From positions 1 to 60,235 of the forward strand of contig QZKS01000090.1 of the NCBI GenBank assembly GCA_003599865.1: a stretch of 60,235 nucleotides of DNA, written 5' to 3'. The DNA is from Desulfobacteraceae bacterium (GTDB lineage: Bacteria > Desulfobacterota > Desulfobacteria > Desulfobacterales > SURF-7). The translations under genes and the position numbers were made by a program. The notes beneath the pieces are model-generated. The model searched no databases. It saw nothing but the letters and a program-made list of their open reading frames with translations, and was not told where the DNA came from. This document shows, piece by piece, positions 1 to 60,235 of the stretch (position 1 is the stretch's first letter; the number at the start of each line of letters is the position of its first letter).

Positions 1-322
1 TGTCCGGATCATAATTATAAATGGTTTTCTTATCATTAATGTCACCTACTCCCAAAATTCCGTAGATATACAGGTTGTCCCGGATGACACTGCCGATTTT
101 CAGGCCATAGAAATTGAATTTGAATTTGTTGGTCTGTCCGTCAAATTTTTTCCCGGACACAAAGTCGCTTTCTATGCCGGCCATAATCGCATAAGCCCTG
201 TCACCGGAAAAACGCCCCTGAGATAGGGCAGCCGGATCGGAGATATTACCGACCTGTGCTCCAAAAGCATTACCGGTAAGCATGAATATGAACAGAAAGA
301 TAAAACAAAGAAAAATTCTCAT
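1..322 (-). CDS. N-terminal part of a secreted or outer-membrane protein (cut by window edge)
   Basis: About 107 codons are visible; the rest lies beyond the window edge. The product begins with a classic signal peptide (MRIFLCFIFLFIFMLTGNAFG, cleavage probably after the GNAFGA region). It continues with alternating hydrophobic and polar residues rich in Tyr, Phe and Gly (for example FNFYGLKIGSVIRDNLYIYG), which looks like amphipathic beta strands. I infer an outer-membrane beta-barrel or other envelope protein. A GAGG Shine-Dalgarno lies about 9 nt before the ATG. No family could be named from this fragment, so no function is proposed. Confidence 0.6.
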   Translation of the reverse strand, partial: MRIFLCFIFLFIFMLTGNAFGAQVGNISDPAALSQGRFSGDRAYAIMAGIESDFVSGKKFDGQTNKFKFNFYGLKIGSVIRDNLYIYGILGVGDINDKKTIYNYDPD

Positions 323-664
323 TGTTTCGGTCCTCAGGGTATTATTTGTATTCATTTTAAGATCATCTATAGTAAAATGTGTTCGGTTGAAATAAACGGA
401 AAGGAACCTTTTTAACGCTGTTAACCTTTCTGAATTATGTTTTACTTTCATATGCTATATGTGAATTTGCGATCTGTGTCAAAAGATAAAACGGATTTCC
501 CGGCGATTTTTTCCATTACACATAAGGATAACGGCATAAAATCAGATGGATATAATGCTCAGTTCGGCAGGAACATGGAAATGGTTATTGTTTTAACCAC
601 CTGTTTCTCTTTTATAAATCATAATTGTGTGATGTCATTTTTGAAAATGAAATGGCAGGTCTGA
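323..664. other. Non-coding stretch between the truncated gene and the larA-like gene
   Basis: This 342-bp AT-rich interval should contain the promoter of the leftward truncated gene at the window start. A 75-codon rightward reading frame inside it has no ribosome-binding site, no recognisable domain and an unlikely composition, so I do not call it. No RNA gene or strong repeat is visible. Confidence 0.5.
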
Positions 665-1951
665 TCAGGGTAGTAATGATTGAAAATCAGTCAGATTTCC
701 GTTGGCAGTAAACCGGATGGGTTGCCATGGCGTGGCAAAATGAATCTTTGTTTGTTTTTCGGTTTCTTTTTTCAGGGCTTTTGATATCTGCAGATATTCC
801 AGATTTTTGGTGTTTTGGATTCGAACGATACGGGCGGAATCCACTGATTTGGCGCCGCACGTCTTCATGCAGGCTTCCAATGCCGGCAGATCGGAATCAA
901 AATACATTGGAATGGCGGCTTTTTCCGGGGAAACAGCCGTCATCGCATTGATATAGGTCTTTTCCAGATCCATGGCATCAACGAGTCTTTTTGTTGTGAA
1001 ATCGGCAAGGCCAATACCATTCCCATTGCCGTCGGAAAGGGGGGAAAGATCGCGCACAAAAATTCGTTTTACATGGGGGGAAATTTGAAAATCACCGGTA
1101 ATGTCCCGATGACGACCCGTAACATTGGAATCCATGCCGATCCCGCTGATATCCTTTCCGATATGGTCAATAATGAGGATATCGATCTGCTGAAATGGGA
1201 TACGTGCCAGATATTGATTGGCTTTTTGCAGTAATTCTTTTTCACGATGGATCAGGATTTCCGGAGACATCGCCTCAATATGGGCAATCCGGCCATAACC
1301 ATCTTCAATGATACCGATTCCGCACAGGATATTACAGCTCTTGAGGATATGGGCGGCTGCTTCTTCAATGATGGTAAAAGAATGATGGATCGCTTTTTGA
1401 TGAATTTCAGCAGCTCCTGTTTTCTTGCCTAAACCCACAACCAGCATTTTGCACAAACCACTTTCAATTGCTGAACGGAATTTTGTATGCGGTTTAATCC
1501 GGTTGATCACGACAATATGGTCGCAGGAAAGGGCGTCTGTAGAAAAGAAGATGCGCGTCTTGTTGCCGATTGAACCCATCTCTGTAACGTTCATGCTGGA
1601 TAAGACGGGAACGCCCATGGAAGCTTCTGAGATTCCAAAAGATTCCAGAAGCGATGCCTGGGCTTCAGGGGTTCCTCCTCCATGGCTTCCCATGGCAGGA
1701 ACAATGATGGGATGGAGTCCTGAATGCAGCAAAAAACGAATGGTTTCCCTGACGATCATATCCATATTTTGAATTCCGCGGCTTCCCACGGCCACGGCGA
1801 CGCTTCCACCGGAAGGAATCTGTCTGTTATGGACAGCGCCATGAAGCGTTTCCTGTAAACGGCTTGTAATATCCATTTCTTGCGTTCGGAAGAGATCCTG
1901 CCGGATCAGCGACATCTGGGGAAATAATTGACGATCGCTCATTTTTTGCAT
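665..1951 (-). CDS. LarA-like protein (DUF2088, lactate racemase superfamily)
   Basis: The 428-residue protein has the signatures of the DUF2088/LarA superfamily: a VGSRGIQNMD segment near residue 57, the glycine-rich loop PAMGSHGGGTPEAQ near residues 86-99, and NRIKPHTKFR followed by SGLCKM near residues 150-168. LarA itself is a lactate racemase with a nickel-pincer cofactor. Many DUF2088 members act on other 2-hydroxy acids or are uncharacterised, so the substrate is open. No larB, larC or larE maturation gene is in the window. The start is uncertain: neither the first Met nor Met4 has a good Shine-Dalgarno. It lies downstream of the ferredoxin gene on the same strand, separated by a terminator. 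Confidence 0.72.
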   Translation of the reverse strand: MQKMSDRQLFPQMSLIRQDLFRTQEMDITSRLQETLHGAVHNRQIPSGGSVAVAVGSRGIQNMDMIVRETIRFLLHSGLHPIIVPAMGSHGGGTPEAQASLLESFGISEASMGVPVLSSMNVTEMGSIGNKTRIFFSTDALSCDHIVVINRIKPHTKFRSAIESGLCKMLVVGLGKKTGAAEIHQKAIHHSFTIIEEAAAHILKSCNILCGIGIIEDGYGRIAHIEAMSPEILIHREKELLQKANQYLARIPFQQIDILIIDHIGKDISGIGMDSNVTGRHRDITGDFQISPHVKRIFVRDLSPLSDGNGNGIGLADFTTKRLVDAMDLEKTYINAMTAVSPEKAAIPMYFDSDLPALEACMKTCGAKSVDSARIVRIQNTKNLEYLQISKALKKETEKQTKIHFATPWQPIRFTANGNLTDFQSLLP

Positions 1952-2008
1952 AGAGGGAGAACGGTTTGATGGTTATCAGGGATGGAAAAAGATGAATGAA
2001 GAAATAAA

Positions 2009-2043
2009 AACCCCGGTCTGGAATGAAAAGAGAGGCCGGGGTT
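2009..2043 (-). terminator. Rho-independent terminator after the ferredoxin gene
   Basis: An 11-bp stem (AACCCCGGTCT with AGGCCGGGGTT, one G-U pair) is flanked by T runs on both sides. It can therefore work in either direction; the leftward ferredoxin transcript is the obvious client. Confidence 0.8.
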
Positions 2044-2050
2044 ATTTTTT

Positions 2051-2239
2051 TTAGTCTTCCTCAATTGTGATGGCGTCTTCTTCACAAACTTCAACGCAGC
2101 TTTCACATCCAAGGCATTCTTCTTCGTTCACAGGGACGGATTTCCCATCCTTCATCTCAAATACTTCTACAGGACATACGTCTACACATTCTTCGCAACC
2201 TGCACATTTTTCTGCATCGACTATAGGATGAAATGCCAT
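2051..2239 (-). CDS. 2[4Fe-4S] ferredoxin
   Basis: This is a 62-residue clostridial-type ferredoxin with two CxxCxxCxxxCP-like motifs: CAGCEECVDVCP around residues 12-23 and CLGCESCVEVCE around residues 42-53. It is very acidic, as expected of a soluble low-potential cytoplasmic electron carrier. A strong Shine-Dalgarno (AAGGAGG) lies 7 nt before the ATG. It is flanked by its own promoter and terminator, so it is monocistronic. A carrier of this kind is a reasonable partner for the Hdr-type bifurcating enzymes later in the window, but that link is only inference. Confidence 0.93.
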   Translation of the reverse strand: MAFHPIVDAEKCAGCEECVDVCPVEVFEMKDGKSVPVNEEECLGCESCVEVCEEDAITIEED

Positions 2240-2321
2240 TATGAATCCTCCTTATAAGTTAAAAAAATAAATAGGTTATCTTGATCCGACCGTTCGGTAT
2301 TCATGATTATAGAAAAAATTG

Positions 2322-2348
2322 ATTATACTAGTTAATTTATTGAGTCAA
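2322..2348 (-). promoter_or_regulatory. Candidate sigma-70 promoter of the ferredoxin gene
   Basis: On the minus strand a perfect -10 (TATAAT) is preceded by TTGACT with a short 15-bp spacer. The site sits about 85 bp before the ferredoxin start. A small palindrome (ACCGTTCGGT, 2289-2298) lies in the presumed leader. Confidence 0.55.
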
Positions 2349-2425
2349 GCATTCTTCCATTTTTTTTCAGATGGCAACAAGGGATCATTGTTGTATATCT
2401 TTTTATCTTATTGTTATTGTGTTAT

Positions 2426-3400
2426 TTATTGAATTATCCCGATAACGGTGTTCCTGAATTCCGTTTCTTTTTGTATTTTCTGAAGAGGAGTTTCCCTGGC
2501 AAAAGCGGAAAAAAAATCTTCCGGCTGTGTGTCCGGAATAACCAGCAATTTAACATTTACATTGGTTCCGTCAGCAGTCGCATTTGTTGTTGTCAATATT
2601 CGATGATCCGATGGCGACCATTTTTTCGTTTGAAACAAGTGAATTGTTTCTGCCAGGTTTTGATCCTGTTCCCTGGATGTCGAATCTTTTAAAATGGTTG
2701 AAAGATCTTCCGCGACCATTGGAGCATCCGTTGAAACATCAATCAGGTATTCCCATACACTCGAGGAACTGGTGATAAAAAAATGGGAAGGAGGGGTATG
2801 ATCATGCTTCATTAAGGCGTACCATGAAGACAGCCTTTCCTTGGTCATATAGCTGCCCGGATCCTGCAATCCGGGTGACAACGGTTCAGACTCTTCCGGG
2901 ATTGTCTGAAATTCATCCGCCCTGAGGTTTTGAAACAGAGACTCTTCCATTTTTTCAATCGATTGAACATCCTGCGTCATTTCATGATGATGTTTGTCAT
3001 GATCCTGGGTGATCAATAGAAACAGCCGTGCTGTAAAATCATGGTCGGATTCTGAAACGGTTTCTTTTTTGAATTTTTTCTGGATATCGGTCTTGATTTG
3101 AATCGTCCATGAATCATCGAAGAGATAAGGGGTTACCGGGCGATGTTTTAATGACGATATAATACTTTTATTATGTGTATATCCCCAATTGATATAGTCT
3201 TTATTGGCCGCCAGCAGCTTTTCTTCATCTTTTTCAATGGGGGTTCGGATGTCGAGTATCCCCTGTGCTGAAAGTGTTTTCATTATCGGTGGGACGTTCC
3301 TTGCTGTCGGCAGATAGACTGTAAGCGGCTGGAAGAAGGCGGCAACTGTTTTTGCCCTTTGTTCTGAAATATACGTAAATGGAAAATAAATTGCATTCAT
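2426..3400 (-). CDS. Uncharacterised 324-residue protein, downstream of tmk
   Basis: I do not recognise this protein. It starts with a short segment (MNAIYFPFTYIS) and then is largely hydrophilic, with charged helical stretches and a His-rich run (DHDKHHHEM). No signal peptide, membrane segment or known catalytic motif is evident. The gene follows surE and tmk on the same strand, 30 bp after the tmk stop, so it is probably co-transcribed. Codon use looks like its neighbours. The coordinates are supported by a long open frame with no plausible overlapping alternative. Confidence 0.6.
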   Translation of the reverse strand: MNAIYFPFTYISEQRAKTVAAFFQPLTVYLPTARNVPPIMKTLSAQGILDIRTPIEKDEEKLLAANKDYINWGYTHNKSIISSLKHRPVTPYLFDDSWTIQIKTDIQKKFKKETVSESDHDFTARLFLLITQDHDKHHHEMTQDVQSIEKMEESLFQNLRADEFQTIPEESEPLSPGLQDPGSYMTKERLSSWYALMKHDHTPPSHFFITSSSSVWEYLIDVSTDAPMVAEDLSTILKDSTSREQDQNLAETIHLFQTKKWSPSDHRILTTTNATADGTNVNVKLLVIPDTQPEDFFSAFARETPLQKIQKETEFRNTVIGIIQ

Positions 3401-3430
3401 TGGTTGAATCTCCGATATTCAGATCTTGGA

Positions 3431-4105
3431 TCAGATGTCCTGTGAAACATTGACATCATGATGCTTCAGATTTTTTTTCAGGTTATGGGTTAAGATATGG
3501 ATAATTTCTTCTCGTACCTTTTTTTCATCATTGGCGGCGTTAATGATTTGGAAACGGTCCGGCTCTTGCCTGGCGAGAGTGAGATATCCGGCTCTGATTT
3601 TTTCATGAAAGATCAAGCTTTCTTTTTCAAATCGGCTTTCGTGGGTTGATCTTGAACCATTACCGAGGGATTCCCATGCCCTGCCCAGCCCGATTTCAAC
3701 CGGCAGATCAAATAGGAGCGTCAGATCCGGTTTCATGGAGCCCAATACAATCTGATGCAGTGTATGGATCAGTTTCATGTCCAGACCCCGGGCAAAACCC
3801 TGATATACTGTTGTGGCGTCAAAGAATCGATCACAAATAACGGTTTTACCGGCAAGCAGGTTAGGTTTGATGATTGACTTGATGTGCTGGGCTCGATCGG
3901 CAGAATACAGGAGAAGTTCTGCCAGCGGATCAAGATCGTTGTTCTCCGGATTCAGGAGAATTGTTCGGATCTGCCTGCCGATTTCAGTTCCGCCGGGCTC
4001 TCTGGTGGTGATGCAGGGGTGTCCGTTTTTCTGTAAAAAATTTACGATATGATGTAGTTGGGTTGTTTTCCCGGAACCCTCTATCCCCTCCAGTGTAATA
4101 AACAT
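3431..4105 (-). CDS. tmk: Thymidylate kinase
   Basis: The 224-residue protein phosphorylates dTMP to dTDP with ATP. The P-loop is GIEGSGKTT (residues 7-15). The dTMP-binding DR motif is in CDRFFDATTVYQGFARG, and a TREPGG segment follows the P-loop region as in bacterial Tmk. Length is normal (about 205-225). The start codon is 7 bp after the surE stop, which points to a surE-tmk operon. The C-terminal 15 residues are a hydrophilic extension. Confidence 0.95.
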   Translation of the reverse strand: MFITLEGIEGSGKTTQLHHIVNFLQKNGHPCITTREPGGTEIGRQIRTILLNPENNDLDPLAELLLYSADRAQHIKSIIKPNLLAGKTVICDRFFDATTVYQGFARGLDMKLIHTLHQIVLGSMKPDLTLLFDLPVEIGLGRAWESLGNGSRSTHESRFEKESLIFHEKIRAGYLTLARQEPDRFQIINAANDEKKVREEIIHILTHNLKKNLKHHDVNVSQDI

Positions 4106-4112
4106 GTCTTCC

Positions 4113-4883
4113 TTATTCCGTTATCAGGCTTAATGTTTCCAGCATTTGCAGCTCTCGGATCAAATCGTAGTCCGTCATATCACACTTGATCGGTGTAATG
4201 GAAACGTATTTTTTATTCAGTATGGTGGTGTCTGCGTTTGGCGGTCCGTCACCGTTTTTCGATTCCGCTCCATGCCAGTAGTACGTCTGGTTTCGAGGGT
4301 CTGTTTTTTTGTCAATATATTCCCTGCAAAAGGTAACATCCTGATGGGAAATGCGGATGCCTGCAATCTGAGAGATCGGCAGATCCGGAACGTTGATGTT
4401 GAAAAAGGTGCCGTTGGGGAGGCGGGTAAAGGCCACTTCTTCAATCAGCCTGAGCATCATCATGGCAATATCGGAAAAATACATGGGCTCATGCCCTTGT
4501 GTGGAAACGGCAATGGATGGAATCCCGTACAGACACGCTTCTCTGGCAGCGGCCACCGTACCGGAGTAGTTGATGTTTACACCGGTGTTCGCGCCCGGAT
4601 TGATTCCGGAAATCACCAGATCCGGCTTTTGGGGAAGAAGCTCCAGGATACCGAGTTTGATGCAGTCTGCCGGGGTGCCGCTGACGGCATAGCCCCAATC
4701 ATCGTTGTTGAGCATGACTTTTTTTGCCCGGATGGGCATGTTCAGTGTAATGCCGTGTCCGACTGCGCTTTTTTCACGGTCCGGTGCAATTACGTATACC
4801 CGGTGTTTCCGGGCAAAGGTTTTGTGTACAGCCAAAAGGCCTTTTGCCAGTATCCCATCATCATTTGTCAGAAGGATTTTCAT
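4113..4883 (-). CDS. surE: 5'-nucleotidase SurE
   Basis: SurE is a metal-dependent nucleoside 5'-monophosphatase that acts in stationary-phase survival. The diagnostic N-terminus MKILLTNDDGI carries the metal ligands Asp8 and Asp9, and SGINPGANTG carries the later ligand Asn. The 256-residue length is typical. It is the first gene of the leftward surE-tmk-unknown cluster, and diverges from the cold-shock gene. Confidence 0.96.
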   Translation of the reverse strand: MKILLTNDDGILAKGLLAVHKTFARKHRVYVIAPDREKSAVGHGITLNMPIRAKKVMLNNDDWGYAVSGTPADCIKLGILELLPQKPDLVISGINPGANTGVNINYSGTVAAAREACLYGIPSIAVSTQGHEPMYFSDIAMMMLRLIEEVAFTRLPNGTFFNINVPDLPISQIAGIRISHQDVTFCREYIDKKTDPRNQTYYWHGAESKNGDGPPNADTTILNKKYVSITPIKCDMTDYDLIRELQMLETLSLITE

Positions 4884-5001
4884 TTCTTTTTCCCGTCGCC
4901 ATTGATTTTCGTTTTATACCAGATATCCTTTTTTTAATACACTGTAAAATGTGATTGTTTTTTTGTGAAAATATGATATGGTTAGCTCCAATCAAAAAAA
5001 G

Positions 5002-5022
5002 GATTCGCTTGGTGTGCGAATC
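5002..5022 (+). promoter_or_regulatory. Hairpin in the cold-shock gene leader
   Basis: A perfect 7-bp inverted repeat (GATTCGC and GCGAATC) with a 7-nt spacer lies about 90 bp before the cold-shock start. Long structured leaders are known to control cspA-type mRNAs by temperature. The position would suit such a role, but no function is shown by sequence alone. Confidence 0.4.
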
Positions 5023-5109
5023 GGTTTCGTTCTAAAGGGTAGATCCATTTGTCAAAGTGGCACCTGAAGTCTGGAACAATGAGAAATTTTAAAAGGAGGG
5101 TGTATCACA

Positions 5110-5310
5110 ATGGCTAATGGAATCGTTAAATGGTTTAACAGCAGCAAAGGTTATGGTTTTATCGAACCCGAAGATGGTCCGGATGTATTCGTTCATCATT
5201 CAGGGATCAATTCAAATGGTTTTAGAACGCTGAATGAAGGCGACCGTGTTACCTTTGACATTGAGCAGGGTAAAAAAGGACCAGCCGCTGTCAATGTCAG
5301 CGTAGTTTAG
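5110..5310 (+). CDS. cspA: Cold-shock domain protein (CspA family)
   Basis: This 66-residue single cold-shock domain protein contains the RNA-binding motifs RNP1 (KGYGFI) and RNP2 (VFVHHS). Such proteins bind single-stranded RNA/DNA and act as RNA chaperones. A strong Shine-Dalgarno (AAAAGGAGGG) precedes the ATG. A terminator directly downstream makes it a single-gene unit. Whether it is cold-induced or constitutive cannot be told from the sequence. Confidence 0.95.
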
Positions 5311-5331
5311 TTTTTATCTTTAAAAAAACAT

Positions 5332-5375
5332 AAGGGCATTTCTTCATACAAGAAGAGATGCCCTTTTTTTTCTTT
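5332..5375 (+). terminator. Rho-independent terminator after the cold-shock gene
   Basis: A 14-bp stem (AAGGGCATTTCTTC with GAAGAGATGCCCTT, one wobble pair) and a 6-nt loop are followed by a run of Ts. The converging mutY gene ends about 60 bp further on. Confidence 0.9.
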
Positions 5376-5437
5376 TTCTCTCCAGGACCCTGTTGTCTTT
5401 AATAATGATAACCGTAACGCCGATTCCGGGGATTTTT

Positions 5438-6532
5438 TCATAAGGCACGAACCCATTTGGCGGCAGCTTCGTGCAGCATGGGAACCATTTTGTGAATCAG
5501 TTTGTGGCATGGGTAATGAGGGATCTCTTCCGGCAGAATCCATCGATGTTCTGCAGGACCGTTCAAACATATCTCTCCGGATTTGCATCCACACAGATAA
5601 ACAATGGCATCTAGTTTAAAATGGGTATAGGCGTGGCTGAAGATTCCGAGTTTCCGTTTCACCTCAATCCGGATTCCTGTCTGGCTCAGTACAATGTCTG
5701 CCAGTTGTTTTTTCAGGCGTGTTTTTTGATGAAGCTCCCCACCCGGAATTTCCCAGAGACCTCCCAAAAGACCGTTTGCCGGTCTCTTTAAGAGCAAGTA
5801 CTTTCCATCTTTTAAAATCATTGCGTAGATCATCTGTTTAAGGGGGATGGATTTTTTTGAAATTTTTTGGGGGTATTGGGGTATCCGTTTTTTTTTGAAA
5901 GCTTCACAATATTGCTGAATCGGGCAATCCGTGCAAACCGGATTCCGGGGTTTACAGATCATCTGGCCGAGTTCCATGACCGCCTGGTTATAATCTCCGG
6001 GGTTTTCGCGATCCAGAAGCTTTTCCGCATGACTCTCAAAGTGCCTTTTTGCCGACGTGTCGTTGATCGGTGTCGGGTCAGCAAACAATCTGGCGAGTAT
6101 CCGTTTGACATTCCCGTCAATGACGGCAACAGGGATGTGAAAGCTGATGCCGGCGACGGCTGCGGAAATATATTCTCCGACTCCGGGCAGCAGAAGAAGT
6201 TCATCCCGGGTTTCGGGCAGCCGTCCCTGGTATTGGTCGCAAATGATCTTTGCCGCCTTGAGCATGTTGCGTGCCCTGGCATAATATCCAAGACCTTCCC
6301 ATAACTTTAAAACCGATTGCAGATCAGATTCGGCAAGGCTTTTCAGATCCGGAAATCTTTCGATAAATCTCATAAAATACGGGATCACGGCTTCGATTCT
6401 GGTTTGCTGGAGCATTACTTCGGATATCCAGACACGATAAGGGTCTTTGGTTTGTCGCCAGGGCAGATTCCGGTCGTTTTTCCAATACCATTGGAGAAGA
6501 TTGTTTCTTATTTGGGAAGGAATGTTTTTTTT
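5438..6532 (-). CDS. mutY: A/G-specific adenine DNA glycosylase MutY
   Basis: MutY removes adenine mispaired with 8-oxoguanine. The helix-hairpin-helix is in LLLPGVGEYISAAVA. The catalytic Asp is in the VIDGNV motif. The [4Fe-4S] ligands follow the MutY pattern in CKPRNPVCTDCPIQQYC, and a C-terminal NUDIX-like domain recognises 8-oxoG (FSHAYTHF). The frame is open to an ATG at 6607. I prefer Met26 (MKKNIPSQ, position 6532), since MutY proteins usually begin just before the WYWKNDRNLPWR-type segment, but neither start has a clear Shine-Dalgarno. The gene stands alone between two rightward genes. Confidence 0.93.
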   Translation of the reverse strand, partial: KKNIPSQIRNNLLQWYWKNDRNLPWRQTKDPYRVWISEVMLQQTRIEAVIPYFMRFIERFPDLKSLAESDLQSVLKLWEGLGYYARARNMLKAAKIICDQYQGRLPETRDELLLLPGVGEYISAAVAGISFHIPVAVIDGNVKRILARLFADPTPINDTSAKRHFESHAEKLLDRENPGDYNQAVMELGQMICKPRNPVCTDCPIQQYCEAFKKKRIPQYPQKISKKSIPLKQMIYAMILKDGKYLLLKRPANGLLGGLWEIPGGELHQKTRLKKQLADIVLSQTGIRIEVKRKLGIFSHAYTHFKLDAIVYLCGCKSGEICLNGPAEHRWILPEEIPHYPCHKLIHKMVPMLHEAAAKWVRAL

Positions 6533-6730
6533 CATATCCAGGATTATTGGTTTATTTTTTTTGATACGCTCTCGATTGCCATACATCTTGCGCGGCAAGA
6601 CTATCATGAAATGAAAAAAAGCGCCATGAGCGGTTTCCAGTCTGGAATTTTTCTGTTTTGAAGAGGGTCACTCTTTTGAATCATCCGGATGCAAATTTCA
6701 TATTGATTTTTTGGCGGAATTCGGAAATAT

Positions 6731-6760
6731 ATGTTTATGTGAATAAACATTGTTTTTTTT
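6731..6760 (+). promoter_or_regulatory. AT-rich palindrome plus T run before the lipase-like gene
   Basis: A perfect 8-bp inverted repeat (ATGTTTAT and ATAAACAT, 4-nt spacer, 6731-6750) is followed at once by eight Ts. It lies about 40 bp before the start of the SGNH gene. It could be an operator or a weak attenuator. No upstream rightward gene exists that would need a terminator here. Confidence 0.4.
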
Positions 6761-6795
6761 AATATCAACCTGTTTTAGCAAAGGAGGTAAAAAAC

Positions 6796-7545
6796 GTGAA
6801 ACGCACTGTATCGAAAAGAAATTCAATAGTTAAATTGACTGCCGTATCCTTGTTTATTACGGCTATGATCGGATGCGGATTTGTTGCCAGTGTTCCCTGG
6901 ATCACCAATGCAGGCAACAACCAGGTTGTGAATATTGGTGATTCCATATTCGCACTTTCAGGCGAGATTAATGACTTTTTACACTCCTATGCAGGTCAGA
7001 CATTTCGCCGCTATGCCGTTTCCGGGGCAGAATTGACCGGAGGCGTTCTGGCGCCCTCTTTGTACAGTCAATATGATATTGCCAAAGGCGATAATCCCAA
7101 TATTGACATCATTATTATGGACGGCGGCGGAAATGACATTCTGCTCCCGGCAATCGCATTCGATCCTTATGATTGCAAAACCCAGTGGTATGAGTGGGGA
7201 CGCCTTTCCAGCAGCTGCAAAAATTTTATCGACGACATTTATGTTGACTGTGTGAATCTGCTGAATGACATGCATGCCGACGGCGTGGATCATGTAATCT
7301 ATCAGGGGTATTACTACACTAAAAATACATTACTGCTGCAGCTTGACGATCTGGAAGAAGCCATTGATTATGGTGATGCGAAACTGGCACTGGCCTGTCA
7401 GAATTCATCTGTAGACTGCCGGTTCATTGATCCACGATCCACGATCAGAGACAGCGATATCAAATCCGATGCCATCCATCCCACAACATCCGGTTCGCAG
7501 AAACTGGCCAACCTGATATGGCCGGTTCTGGCACCGCTGCTGTAA
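6796..7545 (+). CDS. SGNH/GDSL-type hydrolase, likely lipoprotein
   Basis: The 249-residue protein starts with a signal sequence ending in TAMIGCGF, a plausible lipobox with Cys as the lipidated residue. SGNH blocks follow: the nucleophile Ser in GDSIFALSG, a GGGND block III, and the Asp/His pair in DAIHPTTSG near the C-terminus. This predicts an extracytoplasmic esterase or lipase; the substrate is unknown. AAAGGAGG lies 9 nt before the start. A lipase-chaperone-like gene follows on the same strand, behind a terminator. That pairing supports a secreted lipase role. Confidence 0.82.
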   Translation: MKRTVSKRNSIVKLTAVSLFITAMIGCGFVASVPWITNAGNNQVVNIGDSIFALSGEINDFLHSYAGQTFRRYAVSGAELTGGVLAPSLYSQYDIAKGDNPNIDIIIMDGGGNDILLPAIAFDPYDCKTQWYEWGRLSSSCKNFIDDIYVDCVNLLNDMHADGVDHVIYQGYYYTKNTLLLQLDDLEEAIDYGDAKLALACQNSSVDCRFIDPRSTIRDSDIKSDAIHPTTSGSQKLANLIWPVLAPLL

Positions 7546-7591
7546 ACGGAATTGTATTTGTTTCGGCCGTTCGTTTTATATGACCCATGAA

Positions 7592-7640
7592 AGAAAAGGG
7601 GGCATAAGGGATAAAATGTTTTCCATGCCCCCTTTTCTTT
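7592..7640 (+). terminator. Terminator between the SGNH hydrolase and lipase-chaperone-like genes
   Basis: A perfect 14-bp stem (AGAAAAGGGGGCAT with ATGCCCCCTTTTCT) encloses a 19-nt loop and is followed by TT. The stem is strong but the T tract is short, so readthrough into the next gene is possible. Confidence 0.75.
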
Positions 7641-7754
7641 GACCCCTTCAGGAAAAGAACCGATATTGATATACTGGAAGAACCTTTTCTTCCGGTCCTT
7701 TTGGAAGAAAAAAATGATTCTGATGATCCACAGCACAGATGTTGGAGAAGATCG

Positions 7755-8816
7755 ATGAAATTGCCATGGAAAGGGAAGGCGAAGTGGTGGATGATAATCA
7801 GTGCGGTTTTTCTGTCGGCAACCGGATTCTGCTATTATCTGCTCGCAGAACCGGGAGGCCGGTTGTCATCATTGTCAGCCTTGAATGACCGCCCCACTGC
7901 GGTCCAGCCGCAACAGCAATCCATTTCCGAAAAAAATCCCGAGCAGGCGCAGGCCGGTCAATCCGTCGAAGATCGGCTGGTCAATGAATTAAGAACATTT
8001 TACGGAAAGACGATTTCCGAAAAAAGCACCCAGGTCATATTGCTGAAGGTCAGGAAATTCATTATGCGGCTTTTTCCCGAAGATGGGGAAACCCGATTTT
8101 ATAATATCCTCAAACGGGCTTTCCCGGATCTGGCAGACGAGATCATGAAGGTTCTGAAAAAGCTGGAGCAGTATCAGCTCTGGCTGGAGGAAAACGCAGC
8201 CCGTCTGTCCGGGATGAGCAGCATAGAAAAACAGGGTCTGTTATGGGAAAAAAGAAAGGAACTGTTCGGGGACGATGCCGACGAAATCTGGTCCGATGAG
8301 GTCCTGGCCTATGAAAAACGGAAACAGAATGTACGCGATGCACTGGACTTTCTGGACAAATCCGACGACATTCCCATTCACGAAAAACTGGATCTCTATA
8401 AGACATCCCTTCAGGAGGCTTATCAGAATTCTCCGGAAGCTTATGTATTGCAGAATAAGGATATGCTGGCCAAGGTGTTTTTCGGCATTGATTCCGTCCA
8501 GAATGAATTAAAGGGATTGGAGCCGGAGCAGCGCAAACTTGAAATCAACCGGATTCGTCAGGAAATGGGTTTTTCCCCGGACCAGATCGAAAGACTGGAG
8601 CAGATGGATGAATATCGGAATCATCGCTGGGAAAAAGGCCTGGCCTACATGGAAGAGCGCGAACAGGCAGCAGCAGAGCTTGAAGGGGAAGATCTCGAAA
8701 CCCGCTTAAAGGAGCTTCGCGAAAAACATTTCAAACACGAAGCCAAGACCATCGAACTGGAGGAAAAGGATAATTTTTTCCGGTTTGACCGGCCACGGGT
8801 ATATGGAAGAAATTAG
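7755..8816 (+). CDS. Lipase-chaperone (Lif/LifO)-like inner-membrane protein
   Basis: I chose the ATG at 7755 because GGAGAAG lies just before it; the frame is open 54 bp further upstream without a ribosome-binding site. The 353-residue product has one N-terminal membrane anchor (WWMIISAVFLSATGFCYYLL). A Pro/Gln-rich linker and a long, charged, mostly helical periplasmic part follow. The helical part with a WEKRKELFGDDADEIW segment and a late RQEMGF region resembles lipase foldases, which hold secreted lipases during folding. The gene follows a predicted secreted lipase. Similarity is by pattern only; it could be another coiled-coil envelope protein. Confidence 0.6.
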   Translation: MKLPWKGKAKWWMIISAVFLSATGFCYYLLAEPGGRLSSLSALNDRPTAVQPQQQSISEKNPEQAQAGQSVEDRLVNELRTFYGKTISEKSTQVILLKVRKFIMRLFPEDGETRFYNILKRAFPDLADEIMKVLKKLEQYQLWLEENAARLSGMSSIEKQGLLWEKRKELFGDDADEIWSDEVLAYEKRKQNVRDALDFLDKSDDIPIHEKLDLYKTSLQEAYQNSPEAYVLQNKDMLAKVFFGIDSVQNELKGLEPEQRKLEINRIRQEMGFSPDQIERLEQMDEYRNHRWEKGLAYMEEREQAAAELEGEDLETRLKELREKHFKHEAKTIELEEKDNFFRFDRPRVYGRN

Positions 8817-8878
8817 GATAAGGAATGCTTTGGCGCCTTTGTTATTGGTTTCCTGAGGCAGACCTGAAGCGTAATTTT

Positions 8879-9592
8879 CTATACTCCAAGATAAGCTGTC
8901 TTTACATGGTCGTTAACCAGGAGCTCCCGGCCTGTGCCGGACAAGGTTATTCTTCCGTTTTCGAGGACATAGGCCCTGTCGGCCAATGAGAGGGTCTGCT
9001 GGACATTCTGTTCGACAATCAGGACGGTTACCCCTTCTTTCCTGATTTTTTTAATGACATTGAATATTTCGCGGACCAGAATGGGGGAAAGGCCAAGGGA
9101 GGGCTCGTCAAACATCAGAAGGCGCGGCTTTGACATCAGGCCCCTGGCCACAGCCGCCATCTGCTGCTCTCCTCCGCTCAGGGTGCCGGTAAGCTGTTTT
9201 CTGCGCTCCTTGAGCCGCGGGAAAAGATCAAAAACCATTTCCCGGGATTTTTCCCGCTCTTTTTTCGCTGCCCCCTTGAGCGATCCCATATCCAGGTTTT
9301 CGTCAACGGTCATTTCGACAAAAAGCCGTCTTGCTTCCGGTACATGGGCTATTCCGATTTCGTTCAGCCGGAAAGGCTCAACCGTATGAATGGGATTGCC
9401 TTCAAAAACAATATGGCCTTTTTTAGGCCTGAGGATGCCGGAAATCGTTTTGAGATTGGTTGATTTCCCGGCTCCGTTTGCTCCTACGAGGGCAACGACC
9501 TCTCCCTTTTTCACATCAAAGGACACATCCCAGACAACCTGGACATCACCGTAGCAGACATCGATATTTTTGATTTCAAGCACTTTTCGCAT
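8879..9592 (-). CDS. livF: Branched-chain amino-acid-type ABC transporter ATPase LivF
   Basis: This is one of the two ATPases of a HAAT importer. It has Walker A GANGAGKST, signature LSGGEQQM, Walker B LLMFDEPSLGL and the H-loop region VLIVEQNV. I set the start at MRKVLEIKN (9592), which overlaps the livG stop by 17 bp, because upstream residues are just livG sequence in another frame. The resulting 237 residues match the usual LivF length. It is the last gene of the livKHMGF operon. The true ligand may be branched-chain amino acids, other amino acids, urea or amides. Confidence 0.9.
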   Translation of the reverse strand: MRKVLEIKNIDVCYGDVQVVWDVSFDVKKGEVVALVGANGAGKSTNLKTISGILRPKKGHIVFEGNPIHTVEPFRLNEIGIAHVPEARRLFVEMTVDENLDMGSLKGAAKKEREKSREMVFDLFPRLKERRKQLTGTLSGGEQQMAAVARGLMSKPRLLMFDEPSLGLSPILVREIFNVIKKIRKEGVTVLIVEQNVQQTLSLADRAYVLENGRITLSGTGRELLVNDHVKTAYLGV

Positions 9593-10298
9593 CTCCGAGA
9601 TAGGCTTCAATGACAAGCGGGTTGTTTCGAATCTCCTGGGAAGTACCCTCAGCGATTTTTTCGCCATAGTTGATTACAACGATCCTGTCGGAAATGGCCA
9701 TGATCACCTTCATGTGGTGCTCTATGATCATGATCGTGATCCCGCGCTCCTTGATTTTTTTGATGATCTCAATGGATTCATTCAGCTCGGAATGGTTCAG
9801 TCCGGCAAAGGATTCATCCAGGAGAATCACCTCGGGCTGTGTTGCAAGAGCTCTGGCAATCTCGAGCTTTTTGCGTTTTCCCAGAGGAAGCCCTTTCGAA
9901 ATGACTTCCTTATCATTATATAGACCTGTAAACTTCAGTGTCTCTTGAGCGATCCGGATCGCTTCGGTTTTGTTCTTTGCCCTTAAAAATGCCGATGCCA
10001 CAACATTGTCAAGAACGCTCATCCGCTGAAGGGGTTTTACTACCTGAAAGGTTCTGGCAATGCCGAGCTTGCAGATTTCATGCGGCTGAAGATGGGAAAT
10101 CCGCTTGCCCTTGAACATTATTTCACCTTTTGTCGGAGGGAAAAAACCGTTTACCACATTAAAAAGGGTTGTCTTTCCGGCTCCGTTAGGTCCGATCAGT
10201 CCGAGTATCTCTCCGGGATTGATGTTGAATGAAACATTTTTTATGGCCGCAAGCCCTCCAAAGTGCTTAGAGACATTGATCACTTCAATTAAGCTCAT
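9576..10298 (-). CDS. livG: Branched-chain amino-acid-type ABC transporter ATPase LivG
   Basis: The 240-residue second ATPase has Walker A GPNGAGKTT, Walker B VILLDESFAGL and a conserved FQVVKPLQ segment in the Q-loop region. The expected LSGG signature is replaced by LPLGKRKKLEIARAL, as in the LivG subfamily where the signature is often LPLGxRR. The start is the ATG at 10298, behind an AGGAGG. The gene overlaps livM by 14 bp, so translation is probably coupled. Confidence 0.92.
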   Translation of the reverse strand: MSLIEVINVSKHFGGLAAIKNVSFNINPGEILGLIGPNGAGKTTLFNVVNGFFPPTKGEIMFKGKRISHLQPHEICKLGIARTFQVVKPLQRMSVLDNVVASAFLRAKNKTEAIRIAQETLKFTGLYNDKEVISKGLPLGKRKKLEIARALATQPEVILLDESFAGLNHSELNESIEIIKKIKERGITIMIIEHHMKVIMAISDRIVVINYGEKIAEGTSQEIRNNPLVIEAYLGDAKSA

Positions 10299-11235
10299 TG
10301 CGGGGGGCCTCCTGTTTAAAAATCTTTTTGATTTTAGCAAAATCACCGACTATGCCATTGGGAAGGAAGATAATGATCACGATCAGCAGTATCCCGAAGA
10401 GCGTCTGATGAGCCGCTCCCAGACCGGGTATTGTCCGGATGAGTTCGGCGAGAAAAACCATGATGATTGCCCCGACGAGCGGCCCCCAGTATGTGGCGAC
10501 GCCTCCTACCATGACGATCATGATGGTCACGATGGAGATGTCGTGAAGGGCGAAAACAACATGCGGGTCGATATATCCCATATAGTTTGTATAAAAGGCG
10601 CCCGCTATTCCGGTCAGGGCTCCGCTTAGGCAGAGAGCAATGGTTTTATAGAGGGTTGTATTGATGCCGAGGGATTCGGCTGCATCCTGGTCTTCCCGTA
10701 TGGCGACAAAATAATATCCCAGTTTGGATTCGATCAGCTTTTTGATCAGGAAAAAGGTTCCGGCAGCGACAAGAAGAATAATGTAGTAATAGCCGAATTT
10801 TGAAACCCAGGTTCTTTTCTGGATCAGGATTCCGAGGGTTCCTCCGGTCAGCCACCCGATGTTTTCCGTGGTAACCCGCATCACCTCACCCATGGCAAGG
10901 GTTGCAAGTGCAAAAAACGGCCCCCGTAACCTGAGGACGATAAAGCCGAGCACCAGGGAGAAAAGGGAGACAACCACAATGCTGAGGGGCATTCCCCACC
11001 ATGGGGATATGCCGAGCTTGTAATAAAGAATGCCGGATGTATAAGCCCCCACCCCGAAATAAGCAGCATGGCCGAATGAGACCTGACCGCAATATCCGCC
11101 GAGAAGATTCCATGCCATTCCGATGGCGGCCCACATGATCACCAGAATCAGAATGTGCATGGCATAAGAACTCAATCCGATGAGCGGGAGGATCGAAAGA
11201 ATGGCCAGTATGATAAGCGGCAAGTATTTTTTCAT
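10285..11235 (-). CDS. livM: Branched-chain amino-acid-type ABC permease LivM
   Basis: The 316-residue membrane permease has about eight to ten hydrophobic segments and the LivM hallmarks MAWNLLGGYCGQVSFGHAAY and a VGGVATYWGPLVGA loop that contacts the ATPase. The start at 11235 is preceded by AGAGG. It overlaps the livH stop in an ATGA arrangement (4 bp). An upstream extension of the frame covers the end of livH and is rejected. Confidence 0.93.
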   Translation of the reverse strand: MKKYLPLIILAILSILPLIGLSSYAMHILILVIMWAAIGMAWNLLGGYCGQVSFGHAAYFGVGAYTSGILYYKLGISPWWGMPLSIVVVSLFSLVLGFIVLRLRGPFFALATLAMGEVMRVTTENIGWLTGGTLGILIQKRTWVSKFGYYYIILLVAAGTFFLIKKLIESKLGYYFVAIREDQDAAESLGINTTLYKTIALCLSGALTGIAGAFYTNYMGYIDPHVVFALHDISIVTIMIVMVGGVATYWGPLVGAIIMVFLAELIRTIPGLGAAHQTLFGILLIVIIIFLPNGIVGDFAKIKKIFKQEAPRNELN

Positions 11236-12155
11236 TTTCCGAACCTCTGCCGTTTCAATAGTGATGCCACGCCTCCGGGCAGAAAGATCAGGGCGGCGAT
11301 AAAGATGACAAACCGTCCTACAGGCGCCCATCCCATGCCGATATAGGTTGCGGTCATGGATTCAAAAATGCCGAGGATGAGTCCGCCGATGATTGCGCCT
11401 ATTGTTGAGCCGAGACCGCCAAGGATGGTGATGACAAACGCAATCAGGGTGAATTGCCCTCCCAGCGAAGGATACAGGTAGTATATGGGGATAAACAGAC
11501 AACCGGCAGCACCGACAAGGCCGGCTCCGATGCCAAAGGTGACAACACGCATCAGTTTGACATTGACCCCCATAATAAGCGCTGCATCAAGATCCTGGGC
11601 CGTTGCCCGGATTGATTTTCCCATATCTGTTTTGGACAGGAAAAACCAGAGTGAAATCGTAATAAAGACGGCAAACAGAAAAGATACGGTCCACGGAACG
11701 GAAAGCGACAGATCCAGGGGCGTATCGATCCAGTAATCGGAGAGATACCAGGCGCTTGTGCCATAATCTACGGGTGTGGAACGATAATCCGATTTAAAAA
11801 ATATGGTTGCCAGATTGGCCAGAACCATTCCAATGCCGACGGTCAGTATGACTTGGTTTTCGGGTAATATGGAATCGACCTTCAACACCGGGTTGATCAG
11901 AAACTTCTGCAAGGCAATTCCCAGGAAAAAAAGAGCAGGAACCGCTACAAAAATGGAAAGATAGGGGTCGATTTTGAAAAGCTCGAACATCCAGAATGCG
12001 ATGTACATCCCAACCATCATCAGCTCGCCATGAGCAAGATTGATTATTTTCATAACCCCCATGATGAGCGTCATGCCGATGCCGATCAATGCATAAAGAC
12101 CGCCCAGCAGAATACCGGCAATAAGAGTCTGCAGAAAACCTTCAAGTGGTATCAC
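11232..12155 (-). CDS. livH: Branched-chain amino-acid-type ABC permease LivH
   Basis: The 307-residue permease has the LivH hallmark GGLYALIGIGMTLIMGVMKI followed by NLAHGELMM near the N-terminus, and the ATPase-contact loop ILGGLGSTIGAIIGG near residues 240-255. It pairs with LivM to form the membrane channel. It lies 28 bp after the livK stop on the same strand. Confidence 0.94.
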   Translation of the reverse strand: MIPLEGFLQTLIAGILLGGLYALIGIGMTLIMGVMKIINLAHGELMMVGMYIAFWMFELFKIDPYLSIFVAVPALFFLGIALQKFLINPVLKVDSILPENQVILTVGIGMVLANLATIFFKSDYRSTPVDYGTSAWYLSDYWIDTPLDLSLSVPWTVSFLFAVFITISLWFFLSKTDMGKSIRATAQDLDAALIMGVNVKLMRVVTFGIGAGLVGAAGCLFIPIYYLYPSLGGQFTLIAFVITILGGLGSTIGAIIGGLILGIFESMTATYIGMGWAPVGRFVIFIAALIFLPGGVASLLKRQRFGK

Positions 12156-12183
12156 GGCGACCCCTTTTCTTTTTCAATAATGG

Positions 12184-13374
12184 TTATTTCCTGCTTCTCC
12201 ATGACGGAATCGGAAAAAGATATTTTGCACTTGCATAGGATTCCGGCCAGATTGTCTCGTGGTTTCCTTTAATAACCTGCATGACAAGGGTATCCATGAA
12301 GTTCTGGTTCTGATAACCGGCCTTGTCCTCAAATTTGATGGGGCCAAAGGCGGTTACCATATCGGTGGCTTTCATGGCGGCACGGATATCCTCAGCATTC
12401 CAGGTTTTTGCCCGTTTCAGAACATCCTCCAGAATATAGATTGCGGAATAAGCCTCCGCACCGTGATAGGAAGGATAATCGCCGTATTTTGATTTATATT
12501 TTTCAGCAAATTCTTTGGCTCCCGGATATTTGGCCTGGGGGCTCCAAAGTGTAGCTGTAACAACATATTCGGCAGCATCTTTTGCATTATTGACAAATTC
12601 CGGAATGGCGAAGCCGGCCGCGCCGCCTGCAAACAGTTTTGCATCGATTCTGAGTTCCTTCAACTGCTTCATCAAAAGGGAGGCATCCATGACATAGGAT
12701 ACCATATAGATAACATCCGGTTTTTCAGCCTTGACCCTGGTCAAAATGGGCTTGAAATCAACCGCGCCCTTTTCATATTTTTCTTTCACAAGGACTTTCA
12801 TGCCCATTTCCAACGCCTGTTTTTCCATATCATTTGCGCCGGAGGTCCCGAAATCCGAGCTTTCATATAATATGGCGATAGATACGGGTTTAACGACTTG
12901 TTTTAAAAATGAAATCAGTCCTGCGGCATAATATGCGTTGCTGGGATTCATGCGGAATACATAATCATAATTCTGCTGGGTGATGGCGTCATCAGCGCCG
13001 GTTACAACAAGGTAGGGAACCTTTCTTTCATTGGCAACAGCAGCAATGGCCTTTGAACATGCCGAGCTGTAATCACCGATAATGACCTGCTGTTTATCGA
13101 CATCGATCAGCTTTTCGACAATAGACCTGGATACCTCGGGTTTGCCCTGTCCGTCTTCAAAGGAAAGGACTATTTTTTTACCTTTGATTCCGCCCCTGGC
13201 ATTGATTTCATCTGCCGCAATGATATAGGAGTATTTTTCCATTTCACCGAATTTTGCCTGTGATCCGGTAAGAGGAAGAGGAATGCTCAATTCCAGGGTA
13301 TCATCCGCAAACAGATTACCGGCCAGAATTCCAACTGTAAACATCATGATCATCAACATGGATAAACGCTTCAT
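12184..13374 (-). CDS. livK: Periplasmic substrate-binding protein of the Liv-type transporter
   Basis: The mature part matches the Peripla_BP_6 fold of amino-acid binding proteins (LSIPLPLTGSQAKFG start, then VIIGDYSSACSKAIAAVAN and PSNAYYAAGL). A Sec signal peptide (MKRLSMLMIMMFTVGILAGNLFA) ends at residue 23. The ATG at 13374 is chosen because AAAGGAGG precedes it by 5 nt; the frame extends 33 bp further without support. The 396-residue length is normal. It is the first gene of livKHMGF and sets ligand specificity, which cannot be read from the sequence. Confidence 0.92.
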   Translation of the reverse strand: MKRLSMLMIMMFTVGILAGNLFADDTLELSIPLPLTGSQAKFGEMEKYSYIIAADEINARGGIKGKKIVLSFEDGQGKPEVSRSIVEKLIDVDKQQVIIGDYSSACSKAIAAVANERKVPYLVVTGADDAITQQNYDYVFRMNPSNAYYAAGLISFLKQVVKPVSIAILYESSDFGTSGANDMEKQALEMGMKVLVKEKYEKGAVDFKPILTRVKAEKPDVIYMVSYVMDASLLMKQLKELRIDAKLFAGGAAGFAIPEFVNNAKDAAEYVVTATLWSPQAKYPGAKEFAEKYKSKYGDYPSYHGAEAYSAIYILEDVLKRAKTWNAEDIRAAMKATDMVTAFGPIKFEDKAGYQNQNFMDTLVMQVIKGNHETIWPESYASAKYLFPIPSWRSRK

Positions 13375-13513
13375 CTTGTCCTCCTTTAAATGGTATGTAA
13401 AATACATTTAACCGAGCTTAACTTTTGGTTCCGACGTGTAAACCAACAGGACAATAGCCTGGTCAGACATTCAATAATCAATAATAAATGTTGAAACAGG
13501 TTTCAGGCGAGTG

Positions 13514-13530
13514 ATAAGAATTTGTCTTAT
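13514..13530 (-). promoter_or_regulatory. Inverted repeat just after the liv promoter
   Basis: ATAAGA, 5 nt, TCTTAT forms a perfect 6-bp palindrome. It covers roughly +3 to +19 relative to the start expected from the promoter at 13540-13568. That is a common place for a repressor operator. Confidence 0.4.
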
Positions 13531-13539
13531 TTGTTCCTG

Positions 13540-13568
13540 ACTATATGCAAAGGGCATCCGGATGTCAA
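13540..13568 (-). promoter_or_regulatory. Sigma-70 promoter of the livKHMGF operon
   Basis: Minus strand: a perfect -35 TTGACA, a 17-bp spacer and -10 TATAGT. It is about 165 bp upstream of the livK start and close to the best housekeeping consensus in the window. Confidence 0.75.
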
Positions 13569-13632
13569 GAACATTATGAATCCAACAAGTTGAATTGGTT
13601 TGGACCCGGTAGCTTGTAAAGTCGGAAATAAA

Positions 13633-13668
13633 AAAGGGCTTACAGATTTTGTTTTCTGCAAGCCCTTT
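13633..13668 (-). terminator. Terminator after tRNA-Leu
   Basis: A 14-bp stem lies 3' of the tRNA: AAAGGGCTTGCAGA with TCTGTAAGCCCTTT on the minus strand. One G-U pair is formed there, but the plus strand would have an A-C mismatch. TTTATTT follows. It ends the leftward secG/tRNA transcript. Confidence 0.8.
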
Positions 13669-13678
13669 ATTTTTTGGA

Positions 13679-13763
13679 TGGTGCCGAAGGCCGGACTTGA
13701 ACCGGCACGGTTGTTACCACTACCCCCTCAAGATAGCGTGTCTACCAATTCCACCACTTCGGC
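13679..13763 (-). tRNA. tRNA-Leu (anticodon GAG)
   Basis: The 85-nt gene folds as a class II (long variable arm) tRNA. The acceptor stem is GCCGAAG with CTTCGGC, the discriminator is A, and an encoded CCA is present (13679-13681). The D-arm is leucine-like (TGGTGGAATTGGTAGAC). The anticodon stem CTATC/GGTAG has loop TTGAGGG, which gives anticodon GAG, reading CUU/CUC. The T-arm loop is TTCAAGT. It lies 15 bp after the secG stop. Confidence 0.95.
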
Positions 13764-13777
13764 ACAGCGTGCGTTTT

Positions 13778-14137
13778 TTATTCCGATGCCTGAGGGTCTC
13801 CTGTCTTGGCAGCTGCCGCCGGTGTTGTGGTCTGGTCCGGTGATGCCTGCATGGGTGCGGTCTGTTCAACCTTTGTTTTGACATCTTCCATGATGGAAGT
13901 GGATTCGCGATTGGCGGATATATAAGCCAGGGTAAAACAGGTCAGCATGAATATGATGGCTGCAAATGTCGTTGCCTTGCTTAGGAAGGTGCTCGCTCCT
14001 GTGCTGCCGAAAAGGGTCTGGCTTCCGCCGCCGCCAAAGGCAGCACCCATATCCGCACCCTTACCGGTTTGAAGCAGCACGATCATGATCAGTGCCAGGC
14101 ACACGATAACATGCAGTGTGATGATTAAGATTTCCAT
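13778..14137 (-). CDS. secG: Preprotein translocase subunit SecG
   Basis: The 119-residue protein has two membrane helices (residues about 1-22 and 56-74) and the SecG signatures LLQTGKGADMGAAFGGG and GSTGASTFLSKAT. SecG joins SecYE to aid protein export. The C-terminal 40 residues are a Pro/Ala/Thr-rich tail. It follows tpiA by 23 bp; the tpiA-secG-tRNA-Leu arrangement is common in deltaproteobacteria. Confidence 0.95.
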   Translation of the reverse strand: MEILIITLHVIVCLALIMIVLLQTGKGADMGAAFGGGGSQTLFGSTGASTFLSKATTFAAIIFMLTCFTLAYISANRESTSIMEDVKTKVEQTAPMQASPDQTTTPAAAAKTGDPQASE

Positions 14138-14160
14138 AGGATTCCCAATACGCCTTTTGA

Positions 14161-14916
14161 CTAAAAGTGTATAATTTTGCTGAATACTTCAGGATCCAGA
14201 CTTGCACCGCCAACCAGCGCTCCGTCAATATCCGGCATGGACATCAATTCTGCGACATTGCCCGGTTTGACGCTACCTCCATATAATATCCTGATGGACT
14301 CGGCAAGGTTTTTGTCAAACTTTTTTTCAATCAGAGACCGCAAAAACCGGTGAACCTCCTGTGCCTGATTGCTCGTGGCGGTTTTGCCTGTTCCGATAGC
14401 CCAGACAGGTTCATAGGCGATCACCAGAGAACCCAGGTCCCCTGAAGAAAATCCTTCTAACCCCATTTGGACCTGTTTGTCAAGAACAGAAAATGTTTTG
14501 TCGGCATCCCTTTGCGATTCCGTCTCGCCGATACACATGACCGGTATCAGTTCGGATTGAATGGCCGCGTTGATCTTTTTGTTGACGGATTCATCTGTCT
14601 CACCAAAAAGCTGACGCCGCTCGGAGTGGCCGATAATCACATAACGGCATCCCGCAGATACAAGCATTTGCGCGGAAATTTCACCGGTAAAGGCGCCCTG
14701 TGATTCCCAGAAAAGGTTCTGGGCACCCAGTCCGACATTGGATCCGGCTATTTTTTCGGAAACCAGTGCAAGAGAGGTAAACGTGGGCGCAATCATGATA
14801 TCGGTATGGTTTGCATCGGAAGATAAATCGACAAGCCGTGACGCAGCCTCAACCGCCTCTGCGCAGGTTTTGAACATTTTCCAGTTTCCGGCAATCAAGG
14901 GTCTTCTCGTTCTCAT
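14161..14916 (-). CDS. tpiA: Triose-phosphate isomerase
   Basis: TpiA interconverts dihydroxyacetone phosphate and glyceraldehyde 3-phosphate. The catalytic Lys is in AGNWKMFKT, His in IGHSERRQLFGE and Glu in YEPVWAIGTG. The phosphate-binding loop ILYGGSVKPGN follows. The start at 14916 is chosen because AAGGAG precedes it; the frame is open 18 bp further. The 251 residues are a normal length. It lies after gapA but is separated from it by a terminator. Confidence 0.97.
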   Translation of the reverse strand: MRTRRPLIAGNWKMFKTCAEAVEAASRLVDLSSDANHTDIMIAPTFTSLALVSEKIAGSNVGLGAQNLFWESQGAFTGEISAQMLVSAGCRYVIIGHSERRQLFGETDESVNKKINAAIQSELIPVMCIGETESQRDADKTFSVLDKQVQMGLEGFSSGDLGSLVIAYEPVWAIGTGKTATSNQAQEVHRFLRSLIEKKFDKNLAESIRILYGGSVKPGNVAELMSMPDIDGALVGGASLDPEVFSKIIHF

Positions 14917-14954
14917 TCCATTTCTCCTTGTCATAGATCATCTTCAATTTTTCA

Positions 14955-15000
14955 GGAAAAATACCTGAAACCATGTTTGCTTCTCCACGGTTTCAGGTAT
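14955..15000 (-). terminator. Terminator between gapA and tpiA
   Basis: A perfect 12-bp stem (ATACCTGAAACC with GGTTTCAGGTAT, 16-nt loop) is followed on the minus strand by TTTTTCC. gapA and tpiA are therefore probably separate transcripts, or linked only by readthrough. Confidence 0.8.
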
Positions 15001-15059
15001 TGTATTCGGATCATCTTCACAATTCATTATACTGATACCGGCTATTTCCTGTTTGCCGA

Positions 15060-16064
15060 TCAGAGCTGTAAGCCGATCATGACTGCCAGATCCACAAGGC
15101 GATTGGAATAACCGGTTTCATTGTCATACCAGGAAAGTACCTTAACCATGTCACTCAGGACATAGGTGGTCGGCCCATCCACGATGGAGGATAAGGGCAC
15201 GCCGTTAAAATCGGATGAAACCAGTGGCTTGTCGCTGTAGCCCAGAATGCCTGCAAGTGATTTTTCAGATGCCTCCTGCATTGCCGCATTGATATCTGAA
15301 ACCGTTATTCCGGATTTTTCAATGGTGACGACCAGGTCGACAATGGATACGTTCGGGGTGGGAACACGAATCGCCAGGCCGTTCAATTTTCCCTTCAGCT
15401 CCGGAAGAACCAGCGCTACGGCCTTGGCCGCACCGGTGGTTGTCGGGATCATCGAAAGCGCCGCCGCCCTTGCCCTTCTCAGGTCTTTGTGCGGAAAGTC
15501 GAGAAGCCGCTGGTCACCTGTATAGGAATGAACGGTTGTCATCAGACCGCATTTGATTCCGAAGTTTTCCAGAAGAACCTTGGCAATGGGGGCCAGGCAG
15601 TTTGTGGTGCAGGATGCGTTGGAGATGATATTATGTTGTCTGGGGTCGTATTGCGTCGAGTTAACGCCCATTACGATTGTAACATCCGGATCGGAAGCCG
15701 GCGCGGAAATGATGACCTTGCGGGCACCTGCCGCCAGATGTTTACCGGCGGATTCACGATCCCGGAACAGTCCGGTACATTCCGCAACAACATCAACATC
15801 AAACTCGCGCCAGCGAAGATTCGCAGGATCTTTTATGGAAGTCACGGCAACGGATTTGCCGTCAATGATAATCGCATCATCCTTTGCGGAAATATTATTT
15901 TCCAGGGTGCCGTGAACCGAGTCATAGGTTAGAAGGTGTGCCAGGGTTTCCGGGTCTGTCAGGTCATTGATCGCAACAACTTCGATATCGGAACGCTCCA
16001 TTGCTGCCCGGAATACGATCCGGCCGATTCTCCCAAAACCATTGATTGCTAATTTGATCGTCAT
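15060..16064 (-). CDS. gapA: Glyceraldehyde-3-phosphate dehydrogenase (type I)
   Basis: This NAD-dependent glycolytic/gluconeogenic enzyme has 334 residues. The Rossmann motif is INGFGRIGR (residues 7-15). The catalytic Cys is in SNASCTTNCLAP. The C-terminal SWYDNETGYSNR is characteristic. A perfect AAAGGAGG precedes the ATG. It is upstream of tpiA on the same strand. Confidence 0.97.
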   Translation of the reverse strand: MTIKLAINGFGRIGRIVFRAAMERSDIEVVAINDLTDPETLAHLLTYDSVHGTLENNISAKDDAIIIDGKSVAVTSIKDPANLRWREFDVDVVAECTGLFRDRESAGKHLAAGARKVIISAPASDPDVTIVMGVNSTQYDPRQHNIISNASCTTNCLAPIAKVLLENFGIKCGLMTTVHSYTGDQRLLDFPHKDLRRARAAALSMIPTTTGAAKAVALVLPELKGKLNGLAIRVPTPNVSIVDLVVTIEKSGITVSDINAAMQEASEKSLAGILGYSDKPLVSSDFNGVPLSSIVDGPTTYVLSDMVKVLSWYDNETGYSNRLVDLAVMIGLQL

Positions 16065-16135
16065 CTTTTTCCTCCTTTGAATAAATTGACTGCAAGAATT
16101 GAATTGTCTGTCACCGATTATTTTTTTTAGAATTG

Positions 16136-16642
16136 CTATGATTGCCCGGGCATAATTTGGGCAGATGATTGTGAAAATGTAAGATCGATCTGTTTCATCA
16201 GCACAAGAGCATCTTCATTGGTTTCCGGATAGTACCGGGGCCGTTTGCCGATGAGCCGGAAACCCAGTTTATGATACAGTGAAATCGCCGGCGTGTTTGA
16301 AGCCCGTACTTCAAGATAAACCGTATCAGCACCTTTTTCAGATGCAATTTGGATGCTTTGCTGAAACAAATAGGTTGCAAAGCCTTTCTTTTGCCATTTT
16401 TGAGCCACACCGATTCTGAAAAGATGCATTTCATCCATGATGATGCGAAAAAAGATATATGCAATGAACTGCGACGGTCGGTCCGGATCGGTAAACGCAA
16501 TGCCGAAGTTGTACGATCCCTCGCAGGTCAATTCATGTAAACAAGAAGTCCGGCTCCAGGGTTTTTGGAAAAGATCATTTTCTATTTCAATAATTTGATC
16601 GATATCTTCTTCCGTAATGGGCATGATACGCCAGGATTCCAA
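16136..16642 (-). CDS. rimI: GNAT N-acetyltransferase, RimI-like
   Basis: The 168-residue GNAT protein has the acetyl-CoA-binding segment RIGVAQKWQKKGFATYL (R/Q-x-x-G-x-G/A motif with a degenerate first glycine). It also has the RimI-typical YLEVRASNTPAISLYHKLGF followed by GKRPRYYPE. RimI acetylates the N-terminal Ala of ribosomal protein S18, but relatives modify other protein N-termini. It is 4 bp after the EIIA-Man gene, so it is the last gene of this leftward operon. Confidence 0.85.
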   Translation of the reverse strand: MESWRIMPITEEDIDQIIEIENDLFQKPWSRTSCLHELTCEGSYNFGIAFTDPDRPSQFIAYIFFRIIMDEMHLFRIGVAQKWQKKGFATYLFQQSIQIASEKGADTVYLEVRASNTPAISLYHKLGFRLIGKRPRYYPETNEDALVLMKQIDLTFSQSSAQIMPGQS

Positions 16643-16646
16643 TCGA

Positions 16647-17060
16647 TTAGCTCCGGCTCTGTCCCTTTAATATTCCGCTGGCAAGGGATATGCTTTTCTT
16701 CCCGAACTCTTCCAGAGCGCTTGCGATTTCGCTAAGGTTCATCTCCGTGCGCAGTCGCAGCGCTTTGATTAAAATCGGGAGATTGACCCCGGACAATACT
16801 TCTACGCGTCCTTCTTCCAGAAAAGAGTAGCTCAGGTTGGACGGCGTTCCGCCAAACATATCCGTAAGAATCAGCACGCCTTGGTTCTGGTGAACCTTTT
16901 TGATCCCGACAGAAATTTTATCTAATAACTTTTTCGGGTTATCTTTTAAATCAATGGATATGGAAACAACGCCTTCCGGTCGATTCCCGAGAATGAATTC
17001 GGCAGCATCGATCAAGGCGTCTCCAAGCTTACAGTGTGTCGCAATAACAATACCGATCAT
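16647..17060 (-). CDS. PTS EIIA component, mannose family
   Basis: The 137-residue protein is an EIIA-Man-type domain. The phosphoacceptor His9 is in IATHCKLG, and the DMFGGTPSN motif is at about residues 67-75. No sugar permease (EIIC/EIID) or EIIB is near. Together with PtsN and RapZ this points to a regulatory PTS, not sugar transport. The usual HPr gene is not adjacent; rimI occupies that position. Confidence 0.88.
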   Translation of the reverse strand: MIGIVIATHCKLGDALIDAAEFILGNRPEGVVSISIDLKDNPKKLLDKISVGIKKVHQNQGVLILTDMFGGTPSNLSYSFLEEGRVEVLSGVNLPILIKALRLRTEMNLSEIASALEEFGKKSISLASGILKGQSRS

Positions 17061-17163
17061 GAATCCTCTTGCTGATAATTTGATTCCCGATTCATCGGGA
17101 GTTGGATGAAATATCAGGAGTTTTTATGAAATCTCATAAACAGAGCCGAATGGGGTTTTAAAA

Positions 17164-18030
17164 CTAATCTCCTTTATCACGATGTGTAATTGAGACCTGT
17201 CTGCCTTGGAGTTTAAGGTGTTCATAAAACTTTTGGGCGATGGTAACACTTCGATGTCTGCCGCCTGTGCACCCGAACGATAAGGTCAGATATGCTTTCC
17301 CCTCCTTTTCATACAAAGGAAGTAAATAGTCAAGCAAATCCATATACTTTTTTAAAAAAGTTTTGGCCTCTTCCGTATCCAGCACAAAATTTTTAACCGC
17401 TTCATTTTCCCCATCATATGGCTTAAGTTCCGGTATAAAATATGGATTCTTTAAAAAACGGACATCGATGATGAGATCGGAATCCTTTGGGATGCCGTAC
17501 TTGAATCCAAAAGACATGATGTGGGTCTGCATGGTGCTGATGGTAATATTTTCATGGATATATTTAAAAATAACGGCTTTTAGCTCATGGATATTCAGGG
17601 CGGAAGTGTCAATAATTTTCCGGGCCTGTTTTCTCAGATTTTGGAGCTGTTCCCTTTCATCGTGGATGCCGTCTGAAATTGTTTTATGGGAAGAAAGAGG
17701 ATGCTGTCTTCTGGTCTGGCTGTAACGTCTCCTCAGAATTTCGTCACTTGCTTCGAGAAACAGGATGTGCATCGTATGCCCATCCGAAGTCAGTTTTTGA
17801 AATACGTTTTGATAGGCTGTAATAAATCCCCTGTCCCGAAGATCCATTCCAAATACAATGCCGGATATTTCCGGAGAATGATTGAGAGGAAGCTCTATAA
17901 ATTGTGGTAAAAGCGCAACCGGCATGTTGTCGACACAATAGAAACCGGCATCTTCAAATGCGGCAATGGCGGTGCTTTTTCCTGATCCGGAAAGTCCTGA
18001 AATAATGGTTATATTTTTTTTTATATCCAC
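17164..18030 (-). CDS. rapZ: RapZ/YvcJ family nucleotide-binding protein
   Basis: The 288-residue protein has Walker A GLSGSGKST (residues 12-20) followed by FEDAGFYCVDNMP, and the C-terminal RapZ motif TLSFGCTGGRHRSV. In E. coli RapZ is an RNA-binding adapter that delivers the sRNA GlmZ to RNase E and so controls glucosamine-6-phosphate synthesis. In deltaproteobacteria the RNA target is unknown. It lies downstream of ptsN with a strong hairpin between them. Confidence 0.93.
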   Translation of the reverse strand: MDIKKNITIISGLSGSGKSTAIAAFEDAGFYCVDNMPVALLPQFIELPLNHSPEISGIVFGMDLRDRGFITAYQNVFQKLTSDGHTMHILFLEASDEILRRRYSQTRRQHPLSSHKTISDGIHDEREQLQNLRKQARKIIDTSALNIHELKAVIFKYIHENITISTMQTHIMSFGFKYGIPKDSDLIIDVRFLKNPYFIPELKPYDGENEAVKNFVLDTEEAKTFLKKYMDLLDYLLPLYEKEGKAYLTLSFGCTGGRHRSVTIAQKFYEHLKLQGRQVSITHRDKGD

Positions 18031-18075
18031 ACTGAAAAAACCCGGGAGATGTTCCCCGATATCACATAAGGGGAG

Positions 18076-18101
18076 GGGGAGTTATGAATTCATAACTCCC
18101 C
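18076..18101 (-). repeat. 26-bp perfect palindrome between ptsN and rapZ
   Basis: A 13-bp perfect inverted repeat with no spacer (GGGGAGTTATGAA and its complement) sits in the 129-bp gap between ptsN and rapZ. No T run follows on the coding (minus) strand, so it is not a standard terminator. It may be an RNA-processing site, a partial attenuator or a protein-binding site. Confidence 0.6.
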
Positions 18102-18159
18102 TTGTTTAAATACAAAAAATCAGTTTTAATGAAACAGACAGGATGACCTTGCGGTCCGG

Positions 18160-18618
18160 TTAAAAATCTTCATCGTCCTCTTCAATAATTGAAATGACAT
18201 CATCGACTGAAGAAATATTTCGCAGTTTTTCTTTGAAGTCTTCATTTTTTAAAAACCGGGAAATCCGTGCCAGCAGTTTTAAATGAAGTCCTGTCGAATT
18301 TTCCGGTGTGAAAAGCAGGAAAAAGATATGGGTCGGCCTGCCATCCATGGATTCAAAGTTAACCCCTTTTTTACTCAATCCAAAACCGACAATGAGCGAA
18401 TCCAGTTCTTTGAGTTTGCCATGCGGAATACCAATGCCGCCGTCAATACCGGTGCTGCCCAATCTTTCTCTTTCCATTAGAATACGGACCAGCTTTTCAT
18501 GATCAATACCGGTCATTTTCGCGACCGGTAAAACCAGCTCTTCTAACACTCCTTTCTTATCTGTTGATTTCAGATCGGTTAGAATGGTTTCTTTATGTAA
18601 AACTTCAAGGATTTTCAT
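18160..18618 (-). CDS. ptsN: Nitrogen-regulatory PTS EIIA (PtsN)
   Basis: The 152-residue protein has the phosphorylation site His66 in GIGIPHGK and the surrounding LGSTGIDGG motif. PtsN transmits phosphorylation state to regulators of nitrogen, potassium and envelope functions. It sits directly after hpf and rpoN, the conserved proteobacterial rpoN-hpf-ptsN-rapZ order. The C-terminus is a short acidic tail (EEDDEDF). Confidence 0.94.
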   Translation of the reverse strand: MKILEVLHKETILTDLKSTDKKGVLEELVLPVAKMTGIDHEKLVRILMERERLGSTGIDGGIGIPHGKLKELDSLIVGFGLSKKGVNFESMDGRPTHIFFLLFTPENSTGLHLKLLARISRFLKNEDFKEKLRNISSVDDVISIIEEDDEDF

Positions 18619-18645
18619 GTATCCTCACCAGCAGTTATATCCGGA

Positions 18646-19182
18646 TTAGATCCGATTTGGTTGAATCAGACCGTAATCTCCGTCTGATCTACGATAAAGC
18701 ACGTTCACACGATCTGTTCTGGCATTTGTAAAAACAAAAAAATGATCATCAACCAAGTCCATTTGCATGACGGCCTCTTCTACATCCATTGGTTTATATT
18801 CGATATTCTGGATTTTTACTTTTCGGGGGATATCTTCCTCCATATATTGCATGTCCGGAGAATCAAACCCTTTATTTTTTTTCCTGGATGTCGGTCTTCT
18901 TTTTTTGATTTTCTGTTTATTTTTTTTTAACTGGGTTTCCAGTTTATCCAGAACCATATCAATGGCTGAATACATGTCATTTGTTTCTTCCTTCCCGACG
19001 ATATTTAATCGGTCTCCGGACAAACTGATTTCAGCGATATGGCGGAATTTTTCAACGGATAGCACGACATTTGCTTCAGCCGGATTATCAAGGAGTTTAT
19101 CTAATCTGTTCAGTTTATCCTGAATAAAAGATTTTAAATGGTCGGAAGAATCAATGTTCTTAAAGGTTACAGATGTCTGCAT
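18646..19182 (-). CDS. hpf: Ribosome hibernation-promoting factor, long form
   Basis: The 178-residue protein has the N-terminal S30AE domain (residues about 1-100, ending in a Lys-rich KKNKQKIKKRRPTSRKK run). It also has the C-terminal dimerisation domain with KPMDVEEAVMQMDLVDDHFFVF. The long form joins two 70S ribosomes into inactive 100S dimers in stationary phase. The start is 10 bp after the rpoN stop, within the rpoN operon. Confidence 0.95.
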   Translation of the reverse strand: MQTSVTFKNIDSSDHLKSFIQDKLNRLDKLLDNPAEANVVLSVEKFRHIAEISLSGDRLNIVGKEETNDMYSAIDMVLDKLETQLKKNKQKIKKRRPTSRKKNKGFDSPDMQYMEEDIPRKVKIQNIEYKPMDVEEAVMQMDLVDDHFFVFTNARTDRVNVLYRRSDGDYGLIQPNRI

Positions 19183-19191
19183 AGTACCTCC

Positions 19192-20631
19192 CTAATATTG
19201 TTTACGTTTATTGGAAGATAGTACTCCTAACATTTCTCGGTACTTGGCAACAGTTCTTCGTGCAATGTCAATATTTGCCTCCTTTAATAGTTTTGCAATT
19301 TTATCATCGCTATACGGTTTCCTTGTATCCTCGGATTCAATGAGCTTACGTATTTTGTCCTGTACGCTGGTAGATGCGATTGCGTCGCCATGCACACGGC
19401 TGATGGAGCTGTTGAAAAAATACTTGAGTTCGAATATGCCCTGCGGGGTATACGCATATTTGTTCGTCGTAACCCGACTGATCGTTGACTCGTGCATTTC
19501 GATATCCTGGGCGACGTCCCGCAGAACCATTGGTTTCAGGTGTGAGATCCCTTTTTCAAAAAAGTCTTTCTGAAATCGCAAAATGCTTTCCATCACCTTA
19601 TAGATGGTTTTCTGGCGCTGGTGAATACTTCTGATCAGCCAGGCAGCGGATCTCATTTTATCTTGAAGATAATCTTTTGTTTTACTCTCAATTTTTTCAC
19701 CCCGACTGACGGCTTTTTTATAGTAGGGGTTGATTCGCAATTTGGGCATCCCATCATCATTGAGAATAATGACAAATTCATCTTCATACTTGTAAACATA
19801 GATGTCTGGACTGATGTATTGGGGTTCGTCATCGGAATACTCGCGTCCGGGTTTGGGTTCCAGCATCTTAATGACGTTTACCGCGGAAATGACTTCTCTG
19901 ATGTTGATTTTCAGCGCTTTGCAGATGGCCTTGTAGTTTTTGTTTTCCAGATGCTTGATATGATTTTTGATGATTTCAACAACAGTCGAGTCATCCAGCC
20001 CCAGATGTCTGGCCTGGATCAGCAGGCACTCTTTCAGATCTCTGGCGCAAACGCCAATCGGGTCGAACGTTTGGAGCATTTTTAAGATATGTTCTACCAT
20101 TCCGACTGGTTGCTTGCTTGTTTCCGCAATCTCTTCGACACTGATTTCAAGATAACCATCGCGATTCAGATTCCCGATAATCAGGCTTCCAACCTGTTCT
20201 TCAACATCGTTCGGCAGGATCATTAATAGCTGCCATAACAAATGATCTTTTAACGATTTTTTGCTGGAAATGAAAGTTTCGTAGGCAGGGGTTTCTCTTC
20301 TTTCTGTTTCATAATTGGTCCTGCCGGGCGTGTTGTATTCATCCAGGTAGTTGGTCCAATCGATATCGCTTTGGATGTTTTCTTCAACGCGGACTTCTTT
20401 CAACTCACTTGTATTGGTATCGATACTGGATAATTCAGCCTGTTTTTCAGCGGGATTCTCCTCCGGCGGATCCTGAAATTCTTCCAGTGCCGGGTTATTT
20501 TCCAGCTCCTGACTGATCATATCAACCATTTCAAGCCGGGATAACTGGAGAAGTTTGATCGCCATCTGCAGCTGAGGAGTCATGATCAGCTGTTGCGTCA
20601 GTTTGAGTTGTTGTCGTAATTCAAGTGCCAT
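19192..20631 (-). CDS. rpoN: RNA polymerase sigma-54 factor
   Basis: The 479-residue sigma-54 has the Gln/Leu-rich region I (residues 1-50, QQLKLTQQLIMTPQLQMAIK), which contacts enhancer-binding activators. An acidic region II follows, then a core-binding domain, and the C-terminal RpoN box ARRTVAKYRE, which reads the -24 element. The start is 6 bp after the lptB stop. It is functionally relevant here: a sigma-54 promoter precedes the pilin gene and an NtrC-type activator gene lies beside it. Confidence 0.97.
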   Translation of the reverse strand: MALELRQQLKLTQQLIMTPQLQMAIKLLQLSRLEMVDMISQELENNPALEEFQDPPEENPAEKQAELSSIDTNTSELKEVRVEENIQSDIDWTNYLDEYNTPGRTNYETERRETPAYETFISSKKSLKDHLLWQLLMILPNDVEEQVGSLIIGNLNRDGYLEISVEEIAETSKQPVGMVEHILKMLQTFDPIGVCARDLKECLLIQARHLGLDDSTVVEIIKNHIKHLENKNYKAICKALKINIREVISAVNVIKMLEPKPGREYSDDEPQYISPDIYVYKYEDEFVIILNDDGMPKLRINPYYKKAVSRGEKIESKTKDYLQDKMRSAAWLIRSIHQRQKTIYKVMESILRFQKDFFEKGISHLKPMVLRDVAQDIEMHESTISRVTTNKYAYTPQGIFELKYFFNSSISRVHGDAIASTSVQDKIRKLIESEDTRKPYSDDKIAKLLKEANIDIARRTVAKYREMLGVLSSNKRKQY

Positions 20632-20637
20632 GCTTTA

Positions 20638-21360
20638 TTAGAGTTTAAACTCCTCGCCCAGATAAATTTCACGGGCTGTTTTGCTGGAAGCAATTTTTTC
20701 CGGATTGCCGGATTCGATCACCTTGCCGTTATTCAGGATAAAAGCCTTGTCACAAACACCAAGTGTCTCTCTGACATTGTGATCTGAAATTAAGATCCCA
20801 ATTCCACGTTTTGTTAACTGCCTGATAATCTTTTGAATATCGATAATCGCCAACGGATCTATGCCGGCGAACGGTTCATCCAGAAGGATGAATGAAGGTT
20901 TTGTGGCCAGGACCCTTGTTATTTCAAGTCGTCGTCTTTCGCCGCCGGATAAAACGCTTGCGCAACTGTCTGAAAGGTGCCTAATGCCCAGTTCCTCAAG
21001 GAGGGTGGTTGCCCGTAACTCCCGTTCCGATTCCGGTATGGGGAGAATTTCAAGAATAGCCATAACATTCTCTATTACGGTCAGTTTTTTGAATATGGAT
21101 ATCTCCTGTGGAAGATAGCCGATTCCTTTTCTGGCCCTCTGGTACATGGGAAAATCAGTAATATCCTCATGGTTTATAAAAACATTGCCGCCATCCGCCT
21201 TAATCATTCCGACGGCCATATAAAAGGTGGTTGTTTTACCGGCGCCATTTGGCCCCAGCAGGCCCACTACATCTGCACTATTGACTGTAATGCTTACGGA
21301 ATCAACGACACGTCTGCCATGATAGGTTTTTTTCAGATTTTTAAGCTCCAGAGTGGGCAT
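20638..21360 (-). CDS. lptB: LPS export ABC ATPase LptB
   Basis: The 240-residue ATPase powers lipopolysaccharide extraction from the inner membrane (LptB2FG). It has Walker A GPNGAGKTT, the LptB-typical GIGYLPQE in the Q-loop region, signature LSGGERRRLEI and Walker B FILLDEPFAGIDP. It opens the lptB-rpoN-hpf-ptsN-rapZ operon. lptA and lptC lie upstream, separated by 258 bp that contain a promoter; lptF and lptG are not in the window. Confidence 0.96.
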   Translation of the reverse strand: MPTLELKNLKKTYHGRRVVDSVSITVNSADVVGLLGPNGAGKTTTFYMAVGMIKADGGNVFINHEDITDFPMYQRARKGIGYLPQEISIFKKLTVIENVMAILEILPIPESERELRATTLLEELGIRHLSDSCASVLSGGERRRLEITRVLATKPSFILLDEPFAGIDPLAIIDIQKIIRQLTKRGIGILISDHNVRETLGVCDKAFILNNGKVIESGNPEKIASSKTAREIYLGEEFKL

Positions 21361-21444
21361 TCAGCTGTAATTCAATAATTTTTTATAATGAAAATATTGG
21401 TTGTATTAACGAATCCGGTTTATCCATTTGAATGACTCGTATTT

Positions 21445-21473
21445 GTTATAATCCAGATTGAAAGCAGAATCAA
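21445..21473 (-). promoter_or_regulatory. Sigma-70 promoter of lptB-rpoN-hpf-ptsN
   Basis: Minus strand TTGATT, a 17-bp spacer and TATAAC lie about 85 bp before lptB. They sit in the 258-bp gap after lptA, which otherwise holds no gene. This would let rpoN be expressed apart from the kds-lptCA genes. Confidence 0.65.
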
Positions 21474-21618
21474 TGGATTTATCAAAACTCATTCCCTGTC
21501 AACAAAGCGTCAAACCGGTATGTTGGCTCTTTGCCCGGAAAGAGGGCGGAGATATTTCAACGGGAAACCGTTTGCTTTATGGTGTTCAATCCAAAGGGAA
21601 GGTATTTTAAAAATCAGG

Positions 21619-22182
21619 CTAATTCAGTCCTTTTTCGTCTGAACTGATCACGGCTTCGACTCGCTTTTGATCTTTGCCGCTTTCCACGAAAATACGTCCG
21701 TCATTTCGATGAAATATAATTTTTTTACCGGATATCATATTGTTTTCACTTGTAACTTTACAGTTATCTCCGGTCAGTTCAAGAATCCTGTTATCGGCTG
21801 TGTACACTGCCTGGTCTGCTTCCGCATAGCGGTTGTCAAAATTGATTTTGACATTCCCGGTTGCGATGATTTTATGAATCGACTGTTCGTCGTTCGGCAG
21901 GTTCCCGCTTTGAGCATTGTCCTTTTTGTAAAATATCTGAAGGATGTCGGAAAGGATGGTTGTATTTTCCTGAGAGGCCTTTACATTACCTTTAAATTCA
22001 GCTTCTTGAGTTGTATTGTTAATATACAGATGATCACTGGTGATATGAATGGGTGTTTTGGCTTCTGACTTTTTTTGATTTTCCCCGTCCATGGCGGTAC
22101 TGTTTTGATACAAACAAACAGATAAAATCAGAATGATTATGGAAAGTGAGAATGTATTTTGTCTAGAATTGAATTTTGCCAT
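21619..22182 (-). CDS. lptA: Periplasmic LPS transport protein LptA
   Basis: The 187-residue protein has a signal peptide (SIIILILSVCLYQNSTA) and the OstA-like fold pattern: ITSDHLYINNTTQEAEFKGNV, then GNVKINFDNRYAEADQAVY. LptA forms the periplasmic bridge that carries LPS to the outer membrane. The gene overlaps lptC by 20 bp. Confidence 0.9.
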   Translation of the reverse strand: MAKFNSRQNTFSLSIIILILSVCLYQNSTAMDGENQKKSEAKTPIHITSDHLYINNTTQEAEFKGNVKASQENTTILSDILQIFYKKDNAQSGNLPNDEQSIHKIIATGNVKINFDNRYAEADQAVYTADNRILELTGDNCKVTSENNMISGKKIIFHRNDGRIFVESGKDQKRVEAVISSDEKGLN

Positions 22183-22735
22183 GGATGGTCCCTTTAACCT
22201 TTCCTTCCAGTCGGGCCTGGTGAGAATATATATAAAATGTAGTTTTTTCAGCCCTGAAATGCATAGATTTTCCGGATATGTCAGCCGGTACGGTTGTAAA
22301 CAGTATGCGATCCTTGTGATTGTAGTGCAGCTCTTCCGTCAGCAGCTGGTAATCGGGATTGGTTAAAACAACCTTGCCGGTGACGGTGAAATCGCTGGTG
22401 TTATTTTCCAGAACCCCTTTGTCTGCGGTCAATCGGGCATTATTTTGATTTTCAAGAAAAAAAACGATCGATAAATTCTCCAGAAGAGAACGGTTTTCGG
22501 CTTGCACCAGGCTTGCTGATTCTGCTTCAAGCGTCCATTCCTGTTTTCCATCCCTTGTTGCAGTTTGATGCAGGTTCTGAATGGAAAGCGTCACATGATC
22601 CTTCATTGTATCGATCAGTATTTCCGGATTGTTGGATAGAATTCGAAAGCCAATGAACAGGAAGGCAACAGCACCTAAAGTGAGAAAAATCAGAATCAGT
22701 AAAACAGCTTTTATTTTTTGGGAAGAAACAGGCAT
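22163..22735 (-). CDS. lptC: LPS export protein LptC
   Basis: The 190-residue protein has one N-terminal membrane anchor (AVLLILIFLTLGAVAFLFIGF). A periplasmic beta-jellyroll follows with TLEAESASL and GKVVLTNPDYQLLTEELHY motifs. It links LptB2FG to LptA. It starts 3 bp after the kdsC stop, giving the common kdsA-kdsC-lptC-lptA order. Confidence 0.9.
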   Translation of the reverse strand: MPVSSQKIKAVLLILIFLTLGAVAFLFIGFRILSNNPEILIDTMKDHVTLSIQNLHQTATRDGKQEWTLEAESASLVQAENRSLLENLSIVFFLENQNNARLTADKGVLENNTSDFTVTGKVVLTNPDYQLLTEELHYNHKDRILFTTVPADISGKSMHFRAEKTTFYIYSHQARLEGKVKGTIHGKIQF

Positions 22736-22738
22736 AGG

Positions 22739-23263
22739 CTATTTATATGTATCCAGGACCTTATCCCATAATCCCTTTGCTTTTAGAATAGCTTCGCTGA
22801 CTTCCCGGACCGCTCCCTTGCCGCCATTGGCGGATGTGACCAGCAAAGCCTCATTCCGAACATGATCATGGGCATCTGCAACGGCAATACCGAGCCCGAC
22901 ACGGTTCATAATGGGGAGATCCGGGAGGTCATCTCCCATGAATGCAATTTCCTGAGGATTCCTGCCGGTTTGCCGGATAATGCTTTCCAGTGCTTTCGCT
23001 TTGTCACGAATACCGTCAAAGATTATCTCAATACCAAGATTTTTACACCGATGTGTCAAGGCAGGAGCGGACCTTCCCGTCACAATGCCAACCTGTATGC
23101 CGTTATCTATCAGCAGACGAATACCCAGTCCGTCTTTTACATTGAACATCTTTGTTTCCACATTGGAGTCGTCATAAATAATCATTCCATCCGTGAGCAC
23201 ACCATCCACGTCCAGAAGCAATAGTTTGACCTGTTGAAGTCTGGCTGTTATCGGCATGGGCAT
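22739..23263 (-). CDS. kdsC: 3-deoxy-D-manno-octulosonate 8-phosphate phosphatase KdsC
   Basis: The 174-residue HAD-family phosphatase has motif I LLLDVDGVLTDG, motif II in VTGRSAPAL and motif IV FMGDDLPDLPIM. It releases Kdo from Kdo-8-phosphate for LPS inner-core synthesis. It lies directly after kdsA, the preceding enzyme. Confidence 0.95.
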   Translation of the reverse strand: MPMPITARLQQVKLLLLDVDGVLTDGMIIYDDSNVETKMFNVKDGLGIRLLIDNGIQVGIVTGRSAPALTHRCKNLGIEIIFDGIRDKAKALESIIRQTGRNPQEIAFMGDDLPDLPIMNRVGLGIAVADAHDHVRNEALLVTSANGGKGAVREVSEAILKAKGLWDKVLDTYK

Positions 23264-23271
23264 TTTCTATA

Positions 23272-24087
23272 TTATTCCCGGATGATATCCTGAATTGCCT
23301 TCAGGGTAACGAGTAAGGATTCAAGTGTGTCGAGTCGCAGGGAATTGGGACCGTCGCAGCGGGCTTTATCCGGATCCGGATAAACCTCTAAAAACACTCC
23401 GTCGGCGCCTGCAGCCACAGCTGCCCTGGCGAGTATCGGCGCAAATTCACGCTGGCCGGATGAACTTGTCCCGCTACCTCCCGGGAGCTGGACACTGTGT
23501 GTGGCATCGAAAATTACCGGAAATCCGGTCGATTCTTTCATGATTTTGATGCTCCGAAAGTCAACAACCAGATTATTGTATCCAAACATGCTTCCCCGCT
23601 CGGTGATGGTAATATTTCGATTTCCAGTGGAGGCCGCCTTTTCTGTTATATTGCGGATATCATTGGGTGCGAGGAACTGTCCCTTTTTAATATTGATTGG
23701 TTTTTGGGTATGGGATACAGCAAGAATCAGGTCGGTCTGGCGGCATAAAAAGGCCGGAATTTGTATTATATCAAGTATTTCTGCGACAGATTCAACCTCA
23801 TTCACAGAATGGACATCCGACAGAATCGGAAGATTCAAATCGATTTTGATGCGTTTCAGAATCTCCAAACCGTCTTTTAAGCCAGGGCCACGAAAGGAGC
23901 TGATTGAGGTTCTGTTGGCTTTATCATAAGATGCTTTGAAAATAAAAGGGATATCGATTTTCGTGGTCAGCTTTTTCAGGTACGATGCAATTTGAAATGT
24001 TGTATCATAATCCTCAAGTACACAAGGACCTGCAATCAATAATAAAGGATTAGGCTTTCCGACTTTGATATCTCCGATTTGTACCAT
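23272..24087 (-). CDS. kdsA: 3-deoxy-8-phosphooctulonate synthase KdsA
   Basis: The 271-residue enzyme condenses phosphoenolpyruvate with arabinose 5-phosphate. Signatures are AGPCVLED, FKASYDKANRTS, LSDVHS, DATHSVQLPGG and a GADGVFLEVYPDP near the C-terminus. It is the first gene of the kds-lpt cluster and diverges from the M23 peptidase gene. Confidence 0.96.
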   Translation of the reverse strand: MVQIGDIKVGKPNPLLLIAGPCVLEDYDTTFQIASYLKKLTTKIDIPFIFKASYDKANRTSISSFRGPGLKDGLEILKRIKIDLNLPILSDVHSVNEVESVAEILDIIQIPAFLCRQTDLILAVSHTQKPINIKKGQFLAPNDIRNITEKAASTGNRNITITERGSMFGYNNLVVDFRSIKIMKESTGFPVIFDATHSVQLPGGSGTSSSGQREFAPILARAAVAAGADGVFLEVYPDPDKARCDGPNSLRLDTLESLLVTLKAIQDIIRE

Positions 24088-24197
24088 ATTTTGCCATGTA
24101 TTATCTGAAAAAATGTGATGGAATAAAAAAAGGGACTTTTAAAATTTGTCAGAGTTTTAGCCTTTGCCGGATGAAAAGTCAATAAACGAAAAAAACC

Positions 24198-24226
24198 TTG
24201 ATTAGCAGATTTCAAGTTGTTATTGT
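24198..24226 (+). promoter_or_regulatory. Candidate promoter of the M23 peptidase gene
   Basis: TTGATT, a 17-bp spacer and TATTGT lie 25 bp upstream of the start codon in the divergent region with kdsA. Confidence 0.4.
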
Positions 24227-24250
24227 CGTCGGGATTATATCAATCCTTTC

Positions 24251-25648
24251 ATGATAGGGTTTTTCGAATTGAAATCAGATAATAAAAAATCGAGAGTTTT
24301 TCTTTTTGTTGTTTTTGGCCTTTTGCTGTTTCTGCCGTCCGTATGGATACTCATTCATCGGATGGAGGGGAACAATCCCGAAATTTTATTGGAATTTCCA
24401 TCCCCATATATCGGTCTTGCCACAGAATATTCCGGAAAGGTCATGGATCCGGGAAGCGGCGTCCGCAAGGTTTGGGTCGGTCTGATAAAAGATGGCAAAG
24501 AACATATTCTTCAGGATGAAGCATTCCCATCCTTGTCTTTTTTCAGCGGAGGGGCGGTTAAGGAAGCACCGATTACGCTGAAAATTGATCCGCAGAAACT
24601 AAACATCGGAGACGGCAAGGCAGTCCTCCGGATTGCAGCCTGGGATTATTCATGGCGTAACTGGTATAACGGAAATCAGGCCTACCTGGAAAAAGAGTTT
24701 ATCATTGATACAAAACCACCTGAAATTGATATGCTGACAAAGGCGCATAATATCAGTCAGGGAGGTGCAGGTCTTGTGATATACCGGATATCGGAAAAGG
24801 ATTCCCAGACCGGTGTCACGGTAGGAAAAAATTTTTTCCCCGGAATCAGCGGATATTTTCGGGATGACTCAATCCATATGGCATTTGTCGCCCTGGACCA
24901 CCTGCAGGATTTGAATACACAACTGTTTGTCAAGGCGACAGACAGAGCCGGTAATATTTCTCAGGCCGGATTCACTTATTATTTGAAAAAAGGCAATTTC
25001 CGTAATGATAAAATTGATATTCCGGATCGGTTTCTAAATTGGAAAATGCCGGAATTTGCAGTAACCGGACCCAATGGCGGACCGGTATCGGGGATTGAGA
25101 AATTTCTGGTGGTCAATCAGCAGTTGAGAAGAGAAAATACCGAGTTGTTTATCCGTATATCGAAGAAAACAACTCCGGAGATATTATGGGAAGGGGCCTT
25201 TCTGCGATTGCCCCAATCCGCCACAAGGGCGAAATTTGCAGACAGGAGAAGCTATCATTATAAAGACAAGGTAGTGGATCATCAGTATCATATGGGGATC
25301 GATCTTGCTGCAACCGCCCATTCCCCCATTCCGGCAGCCAACAATGGCAGGGTCGTTTTTACCGGCGACAATGGGATATATGGAAAGACGGTCATTCTGG
25401 ATCACGGATTCGGGCTGTTCAGCCTGTATTCACACTTAAGCCGGATCAACGTGCAGATGAACGATATGATGAAAAAAGGAGACATCCTCGGTCTGAGCGG
25501 CACAACCGGTATGGCAGGCGGCGATCACTTGCATTATGGCATGATGATTCACAACACTTTTGTAAATCCGCTTGAATGGTGGGATGATGTCTGGATTAAT
25601 CATAATGTCACTTCAAAGATCAACGATGTCCGGGATGGGGAAAAGTAG
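24251..25648 (+). CDS. M23 family metallopeptidase (LytM-type), membrane-anchored
   Basis: The 465-residue protein has an N-terminal membrane anchor (VFLFVVFGLLLFLPSVWILI) and a large beta-rich periplasmic region. The C-terminal M23 domain has zinc ligands in HMGIDLA and HLHYG, with SLYSHLS between them. It should act on peptidoglycan cross-links, as an endopeptidase or as an amidase activator. Both metal-binding motifs look intact, so it is probably catalytic. The following DUF39 gene is 80 bp away; no functional link is apparent. Confidence 0.88.
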   Translation: MIGFFELKSDNKKSRVFLFVVFGLLLFLPSVWILIHRMEGNNPEILLEFPSPYIGLATEYSGKVMDPGSGVRKVWVGLIKDGKEHILQDEAFPSLSFFSGGAVKEAPITLKIDPQKLNIGDGKAVLRIAAWDYSWRNWYNGNQAYLEKEFIIDTKPPEIDMLTKAHNISQGGAGLVIYRISEKDSQTGVTVGKNFFPGISGYFRDDSIHMAFVALDHLQDLNTQLFVKATDRAGNISQAGFTYYLKKGNFRNDKIDIPDRFLNWKMPEFAVTGPNGGPVSGIEKFLVVNQQLRRENTELFIRISKKTTPEILWEGAFLRLPQSATRAKFADRRSYHYKDKVVDHQYHMGIDLAATAHSPIPAANNGRVVFTGDNGIYGKTVILDHGFGLFSLYSHLSRINVQMNDMMKKGDILGLSGTTGMAGGDHLHYGMMIHNTFVNPLEWWDDVWINHNVTSKINDVRDGEK

Positions 25649-25729
25649 ATTTTTCATGCAGCCGGAAATGGATCCGGTTATCCGGATGCTTGTTTGACAA
25701 TCAGCATTATAATATGGATTCAATAATAA

Positions 25730-26911
25730 ATGACTACATTTAAAGTCAATAAAACCTATCAGGAGATCAATGCCAAAATTCGCTCCGGTAAGGTTGTGGT
25801 GGTAACGGCGGAAGAAATTATCGGAATTGTGAGAAAGGAAGGACCGGTTGAAGCAGCCAGAAAAGTGGATGTCGTAACTACGGGCACATTTGCACCGATG
25901 TGCTCATCCGGCGCATTTATCAATTTCGGACATTCCACGCCGGGTATCAAGGCTTCCAAGGTATGGCTGAACAATGTCCCGGCCTATGGGGGAATTGCGG
26001 CGGTTGATTGCTATATCGGTGCTACCGAAACCTGTGAGGATGATCCGTTGAACAAGGTCTGGCCGGGAGAGTTTAATTACGGAGGCGGGCATGTCATTCA
26101 GGATCTGGTTGCAGGAAAAAAGATTCATCTGAAGGCAACTGCTTATGGAACCTCCTGTTATCCAAACCGGGCTATTGAAAAAATGGTTACCTTGAGAGAT
26201 CTTCCTTCCGCTACCTTATGCAACCCCCGTAACGGATATCAGAATTACAATTGTGCGGTCAATCTTACCCGAAAAACAATCTACACCTATATGGGGGCGT
26301 TAAAGCCAAAAGCGGGAAATGCAAATTACTGTTCTTCCGGCGAGTTGAGTCCTCTTTTTAATGACCCGTATTACAAAACCATTGGCCTGGGTACCCGTAT
26401 CTTTTTAGGCGGAGCGCAGGGCTATGTTACCTGGCAGGGAACGCAGCATAATCCGGCGGTTCCACGTACAGACAAGGGCATTCCCATGAAACCGGCAGGA
26501 ACACTCTGGGTGATGGGAGACTTGAAGCAGATGAGCCAGAAATGGCTGGTGGGAATGAGCATACAGGGGTATGGGGTTTCTCTTGCTGTCGGCCTTGGCG
26601 TACCCATTCCGATATTGAATGAGGAGATGGCTTCGTATACCGCTGTTTCCGATGAAGAAATTTTTACCCAGGTCGTGGATTACGGACAGGACTATCCGAA
26701 CGGCATTTCCAATAGCCTGGGTACGGTCAGCTATGCGGAATTAAAAAGCGGTTTTATTGAATTGGATGGTAAAAAGGTGATGACGGTTCCGCTTTCGAGT
26801 ATGGTGAAAGCCCGTGAGATTGCGGAAACACTGAAAACATGGATCAGGAATGGGGAATTTTTTCTGGGAGAACCGCAATTTACCTTGCCTGTTTCATCTC
26901 ATCAGGGATAA
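25730..26911 (+). CDS. L-aspartate semialdehyde sulfurtransferase (DUF39, homocysteine biosynthesis)
   Basis: The 393-residue protein matches the DUF39/HcyBio family. Recognisable segments are VVTTGTFAPMCSSGAFINFGHS near residues 46-67 with a conserved Cys, then GTSCYPNR with another conserved Cys and GGAQGYVTWQGTQHNP. The methanogen family member, with a ferredoxin-NIL partner, makes homocysteine from aspartate semialdehyde and sulfide; this route suits sulfidogenic anaerobes. No NIL-ferredoxin gene is adjacent. The gene runs to within 102 bp of the signal peptidase start. Confidence 0.88.
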   Translation: MTTFKVNKTYQEINAKIRSGKVVVVTAEEIIGIVRKEGPVEAARKVDVVTTGTFAPMCSSGAFINFGHSTPGIKASKVWLNNVPAYGGIAAVDCYIGATETCEDDPLNKVWPGEFNYGGGHVIQDLVAGKKIHLKATAYGTSCYPNRAIEKMVTLRDLPSATLCNPRNGYQNYNCAVNLTRKTIYTYMGALKPKAGNANYCSSGELSPLFNDPYYKTIGLGTRIFLGGAQGYVTWQGTQHNPAVPRTDKGIPMKPAGTLWVMGDLKQMSQKWLVGMSIQGYGVSLAVGLGVPIPILNEEMASYTAVSDEEIFTQVVDYGQDYPNGISNSLGTVSYAELKSGFIELDGKKVMTVPLSSMVKAREIAETLKTWIRNGEFFLGEPQFTLPVSSHQG

Positions 26912-27012
26912 TAGTAAAGATTTTCTCTCAAACAGATGCAAGTGGTTCCATAAAAGGCCTCGAATGCAGATTACATGAAAAACAGGTTCTCAAAATAAGG
27001 TATATAAACGAA

Positions 27013-27660
27013 TTGAAACAGAATACAGAGGCTGAAAATAAGGCCTTAAAAAAGAAAAAAAGCAGTCTCAGGGAAAACATTGAAGCAATTTTGGTAGCCG
27101 TTGTTCTGGCGCTGTTTATCCGGACTTTTGTTGTACAGGCTTTTAAAATTCCATCCGGATCCATGAAGAATACCCTTCTGATCGGGGATCATATTCTGGT
27201 CAATAAATTTATTTATGGTATCAAATTGCCTTTTGTCGGTTCCACACTGATTTCGATCAAGGATCCTCAGCGGGAGGATATCGTAGTATTTGAGTACCCG
27301 GATGACCCGTCCAAGGATTTTATTAAAAGAGTAGTCGGTGTTTCCGGGGACAAGATAGAGATTCGTGACAAGAACGTGTATGTGAATGATCAGTTGCAGC
27401 ATCAGGACTTTGCAATATATACGGATAACCGCATTCTGCCGGGCCGGGATTCTTTCGGACCGATAACCGTACCGGAAGATTCTCTCTTTGTCATGGGAGA
27501 CAATAGGGATAACAGCCATGACAGCCGTTTCTGGGGGTTTGTCCGGTTAAAGGCCGTCAAAGGAAAGGCATTTATTATATATTGGTCCTGGAATGGTGAG
27601 AATCAGGATTCGATTCTTGATTATGTGAGATGGACTCGTATGGGGAAATTATTGAAATAG
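27013..27660 (+). CDS. lepB: Signal peptidase I
   Basis: The enzyme removes signal peptides from exported proteins at the outer face of the inner membrane. After one membrane helix (ILVAVVLALFIRTFVVQAF) come the catalytic Ser in IPSGSMKNTL and the catalytic Lys in DFIKRVVG. Box E is GDNRDNSHDSRFWG. The frame is open from 26839, inside the preceding gene, and has no internal ATG before the helix. I place the start at the TTG at 27013, giving a normal 215 residues, but this start is uncertain. Confidence 0.9.
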   Translation: MKQNTEAENKALKKKKSSLRENIEAILVAVVLALFIRTFVVQAFKIPSGSMKNTLLIGDHILVNKFIYGIKLPFVGSTLISIKDPQREDIVVFEYPDDPSKDFIKRVVGVSGDKIEIRDKNVYVNDQLQHQDFAIYTDNRILPGRDSFGPITVPEDSLFVMGDNRDNSHDSRFWGFVRLKAVKGKAFIIYWSWNGENQDSILDYVRWTRMGKLLK

Positions 27661-27672
27661 AACAGGAGTTGA

Positions 27673-28608
27673 ATGGAATTTAACAGAAAAGACATCCTCG
27701 ATATCGCTTCCCTTTCGAATGAAGAGATCACCTTTATTCTGGATACGGCAGATAAAATGAAGGAGATCTCGGAAAGGCCCATCAAAAAGGTTCCAACCCT
27801 TCGGGGTAAAACCATCGTTCTTTTTTTTTATGAACCCAGTACAAGGACAAAGCTCTCTTTTGACATTGCCGCAAAAAGATTAAGCGCTGATTGTGTGTCC
27901 CTTACCGCGAGTTCCAGCAGCATGGTCAAAGGTGAGACCCTGATCGATACGGCCAGAAATCTGGAAGCCATGAAACCGGATGTGATCGTTATCCGGCATT
28001 CCGCATCAGGAGCGCCTCATATGTTGAGCCGATATGTGAAAACTTCGGTGATCAACGCCGGAGACGGAACGCATGCGCATCCTTCCCAGGCGCTTCTCGA
28101 TATGATGACGGTCAGGGAGAAAAAAGGCGGGCTTGCCGGTCTCCGTATCGCGATTGTCGGAGATATTTCTCATAGCAGGGTTGCCCGTTCGGATATCGTT
28201 GGTTTTACGAAAATGGGCGCGGATGTAGTGGTATCCGGTCCGCCGACCATGATTCCGAAGGGGATTGAAAACCTGGGGGCATCTGTTTCTCATAAGGTGG
28301 ATTCGGCCATTCAGGATGCGGATGTCGTAATGATGCTCCGAATCCAGAAAGAAAGGCAATCTTCTTTTTTGTTTTCAACAGAAAGGGAGTATGCCAGGGA
28401 ATATGGCCTTTCTGAAAAGAGAATGGAAATGATGAAATCCGATGTGTTGATTATGCATCCCGGCCCTGTAAACAGAGGGGTTGAAATTTCACCGCTGGTT
28501 GCGGATGGAAAACACTCTGTCATACTGGATCAGGTAACCAATGGTGTGGCTCTCAGGATGGCCCTTTTTTATCTCCTGGCGGGAGGGATCAGAAATGTTG
28601 ATAATTAG
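27673..28608 (+). CDS. pyrB: Aspartate carbamoyltransferase catalytic subunit
   Basis: The 311-residue enzyme makes carbamoyl-aspartate, the first committed step of pyrimidine synthesis. It has the carbamoyl-phosphate motif PSTRTKLSF, the HPSQALLDM segment and [10 protein letters not shown] near the end. AGGAG precedes the ATG. It overlaps pyrC by 14 bp; no pyrI regulatory subunit is present, as in the pyrBC class with an active or structural dihydroorotase partner. Confidence 0.96.
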
Positions 28609-29893
28609 AGAGGGCACCCTGATTGATCCCGGTAATATTTCAGGGTGTTATGACATTATTATCCGGAACGGAAACATTGTTGGGATTCAGGCGCCGGGGA
28701 CCTTCAGGGAATTACAGAAACAAGATGACGTGGTAATCAATGCAAAGGGAAAAATTGTTACCCCCGGCTTGATTGATATGCATGTTCATTTACGAGAACC
28801 CGGGCATGAATATAAAGAAACCATTTCATCCGGAACCATGGCGGCAGCCTCCGGCGGATTTACGGCTGTCTGTTCCATGCCCAATACAAATCCTGTGAAT
28901 GATTGCGCGGAGATTACGGAGTATATTATCAAAAAGGCCGTTCAGGCCGGGCGGTCGCGAGTCTATCCGGTGGCATCCATCAGCAAGGGGCTGAACGGAA
29001 AAAATCTTTCCGCATTTGGAGAATTAAAGCGATCCGGTGCGGTCGCCGTGACGGATGACGGTCTTCCGGTATCCGATTCTCAACTGATGCGCAGGGCAAT
29101 GGAGTATGCCATGGGATTTGATTTGCCGGTTATTTCCCATGCAGAGGATTTGCAGCTTACCGGAAACGGGGTTATGAATGAAGGCACACCTGCTACCAGG
29201 CTGGGACTTGCCGGAATACCAAACGCAGCGGAGGCGGTTATGGTAATGCGGGATATCTCCCTGTGTGAGTTGACCGGTGCCAGACTGCATATTGCACATG
29301 TCAGCACAAAAGAATCGGTAAGAGCCATTCGGGATGCAAAAGAAAGGGGACTTCCGGTCACTGCTGAAACCGCTCCCCATTATTTTACTTTGACGGATGA
29401 ACATCTGATTGAATACAATACAAACTTCAAAATGAATCCGCCTCTCCGGTCGCCCCAGGACAGAGAGGCTGTCCGGCAAGGTCTGGCAGATGGAACCATT
29501 GATGTGATTGCCACAGACCACGCACCGCACTCTTCTCTTGAAAAGGATATTGAGTTCTGTCAGGCAGCCAATGGCATTATCGGCCTTGAAACCGCTCTCC
29601 CGCTCTCCTTGAAACTGGTACAGGATCATGTGATCACAATGGAAACCATGGTGCAGAAAATGTCTCGAAATCCTGCTCGTATTCTGGGGCTTGAGGTGGG
29701 TATTATCGAGGGCTTTCCTGCGGATATTACCATATTTGATCCTGAGTTTTCGCATACGATCGATGCCGACAGGTTCTATTCGAAAAGCCGCAATACTCCT
29801 TTTCATGGATGGCAGGTGAAAGGGAAAGCTTTGGTAACCATAGTCGGGGGCAATGTCGTCTTTAATGAATTCACAGACGGCAAACGTTTATAA
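28595..29893 (+). CDS. pyrC: Dihydroorotase
   Basis: The 432-residue type I dihydroorotase has metal ligands in [10 protein letters not shown] (HxH), His in the SHAED and HIAHVST segments, and Asp in ATDHAPH. All catalytic residues are present, so it is not an inactive PyrC-like subunit. The start at 28595 follows GGGAGGG; an upstream extension of the frame is only the end of pyrB. Overlap with pyrB implies translational coupling. Confidence 0.95.
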
Positions 29894-30033
29894 GGGATTA
29901 AATGTATTAAAACCCTATTGACAAGCATACCCGTACTTGGTAGCGTGCCGGTCAACCTGACTGGCAGGTTAGACAGGCATGTGCTCGTTAATTCTCATTA
30001 CGAATAATCAACATCCGTATACTCTTTGCCAAT

Positions 30034-31443
30034 ATGCCGGATTCCAACAAACGTCCTCACATCCTGGTTGTTGATGATGAACTGAGCATGCAGGAATTTC
30101 TTGAGGTCATGCTGACCAAAGCCGGGTATCAGGTATCTATTGCCGGAAGCGGCAAAACAGCCAAATCCTTGATTCAGGAAAATCGTTACGACCTGCTTCT
30201 TTGTGACATTCGTCTTGGCGATATCAGCGGGATAGAGGTCTTGCAGGAAGCAAAGCAGAAGGACCCGTCTACGGTCGTCATCATGATTTCCGCCTATTCA
30301 ACCACCGAGGCTGCTGTGGAAGCGATGAATCAAGGCGCCTATGATTATGTTCCCAAACCCTTTGACAACGCGGAATTAAAAAGAACCATCGCCAATGCTC
30401 TGGATCTGAAAACCATTGAACATGAAAAAGAGATTCTGGATGATGAACTGAAAAAAAATCTTCATTTTGGGAAAATTGTGGGAAACAGCCCGGGGATGAT
30501 TCGAATCTACGAGATGATTCGACAGGTGGCCAAAACCCGGACCAACATCTTGGTAACCGGAGAAAGCGGTACCGGCAAGGAGTTTATCGCAAAGGCGATC
30601 CATGAGCAGAGTGATCGCAGGGATAAGCCTTTTGTGGTTGTGAATTGCGGCGGAATTCCTGAATCGCTGATGGAAAGCGAACTGTTCGGACACAAGAAGG
30701 GGGCGTTTACCGGGGCGACCCAGGATAAAAAAGGATTGTTTGAAGTTGCCCACAACGGAACCATCTTTCTGGATGAGATCGGCGAGTTGAGCCTTCCCCT
30801 GCAGGTTAAAATTTTACGGGCGGTCCAGGAGCGGGTATTCAAGTGTGTTGGCGGAACCAGTGATATTTCGGTTGATATCCGGATTATATCCGCAACCAAC
30901 AAGAATCTTGAGGAAGAGGTGATTGCCGGAAAGTTCCGGGAAGATCTGTTTTACCGCCTTAATGTGATCCAGATCAAGGTGCCTCCCTTGCGAGACCGGA
31001 AATCGGATTTAAAACCCCTTGCCCAGTATTTTCTGGAAAAATATGCCAAGGAAACCGGCAAGGAGATGACCAAAATTTCATCCTATGCCATTGACTTGTT
31101 AAACAAGTACGATTTTCCGGGCAATATCCGGGAACTGGAAAATTTGATTGAGCGCAGCGTCACCTTGTCTACAACCAATATTATTTTGCCCGAGAGCCTG
31201 TCCATTTCCATTCATAAACGGAGATGGATAGAGGGCGTCAAGGGTAGACGGTTTGACCTGGATGATGTCTCCCATGGTGTTAACCTTGATGAGATACTGG
31301 AAACCATTGAAACGGCATATATCAAAAAGGCGCTTGATTACACCAATGGAAATAAAAACAGGGCATCGGATCTTCTGGGCATCAGTTTTCGTTCCCTGCG
31401 GTATCGCTTTGAAAAACTGGGGATTGAAAAAACATTCATGTAA
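30034..31443 (+). CDS. Sigma-54-dependent response regulator, NtrC/PilR type
   Basis: Three domains are visible in 469 residues. The receiver (1-120) has the acidic pair Asp15/Asp16, phosphoacceptor Asp58 and Lys108. The AAA+ domain has Walker A GESGTGKE (176-183) and the sigma-54 contact loop GAFTGA (223-228). The C-terminal Fis-type helix-turn-helix (about 440-460) is NRASDLLGISFRSLRYR. No histidine kinase gene is adjacent, so it is an orphan. A pilin gene with a sigma-54 promoter lies 318 bp downstream, which suggests a PilR-like role, though it may control other genes. Confidence 0.9.
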   Translation: MPDSNKRPHILVVDDELSMQEFLEVMLTKAGYQVSIAGSGKTAKSLIQENRYDLLLCDIRLGDISGIEVLQEAKQKDPSTVVIMISAYSTTEAAVEAMNQGAYDYVPKPFDNAELKRTIANALDLKTIEHEKEILDDELKKNLHFGKIVGNSPGMIRIYEMIRQVAKTRTNILVTGESGTGKEFIAKAIHEQSDRRDKPFVVVNCGGIPESLMESELFGHKKGAFTGATQDKKGLFEVAHNGTIFLDEIGELSLPLQVKILRAVQERVFKCVGGTSDISVDIRIISATNKNLEEEVIAGKFREDLFYRLNVIQIKVPPLRDRKSDLKPLAQYFLEKYAKETGKEMTKISSYAIDLLNKYDFPGNIRELENLIERSVTLSTTNIILPESLSISIHKRRWIEGVKGRRFDLDDVSHGVNLDEILETIETAYIKKALDYTNGNKNRASDLLGISFRSLRYRFEKLGIEKTFM

Positions 31444-31465
31444 GTGATGTGAAAAATAAATATGG

Positions 31466-31482
31466 CTGACAATTTTTGTCAG
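31466..31482 (+). promoter_or_regulatory. Inverted repeat upstream of the pilin sigma-54 promoter
   Basis: CTGACAA, 3 nt, TTGTCAG is a perfect 7-bp palindrome located about 125 bp before the sigma-54 promoter. That is a usual distance for an enhancer-binding protein site. It is also close enough to the end of the activator gene to act as a short terminator stem. Confidence 0.45.
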
Positions 31483-31605
31483 TCTTTACCGGTTATATGA
31501 CATTTTTTGGCGACAGCGGGTATCCAACAAATCGAGGCAATTTGGCTATTATAATATTTCCTTTTTTAACAGTGTGTTGTGATCGTAAGGAGTGGCAGGG
31601 GCCGA

Positions 31606-31622
31606 TTGGCATTGTATTTGCT
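31606..31622 (+). promoter_or_regulatory. Sigma-54 promoter of the pilin gene
   Basis: TTGGCATTGTATTTGCT keeps the invariant GG and GC with exactly 10 nt between them and departs from the -24/-12 consensus at few positions. The predicted start (about 31633) leaves a leader of about 130 nt before the pilin ATG. Confidence 0.8.
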
Positions 31623-31761
31623 TTTAACCAATGCTAAATTATGATCTCTCCTGCTTCTGCTGAACATTGTGGCATCTGATGTATGAGGGGGAATACCATA
31701 AAGCGTATAGTATGTTTCAACAATCAAACATGAAAAAACAACAATCAACAAGGAGGACATT

Positions 31762-32133
31762 ATGCTACGAAAATTAAGAGGCAGTTCTGAAAAAGGTTTT
31801 ACCCTGATCGAGCTCATGATCGTTATTGCCATTATCGGTATCCTGGCAGCGATTGCGATTCCAAATTTTATCTCCTATCGTGACAAAGCTTACTGCTCCG
31901 GGGCGGAAACCGATGTGCAGACCATTATGGGCGCCATTGCCGATTACTTTTCCAATCCGTCAAATCAGACAGTAACTAAAGCTAATCTGCAAAGTGAAAG
32001 CAATATAAGAACATCCAATGATAATACCAATGAGTGGTCACTTGAACCAGAAGGAACAAACTCTTATCGTGTTACGGTAAGTGATAATTCCACAAGATGT
32101 CCTCGATTCAGAACCATATCAAAAATCCTGTAA
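31762..32133 (+). CDS. pilA: Type IV major-pilin-like prepilin
   Basis: The 123-residue protein has a short basic leader ending in GSSEKG. The prepilin peptidase site is [15 protein letters not shown], and the hydrophobic helix runs to about residue 45 (AAIAIPNF). Glu5 of the mature protein is conserved. There are two cysteines (AYCSG and TRCPRF), enough for one disulfide. The C-terminal half is rich in Ser, Thr and Asn, a plausible substrate for O-glycosylation. AAGGAGG precedes the ATG. Expression probably needs sigma-54. No pilus assembly genes (pilB/C/M-Q) are in the window. Confidence 0.93.
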
Positions 32134-32167
32134 TATCCCATTTGACTGAATGTGTCGTTTGATGATC

Positions 32168-32204
32168 AACCAGGGAGAGGTTATCCTCTCCCTGGTTTTT
32201 TTTT
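32168..32204 (+). terminator. Strong terminator after the pilin gene
   Basis: A perfect 13-bp stem (AACCAGGGAGAGG with its complement) and a TTAT loop are followed by more than seven Ts. The pilin transcript is therefore short and separate from the glycosyltransferase-like genes that follow. Confidence 0.93.
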
Positions 32205-32323
32205 CAATGCGACTTTTTGAGAATACTCAGGTATGCTCGAATCAGGGCTTGTTTTCTTGGCGGTTTCCGGCTACAACTATTTCAAAAAAAAATCATTCAA
32301 CAACTCGATTTGCTTAAATAAAG

Positions 32324-34279
32324 ATGCAAGAAAGCATAAAAAAACGGCGGAATTCTATCCTGCGGGCTGTCTGTAATGTCAGCAACAGTACGGAACAAAA
32401 AGCATTTTTTCCGAATCATGTTTATTTAGGTTTGATATTCATGATTCTGCTGGTCGTTGCCATTTATTCCAATACCTTTCATGTCCCTTTTTTATTTGAT
32501 GATGAAGATAATATTCTTTTAAATACTCGCATTCGATTGACACAGCTTTCATGGAATAATTTATTTGATGCGGCATTTAAAGGCCATCTTTCAAACAGGC
32601 CGGTGGCAAAGATCAGCTTTGCCTTGAATTATTATCTCGGGGGATATCATGTTTTCGGATACCATTTTATCAATCTCCTGATTCATATTATCTCCGGTAT
32701 CTTTCTCTACCATTTTATTGTGATAACCGGTAAAATTCTTCCTAATCCGTTGATGGTATCCAGAATAATTCCTTTTTTCGCCACGGCGATCTGGCTTGTC
32801 CATCCTATTCAGACCCAGTCGGTCACCTATATCGTTCAGCGAATGAACAGTATGGCCTCCTTATTTTATATTATTTCTCTGTTCTTGTATGCAAAGGCCA
32901 GATTGTGCATGGTAGAAAACCAGAATCATGGCATACGAGAGAACAGATTTGGCGGATCAGCCATTTCAGATTACCCTTTGCCGGTCTATCTTTGTTTTAC
33001 CGGTTCCCTGATTTCCGGCATTATGGCCCTCGGCACCAAGGAGATTGCGGCAACCTTGCCGTTTTTTATGTTATTATATGAATGGTTTTTCTTGCAGGAT
33101 CTGAAGATTTCCTGGTTGAAACGTTATGGATTGCTGTTTGCGGGCGTGTTTTTAATCATCGTATTGGTCGCAATGATATATCTCGGCGGGAACCCGCTGA
33201 CCAAAATCGTATCCATGTATGAACGAAGAGATTTTACACTGATGCAGCGATTGCTGACGGAATTTCGTGTGGTTGTATTATATATCAGCCTGTTGTTGTT
33301 TCCTCATCCGTCAAGATTGAATCTGGAACATGACGTTCCACTTTCCACTTCACTGATCGATCCGATCAGCACGATACTGTCGTTGTCTTTCATTATATTA
33401 TGTTTTATTTTTTCCCTTCTAATCGCTAAAAAAGAGAGGCTTTTGTCTTTTTGCATCCTCTGGTTTTTCGGAAATCTTGTGATCGAGTCTTCATTAATAG
33501 GCCTTGAAATTATTTTTGAGCACCGGCTTTACCTTCCCTCTATGATGATGTGTTTGCTTATTGTATCGATTTGTTATCGGTATCTGCGATACAAATGGCT
33601 TTCTGTAACTTTTCTGATCATTGTGGTCAGTGTTTTTTCCGTATGGACCTATCATAGAAATCAGGTATGGAAAGATGAAATAACCCTGCTGATGGATTGC
33701 GTTTTGAAATCACCTAACAAATTCAGGCCTCACTATAATCTTGGAATTGCCATGGCGGAACAGGGAAGGACTCATGAGGCTGTAAGCTACTATTTGGAAG
33801 CGCTTAGAATTGACCCTGAATATGCGTCGCTTCATACAAATCTTGGTTTGGAATTTTTTATACAGGGAAAGAGACGATTGGCAATTGAACATTATAAGGA
33901 AGCCTTGCGTATTCAACCTGATTTTGTATATGCGCATGTGAATCTTGGCTCCGCCATGCTCGCTGATGGAAAAACGGACCAGGCTATGAAACACTGTGAA
34001 CAGGCATTGCAGATTCAACCAAACTCGGCACAGGCATTGAACTGCATGGGGAGTGTTTTTTATTACCAGGGCAGAACTATGGAAGCCATCGCTTCCTATT
34101 CAAAGGCCATACAAAATGATAAACAATATGCGGAGGCTGCCAATAATTTAGGGGTAGCCCTGATTCGGGCCGGCCAAATCGATCAGGCGGTTTTGGTTTT
34201 GCAGGCAGCCTTGAAGATCAAGCCTGATTATAAGGATGCAAAAGAAAATCTGGATCAAATCGTCAAACATCATTTTTGA
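32324..34279 (+). CDS. TMTC-like membrane protein: GT-C-type domain plus five TPRs
   Basis: The 651-residue protein has about ten membrane helices (residues 30-450) and then five 34-residue TPR units (about 465-640). An acidic pair (FDDEDN) in the first extracytoplasmic loop and the HPIQTQSVTYIVQRMNS segment match TMTC/GT-C proteins, which use polyprenyl-linked sugars to glycosylate proteins. The closest relative here is the next gene (shared RLNLEHD and GLEIIFEHRLYLPSM). I infer a glycosyltransferase; donor and acceptor are unknown. The start lacks a good ribosome-binding site. Confidence 0.78.
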   Translation: MQESIKKRRNSILRAVCNVSNSTEQKAFFPNHVYLGLIFMILLVVAIYSNTFHVPFLFDDEDNILLNTRIRLTQLSWNNLFDAAFKGHLSNRPVAKISFALNYYLGGYHVFGYHFINLLIHIISGIFLYHFIVITGKILPNPLMVSRIIPFFATAIWLVHPIQTQSVTYIVQRMNSMASLFYIISLFLYAKARLCMVENQNHGIRENRFGGSAISDYPLPVYLCFTGSLISGIMALGTKEIAATLPFFMLLYEWFFLQDLKISWLKRYGLLFAGVFLIIVLVAMIYLGGNPLTKIVSMYERRDFTLMQRLLTEFRVVVLYISLLLFPHPSRLNLEHDVPLSTSLIDPISTILSLSFIILCFIFSLLIAKKERLLSFCILWFFGNLVIESSLIGLEIIFEHRLYLPSMMMCLLIVSICYRYLRYKWLSVTFLIIVVSVFSVWTYHRNQVWKDEITLLMDCVLKSPNKFRPHYNLGIAMAEQGRTHEAVSYYLEALRIDPEYASLHTNLGLEFFIQGKRRLAIEHYKEALRIQPDFVYAHVNLGSAMLADGKTDQAMKHCEQALQIQPNSAQALNCMGSVFYYQGRTMEAIASYSKAIQNDKQYAEAANNLGVALIRAGQIDQAVLVLQAALKIKPDYKDAKENLDQIVKHHF

Positions 34280-34281
34280 GA

Positions 34282-35904
34282 ATGCAAAAAGAAATTTGTG
34301 AAAAAGAATCAGCGGAGCAGCAGGCCGGTTGTTCGGGAACCGGTTTCATCGGGCGGGATTTTCTGGCCCTGTTATTCCTGTCTGCAATCACCATAACGAT
34401 TTACTCCCATACACTGGGCTCCCCCTTTGTCCTCGATGATTCGGCCAACATCTTAAAAAATCAATATATCCGAATCGCCGATCTGAAGCCGGAAAGTCTA
34501 TACAATGCTGCATTCAAAAGCCTTCGGATAAAACGCCCGGTCTCCAATATCAGTTTTGCCCTGAATTATTATATTGGTCATTACAATGTTCTGGGGTATC
34601 ATGTCGTCAATATTTTTATTCATATGGCCTCCGGCATGGTTCTCTATTTGTTTTTAAGGATTACGCTCAATATCAGTTCTCCCACCCGACCACAGGCCAG
34701 GCTGATTTCATTTTTTGCAGCGTTGATCTGGCTTGTGCATCCTGTCCAGACGCAGTCTGTTACGTATATTGTTCAGAGAATGACCGGCATGGCGGCACTG
34801 TTTTATCTGTTAACCATGCTCCTGTATGCAAAGGCCAGGGTGGCGAATCAACAGGGCTGCCTGAAAACGGGGGATAAAAGACCGGCCCGTGCCTATCTGT
34901 ATTTTATTGGCGCCTTTTTTTCCGCGATCATTGCTTTAGGCTCCAAGGAAAATGCAGCAACCCTGCCGTTTTTTTTGATTCTGTATGAATGGTTTTTTTT
35001 TCAGGATATGAAACGGGACTGGTTAAAACGGAACGGGGTTTATTTTTTGGGGATTTTCAGTCTGTTTCTATTACTTGTGTTCATTTATGTTGGTGGAAAT
35101 CCGGTTGCAAAAATATTGTCACAGTATCAAACCCGGGATTTTTCTCTTGTCCAGCGGCTGCTCACAGAGTCGCGTGTCGTTATTTATTATTTAACTCTCC
35201 TGGCCTTTCCTCACCCGTCCCGATTGAATCTGGAGCATGATTTCCCACTTTCCTACTCATTGACAGATCCGGTATCAACGATTCTGAGCATTTTAAGTAT
35301 CATCGGGATAATGGTTGCCGGAATGCTTTTTGCTGGAAAAGAAAGACTGTGGTCATTCTGTATCTTATGGTTTTTGGGCAATCTGGTTCTGGAATCCTCC
35401 TTCATCGGTCTTGAAATCATATTTGAGCATCGTCTGTATCTGCCTTCCATGCTCATCTTTATTATTCCGGTAACCCTTTTTTCCCGAGTTATAAAGTCTG
35501 AATATGCAGCAAAGGGAATACTGTGCCTGTTCATCATGGTGTTCTCAATCTGGACTTACCAGCGAAATCAGATCTGGAAGGATGAAATTACCCTGTTTAC
35601 CGATTGCGTTCAAAAGTCGCCAAATAAGGCGAGACCCCATATTTCTCTCGGTATTGCCTTGATCCGGGCAGGAAGAAATGATGAGGCAATTATAACGCTT
35701 TTCAAAGCGGTACAGTTGAATCCAAAATCAGCTTCTGCACATAATAGTTATGGCGTGGCCTTGTCAATAGCAGGAGATATCGAGCAGGCGATACCCCATT
35801 TTGAGGAAGCGATTCGAATTTTGCCGATCTATGAGGAAGCGAAACATAATCTTGACAAGGCACTTGCTTATCAAAAGGAAGACGAGCGTATTGATAGACG
35901 CTGA
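34282..35904 (+). CDS. TMTC-like membrane protein: GT-C-type domain plus two TPRs
   Basis: This is a close paralogue of the preceding gene: same loop-1 LDDSANILKN, same HPVQTQSVTYIVQRM and LEIIFEHRLYLPSM. It has only two full TPR units at the C-terminus (about residues 450-520). The ATG at 34282 is 3 bp after the upstream stop. A TTG at 34276 would overlap that stop and is the alternative start. Tight spacing shows one transcript and suggests tandem duplication with loss or gain of TPRs. Confidence 0.78.
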   Translation: MQKEICEKESAEQQAGCSGTGFIGRDFLALLFLSAITITIYSHTLGSPFVLDDSANILKNQYIRIADLKPESLYNAAFKSLRIKRPVSNISFALNYYIGHYNVLGYHVVNIFIHMASGMVLYLFLRITLNISSPTRPQARLISFFAALIWLVHPVQTQSVTYIVQRMTGMAALFYLLTMLLYAKARVANQQGCLKTGDKRPARAYLYFIGAFFSAIIALGSKENAATLPFFLILYEWFFFQDMKRDWLKRNGVYFLGIFSLFLLLVFIYVGGNPVAKILSQYQTRDFSLVQRLLTESRVVIYYLTLLAFPHPSRLNLEHDFPLSYSLTDPVSTILSILSIIGIMVAGMLFAGKERLWSFCILWFLGNLVLESSFIGLEIIFEHRLYLPSMLIFIIPVTLFSRVIKSEYAAKGILCLFIMVFSIWTYQRNQIWKDEITLFTDCVQKSPNKARPHISLGIALIRAGRNDEAIITLFKAVQLNPKSASAHNSYGVALSIAGDIEQAIPHFEEAIRILPIYEEAKHNLDKALAYQKEDERIDRR

Positions 35905-35936
35905 CTGGGGTTGTCTTCTATGGGGTTCCTGATGTT

Positions 35937-37715
35937 ATGAATATAAAATACTTCATAAAAAGCAAAACATTTCCGGAGGGGTCGTATCGGGTTTTACCGG
36001 TTTTTCTGCTCCTGACTTTTTTGATTTTCTCCATTTATTATCAAACCATCACCTATGATTTTATCAGCTATGATGATGAAATGTATATAACATCCAATCC
36101 TCATGTTCTCAGCGGCCTGAATATGAAGAACATGGCCTGGGCGTTTACAACATCATGGGCAAGCAACTGGCATCCGGTTACATGGATATCCCATATGGCT
36201 GATGTACAGGTTTTCGGGATGAATTCAGGCGCGCATCATTTTGTCAACATGATGTTTCATATCATGAATTCATTGTTGATTTTTTTCCTTTTTCGAAAAA
36301 TGACCAGTGATTACTGGCAAAGTTGTTTTATCGCCGTTCTTTTTGCCGTTCATCCGCTCCATGTTGAATCCGTGGCATGGGTGTCGGAACGTAAGGATGT
36401 TCTCAGTACTTTTTGGGGATTGCTTACACTGTGGAATTATATCCGATATGTCGATCATCCGGGAGTTTATCGTTATGGTCTGATGGTGCTGTTTTTTTCC
36501 CTGGGGCTTATGGCCAAGCCCATGCTGGTGACCTTGCCTTTCGTATTCATTCTTCTGGATTATTGGCCTTTAAAACGATTTTACACAACCTCATCATTGG
36601 AAAAAGGCGAAGAAAAAAAGATTTTGATCATCATGCCGTTTTTTCGATTATGGCTTGAAAAATTTCCATTGATGATAATCGCTGCAGGATCATGCATGAT
36701 TACGATCTGGGCTCAACAGCAAGGAGGCGCGGTTGGTACGGCTGAGGTGTTCCCTGTGTGGGACAGGGTAGTCAATGCGTTGACGGCCTATATCTTTTAT
36801 ATCGAAAAAATGGTCTGGCCTTTTGGTTTGGCTGTCATTTATCCCTATCCTTCGTCCTTTCCGGTTTATGAATTTGTTCGTGTCGGTTTTCTCTTCGCCG
36901 TCATTTCCATACTCGCGTTCTCGGCAGTAAAACGTTTTCCTTATATTATAGTCGGATGGTTATGGTATATCGGAACACTGGTGCCTGTTATCGGCCTGAT
37001 TCAGGTGGGCTCGCAGTCAATGGCAGACCGCTATACGTATATTCCTCTGATCGGGCTTTTCATCATCATTTCATGGGGTATTCCCGATTTGACGGCTCGT
37101 TGGATTCACAAAAAAAAAATCATAACAGCAAGTGCCCTGATCATTTGTGTGTGCATGGCTGCATCAGCGCATACGCAAACTAGATATTGGAAAAACAGTA
37201 TCCGATTGTTTCAGCATGCTCTTGAGGTTACTTCCGGTAACTGGATCGCCTATAACAACATAGGATACGCATTGTCCATTCAGGGATTGGCCGATCAGGC
37301 TATTGGGTATTTTCAGGAAGCCTTGAGAATCAATCCGGAATACCATGATGCCCGTTTTAATTTGGGGGTAGCGCTTGTTTCACGGAAGCGATTTCCTGAA
37401 GCGATCCATCAATTTTACAAGGTCTTGAAAAATCGGCCGGATGACAAGGACGTTCACCTTCATCTGGGAAGAATTTTTAGCCTTTACAATCAATTTGACA
37501 AGGCCGTAAAACATTTCACCAGAGCTTCGGAGCTTGATCCGGATAATGCAGGTGTGTATAACAATATTGGTGTGCTCTATGCAAAAAAAGGGAATTTTAA
37601 AAAAGCCATCTATTTTTTTCAAAAAGCAATGATTATCCAACCCGATTATCCGGAGGCTGCATACAATTTAAAAAGAGCGAGGGGGGCATTGCGTGAATCT
37701 GTTGTAACAGAATGA
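35937..37715 (+). CDS. TMTC-like membrane protein, second subtype, four TPRs
   Basis: The 592-residue protein has an acidic SYDDEMYITSNPHV loop, HPLHVESVAWVSERKDVLS and ADRYTYIPLIGLF, then four TPR units (about 435-570). These motifs match the leftward paralogue at 40723-43056 better than the two preceding genes, so two subtypes share the island. It overlaps the VKOR-fusion gene by 4 bp (ATGA), which implies translational coupling. Predicted to transfer sugars outside the inner membrane. Confidence 0.78.
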   Translation: MNIKYFIKSKTFPEGSYRVLPVFLLLTFLIFSIYYQTITYDFISYDDEMYITSNPHVLSGLNMKNMAWAFTTSWASNWHPVTWISHMADVQVFGMNSGAHHFVNMMFHIMNSLLIFFLFRKMTSDYWQSCFIAVLFAVHPLHVESVAWVSERKDVLSTFWGLLTLWNYIRYVDHPGVYRYGLMVLFFSLGLMAKPMLVTLPFVFILLDYWPLKRFYTTSSLEKGEEKKILIIMPFFRLWLEKFPLMIIAAGSCMITIWAQQQGGAVGTAEVFPVWDRVVNALTAYIFYIEKMVWPFGLAVIYPYPSSFPVYEFVRVGFLFAVISILAFSAVKRFPYIIVGWLWYIGTLVPVIGLIQVGSQSMADRYTYIPLIGLFIIISWGIPDLTARWIHKKKIITASALIICVCMAASAHTQTRYWKNSIRLFQHALEVTSGNWIAYNNIGYALSIQGLADQAIGYFQEALRINPEYHDARFNLGVALVSRKRFPEAIHQFYKVLKNRPDDKDVHLHLGRIFSLYNQFDKAVKHFTRASELDPDNAGVYNNIGVLYAKKGNFKKAIYFFQKAMIIQPDYPEAAYNLKRARGALRESVVTE

Positions 37716-38896
37716 TGATAGCCATGAAAAATACAAAAAGAAAAACAATTATACCGCTTCCGTTTATTTACTATTTTATACCTGTTGTCCTTTTTGCCTT
37801 TGGGGGCCTGTTGGACTCCGTTTATCTATCCATATCCCACTACCGTGTTTATACGGATATCGGATATAAAAGCTTTTGCGCCATATCCAAAGCCATAAAT
37901 TGTGATACGGTTTCTCAAAGTCCTTATTCCATATTCTTGAATATTCCGGTACCTGTGTGGGGGATTGTCGGATATGCCTTTTTCCTTCTTTTGCTGGTTT
38001 TTGCCTGGAAACGGGAAGGCGAGGATAAGCAGATCTGGACATTGCTTTTCCTTACGGCACTGGCATTCAGCGTTTACAGTATTATCCTTGCTGTAATCTC
38101 CACATTATATATTCATAGTTATTGCATCCTTTGCCTGTTGAGTTTCGGGGTCAATTTTTTTCTTTTATACTTTACATGGCTCATCAGGAGGCGGTTTTAT
38201 ATTCATGGTATTTTCCGGAATGTTCAGAAGGATTTACATTATTTATGGGCCGCGAAAAAGAAGACCTTTCCCTTGATGGGTGTTTTTGTCACAGGCATGG
38301 CAGCTCTCTTTTTTATGATTCCGGATTACTGGAACTTTTCTTTCAATGAGCTATCAAAAGAACTTACCACCGGAAAAACAGTGGAAGGATATCCCTGGAT
38401 CGGCGCGCCAAATCCGGTTCTTGAGATCACTGAGTTTACGGATTACCAGTGCTTTCAATGCAAAAAAATGCATTTTTTCATCCGAAATCTTGTCGGCCAA
38501 CAACCAGATAAAATCAGACTGATTCACCGTCACTACCCAATGGATCACCAATTTAATCCGATTGTCCGGGAACCGTTCCATGTGGGATCGGGGAAATTGG
38601 CGCTGTTATCTATTTATGCGGCAAAGAAAGAAAAATTTTGGGAATTACATGACCTTCTGTTTGATGTGGGCCAGCAAAAAGGTGAGATCGACATTAAAGC
38701 GCTGTCTGTAAAAATCGGTTTGGGTGAGAAAGATTTGTTACATGCTTTTTTTGACAAAGAAACCAGAATGCATCTCGATTCCGACATCAGATCCGGGTTG
38801 AAACTCGGCATAAGCGGAACACCGGCTTATGTTATCAATGGTAAGCTTTACCTGGGGCAAGTCCCTGCTGATGTGCTATCATGGATAGTGGATTAG
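37712..38896 (+). CDS. VKOR-thioredoxin-like fusion (disulfide formation)
   Basis: The 394-residue protein combines two domains. An N-terminal VKOR domain has four to five helices, the loop cysteines CAISKAINCD and the quinone-side CILC motif. A C-terminal DsbA/thioredoxin-like domain (from about residue 230) has the CFQC active site and the cis-Pro in SGTPAYVING. Such fusions oxidise cysteines in exported proteins and pass electrons to quinone. Overlap with the glycosyltransferase-like gene ties it to the pilin/surface locus; the two-cysteine pilin is an obvious candidate client. Confidence 0.9.
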   Translation: MMIAMKNTKRKTIIPLPFIYYFIPVVLFAFGGLLDSVYLSISHYRVYTDIGYKSFCAISKAINCDTVSQSPYSIFLNIPVPVWGIVGYAFFLLLLVFAWKREGEDKQIWTLLFLTALAFSVYSIILAVISTLYIHSYCILCLLSFGVNFFLLYFTWLIRRRFYIHGIFRNVQKDLHYLWAAKKKTFPLMGVFVTGMAALFFMIPDYWNFSFNELSKELTTGKTVEGYPWIGAPNPVLEITEFTDYQCFQCKKMHFFIRNLVGQQPDKIRLIHRHYPMDHQFNPIVREPFHVGSGKLALLSIYAAKKEKFWELHDLLFDVGQQKGEIDIKALSVKIGLGEKDLLHAFFDKETRMHLDSDIRSGLKLGISGTPAYVINGKLYLGQVPADVLSWIVD

Positions 38897-38970
38897 GGGA
38901 GTGGGGAAGGTTGCCATATTGTTCGCATCCTGAAAAAGTTGGCCGAGTGGAAATCAAAAGGTAAGCTATT

Positions 38971-40650
38971 ATGGGCACACTGTCGGAAGTTCGTATGAAA
39001 AGAGTGATCTACCCTGTGATTCTTACCTGCATTACCGCAATCGTGATTTCCGTTGTTGTCTTATCCTCCGTTCCGCCGGTTAGTCGTGATGCATTGACAC
39101 ACCACCTCGTTGTTCCCAAACTATATCTTGAACATGGCGGAATATATGAGATCCCCTCTATCAAATTCAGCTACTATCCAATGAACATAGACCTGCTGTA
39201 CATGGTTCCGCTTCTTTGGGGGAATGACATCGTACCCAAATATATTCATTTTTTATTTGCACTCTTTACAGCTCTGCTCATGTATTATTATTTGAAAAAA
39301 CGTATCGGCCGACTGTACGGTAGTCTGGGGGCGTTATTTTTTTTATCTATTCCGATTATTGTCCGGCTATCCATTACGGTATATGTTGACCTCGGTCTGA
39401 TATTTTTTTCCTTTGCTTCATTAATTTATATGCTGGAGTGGGGTAATCAAAAGTTTCAATTCAAGTTTTTATTTTTTTCATCTTTATGCTGCGGTCTGGC
39501 ACTGGGCACAAAATATAATGCCCTGATTCTCTTTGCACTGATATCCTTGTTGATACCGGTTGTATATTCAAGGTCTGCTCCTGCTTCATCTGCCAAAGTC
39601 TATACAGCGACAAAATACAGCATGTTTTTTATATTGATTGCACTTTTCTTTTTTTCACCTTGGATGATCCGTAATTATCTTTGGAAAAAGAACCCGGTGT
39701 ATCCTCTGTATCATCAGTTTTTCAGTTCAGATAAGGTTGAAAAGAAAGAGGAGCATGGGGATGGGTCCGGAAAAATTCAATCGAAAAAGCAAATCGGATC
39801 TTTTGCCATTCGGCGTATTATATATCAAGAAGCCTGGTGGCAGACGGCATCGATCCCGGTCCGTATATTTTTCCAGGGGGAGGATAATAATCCGAAGTTT
39901 TTCGATGGGAAACTAAACCCTTTTTTATTGATGCTGCCTGTTTTTGCATTTTGGGGTTACAAGGATGCCCGATGCCCTACTATGGCCCTTGAAAAGAAAA
40001 TCATGCTCGGTTTTTCCGCATTGTTCCTGGTGTTCGCCTTTTTTGCCCAGGATATTAGAATTCGCTATATCTCGCCGATTATTCCCCCGCTTGTTGTATT
40101 GTCCATGTATGGGCTTCACAATCTGATTGAAAGAGCCGGGGAAAAGAGATCTTTATTTCAAAAATCCTTTTACTATATTATTGCAGGAAGTATTATCTGC
40201 TGGATGTTCTGGATAAACCTCGGCTATATTATTGAACAGTTCAGGCATGTCGCGCCAATGGCCTATCTGACCGGTCAGGTTGATCGAGATCAATATATCG
40301 AAAACTATCGTCCGGAATATGCCGTCATAAAATACGCAAACCGGAATCTTGCCAGTGATGCCAAAATTTTATCGGTTTTTCTGGGCAATCGATATTATTA
40401 CAGTGATCATCAAATGATTTTTAGTTTTTCTGTGTTTGCAGAAACTGTAAAAAAGTCGAAAAGTCCGGAAGAAATTTTATCTGCATTAAAGCAGAACGGC
40501 ATCACCCACATCATGATCGGCTATGATCTTTTCAATGACTGGGCGAACCGCAACTTCAGCAAACAAGAAAAAATCCATATTAATTTTTTTTTCAAACAAC
40601 AGGTCGAATTACTTTTTTCCAAGAATGGTTATGGCTTATATCGATTATAA
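38971..40650 (+). CDS. GT-C family (PMT/ArnT-like) membrane glycosyltransferase
   Basis: The 559-residue protein has a first helix (VILTCITAIVISVVVLS), then the periplasmic acidic motif SRDALTHHLVVPKLY, where an Asp and His pair is typical of GT-39/GT-83 enzymes. About ten more helices follow (LGTKYNALILFALISLL among them), and a soluble C-terminus. It differs from the TMTC-like neighbours in lacking TPRs. It would move a lipid-linked sugar onto a lipid or protein acceptor. Met9 is an alternative start. Confidence 0.75.
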   Translation: MGTLSEVRMKRVIYPVILTCITAIVISVVVLSSVPPVSRDALTHHLVVPKLYLEHGGIYEIPSIKFSYYPMNIDLLYMVPLLWGNDIVPKYIHFLFALFTALLMYYYLKKRIGRLYGSLGALFFLSIPIIVRLSITVYVDLGLIFFSFASLIYMLEWGNQKFQFKFLFFSSLCCGLALGTKYNALILFALISLLIPVVYSRSAPASSAKVYTATKYSMFFILIALFFFSPWMIRNYLWKKNPVYPLYHQFFSSDKVEKKEEHGDGSGKIQSKKQIGSFAIRRIIYQEAWWQTASIPVRIFFQGEDNNPKFFDGKLNPFLLMLPVFAFWGYKDARCPTMALEKKIMLGFSALFLVFAFFAQDIRIRYISPIIPPLVVLSMYGLHNLIERAGEKRSLFQKSFYYIIAGSIICWMFWINLGYIIEQFRHVAPMAYLTGQVDRDQYIENYRPEYAVIKYANRNLASDAKILSVFLGNRYYYSDHQMIFSFSVFAETVKKSKSPEEILSALKQNGITHIMIGYDLFNDWANRNFSKQEKIHINFFFKQQVELLFSKNGYGLYRL

Positions 40651-40722
40651 TCGTTCTTTATCAATGGCAGCAAAAACAAGGCGTATAGGAAATGCAGGAG
40701 AATTCGAGCCGATCTATGTTTT

Positions 40723-43056
40723 CTATCCATTCGTGTTGTCAAGAGAGACACTTGAATTTCGAGTCTTTGGTTTGTCATGAAATTCGGGATTCTGGTCATG
40801 CATGTGACGAGTGAAGAGCTTCCGGAACAGCCGGCTGCTTCGGATATTGCTTAAATTGGAATCTGTCTGAATACTTTTCCAATCTGAAAATCCGTGATCT
40901 ATTGCTTTCTGGAGCCATTGAATTGCTTCCATGACGTTGTTTTGTCTGGAACGGATCGACGCCATATAATAATAGGCATCCGAATTGTTGGGGTTTTGAC
41001 GGATAAAACGTTGAAAAATTGCAAATGCAGCTTTGTAATCCCCTTTCATGGCGAATGATACAGCTAAGTTTTTCTGAGCCTCATACCAGTCCGGTTTCAG
41101 TTCCAGGGCTTTTTGATAATAAATGATCGATTGATATGGTTTATTCTCTTTCTGAAAGAGTTGCCCCAACTGGAAAAGGAGAATCGGATCCTCCGGCGAT
41201 TGGAAGGACTTGTTTAATAGTTGCTGCAATTCTTGATTTGTATCTTTTTGCTCAGAAGTCAGCGTGACCATATTTTCATATGCTCTTTTATAATCGCGAT
41301 CGATTGATAACGCTTTTTGGAACATGGCCATTGATTTGTTTTTTTGGCCATTTTTCCAAAGTGCAACACCGATATTATTATAGGCCTCCGCATAATTCGG
41401 ATTTTTCTGAACAGCTGATATGTAATATCTCATTGCCTGATTTATATCATTGATCTGAAGGAAAGCATTGCCCATATTGTTATAGATCTGTGCATCCCCG
41501 GGTTTTTTTTTTAGCAGCTTTTGATAAATTTCAAGAGCTTCCTGAGCCCTACCCCTATCGATCCATGCATTGGCAAGGTTTATTTGCGCTTTTGTATATG
41601 ATGGATCTATCTGTATCGCCTGTTGAAAATGATGAGCAGCCTGATCTATCAATCCTTTTTCCATAAGGATGTTTCCCAGGTTGTTGTGGGCCATAACATT
41701 GCCGGTAGTTGCCCTGAGCGCTTGTTTGTAAAGAGACATACCGTCTCGCCAATGTCGAACTTGATGCCAAGTGATGATCATCAGGATACTTGTGAAAAAA
41801 CATGCAAAAAGAAATCTTATTTTTTGAGGAGGCAAATATTGAATAAAAATTTTTTCTCCGGCAAAAATGATTATCACGAAAAGTCCGATGGCCGGAATAT
41901 AGACCCATCGATCAGCCAAGGCCGGCCAGAGTCCTGCCTGAAGTATACCAAGGACCGGCAGTAGTGTAATCAGAAACCAAAGCCAGCCCAAAATGAGATA
42001 AGGTGAGGATTTGAACCTTTTGAAAAAAAGAAAGGAAAGGAAAATCAGTAAAAAGACTGCGACAATAAGCTTCCATAAGTCAATGGTTTCAGGATATGGG
42101 TAAAAAACCGATAAGTTGAAAGGCCATAAAATTTTTCCGATATAGACAACGATGGATAGAATGGCATTGGCCAATCTGAGTTTTATGGAATGAGTGGTTT
42201 CCGGTGAAAGGTTCCGTTCTCCTATAACCGAATAAATCGTCATGTATACAGCCATGAATGACAGAAAAATCAGCGGAATTTTTTCAAAAACACAGTATCG
42301 TAAGGGCTTTTGAAGATTTATATCCGGTTTGAAGTTATGTTTTGCCGACTCGGTGTTTTGCTGAAATGATAATCTCTGCAATGGCCACCAGTCCAGAAGT
42401 AGAAGTATTACCGGCAGTGTTACCAGCATTGGTTTTGCCAGAAGTCCAAGTATGAAGATGAATGTCAAGATGAGATATTTAGAGCGGTTTGGTTGTTTTA
42501 CATATCTGCAATAGGCAATCAGGGATAAAAAGAAAAAAAAACTGCTGATCAGATTTTTCCGTTCCGATATCCAGGCAACCGACTCTACATTCATGGGGTG
42601 GATGGCAAACAGCATGGCAATCCAGAAGCTTTTCCAGAAGTCGGTCAATATCAGTCGTAAAAATAGGAAAAGCAATATGCTATTCAAAAGATGAAAGATC
42701 AGATTCGTAAAGTGATGAAGTCCCGGCTCAGGACCGAACATGCGGCAGTCCGCAATATGGGATAATAATGTCAATGGCTGCCAGTATTTGCCGTCACTTT
42801 GATGGAAGCGGAAAATCCATAAAATAGAATCATCTGAATTTTTTACTTTCAAACAGGTATTAATGACATAGGCAGGGTCATCAAAACTGATAAAATCAAA
42901 ATTCCATACTTGCCAGTACACTGTTATGACGGCGATCGTCAGAATGAGAACGCCCCAGAACGAATGACGTGCGTTCAGGAGATACGCCTGATGTTTTTGA
43001 AAAGCATGTTTCATGTAATCCGGGTCCACCTGTCTCACCATCCATATTGCTCTCAT
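40723..43056 (-). CDS. TMTC-like membrane protein, second subtype, about eight TPRs
   Basis: The 777-residue protein is the longest of the four paralogues. A membrane half (residues about 30-440) has SFDDPAYVIN, HPMNVESVAWISERKNLIS and ADRWVYIPAIGLF. An array of about eight TPR units (about 455-740) with a divergent spacer in the middle follows. It is on the opposite strand from the other three. It begins 1 bp after the stop of the RHH-like gene (TGA-A-ATG), so the two are translationally coupled. A glycosyltransferase role is inferred from family resemblance only. Confidence 0.78.
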   Translation of the reverse strand: MRAIWMVRQVDPDYMKHAFQKHQAYLLNARHSFWGVLILTIAVITVYWQVWNFDFISFDDPAYVINTCLKVKNSDDSILWIFRFHQSDGKYWQPLTLLSHIADCRMFGPEPGLHHFTNLIFHLLNSILLFLFLRLILTDFWKSFWIAMLFAIHPMNVESVAWISERKNLISSFFFFLSLIAYCRYVKQPNRSKYLILTFIFILGLLAKPMLVTLPVILLLLDWWPLQRLSFQQNTESAKHNFKPDINLQKPLRYCVFEKIPLIFLSFMAVYMTIYSVIGERNLSPETTHSIKLRLANAILSIVVYIGKILWPFNLSVFYPYPETIDLWKLIVAVFLLIFLSFLFFKRFKSSPYLILGWLWFLITLLPVLGILQAGLWPALADRWVYIPAIGLFVIIIFAGEKIFIQYLPPQKIRFLFACFFTSILMIITWHQVRHWRDGMSLYKQALRATTGNVMAHNNLGNILMEKGLIDQAAHHFQQAIQIDPSYTKAQINLANAWIDRGRAQEALEIYQKLLKKKPGDAQIYNNMGNAFLQINDINQAMRYYISAVQKNPNYAEAYNNIGVALWKNGQKNKSMAMFQKALSIDRDYKRAYENMVTLTSEQKDTNQELQQLLNKSFQSPEDPILLFQLGQLFQKENKPYQSIIYYQKALELKPDWYEAQKNLAVSFAMKGDYKAAFAIFQRFIRQNPNNSDAYYYMASIRSRQNNVMEAIQWLQKAIDHGFSDWKSIQTDSNLSNIRSSRLFRKLFTRHMHDQNPEFHDKPKTRNSSVSLDNTNG

Positions 43057-43057
43057 T

Positions 43058-43651
43058 TCAAAAATCTTCTATTACCTCACTTTTTTTTACAAATAAATCA
43101 AGAAATGTATGGGCGCTTTCACATGCCGTTACGGATGATCGGATTCTTTCAAATACCGGATCATCATCTCCAAGAAGGTTTTTTGTTTTTTGCAGCAACT
43201 CATATCCATTTTGCAGATGATGTAACAGATCCTCCAAAATTTCTTTTCGCTTCCGGTGCTTTTCCTTTTCTCGGATAATGATCGGCAGCAGTCGTTGGAT
43301 TGAATACTCTACCAGGATATCTCTAGGCGCATTGAATTTTTTTGCTGTGGTATCCAGGCACAAAAGCGTTTTCCTGCTGAGGACATAGGTTTTTTGAACC
43401 CGGTTGCCCAATTGAATATTACTGCTGTGGATCTCATGGGCAATCATGCTCAAAGATGCATCATCATCCATCAACTGATCAAACAATGATTTTTGTTTGA
43501 TCCCCAGATGTGTGGATACAATGCTGATGGCATTAATGGCCTGGGGCGTCAACTTGAAAGTTGCCCTGACAGACTGTTTTCCCATAAGATCTGCTGTTGA
43601 CGTCCCGGGAAGGGATATTTCAATTGTCCATCCTTGTTTATTTTCTCCCAT
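43058..43651 (-). CDS. Small protein with two ribbon-helix-helix-like segments
   Basis: I do not recognise a named family for these 197 residues. Two segments have the beta strand-helix-helix pattern of RHH DNA-binding proteins: SVRATFKLTPQAINAISIVS (from about residue 26) and QKTYVLSRKTLLCLDTTAKK (from about residue 85). A charged coiled-coil-like helix (EKEKHRKRKEILEDLLHHL) follows. It could be a DNA-binding regulator with an internal RHH pair. It is coupled to the TMTC-like gene after it and diverges from hsp20. Confidence 0.55.
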   Translation of the reverse strand: MGENKQGWTIEISLPGTSTADLMGKQSVRATFKLTPQAINAISIVSTHLGIKQKSLFDQLMDDDASLSMIAHEIHSSNIQLGNRVQKTYVLSRKTLLCLDTTAKKFNAPRDILVEYSIQRLLPIIIREKEKHRKRKEILEDLLHHLQNGYELLQKTKNLLGDDDPVFERIRSSVTACESAHTFLDLFVKKSEVIEDF

Positions 43652-43725
43652 AACATATGACCCTTTTGTATTACCCTTAGAGATTTTTTATAAAAAGTAA
43701 TTTTTTAAAAAATCATGTTAAAATA

Positions 43726-43753
43726 TTGACATGAACAGAAATACTCTTATCAT
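43726..43753 (+). promoter_or_regulatory. Candidate promoter of the hsp20 gene
   Basis: A perfect -35 TTGACA, a 16-bp spacer and TATCAT lie about 70 bp before the hsp20 start. No clear sigma-32 or CIRCE (HrcA) element was seen. Confidence 0.45.
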
Positions 43754-43824
43754 ATTGAGTAAAGAAAAGAAATTAAATTAATACCGGTATATAAACCTGA
43801 TTGATGCAATAGAGGAGGAAAATT

Positions 43825-44265
43825 ATGGAATTATTAAAACTTTCACCATCGGAAAGGTCTTTGGGATTCATGAACCATATGGACAGCATTTTCAACGAGT
43901 TTTTCAATCCGGCTTTGTGCATCGATGAAAATGCAGACAGATTATGGAATCCTGTTGTGGATGTATATGAAAATGATGGGAGTATTGTCGTAAAGGCAGA
44001 GATTCCGGGCATTGAGAAAAAGGATATCGCTGTGGACATCGACAACGGCGTCCTGACTGTAAAAGGCGAGCGCAAAAATGAAGAAGAGATAAACGAAGAA
44101 CGGTTTTACCGGAAAGAAAGAGTGTATGGAAAGTTCCAACGATCTTTTCGATTACCCGAAGGAACCGATTATGACAAAATAAATGCAGATTTCAAGGATG
44201 GGATTCTTACCGTTACTGTCCCGAGGGTTGAGGAAAAGAAGCCGAAAAAGATTGCCGTCCACTAG
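43825..44265 (+). CDS. Hsp20/alpha-crystallin small heat-shock protein
   Basis: The 146-residue protein has a variable N-terminal arm and a core alpha-crystallin domain (about residues 40-135: VVDVYENDGSIVVKAEIPG, then GVLTVKGERK, FQRSFRLPEG and GILTVTVPR). It has a short C-terminal tail with a KKIAVH end in place of the usual IxI motif. It is a cytoplasmic holdase chaperone. GGAGGA precedes the ATG. It is monocistronic. Confidence 0.95.
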   Translation: MELLKLSPSERSLGFMNHMDSIFNEFFNPALCIDENADRLWNPVVDVYENDGSIVVKAEIPGIEKKDIAVDIDNGVLTVKGERKNEEEINEERFYRKERVYGKFQRSFRLPEGTDYDKINADFKDGILTVTVPRVEEKKPKKIAVH

Positions 44266-44291
44266 TTCACCCGCCCCATAACCTTCAAAAT

Positions 44292-44321
44292 CAGGGCAGC
44301 CTCCTTTCGGGCGCTGCCCTG
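44292..44321 (+). terminator. Terminator-like hairpin after hsp20
   Basis: A perfect 9-bp stem (CAGGGCAGC with GCTGCCCTG, 12-nt loop) lies 26 bp after the hsp20 stop. The T tract is poor (CAGTATTTT), so termination may be partial. Confidence 0.5.
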
Positions 44322-44506
44322 CAGTATTTTACAGGGGTGATCCCGTTTGGTGCCTGTATCGTGTGTTTCCGACAGATGCCAATAATGATGAATATCCGTT
44401 CCCCAAAAGAATGTATTGAAAAAAGGTGAGAAAAGAGGATATCCTCTTTTTCATCAGAAAGCCATCCGGCTGCAACCGTATCCCAAAAAACAGCAAGGAA
44501 TTATCT

Positions 44507-46684
44507 ATGAATCTGGAAATAAAAGCATTCGATCCTAACCGTCAGGATTTGGTATCGCCATTATCCATCGCAAGGGAAAAAGGGGTGATCAAACAGAGTA
44601 CTTTTGATAATGTGATCAAGTGGCTTGAACCGTCATTTGCCGGCGTGAAGATCGACAACGAAACCATCGGCGATTTTATCCGGCGAGCCACGGAAAGAGA
44701 GGACTGGTGGCTTTTAAATGATTGTTTTTATAAAATGAATCGTTTTGGTACCGCCGGTGTTCGGGGAAGGCTTGCCGTTGGAACCGCCCATTTCAACAGG
44801 ATCATTCTGGGGCTTGGCGTGGAAGCCCATGCCCGGTATATCGAAACAGCTTACGAGGTGAATGGGGCAAGCCTCGGAAGAGAAAAAGCGGTTGTCCTTG
44901 CCTATGATTCCAGGAAAGGATCATATGATCCGGAAACCAATGGACCCGGGTTTCTGGTAAAGGAGGCGGCGACAATCTATGCGGCTCATAATATCCGCGT
45001 CTATCTTTTTGACAGCGTTGCCCCGACTCCTGAACTTTCTTTTGCCATTTCCGAGGTGGAAGGGCTGATGCCATATGCCGGAGGCGTTTTTACAGCCTCT
45101 CACAACCCTTCTACAGACAATGGATTCAAACCATATGATTATTACGGCGGACAGGTCGTGCATAAGGGTGTTCAGGAAATCGCCGACAGCATTACTGATT
45201 ATTCCGAAGTGAAACAGATGGATTTTCAGGATGGGCTGGACAGGGGGCTGATCCGGATTGTTGGTGGGGAAATCGATCAGGCATACATAGAGAAGGAAAA
45301 TCAGAATGCGGTCTGGGTAAATGAAAACGGATATTTCCGGGAAGACAAAATCGACAAAACCCTCAGTGTGGTCTTTTCCTCTTTGAACGGTTCATCACAG
45401 CGTCTGATGGAAAGGGTGCTGAAAAGACGTGGGTTTAATGTGGATAAAAATCTGTATAAGGTTGTCGAACAATGTGTTCCGGACGGTAATTTCCCAACCT
45501 GCCCGAAGCCCAATCCCGAGGAAAAGGAAGCATTGGATATGGCGATCATTCTTGCCGGAAAGAAAAATGCCGATATCCTGATTGCAACCGATCCGGATGG
45601 AGACCGGATCGGGATAGGGGTGCGCTTATCGGAAAAAGGGAAGTATCATCTATTGAACGGCAACCAGCAGATCGTCCTGCTGACGGATTATCTGCTGAAT
45701 CAGTTAACCGCGCGTGACGGAAGGCTACCGAAAAATTCATGTATCGCAAAGACCATTGTTTCAACAGACCTTGCCAGGATTATTGCGGACAAATTCGGGG
45801 TTTCGACCATAGAGCCGCAGGTTGGATTCAAGTATATCGGGGAAAAACTTGCCTTATATGCCGGCAGGGCAGTTGAAGAGGCAGTGAAGCATGAGAACGA
45901 GACTATCGGGGATAAACAATACCATCAGTTGATGCGGAAAGAGCGTGTTGAACTTCTTGAAAAATACAGCACCTGTTTTTTATTTGGCGGAGAAGAGTCC
46001 TATGGGTCCTTGATCGGAGATTTTGTCAAAGACAAGGATGCGGTTACGATTGCCGCCATGTTTGTGGAGATGGCGGGTTTTTATAAGAAAAAAGGGATGA
46101 CAATGATCCAACGGCTGGAGGAAATCTATCAGGAGTATTGCTATACCCGTGAAGAAACCGTGGCATTGAAATTTGAAGGCGCTCTGGGGAGTGATGTCAT
46201 CCAGTCGGTAATGAAAACACTCAGGGCAGAGCCGATTCAGCGGATCGGCGGACGAGATATGATCGCATCCATTGATTTTAAAAGTGAACATCCGGGCAGC
46301 AGACGTTTGGCGAAGGATGCGAACGGATCTGTTCTCTTTGATGACAGTGAGCCTCAGGATCCGGACCGCTTTACTGGATATGTTATCGTTAATGACATAG
46401 CGGTTCCGCATTTCTGGAGCAGCGATTACCGGATCATCGGTAAAGCAGCCGGACTGCCGGAATCCAATGTGCTGATGTATGTTATGGAGGGCGGGTCCAA
46501 GATTGTTGTGCGGCCGTCCGGCACGGAACCAAAAATCAAATTTTATGTTTTGGCAAAAGGGAATCAGGAGAGGGATGGAGATCTCCAGGCGGAAAAACAG
46601 CAGGTGGATCACTTTTTTTTCCGGGCAAAACAGGAGCTGACCGATTTTGTGAATCAAATTGCGAGACCGATAATGGCCGCATAG
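44507..46684 (+). CDS. Phosphohexomutase (phosphoglucomutase/phosphomannomutase family)
   Basis: This alpha-D-phosphohexomutase has the phosphoserine loop [16 protein letters not shown], the metal loop [12 protein letters not shown] and the C-terminal phosphate-binding [14 protein letters not shown]. At 725 residues it is longer than the usual 450-600, with extra sequence at the N-terminus and between domains. I set the start at 44507, where AAGGA precedes [11 protein letters not shown]; the frame opens 81 bp earlier without support. It may supply sugar phosphates for glycogen, LPS or glycosylation. Confidence 0.9.
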
Positions 46685-46784
46685 GGATTCCGCGGATCGG
46701 CAAATTTTGGATTTCGGTCGTGAGAGAAGAAAAGTCTGTCCGATGCCTTTCGGATATGGCCGGAAACCGACAGGAGAAGAAACG

Positions 46785-47486
46785 ATGAATTATAAAATTG
46801 GGATCATATGTCTTGCGCTTGTGCTGATCATCGGCTGTAAGGAAAAGGAGTACAGGGTCAATACCCGATACGGCAGGATTGGAAATCTGCAAAAAGGCAG
46901 TCCGGTTGTCGCAAAGGGAAATGAGGTAATTGGCAAGGTCATCAATATTGAACGCACAGGAGAAGACCGATATATGGTGGCTCTTTCCATTGATTCTGAA
47001 AAAAAGGACCGGATTACGGAATATGCAATCTTTGCGATTGTGCCGGATCCCCATGCGGAGGAACAGTATGTGATCGAGCTCAAAACTGCGCGTCAAGGAG
47101 GCGGCATGCTCCCCAGCGGGTCCGTTGTGGATGGCCTGGATTGGAAGCCACCCTCATTGCTGGAAAAATTAAAAAAAGAGGCGGCACAGGAAATCAGTCA
47201 ACTGGAAAACCATTTTGACAGGTTTTCCAAAGATTGGAGCATCCTGATTCAGGAGTTGCAGGAGATACCGGAAAAACAGGCGGTCAAGGAACTGGGGAAG
47301 GAGCTGGAGAACCTCAGGCAGAAAATGAAGGAGTCCAATCGGGAATGGAACGATAAGATTCAAAAGGAGATTTTGCCGGAACTCAAAAAAGAGCTGAACC
47401 GATTGAAGGAAAAGTTCCGGGAAAAGGGTCAGGAAGAGGATATGAAACCCCTGGAGGTGCAGATGGATGAACTTCAGGCAATATAA
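46785..47486 (+). CDS. MlaD/MCE-like lipoprotein with coiled-coil tail
   Basis: I set the start at 46785, where GGAGAAG precedes MNYKIGIICL. A lipoprotein signal ends in LVLIIGC, so Cys is the lipidated residue. A short MlaD-like segment follows (GNLQKGSPVVAKGNEVIGKV), then about 110 residues of charged heptad-rich helix (ELKKELNRLKEKFREKG). MCE/MlaD proteins bind lipids in envelope transport. Here no mlaE or mlaF permease genes are adjacent, so its role is unclear. 233 residues. Confidence 0.65.
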   Translation: MNYKIGIICLALVLIIGCKEKEYRVNTRYGRIGNLQKGSPVVAKGNEVIGKVINIERTGEDRYMVALSIDSEKKDRITEYAIFAIVPDPHAEEQYVIELKTARQGGGMLPSGSVVDGLDWKPPSLLEKLKKEAAQEISQLENHFDRFSKDWSILIQELQEIPEKQAVKELGKELENLRQKMKESNREWNDKIQKEILPELKKELNRLKEKFREKGQEEDMKPLEVQMDELQAI

Positions 47487-47794
47487 TTCACTTTTTCCGG
47501 TTAAAGGGACAAAACGAAAGAGGATCAGGCCGGTATGCCTTTTTAAACGGTCTGAAAAAAGTGATTATTTTTAACTGACTGTTATTAAGGTATTTTAGCT
47601 GAATATAATGATTTGTGATGTTCTACATCGTATTATAAGATTAAACTTGACACCGAAAATAATATTGTGACATATTTCCTATTCGGCTTTTCAATCGGGG
47701 CTAAGGATCCGTTCCTTATCTCCATATACAGATATTGTTTTTAATGATAATGACATAATGTTTTCAACAAACTTAAAAATGACGGGATTTTGCA
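47487..47794. other. Intergenic region before the Hdr operon
   Basis: These 308 AT-rich bp hold no gene. They contain a perfect TTGACA at 47647-47652, with a weak -10 (CATATT, 18-bp spacer) ending at 47676. This is the best promoter candidate for the downstream operon. The remaining 118 bp would be leader. No clear terminator for the upstream lipoprotein gene was found. Confidence 0.45.
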
Positions 47795-50700
47795 ATGAAC
47801 AAAAATAATCCGGCAGGATCTGTGTTGGTCATCGGCGGTGGTATCACCGGCATGCAGTCTGCTATTGATCTGGCAGAATCAGGTTTTTATGTTTATCTGG
47901 TTGAGGAAACATCCGCGATCGGCGGAAAAATGGCTCAGCTGGATAAGACATTTCCTACCAATGACTGCGCCATGTGAGTCATTTCTCCGAAACTGGTCGA
48001 GGTCGGCCGGCATCTGAACATTGAACTTCTCACGCTTTCAAAGGTGAATTCGATCGAAGGAGATGAAGGGAACTATACTGCAACCATCACCAAATCTCCT
48101 CGATTTGTGGACATGGATAAATGTATCGCCTGTGGTGCCTGTACAAAAAAATGCCCGGGTAAAAAACCGGATGAATACAACGAAGGGATTATCAGTCGAA
48201 AAGCCATATATGTACCCTATCCTCAAGCGGTTCCACTGAAATACGCGATTGATCCGGAAATATGTCTGTACCTTCAAAAAGGAAAGTGCGGAACCTGCAA
48301 GAAGGTATGCCCGACAGGTGCAATCAATTATGACGACAAGGAAGAACAGGTTACCCTGAAGGTCGGATCGGTTATCGTCACAGCCGGTTTTAAAGCATTC
48401 AATCCGGCAAAACTGGACCAGTATCAGCATGGGACGCTTCCCAATGTGGTGACGAGTCTTGAATTCGAAAGATACCTTTCCGCCGGCGGACCTACGGCAG
48501 GACATATCAAACGGCCATCGGACGGCAAAGAACCCCGGAAAATCGCCTGGCTTCAGTGTGTAGGATCAAGGGACATCAACAAGTGTGACAATGAATACTG
48601 CTCTTCCGTATGCTGTATGTATGCCATTAAAGAGGCGGTCATTGCCAGGGAGCATCTGGGAAAAGATTGCCGGCCGGCTATTTTTTTTATGGATCTCCGG
48701 TCACATGGGAAGGAGTTTGAAAAATATTACAACCGCGCCAAAGCAGATGGTGTGCGGTTTATCCGTTCAAGGGTACACAGTATCACCGAAATTGATCAAT
48801 CCGGAACCCTTGATCTCCGTTATGTGACGGAGTCCGGCGATATCATGAACGAAACTTTTGATATGGTCGTCCTTTCCATCGGTATGGAAGCGCCGGATTC
48901 GATCATGGACCTTGCCGGAACCCTTGGGATTGAACTGAATCAATATCACTTCGTAAAGACCGATGACCTTTCGCCGGTCGCGACTTCAAAACCGGGCATA
49001 TATGTTGCCGGAGTTGCCCAGGGATGCAAGGATATTCCACAGTCGGTTATGGAAGCCAGTGCTGCTGCCTGTTCTGCCGGTATCAGTCTGGCCCGGGCCA
49101 GAGGAAGCCTTGTCCGGGAAAAAATCTTTCCGCCGGAAAAACAGATCACCGGACAAGAGCCCCGGATCGGAGTGTTTGTCTGCAATTGCGGCGTGAATAT
49201 CGGGGGCATTGCAGATGTCCCGGCAGTTGTAGAATATGCAAAGACGCTTCCCGGCGTTACCTATGCAGAAGAAAACCTGTTCTCCTGCAGTCAGGATACC
49301 CAGGATAAAATGGTGGAGGTGATCCGGGAACAGAATTTGAATCGTGTTGTGGTGGCCGCCTGTACGCCGAGAACCCATGAACCTCTTTTTCAGGAAACCC
49401 TGCGGAATGCAAATCTGAATCCGTATCTGTTTGAGATGGCCAATATCCGGAATCAATGCACATGGGTTCATTCAGACAACAAAGAGATTGCCACCCGGAA
49501 AGCAAAGAATCTGGTTAGCATGAGCGTATCCCGGGCAAGGCTTCTGGAAGCGGTCCCGGCACTGTCCGTAAACGTCGACAAGTCGGCGCTTGTTGTCGGC
49601 GGAGGTGTTGCCGGAATGACTGCGGCATTGAGCCTGGCAAATCAGGGATTCCCTGCCACAATTGTGGAAAAGACGGAAGAACTTGGCGGCGCAGCCCGGG
49701 ATATCCATAAAACCTGGCAAGGTCAGGATGTTCAGAAATTTCTGAAAGACCTAATATCAAAAGTGGAAAATCACCCGGACATCAATGTCATGATCAATGC
49801 GGAGATCACCGGGGCATCGGGTTTTGTCGGTAATTTTGAAACAATGATCGCAGCAGGTGGTAACACATCGATCGTCAGACACGGTGCCACCATTATCGCT
49901 ACCGGCGGTCAGGCCTCGGAAACAGATGAATATCTGCTTGGTAAAAATCCCAATGTGACCCGATGGCATGATCTGGAACATAACCCGGACAAGTTGAAGA
50001 AAGCGGAATCGGTTGTTTTTATTCAATGTGTCGGTTCCCGGGATGAAAAAAGACCATACTGTTCCCGGATCTGCTGCACGGCATCCATCAAACAGGCCAT
50101 TCTGGCAAAGGATCTGAATCCGGGTGCGGATGTTTATGTTTTGTATCGGGATATCCGGACTTTTGGTGATCGGGAAGTGTTATACAAGGAAGCCCGGAAC
50201 AAGGGGGTCATTTTTATTCGTTACTCCCTTGAAAATAAACCGGTCGTTCAGGAGGTCGAGGGGGGCCTTGAGGTATTGGTCTTTGATCCGGTTCTGCAGA
50301 AGAAACTGGCGATTCAGGCAGACCTCGTCAACCTGGCCACGGCGATCGTACCCCATGACAATGAAAAACTGGCTTCATTATACAAACTTTCGATGAATGA
50401 AGATAAGTTTTTCATGGAAGCTCATGCAAAGCTCAGGCCTGTTGATTTTGCAACAGACGGCCTTTTCCTCTGCGGACTGGCACATTATCCGAAACCGATC
50501 GAGGAGAATATCGCCCAGGCAATGGCAGCGGCAAGCCGTGCCGCAACGATACTGTCAAAACCGTCCATTCAGGTTTCTCCTCTGGTGTCCCAGATCAATG
50601 CCGAAAAATGTATCGGCTGCGGGCTTTGTGTCAGTATATGCCCATTCGGTGCCATTGAACTGGAAGAGATAGAAGGTAAGGGCAAACGGGCAAAGAACAT

Positions 50701-50815
50701 ATCCGCCTCCTGCAAGGGTTGCGGACTGTGTGCTTCCTCCTGCCCGCAGAAGGCAATTGATATGCTTCATTTCAGGGATGAACAGATTGTTGCAGCGGTT
50801 ATTGCAGCAGCGTGA
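47795..50815 (+). CDS. hdrA: HdrA-type flavoprotein, selenocysteine-containing, tandem fusion
   Basis: Read through an in-frame TGA at 47975-47977 (codon 61) as selenocysteine, this is a 1006-residue HdrA. Unit 1: Rossmann GGGITGM (about 9-15), Sec in NDCAMU, ferredoxin Cys 110/113/116/120 and 157/165/168/172, and the CVGSRD cluster region (255-274). Unit 2 restarts with the HdrA N-terminal domain [12 protein letters not shown] (about 460). It has a second FAD motif VVGGGVAGM (about 600), a second CVGSRD and two C-terminal ferredoxin motifs (about 939-985). Other HdrAs have Cys where Sec is. HdrA's FAD is the bifurcation centre in methanogen Hdr. Confidence 0.92.
47975..47977 (+). other. Selenocysteine UGA codon in first hdrA
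   Basis: TGA is codon 61, within [18 protein letters not shown]. The frame stays open and strongly HdrA-like for 945 codons after it. Homologues have Cys at this position. Confidence 0.93.
47993..48010 (+). promoter_or_regulatory. Bacterial SECIS hairpin, first hdrA
   Basis: A 7-bp stem CTGGTCG/CGGCCGG (with wobble pairs) has apical loop AGGT. The loop begins 22 nt after the UGA and has G in its first two positions, as the bacterial SECIS model requires. The stem and loop are identical in the second hdrA. Confidence 0.8.
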
Positions 50816-50876
50816 CAAACCGGGTTCGGTATGAGGATTTCCTGAACCGGATAACCAAACAATAAAGGGTGAAGTT

Positions 50877-51626
50877 ATGGCAGAATTTGAGCCAAAAATT
50901 GTAGCGTTTCTTTGCAACTGGTGTGCATACGCCGGTGCGGATCTGGCGGGGGTATCCCGGATGCAGTATCCTTCAAACCTGAGAACGGTGAGGGTGATGT
51001 GTTCCGGAAGAGTGGATCCGGCCTTTGTGGTAAAGGCATTGAAAGAAGGATGTGACGGCGTTCTGGTAGCGGGGTGACATTTCGGTGATTGCCATTACCT
51101 GGAAGGTAATGTAAACGCGGAAAAGAAAATCCAGATGACGCAGAGACTGCTGGATCTGGCCGGAATCGGAAAGGATCGGCTGCATCTTGAGTGGCTGTCA
51201 TCAGCAGAGGCACAACGGTTTGCCGATATTGCCAAAAAAACAGTTGACGCTGTCAGGGCAATGGGGCCGCTTGATCAGGATTTATGCAGCATGCAGCTTG
51301 AAGCTGCGCAACTGACGGTGGACAATGAGGCGGTCCGCTGGCTGGTGGGTAAGGAATTGTCCATCACATCCAAGGGCGATGTCTATGGACGATCATGGGA
51401 TGAGACAAAATACGAAGAAGTTCTCGATCATGCGCTGGAACGGGAATATCACAACAATTTGATTATTCTGGCAATGAAAGACGGCTGTTCTTCTGTTCGA
51501 GAGATCAGCAAAAGAACCGGAATTGCCGTATTGCGGATTTCCTATCTGCTTGCCGATCTGGAAAGAACCGGCAGGGCGGAATTCAAGGGAATGACGGACA
51601 GCACAGCCGCATTTGCAGCACGATAA
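50877..51626 (+). CDS. mvhD: MvhD-type iron-sulfur protein, Sec at the second motif, with C-terminal extension
   Basis: Read through the TGA at 51075-51077 (codon 67), this is 249 residues. The MvhD domain (1-140) has [13 protein letters not shown] (second Cys at residue 16), then VLVAG-U-HFGDCHY, where Sec replaces the first Cys of the usual GCHFGDCHY. MvhD carries a [2Fe-2S] cluster and passes electrons between hydrogenase or another partner and HdrA. The extra 100 residues end in [20 protein letters not shown], which resembles a winged-helix DNA-binding fold. A GGGTG ribosome-binding site precedes the ATG; the gene follows hdrA by 61 bp. Confidence 0.92.
51075..51077 (+). other. Selenocysteine UGA codon in first mvhD
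   Basis: TGA is codon 67 in VLVAG-U-HFGDCHY. The MvhD family has Cys here (GCHFGDCHY). The reading frame continues for 182 codons. Confidence 0.93.
51093..51111 (+). promoter_or_regulatory. Bacterial SECIS hairpin, first mvhD
   Basis: A perfect 8-bp stem CATTACCT/AGGTAATG has loop GGA (or 7 bp with TGGAA). The loop begins 23 nt after the UGA and starts with G. Confidence 0.8.
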
Positions 51627-51635
51627 GGAGTCATA

Positions 51636-54600
51636 ATGGGATCGGTTACAGTAAATGAGAAAAGCGGATCGGTTATGGTGGTTGGCGGCGGTATCGCCGG
51701 TATGCAGGCCGCGCTGGATCTGGCCAATTCGGATTACAAGGTGTACCTGGTTGAAAAAGGCCCCACAATCGGTGGGCTGATGGCCCGGCTGGATAAGACT
51801 TTTCCGACCAATGATTGTACCATGTGAGTCATCTCGCCCAAACTGGTCGAGGTCGGCCGGCATAACAACATCGAACTGATAACAAACACTGAAGTCAAAG
51901 GTATTGAAGGGGAACCCGGCAATTTTACCGTCACCCTGCAAAACAATCCCCGTTACATTGATCCGTCAAAGTGCACGGGATGCGGTGATTGCGCTAAGCG
52001 TTGTCCTGCTTCCGCCGTCAATATCATTAACAAGGGATACAACGATCGACGGGCTACCTATATTGAATACGCACAGGCGGTTCCATTGGCGTTTGCCATT
52101 GATATGGACGCCTGTATCGGGTGCGGATTGTGTGAAAATGTCTGTCTGGCGAAAGCCATCAACTATGCGGATAAAGTTAAAGCAACAGAAGTAAGGATCG
52201 GTTCAATGATCCTGGCCCCGGGAACAAAGGCCTATGATCCTTCGGAACTGGATTATCTTGGGTATGGCAGGTATCCCAATGTTGTTACAGCCGACGGGTT
52301 TGAAAGAATCCTTTCCGCCGGCGGCCCTTATTTCGGACATGTCATGCGTCCGCTGGACCGGCAGGAACCCAGAAGCATCGCCTGGCTGCAATGTGTCGGC
52401 TCCAGAGATACAAACCGGTGCGGGAACGGTTATTGCTCTTCCGTATGCTGTATGTATGCCACCAAGGAAGCCATGATTGCCAAAGAACATATTCACGGAG
52501 ATCTGGATTGCGCGATTTTCAATATGGATATGAGAACCTTTGGCAAGGATTATGAAAAATATTTTCTTCGTGCCCGCGACAAGGAAGGCGTCCGGTTTGT
52601 CAAGGCCCGTGTTCATACGGTCACGGAAAATCCGGAAACAGGAGATCTGATTGTCCGGTATGCATCGGACAGCGGCGAAATGAAAGAGGAAACCTTTTCC
52701 ATGGTCGTGCTCTCCGTCGGCCTGACTATCCCCGACACAGCCATTGAGCTGGCGAGACGTCTTGATATTGATCTGGATAAATACCATTTTTCAAAATCAG
52801 ATCCATTCGCTCCGGTTGAGACATCCCGTAAAGGGATTTATACCTGCGGCGTATTCCAGGGACCTAAGGATATTCCCGGGTCGGTTACCGAAGCCAGTGC
52901 AGCAGCGTGTCTGGCAGGATCCGAACTGTCCGGATCAAGAGGAAAAGATATTGAAGTCATTGAACTGCCCGAACAGATGGATGTGGAAGGGCAGGAGCCA
53001 AGGATCGGTGTATTTGTCTGCAACTGCGGCATCAACATCGGTGGAATCGTTGATGTCCCGGCGGTTCAGAAATATGCGGCAACCCTTCCGAATGTCGTTT
53101 TTGCGGATTCCAACCTGTTTACATGCAGCCAGGATACCCAGGAGAAGATCAAGGAAAAGATTATTGAGCATAAATTGAACCGCGTGATTGTCGCGTCCTG
53201 CAGTCCCAAGACCCATGAAGCCATGTTTATGGAAACACTGGAGGCATGCGGTCTTAACCGGTACCTGTTTGAGATGGCCAATATCCGGAATCAGAATTCC
53301 TGGATTCATTCCAAAAGTCCTGAACTGGCAACCCGGAAAGCCAAAGATCTTGTTCGGATGGCAGTAGGTCGGGCTGCGACTCTTTACCCGATGCAGGAAA
53401 AAAGGATTCCGGTGAATCATCGTGCCATGGTAATCGGTGGTGGCATTGCCGGGATGAATGCGGCACTGAATCTCGGAAAACAGAACTTTGAGGTCGTCCT
53501 GATCGAAAAAGAATCAGAGCTTGGAGGTTTTGCCCGGAAACTTCACCATACCATTGAAGGCGGGGATATTCAGGAATATATACGGAAACTCTCAGCCGAG
53601 GTAAAAGCCCATGACAAGGTGGAGATACTTCTCGACACCGAAGTGGCAGGTTTTGGCGGATACAAAGGGAATTTCAAAACCGATGTGGCGGTCGGAAAAG
53701 ACAGAGAACCTAGGAAAATTGAACATGGCGTGATCGTCGTTGCCACAGGCGCCAATGAATACAAGCCCGAAGAGTTCGCTTATGGACAGAGTGACAGGAT
53801 TCTCACCCAGGTGGAACTGGGAGACCTGCTGGAAGAAAAGGGAACCGCTGATCTGGAAACCGTCGTCATGATTCAATGTGTGGGCTCCCGGAATGAGAAA
53901 ATGCAGGAGTGTTCCAGAATCTGCTGTCAGAATGCGGTGAAAAATGCACTTGTCATTAAAAAGCAGAACCCGGAAACCCAGGTTTTTATCCTGTACCGGG
54001 ATATCCGTACTTATGGTCTGATGGAAGACTACTACAAAGAGGCAAGGGATCTCGGGGTTATTTTCATGCGGTTTGAATCGGAAGATCCACCGGAGGTCAA
54101 AGTTGAGGGAGATAATATTATTGTTACAACCACGGATCATGTTTTGCAGCGGAAGGTGGAGATCCAGGCGGATCTCTTAACCCTCAGCGCGGGCATGAGA
54201 CCTTCGGATACCGCAAAACTGAGCAGTATTATGAAGCTGAATGCCAATCAGGAGGGATATTTTATTGAGGCTCATGTCAAGCTGAGACCGGTAGATATGC
54301 CTGGCGAAGGCATTTTTCTTTGCGGTACGGCCCATGGCCCCAAGTTGATTTCAGAAACCATCTCCCAGGCACAGGCCGCTGCATCAAGGGCAGTGACCTT
54401 TCTGGCCAGACCGGAAATCAAGCTGTCCGCCATTACGGCAAAGGTCGATACACAGCACTGTGTAAAATGTCTGACATGCCTCAGAACCTGTCCGTATAAT
54501 GTTCCGGCTTTCAATACGGAAAAAAAGGTGATCGAGATCGATGAGGCTATGTGCCACGGATGCGGAGCATGCGCCGGAGCATGCCCCAGACAGGCAATCC

Positions 54601-54668
54601 AGCTGGGTTTTTATAATGATGAACAGATAATCTGTAAGATTGATGCGCTACTGGCAGGAGGAATGTAA
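51636..54668 (+). CDS. hdrA: Second HdrA-type flavoprotein, selenocysteine-containing, tandem fusion
   Basis: Read through the TGA at 51825-51827 (codon 64), this is 1010 residues. It is a paralogue of the first HdrA with the same two-unit plan: [16 protein letters not shown] (about 10-25), Sec in NDCTMU, ferredoxin Cys clusters at about 113-123 and 160-170, CVGSRD, then [12 protein letters not shown] and a second FAD motif [14 protein letters not shown]. It ends in two ferredoxin motifs ([14 protein letters not shown] and [12 protein letters not shown]). It starts 9 bp after mvhD-1 and overlaps mvhD-2 in TAATG. Sequence divergence from the first copy indicates an old duplication, not a recent one. 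Confidence 0.92.
51825..51827 (+). other. Selenocysteine UGA codon in second hdrA
   Basis: TGA is codon 64, in [18 protein letters not shown], the same place as in the first copy. Confidence 0.93.
51843..51860 (+). promoter_or_regulatory. Bacterial SECIS hairpin, second hdrA
   Basis: The 7-bp stem and AGGT loop are identical to the first hdrA hairpin and lie at the same spacing (22 nt). Nearby codons between UGA and stem differ. Confidence 0.8.
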
Positions 54669-55081
54669 TGGCTGATTTTGAACCGACGATCATAGCATTT
54701 TGCTGTGAATACTGAGGATATTCTGCGGCGGACCTGGCAGGTTCCATGCGGCTGGACTATCCTTCAAATATAAAAATTATTCGGGTCCCCTGTACCGGTA
54801 AAGTGGATGTGATGTATCTGTTGAGAGCCATTCAAAAGGGCGCAGACGGAGTATATGCGGTAGGATGCCTCGAAGGGTCATGCCATTACAACGAGGGTAA
54901 TTTCAGGGCCAGGGAAAGAATAGAACATGTCAACACCCTGCTTGATGAAATAGGGATTCCCGGCGAACGAGTCCGTATGTATAATCTCTCATCCGGTGAA
55001 GGTCCGACTTTTGCCGCATATGCAAAGGAGATGACGGAGCATATCCGGAAACTCGGGCCGAATCCTTTGAAAAACAAGTAA
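54668..55081 (+). CDS. mvhD: MvhD-type iron-sulfur protein, Sec at the first motif
   Basis: The ATG overlaps the hdrA-2 stop (TAATG). Read through the TGA at 54713-54715 (codon 16), this is a 137-residue minimal MvhD. Sec falls in FCCEY-U-GYSAADLAG, at the Cys of the usual [13 protein letters not shown]. The later motif keeps cysteines (VGCLEGSCHY). The first MvhD shows the opposite pattern. It lacks the C-terminal extension of the first copy. It should carry electrons between HdrA-2 or HdrCB and an external donor. Confidence 0.92.
54713..54715 (+). other. Selenocysteine UGA codon in second mvhD
   Basis: TGA is codon 16, so ordinary annotation would start the gene late at 54746 and lose the N-terminal motif. 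Confidence 0.92.
54730..54745 (+). promoter_or_regulatory. Bacterial SECIS hairpin, second mvhD
   Basis: The stem GGACCT/AGG-(T)-TCC has six pairs and one bulged T, with apical loop GGC. The loop begins 20 nt after the UGA and starts with G. It is the least regular of the five hairpins. Confidence 0.65.
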
Positions 55082-55110
55082 GATCATTTAACTATAAAGA
55101 GGAGCAGATT

Positions 55111-56433
55111 ATGGCTGAGGGAGCGATAAAGCTTGGCGGTAAGAAAAAGAAGAGTACGATCATGGAAATGGTCAAAGAGATCCTTCCGGACGGAGGGAAT
55201 CTGAATGCCTGTCTGACCTGCGGCGCCTGTTCATCCGGATGTCCGGCAACGGGCTTGGAGGGGATGGATGCCAGGAAGTTTCTGCGTATGGCAGCCCTGG
55301 GGATGGATGAAGAGATTCTGAAATCCAACTGGCCGTGGATGTGTACCATGTGCCAGCGTTGCATTTACGTCTGTCCGATGAAGATCGATATTCCGCAGCT
55401 TATTTTCAACATTCGTGCAATGAGACCCAGGGATGAACGCCCCAAAGGTATTCTGGAGTCCTGCAATATGGCGATGAAGAACGATACCCTGAGCGCCATG
55501 GGAACAACTGAAGAGGATTTTCAATTTGTCGTAGAGGATGTTCTGGGGGAATACCAGGAGGCACAACCGGAATTTGCCGAAATGGAGGCGCCGATTGACA
55601 AAGAGGGTGCGGAGTTTTTTCTGAACCAGAATTCCCGTGAGCCGGTGACTGAACCGGATGAGATGGTACCGTTGTGGAAGATTCTTCACCTTGCCGGTGT
55701 GAACTGGACTTATGGCAGCAAGGGATGGGCAGGTGAAAATTATTGCCTGTTTATTGCCGATAATGAGAACTGGAAAAAAATGCTGGAGATCAAGACGGCT
55801 CAGGTGCATAAGCTGGGGTGCAAGACGTACCTCAATACGGAATGAGGGCACATTACATTCGCAGTCCGGGCCGGACTGAAAAAATTCAAAATTGAGCATA
55901 ACTTTGATGTTAAAAATATTTACGAATATTATGCGAGATGGATCCGTGAAGGAAAATTGAAACCCAGTTCCGAATGGAACAGGGAACGAAAGATCAAGTT
56001 TACCCTGCAGGACCCCTGCCAGATTGTCCGCAAGAGTTTTGGAGACAAGATTGCGGACGATCTCCGATATGCGGTAAAGGCATGTGTCGGGGAAGAGAAT
56101 TTTGTGGACATGACCCCGAATAAATCCAACAATTACTGCTGCGGCGGCGGCGGCGGATTTCTGCAATCCGGTTTCAAGGAACAGCGTCTTGCCTATGGAA
56201 AGATAAAGGATGATCAGATAAAGGCAACCGGAGCGGATTATGTGATTGCCGGGTGCCATAATTGTCATGCGCAGATTCATGAACTGAGTGAACACTATGG
56301 AAGCCACTATCCGGTTGTTCATTTCTGGACGATACTTTGCCTTGCACTGGGAATACTGGGTCCCAATGAGCGAACCTATCTGGGAGACGATTTGAAGGAA
56401 GTCAATGTTTTTCATCCCGAGTCCGCAATGTAA
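55111..56433 (+). CDS. HdrC-HdrB-like fusion (HdrD type), selenocysteine-containing
   Basis: Read through the TGA at 55843-55845 (codon 245), this is 440 residues. The HdrC part has two [4Fe-4S] motifs (Cys 34/37/40/44 and 78/81/84/88). The HdrB-like CCG part has Sec in LNTE-U-GH, where related proteins have ECGH. The second CCG motif is DPCQ (303), NYCCGGG (343/344) and GCHNC (382/385). CCG domains hold the noncubane [4Fe-4S] clusters that reduce disulfides in Hdr; the reaction here is unknown. It follows mvhD-2 by 29 bp with an AGAGGAG ribosome-binding site. Confidence 0.92.
55843..55845 (+). other. Selenocysteine UGA codon in hdrCB
   Basis: TGA is codon 245, in LNTE-U-GH, replacing a conserved Cys of the first CCG motif. 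The second CCG motif, with all its cysteines, lies after it in frame. Confidence 0.92.
55862..55878 (+). promoter_or_regulatory. Bacterial SECIS hairpin, hdrCB
   Basis: A perfect 7-bp stem CAGTCCG/CGGACTG has loop GGC. The loop begins 23 nt after the UGA and starts with G. Confidence 0.8.
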
Positions 56434-56472
56434 ATTGTAAATATTGCAATAGATTTTTAACAGGAGGGGCAA

Positions 56473-57144
56473 ATGATTGTTGCCGAAAGAAAACCCTTTG
56501 AAGAAATAAAAGAACTTGTTAAAGAGTATAAAAAAGTTCTGGTGGCCGGATGCGGAACCTGTGTAGCGGTTTGTCTGACCGGCGGAGAGAAGGAGGTCGA
56601 CATCCTCAAGACCGAACTTGATATGGCTCGAAGACTGGAAGACAATCCCATGTCGTTAGCCGGATTTACCGTTGAACGGCAGTGTGATCGGGAATACCTG
56701 GAAGCATTTGATTCCATGGTGGGTGATTATGATGCGATCCTTTCCATGGCATGTGGTGCCGGGATTCAATTCCTGGCGGAGAGGTTTCCACAGATACCCG
56801 TGTTGCCGGCAGTCAATACGACTTTTATTGGTGTCAATCAGGATATCGGATGGTATGAAGAACGATGTCGGTCATGCAGCAATTGCGTGCTGGGGGATAC
56901 CGGCGGTATCTGCCCGGTAACCATGTGCGCCAAAGGACTGTATAACGGTCCCTGCGGTGGGACCAACAAGGGCAGTTGTGAGATTTCAAAGGATCAGCCG
57001 TGTGCATGGTATATGATCTATGAACGTCTTGAGAAACAGGGCCGCCTGGACCGTATTACAAGGTTTACCCCGGTACAGAACTGGGAAAATCAGGTGCCCA
57101 GAACATTGATTCAACCTGGCTACAGAAAACCGGAAAAACAGTAG
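56473..57144 (+). CDS. metV: MetV: methylene-tetrahydrofolate reductase partner protein
   Basis: The 223-residue protein has an N-terminal AGCGTCVAVC motif (Cys 27/30/34) and a C-terminal Cys cluster CRSCSNCVLGDTGGICPVTM followed by CAKGLYNGPCGG. These match MetV, the iron-sulfur/zinc protein found with MetF in acetogens. It passes electrons to the MetF flavin. It is between hdrCB and metF on one transcript (39 and 12 bp gaps). No in-frame TGA: all cysteines are encoded by TGT or TGC. Confidence 0.9.
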   Translation: MIVAERKPFEEIKELVKEYKKVLVAGCGTCVAVCLTGGEKEVDILKTELDMARRLEDNPMSLAGFTVERQCDREYLEAFDSMVGDYDAILSMACGAGIQFLAERFPQIPVLPAVNTTFIGVNQDIGWYEERCRSCSNCVLGDTGGICPVTMCAKGLYNGPCGGTNKGSCEISKDQPCAWYMIYERLEKQGRLDRITRFTPVQNWENQVPRTLIQPGYRKPEKQ

Positions 57145-57156
57145 AGGGAAGTCGAT

Positions 57157-58080
57157 ATGAAATCAGACAGCAAGTTGGAAAAAATATTGAAAGCTGGTCA
57201 CTTTGCGTTTACAGGTGAGTTAGGTCCCCCTCGTGGTGCGAATGTTGAACATGTCAGGGAAAAGGCAAAACCGCTTGTCGGGAATGTAGATCTGGTGAAC
57301 ATCACGGACAATCAGACCGCCATGGTCCGGATGGCCAGTTGGGCAGCAGCGCTGATTGCCATTCAGGAAGGATTGGAACCCAACTACCAGATGGTCTGCC
57401 GTGACCGGAACCGTCTGGCTATGCAGGCGGATATCCTGGGCGCATATGCGCTTGGAATCAAGAATATTCTCTGCCTTTCCGGCGATCATCAGAAATTCGG
57501 TGATCATCCTACCGCAAAAGGGGTGTTTGATATTGATTCCATGCAGCTTGTGAATATGGTGAAAACCATGAGGGATGAAGGTAAATTTCTGGGTGGGGCC
57601 GATATTGAGGTACCGCCGAAACTGTTTATCGGCGCCGCGGCAAATCCATTTGCCGAGCCGTTTGAGTGGCGGGTTCACCGGCTTGCCAAAAAAGTCTCTG
57701 CCGGTGCGGATTTTATTCAGACCCAATGCGTTTTCAACATGAAAAAGATGCGGGAATGGATAAAGCGGGCCGTGGATATGGGACTTACGGAAAAGACATA
57801 TATTCTGGCGGGTGTGACCCCCATGAAAAGTATCGGTATGGCCAAGTATATGGCATCTAAAGTACCTGGAATGGATGTTCCGGAGGAGATCATCAAAAGA
57901 CTTCAAGGCGCTGAAAAAGGCAAGGTTGCAGATGTCGGAATTGAGATCGCCTGTGAGCAGATTGAGGAGTTTAAGGAAATGAAAGGGGTAGCCGGAGTGC
58001 ATCTGATGGCCATTGAATGGGAGCATAAGGTGCCGGAGATCGCTGAACGAGCAAAGGTTTTGCCAAGACCACAGGTGTAA
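57157..58080 (+). CDS. metF: Methylene-tetrahydrofolate reductase MetF
   Basis: The 307-residue TIM-barrel flavoprotein has GELGPPRGAN near the N-terminus, NITDNQTAMVRMA, NILCLSGDHQKFGDHP and ADFIQTQCVFN. It converts methylene-THF and methyl-THF. In the Wood-Ljungdahl pathway the step is reductive for acetogenesis and oxidative for acetate breakdown. The MetVF type usually takes electrons from a partner complex, not from NADH alone. It is the last gene of the Hdr/MvhD operon, followed by a terminator. Confidence 0.95.
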   Translation: MKSDSKLEKILKAGHFAFTGELGPPRGANVEHVREKAKPLVGNVDLVNITDNQTAMVRMASWAAALIAIQEGLEPNYQMVCRDRNRLAMQADILGAYALGIKNILCLSGDHQKFGDHPTAKGVFDIDSMQLVNMVKTMRDEGKFLGGADIEVPPKLFIGAAANPFAEPFEWRVHRLAKKVSAGADFIQTQCVFNMKKMREWIKRAVDMGLTEKTYILAGVTPMKSIGMAKYMASKVPGMDVPEEIIKRLQGAEKGKVADVGIEIACEQIEEFKEMKGVAGVHLMAIEWEHKVPEIAERAKVLPRPQV

Positions 58081-58123
58081 TTCTTTTATTATTTAATAAG
58101 GGAGTTGTATCTTCCGATTCGAT

Positions 58124-58150
58124 AAAAACCCCGGGTTTGCCGGGGTTTTT
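58124..58150 (+). terminator. Terminator of the hdr-mvhD-metVF operon
   Basis: A perfect 11-bp stem AAAAACCCCGG/CCGGGGTTTTT with a 5-nt loop lies 44 bp after metF. The T run is inside the stem; CATTTC follows, then more Ts. Confidence 0.9.
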
Positions 58151-58183
58151 CATTTCAATTTTTTTCGCAACGACATATTTACC

Positions 58184-58197
58184 TTGACTCATGTCAA
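58184..58197 (+). promoter_or_regulatory. CRP/FNR-family-type palindrome before the cupin gene
   Basis: TTGAC, TCAT, GTCAA is a perfect palindrome with the spacing of CRP/FNR-family sites. The TTGAC-N4-GTCAA half-sites differ from the FNR consensus (TTGAT-N4-ATCAA). A possible -10 (TATGAA at 58215-58220) puts its centre near -37. Confidence 0.55.
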
Positions 58198-58263
58198 ACT
58201 TATTACGATATCTTTATGAAAAAGGAGTAAACAGCAGTTTAACAATCATGATAGGAGGCTATG

Positions 58264-58626
58264 ATGGAAAAAGAACAGTTGATTAAAAATATTCCGTTTT
58301 CAGAACTGCAGGATATCGTGGCATTGGTGGATTATGAGGAAGGGCGGGTAGTCAGCCGAACCCTTGCAAACAAACCGGCAATCGGCATTACGGTGTTCGC
58401 CTTTGACAAGGGCGAAGGCATCAGTGCGCACTCCGCATCCGGTGATGCCATGGTGCAGATTCTGGATGGAGAGGCGTTGATTACCATCGGGGAAAAAGAA
58501 ATGACGGCTTCCGCCGGTCAGGTTGTCGTGATGCCGGCAGATGTTCCCCATGCACTCCAGGCGGTATCCCGGTTTAAAATGATTCTTACGGTCGTCAAGA
58601 GGACGGTCAGCCGGTTGTCTGATTAG
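58264..58626 (+). CDS. Small cupin-domain protein
   Basis: The 120-residue single cupin has motif 1 FDKGEGISAHSASGDAMVQI and motif 2 ADVPHALQA. The metal-site His pattern is partly altered: motif 1 has AHSASGD in place of HxH. I chose the second of two adjacent ATGs because it is 5 nt after AGGAGG. Function is unknown. Such stand-alone cupins often bind a small ligand or metal. It is monocistronic and may be under CRP/FNR-type control. Confidence 0.85.
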   Translation: MEKEQLIKNIPFSELQDIVALVDYEEGRVVSRTLANKPAIGITVFAFDKGEGISAHSASGDAMVQILDGEALITIGEKEMTASAGQVVVMPADVPHALQAVSRFKMILTVVKRTVSRLSD

Positions 58627-58659
58627 CCGGACCGGTCGGGCAGGAGTAAAGTGCCGGCT
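58625..58659. terminator. Weak hairpin between convergent cupin and DUF362 genes
   Basis: AGCCGG and CCGGCT pair across a 23-nt loop and are followed on the plus strand by TTTTC. It may end the cupin transcript. Confidence 0.4.
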
Positions 58660-58661
58660 TT

Positions 58662-60071
58662 TCAGATCCGTTTTTGCAATCCTCTTTTCAGAAAGAAGCC
58701 GATATCCTGGATATATCGGAAACTGAGCAATTTTATGAAGGAGGCAATGGCAAAATTTTGAATCAGCGGCAGAACCTCCTCGGCATCCATTATCGGCGCC
58801 GGAATGCCGAGCCTGCCCCGGATGGTCTGTGCCAGATCCACAGCCGTGGTGAAGCAGTTGTCAATTCGGGTAATTTTTTTGGCATTCACGATCATTGCTC
58901 TGGAGCAGCTTCCAATCAGGAAAACCTCCTGCCCTTTTGCATCAATCGTTTCCGGAACCTTGCCGACCACCATCACCGCTGGCTTTGCATTTTGGAAAGC
59001 AATCTCCCCGGCATATCGTTCCAGGAATCCGAAAAACATCTTTATGCCCATGATACACCCGGTTTCACATTTTTTCTGTTCACGGCGGTTGGTATATCCC
59101 CAGTAAAACCGTATGGGACATTGAAGTCTTGATAGATCCTTTTCAATATTTTGCCATCTAAAATATTCGTCATCATAGGGAAGCAGTCGTTTGGCTGCCT
59201 CATCAAGGTCTTTGATAGAGTGCAGATCACCCGTGATGTGTATGCCGTTGATGTCTGCCGGCCTATATCCGCGTTCTACTGCCCGTTTCAGGTACGGGAC
59301 ATCTTCGAGATGATATCCCAGAAGCCTGGCACCGACAATATCAACCGCCAATGGATTGGTTCCCATGATGATCAACCCCAGCTTTCGGGGTGTTGGTACC
59401 GCTTCATTTCCGACGCCCACATCAATGGCATCCATCATGATAAAATCAGGTGTGCCTACTTCCAGAAGATCGACGATTTTGTCATTCAAAAGAAAATCGT
59501 GCCGGATGGCCCGTTCATCATCCGAACAGATACCGATGTTGAGTTTTACTGCGCCGGTCATGGAACTTACACAATGGCATTTCAGCTTTGGCAGGTATAC
59601 CTTGCAGTCTGCCCTGGCCATTTTTCGGGGGATTTTCAGCGTATCATGGACATTCCCGCCGATAAAAACCCTGTCTCTTGGGCGCTCATCAATACAGAAT
59701 ATCCGGACCGGAGCTTCGGTGTGCGGCTGGATCGCTTTGATGACATCGTAATAACCGGCGTTTTTGAAGGACAGGCGGGTCGGATATCCGATGGCGGTTT
59801 TTTCTCCCATGTCAATGCGCTTGACACCTTTTGTTTTTGACAAAGCCAGTAAAGAACCGCCGATAACAGATGTGTGCGTGTAGGCGGTTGAACCGTATTT
59901 CCCGTTTTTTGTGGAAAACACCACATTGGGTTTTACAAACACTTTTCCATGCGGCCGGAAGCCAAGCGCAGCCATTCCATTGTGAAAAATTTCCATGATC
60001 TTGGCCTGGTCATACTCTTCGCATCTACGAATGATTACAGTCGGTCTTTCCGATGGTTTTTCCATTTTCAA
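58662..60071 (-). CDS. DUF362 domain-containing protein
   Basis: The 469-residue protein has the DUF362 pattern: KVFVKPNVVFS near residue 44, then YGSTAYTHTSVIGG, KLKCHCVSSMTGAVKLNIG in the middle, and NPLAVDIVGARLLGY near residue 243. DUF362 proteins are widespread in anaerobes, and their reaction is mostly unknown. Unlike many, it has no C-terminal 2[4Fe-4S] ferredoxin motif. The last 90 residues contain a hydrophobic segment. Met3 (60065) is an alternative start. It is 22 bp after the truncated gene at the window end, on the same strand. Confidence 0.82.
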   Translation of the reverse strand: MKMEKPSERPTVIIRRCEEYDQAKIMEIFHNGMAALGFRPHGKVFVKPNVVFSTKNGKYGSTAYTHTSVIGGSLLALSKTKGVKRIDMGEKTAIGYPTRLSFKNAGYYDVIKAIQPHTEAPVRIFCIDERPRDRVFIGGNVHDTLKIPRKMARADCKVYLPKLKCHCVSSMTGAVKLNIGICSDDERAIRHDFLLNDKIVDLLEVGTPDFIMMDAIDVGVGNEAVPTPRKLGLIIMGTNPLAVDIVGARLLGYHLEDVPYLKRAVERGYRPADINGIHITGDLHSIKDLDEAAKRLLPYDDEYFRWQNIEKDLSRLQCPIRFYWGYTNRREQKKCETGCIMGIKMFFGFLERYAGEIAFQNAKPAVMVVGKVPETIDAKGQEVFLIGSCSRAMIVNAKKITRIDNCFTTAVDLAQTIRGRLGIPAPIMDAEEVLPLIQNFAIASFIKLLSFRYIQDIGFFLKRGLQKRI

Positions 60072-60093
60072 ACATTCTCCACAGCTTGTATCT

Positions 60094-60235
60094 TCAGTTG
60101 TCTGCTCCTACCCATGGTTTTGGAGGACCGATCAGTGCAAATGGCGCCGGATTCAGGGAACCGCCGCCAAGTCCCATATATCCGGCACCGATATACAGGT
60201 TGTCATTTATCTTTCTGACTTCATCACGCATGGAA
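60094..60235 (-). CDS. C-terminal end of an unknown protein (cut by window edge)
   Basis: Forty-seven codons to a TGA stop are visible. They include RKINDNLYIGAGYMGLGGG and a final proline-rich IGPPKPWVGADN. The segment has the look of a small beta-rich ligand-binding end, but no family could be assigned. It is upstream of the DUF362 gene on the same strand, with 22 bp between them, so the two are likely co-transcribed. Confidence 0.6.
   Translation of the reverse strand, partial: SMRDEVRKINDNLYIGAGYMGLGGGSLNPAPFALIGPPKPWVGADN

Follow-up and report, generated by a model that had tools for sequence, protein, structure and literature searches.

A run of five predicted selenoprotein genes in a putative Hdr-MvhD-MetVF operon of a Desulfobacteraceae bacterium

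Five-gene operons representing four selenoprotein families were reported by Zhang et al. in 2006 (PMC1794560). In the glpC-hdrA-frhD-frhG-frhA operons described there for Syntrophobacter fumaroxidans and Desulfotalea psychrophila, selenocysteine (Sec)-containing HdrA, FrhD/MvhD and a GlpC-type Fe-S oxidoreductase are encoded in one deltaproteobacterial operon. The account of Desulfobacterium autotrophicum HRM2 (PMC2702500) likewise names all three protein families of the present array as selenoproteins, with Sec in hdrA, hdrL, hdrD and mvhD and with hdrA or hdrL located beside mvhD. Fused HdrA, MvhD, HdrBC and MetVF are clustered in the MetFV-HdrABC-MvhD system of Moorella thermoacetica (PMC9012536, PMC5736913). 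In Methanococcus maripaludis (PMC11097638) both HdrA and VhuD contain Sec, the genome keeps Sec as well as Cys versions, and the HdrA and Vhu/Vhc isoenzymes are switched by selenium. The locus described here resembles each of these systems.

It was found in a Desulfobacteraceae bacterium (assembly GCA_003599865.1), in a stretch of 60,235 nt of contig QZKS01000090.1 (forward strand) that was analysed as a whole and is referred to as the window. Seven genes, hdrA1-mvhD1-hdrA2-mvhD2-hdrD-metV-metF, follow one another on the forward strand with intergenic gaps of 61, 9, -1, 29, 39 and 12 nt, and this spacing, together with a terminator-like hairpin, points to a single operon (47795-58150). The hairpin, located 3' of metF (58124-58150), comprises 11 pairs, more than any other of the 16 sites of this kind in the region (12.4 expected). 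A promoter scan of the region gave a chance-level result (14 found versus 15.1 expected), and no promoter is claimed. At Rfam gathering thresholds the window contains one tRNA and no other match, while a plasmid search returned a single record with a partial match. The genes for HdrA, HdrBC, MvhD, MetV and MetF are present together, as in the Moorella-type complex, and no hydrogenase subunits FrhA or FrhG were identified among the seven genes by domain matches.

When read through one internal TGA, hdrA1 (47795-50815) and hdrA2 (51636-54668) encode proteins of 1006 and 1010 aa carrying Sec61 (UGA at 47975-47977) and Sec64 (51825-51827), respectively. Both are fused, type II HdrA proteins with two FAD, thioredoxin-reductase-like domains per chain: there are two separate alignments to 5odc_A, two Rossmann-type FAD-binding matches at about residues 10-50 and 600-640, and the Cys197 position is confined to one half, the other half carrying the N-terminal Fe-S domain. 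Compared with ANME HdrA3/4 (PMC9012536), the halves stand in reverse order. The hdrA1 product lacks the NAD(P)H-binding (GltD-like) insert present in the first HdrA of the related locus L046. The mvhD1 gene (50877-51626, PF02662) codes for a 249-aa MvhD with a C-terminal extension and Sec67 (UGA at 51075-51077; residue 69 in the alignment numbering, which starts at 50871), and mvhD2 (54668-55081, PF02662) for a 137-aa protein with Sec16 (54713-54715). The hdrD-like gene (55111-56433, PF02754 and Fer4_8) encodes an HdrC-HdrB fusion of the CCG family, 440 aa in length, with Sec245 (55843-55845); one TGA is found in this gene in every relative listed. Neither metV (56473-57144, PF12225) nor metF (57157-58080, PF02219) contains an internal TGA.

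Residue 64 of HdrA2 corresponds to residue 197 of 5odc_A in a gapless alignment, and Sec61 of HdrA1 occupies the same position, as judged from the shared motif. In methanogen HdrA, Cys197 is reported to act in trans, helping to coordinate the N-terminal Fe-S cluster in the partner HdrA (PMC9012536). The PDB entry 9sfi contains a non-standard residue at this site (X197, chain A) and at both MvhD sites (chain K). The two MvhD Sec residues stand at two different sites among the five invariant cysteines of the [2Fe-2S] subunit, the first in MvhD2 and the second in MvhD1; the MvhD model has a pLDDT of 91.2. For HdrD, sequence searches against the PDB aligned the HdrC-like and C-terminal HdrB-like parts and missed the Sec region, and the placement of Sec245 therefore relies on fold order. 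The HdrD model (pLDDT 76.3) has an HdrB-like fold, matching HdrB chains with Z of 17.3-17.9 and rmsd of 2.8-2.9 over 242-253 residues, with EtfD 9ojn and 3kwl ranking higher; on this basis Sec245 may lie near HdrB Cys78.

A SECIS-type hairpin with an apical G is located directly 3' of all five UGAs, at 47993-48010 in hdrA1, 51093-51111 in mvhD1, 51843-51860 in hdrA2, 54730-54744 in mvhD2 and 55862-55878 in hdrD. By a criterion defined after inspection of the window's own hairpins, the structure is present in 98%, 93%, 100% and 97% of the unique Sec sequences in four sets (55, 54, 32 and 37 sequences, respectively). Among the Cys orthologues of these sets (94, 4, 117 and 117) the shares are 13%, 0, 21% and 3%, and codon shuffling of the Sec sequences gives 3-6%. 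The stems show weak covariation, with one pair per stem altered on both sides in 1 to 15 sequences each. Distant relatives have TGC or TGT at the sites and mostly lack the hairpin. The genome encodes SelA, SelB and SelD, as well as a tRNA-Sec with a UCA anticodon that scores 74 bits, so the absence of selA, selB, selC and selD, which the preliminary description had named as evidence against itself, does not hold. Since the UGAs are located at conserved Cys sites, are accompanied by hairpins in register and coexist with SelA, SelB, tRNA-Sec and SelD, the five genes are read as selenoprotein genes.

The preliminary description claimed that each of the five genes has a single internal TGA replacing a family-conserved cysteine and that the homologous frame continues past it, and all three claims are borne out. 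Relatives aligned with the five proteins, including Cys-containing homologues, carry TGA or Cys codons at all five sites and no unrelated stop codons, and the sequence 3' of the TGAs is under purifying selection, with dN/dS of 0.04-0.09 relative to two same-genus loci (except for hdrA1 versus L047, where dS is saturated). The five internal TGAs are a confirmed feature of the operon. The probability that five random single-base TGA mutations of susceptible codons would all hit Cys codons is about 0.005; conservation across genomes is much stronger evidence. Of the 146 loci examined, 21 keep this gene order, with metV and metF at the end, and have TGA at each of the five sites; less five duplicate contigs, they represent 16 distinct genomes, two of which belong to symbionts of Olavius worms. 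The array is not kept in every relative: hdrA1 is missing from L060, one hdrA-mvhD pair is present in L064, and in L081 both hdrA and mvhD carry Cys. All-Cys relatives occur in other bacteria and in archaea. When the window was screened for further reading frames interrupted by a single TGA, 14 segments emerged, hdrA2 included; on visual inspection the remaining ones were judged to be antisense, upstream or overlapping stretches.

The same genome also holds a second version of the entire array in which all sites are Cys; it adjoins two genes resembling selC*/selB* and a gene for the YedE selenium transporter. In this pair, on contig C38, a second opal tRNA (UCA anticodon, U73) lies directly 5' of a SelB-family gene, and yedE is the next gene identified. 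The anticodon, U73 and a downstream selB paralogue agree with the selC*/selB* systems (Mukai 2017, reviewed in PMC7609411), in which U73 is a tRNA-Cys-type discriminator base. However, the Desulfobacterales form of selC* has an A1:U72 pair (PMC7609411), while the C38 tRNA reads G1:C72; most other tRNAs compared with it read A1:U72. The SelB* of this genome has degenerate GTPase motifs. The two arrays suggest that the whole complex may be exchanged, Sec for all-Cys, in a selenium-dependent manner. A more elaborate scheme, which we consider speculative and unlikely, would have two matched complexes swapped by selenium status, the Cys version being tied to the selC*-type tRNA, the GTPase-degenerate SelB* and YedE, which would either respond to selenium or charged tRNA or recode the five UGAs to Cys once selenium is exhausted.

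Internal TGAs could in principle also stem from sequencing errors, from gene decay that left genuine stops, or from a reassigned code, and no evidence in favour of any of these was found. Recurrence of the codons in 16 genomes and purifying selection after them rule out pseudogenes and sequencing error, while TGA is an ordinary stop elsewhere, terminating 13 of the window's 38 long ORFs (those of 200 codons or more, one of which is antisense to hdrD), among them hdrA1 itself (50813-50815), so that a reassigned code, which the preliminary description had also named as a refutation, is rejected. With the hairpins in register as well, this explanation is exceedingly improbable. Somewhat more credit, although it is still very unlikely, may be given to the idea that the selC*-type tRNA and SelB* insert Cys at one or more of the five UGAs, either always or when selenium is scarce. 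The second UCA tRNA with U73 before a SelB-family gene and the occurrence of Cys at all five sites in relatives would fit such decoding, but the canonical tRNA-Sec, SelB, SelA and SelD are present, the SelB* is degenerate in its GTPase motifs, and the version of the complex encoded next to this pair has Cys codons to begin with. Moreover, the same-genus genome G205 has a five-UGA array (L046), and its sole match to SelB* is a canonical-type SelB with 30% identity.

The reading with the best claim among the alternatives, although rather unlikely, accepts all five genes as selenoprotein genes and assigns the two HdrA-MvhD pairs and HdrD to different complexes sharing a transcript. In the stretches of relatives examined hdrD is frequently found without hdrA or mvhD nearby, and the single hdrA-mvhD-metVF sets of L064 and L173 point the same way; on the other hand, the gene order recurs in 16 genomes, and all-Cys arrays of other lineages retain the hdrA-mvhD-hdrA-mvhD core. 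Judged from sequence, the five consecutive Sec genes very probably encode one predicted electron-bifurcating Hdr-MvhD-MetVF complex.

In this predicted complex Sec at HdrA position 197 would help to coordinate the N-terminal Fe-S cluster, with both HdrA halves fused in one chain, and the HdrD Sec would be located in the first CCG domain, at the turn that bears its ligands. Electron transfer among flavin, clusters and MetVF may be tuned by selenium at the Sec sites, and the two HdrA-MvhD modules could operate either in parallel or one after the other. When selenium is short, the all-Cys copy may replace the Sec array. Five Sec residues at or near Fe-S ligand positions, an all-Cys paralogue and all-Cys relatives represent a natural experiment on why cells bear the cost of selenium in electron bifurcation, and because the paralogue resides in the same genome, the benefit of selenium can be put to the test. 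The locus is also a caution that core energy genes of anaerobes can be broken up or lost in automatic annotation.

No description of five consecutive selenoprotein genes with metVF was found in the full-text literature, as far as the texts available go, and an earlier mention is possible. The preliminary description considered the run remarkable; the run is real, while operons with four selenoprotein families were already known (PMC1794560). Each family was known as a selenoprotein before, and the array extends a known kind of selenoprotein operon. Unlike the operons of that study, which contain the hydrogenase genes FrhA/FrhG, it has five consecutive Sec genes with two hdrA-mvhD pairs and terminal metVF. 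In HRM2 nine separate hdr loci are reported, and the published text, as far as consulted, describes no five-Sec-gene run with metVF (PMC2702500). The M. maripaludis system is archaeal and involves the regulator HrsM, and the corresponding parts of PMC11097638 refer neither to MetVF nor to an HdrD-like selenoprotein. The Moorella-type complex, for which isolation as a complex with NADH-dependent electron input is a defining trait, contains one HdrA and one MvhD, whereas the operon described here encodes two of each, a fused HdrCB and five predicted Sec residues.

The array hdrA1-mvhD1-hdrA2-mvhD2-hdrD-metV-metF begins with five consecutive frames (47795-56433), each containing one internal TGA, at 47975, 51075, 51825, 54713 and 55843, exactly where the preliminary description had placed them. 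When TGA is translated as a residue, these frames encode two HdrA proteins (1006 aa for hdrA1 and 1010 aa for hdrA2), two FlpD/MvhD proteins (249 aa for mvhD1 and 137 aa for mvhD2) and, in hdrD, an HdrC-HdrB-type (CCG) Fe-S oxidoreductase of 440 aa, as identified by Pfam and NCBIfam, the NCBIfam matches being under the curated cut-offs. The genes metV (PF12225) and metF (PF02219) follow. The intergenic gaps from hdrA1 through metF are 61, 9, -1, 29, 39 and 12 nt, and an 11-pair terminator-like hairpin is located 3' of metF.

TGA is a stop codon in the source organism, since hdrA1 itself also terminates at TGA; this codon ends 13 of the 38 long ORFs in the window. The machinery for selenocysteine (Sec) insertion, for which the preliminary description had proposed a search in the same genome, is represented by SelA, SelB, SelD and tRNA-Sec (74 bits, anticodon UCA); the window itself corresponds to bases 1-60235 of contig C29 in that genome. 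The selD gene (contig C17, 72425-73348) itself contains one internal TGA.

Downstream of all five TGAs is a SECIS-type hairpin of 6-8 bp, the loop of which has 3-4 nt, starts 23-26 nt from the first base of the TGA and reads AGGT in hdrA1 and hdrA2, and GGA or GGC in the other three genes. A criterion fixed after these hairpins had been described (at least 6 pairs and a loop of 3-7 nt that begins 20-31 nt after the TGA and has G within its first two bases) was applied to the unique sequences of orthologues from the window and from loci L044-L083 and L089-L168, the duplicates L097, L101 and L102 having been left out beforehand. Such hairpins were found in 98% of 55 hdrA, 93% of 54 hdrD, 100% of 32 mvhD (first site) and 97% of 37 mvhD (second site) Sec sequences, versus 13% of 94, 0 of 4, 21% of 117 and 3% of 117 Cys orthologues at the same sites, respectively, and in 3-6% of the sequences in codon-shuffled Sec sets. 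Covariation contributes little because the stems are almost invariant; changes on both sides affect one pair per stem, most clearly G-C to T-A in 15 of the 54 hdrD sequences. When the window's stem is imposed, pairing cells make up 88-98% in the Sec sets versus 50-58% in the Cys sets.

Matches to hdrD at E <=1e-40 are present in 346 of 389 genomes of the order, and every hdrD among the matches listed has exactly one TGA. Among 379 genomes, 54 have the extended mvhD1 type; one TGA is present in each of its 50 best matches (at least 60% identity), while nine of the 16 weaker ones, each from a different genome, the source genome included, have no stop. The arrangement hdrA(U)-mvhD(U, site 2)-hdrA(U)-mvhD(U, site 1)-hdrD(U)-metV-metF, where U is Sec, was found at 21 of 146 loci, which is not a frequency because the loci were picked by similarity to hdrD or mvhD1; removal of five contigs identified as duplicates by their lengths (L097=L080, L101=L065, L102=L054, L234=L090 and L238=L098) leaves 16 genomes. 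The carriers include the Olavius algarvensis symbionts Delta 4 (L090) and Delta 3 (L098), and Desulfococcaceae bacterium HSG8 (L091). The array lacks hdrA1 in L060, is reduced to a single hdrA-mvhD pair in L064, and in L081 retains Sec in hdrD, whereas its hdrA and mvhD have Cys; many of the fetched loci contain hdrD without the array. Sec and Cys are mixed in L109-L112, L119, L121 and L156. Other tandem arrays, such as those of L117, L122, L118, L143 and L113, have Cys codons wherever the sites were read; they come from Lokiarchaeota, Bathyarchaeota, Chloroflexi, Bacillota and some Desulfobacterota. The dN/dS ratio 3' of the TGA is 0.04-0.09 relative to L046 and L047 in those comparisons in which dS is unsaturated. 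The mvhD1-like genes of Eisenbacteria, Methylomirabilota and one unclassified bacterium (L148, L150, L158 and L163) combine a first-site TGA with a second-site Cys, the opposite of the window's mvhD1.

In a gapless alignment Sec64 of HdrA2 corresponds to residue 197 of 5odc chain A, and the motif NDC-x-M-U is common to HdrA1 and HdrA2. Cys197 of one HdrA is described as a ligand to its partner HdrA's N-terminal Fe-S cluster, and in fused HdrAs Cys197 is in one half and the N-terminal domain in the other (PMC9012536). In the window's fused HdrA, Sec is in the first half, which lacks the N-terminal domain; the second half has this domain and no Cys near the corresponding place. This order is the reverse of that of the ANME fused HdrA described in the same source. 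In PDB entry 9sfi the HdrA site and both MvhD sites are occupied by a non-standard residue, X. We read X as Sec, given that M. maripaludis has HdrA and VhuD among its selenoproteins (PMC11097638), although 9sfi may not be from this organism. In the MvhD family five Cys are invariant in 21 sequences, and the Sec sites are two of these five. Two HdrD positions, residue 245 and Cys212, do not vary among 15 sequences. The second CCG motif of HdrD is complete, and residues 167-432 of its predicted structure superpose on HdrB (Z 17.3-17.9). Sec245 probably acts at the first CCG site; VTVC78NGC81, in the HdrB ligand numbering, is seen in the HdrB chains aligned with HdrD.

HdrA performs electron bifurcation at FAD, receiving electrons from MvhD and passing them to HdrBC and ferredoxin, and in the Moorella complex MetVF is one of the partners (PMC9012536, PMC5736913). 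The two fused HdrA-MvhD modules and the HdrCB-type module of the array would exchange electrons with MetVF, whichever way the Wood-Ljungdahl pathway runs. In the relative's locus L046, the array's first HdrA (9665-14101, minus strand) has 1478 aa and is interrupted by some 1.4 kb encoding a GltD-like, NAD(P)H-binding insert; inserts recognised by like size and place alone are present in L074, L091, L232, L235, L239 and L242, likewise in the first HdrA, and in L170 in a separate HdrA. The window's hdrA1 lacks the insert, and therefore its complex may use an electron donor different from that of L046. It shares only 71% with its counterpart in L046, versus 88-95% for mvhD1 to metF.

The source genome contains a second hdrD with an internal TGA (L173, C59:1-20000, 12215-13531, minus strand), 91% identical to the window's and adjoining a Cys-type hdrA-mvhD-metV-metF set. 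Internal TGAs also occur in more hdrA and mvhD genes, on contigs C51, C78 and C9 (L170, L171 and L172), and 5 of 15 MvhD-domain matches in this genome have a TGA.

Contig C38 carries an all-Cys copy (L169, C38:8000-27900; 4144-15365 of the locus), hdrD-mvhD-(hdrA fragment)-hdrA-mvhD-hdrA-mvhD-metV-metF, in which all sites read are TGC or TGT. Directly after it are an IscA/HesB-like gene and, at 15738-19207, a second UCA tRNA (U73), a SelB-family gene (SelB*) whose GTPase motifs are degenerate, and a gene for a putative selenium transporter of the YedE type. The tRNA/SelB pair fits selC*/selB* (PMC7609411), except that its first pair, G1:C72, departs from selC* as reviewed there. Together with the Cys array, this pair is the basis of the quite improbable proposal that some or all of the five UGAs are decoded as Cys by the second opal tRNA and SelB*, and of the unlikely one that Sec and all-Cys complexes are exchanged as whole units with selenium status. 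SelB*-type matches (>340 bits) occur in 22 of 242 genomes of the order; an opal tRNA accompanies 19 of the 21 loci examined (the source genome and 20 others), always with U73. Nine of the 21 stretches also contain Cys-type hdr or mvhD genes, namely L169 and eight loci pairing selC*/selB*-type genes with Cys-type hdrD, hdrA or mvhD (L205, L209, L210, L212, L214, L217, L221 and L222); the switch I motif of SelB* is altered also in L209, L217, L221 and L222. Contig C38 might be a contaminant of the source bin: its GC content is 0.491 versus 0.451, and its tetranucleotide correlation with the window is 0.921 versus 0.933-0.974 for four other contigs of the bin. However, the Sec/Cys pairing is not peculiar to this bin, because both arrays are also complete in G045 (L241/L231), G096 (L066/L225), G165 (L242/L229) and G208 (L070/L228), genomes in which no SelB* or YedE gene was found beside the Cys array.

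The preliminary description had considered a run of five Sec genes remarkable; no such run with metVF was found described in the literature searched, the coverage of which was incomplete, so that an earlier mention is possible, but selenoproteins HdrA, MvhD and HdrD/GlpC, as well as five-gene operons with four selenoprotein families, have already been published (PMC1794560, PMC2702500, PMC13188914). We rate the five-Sec array with metVF as an extension of these known selenoprotein families and operons.
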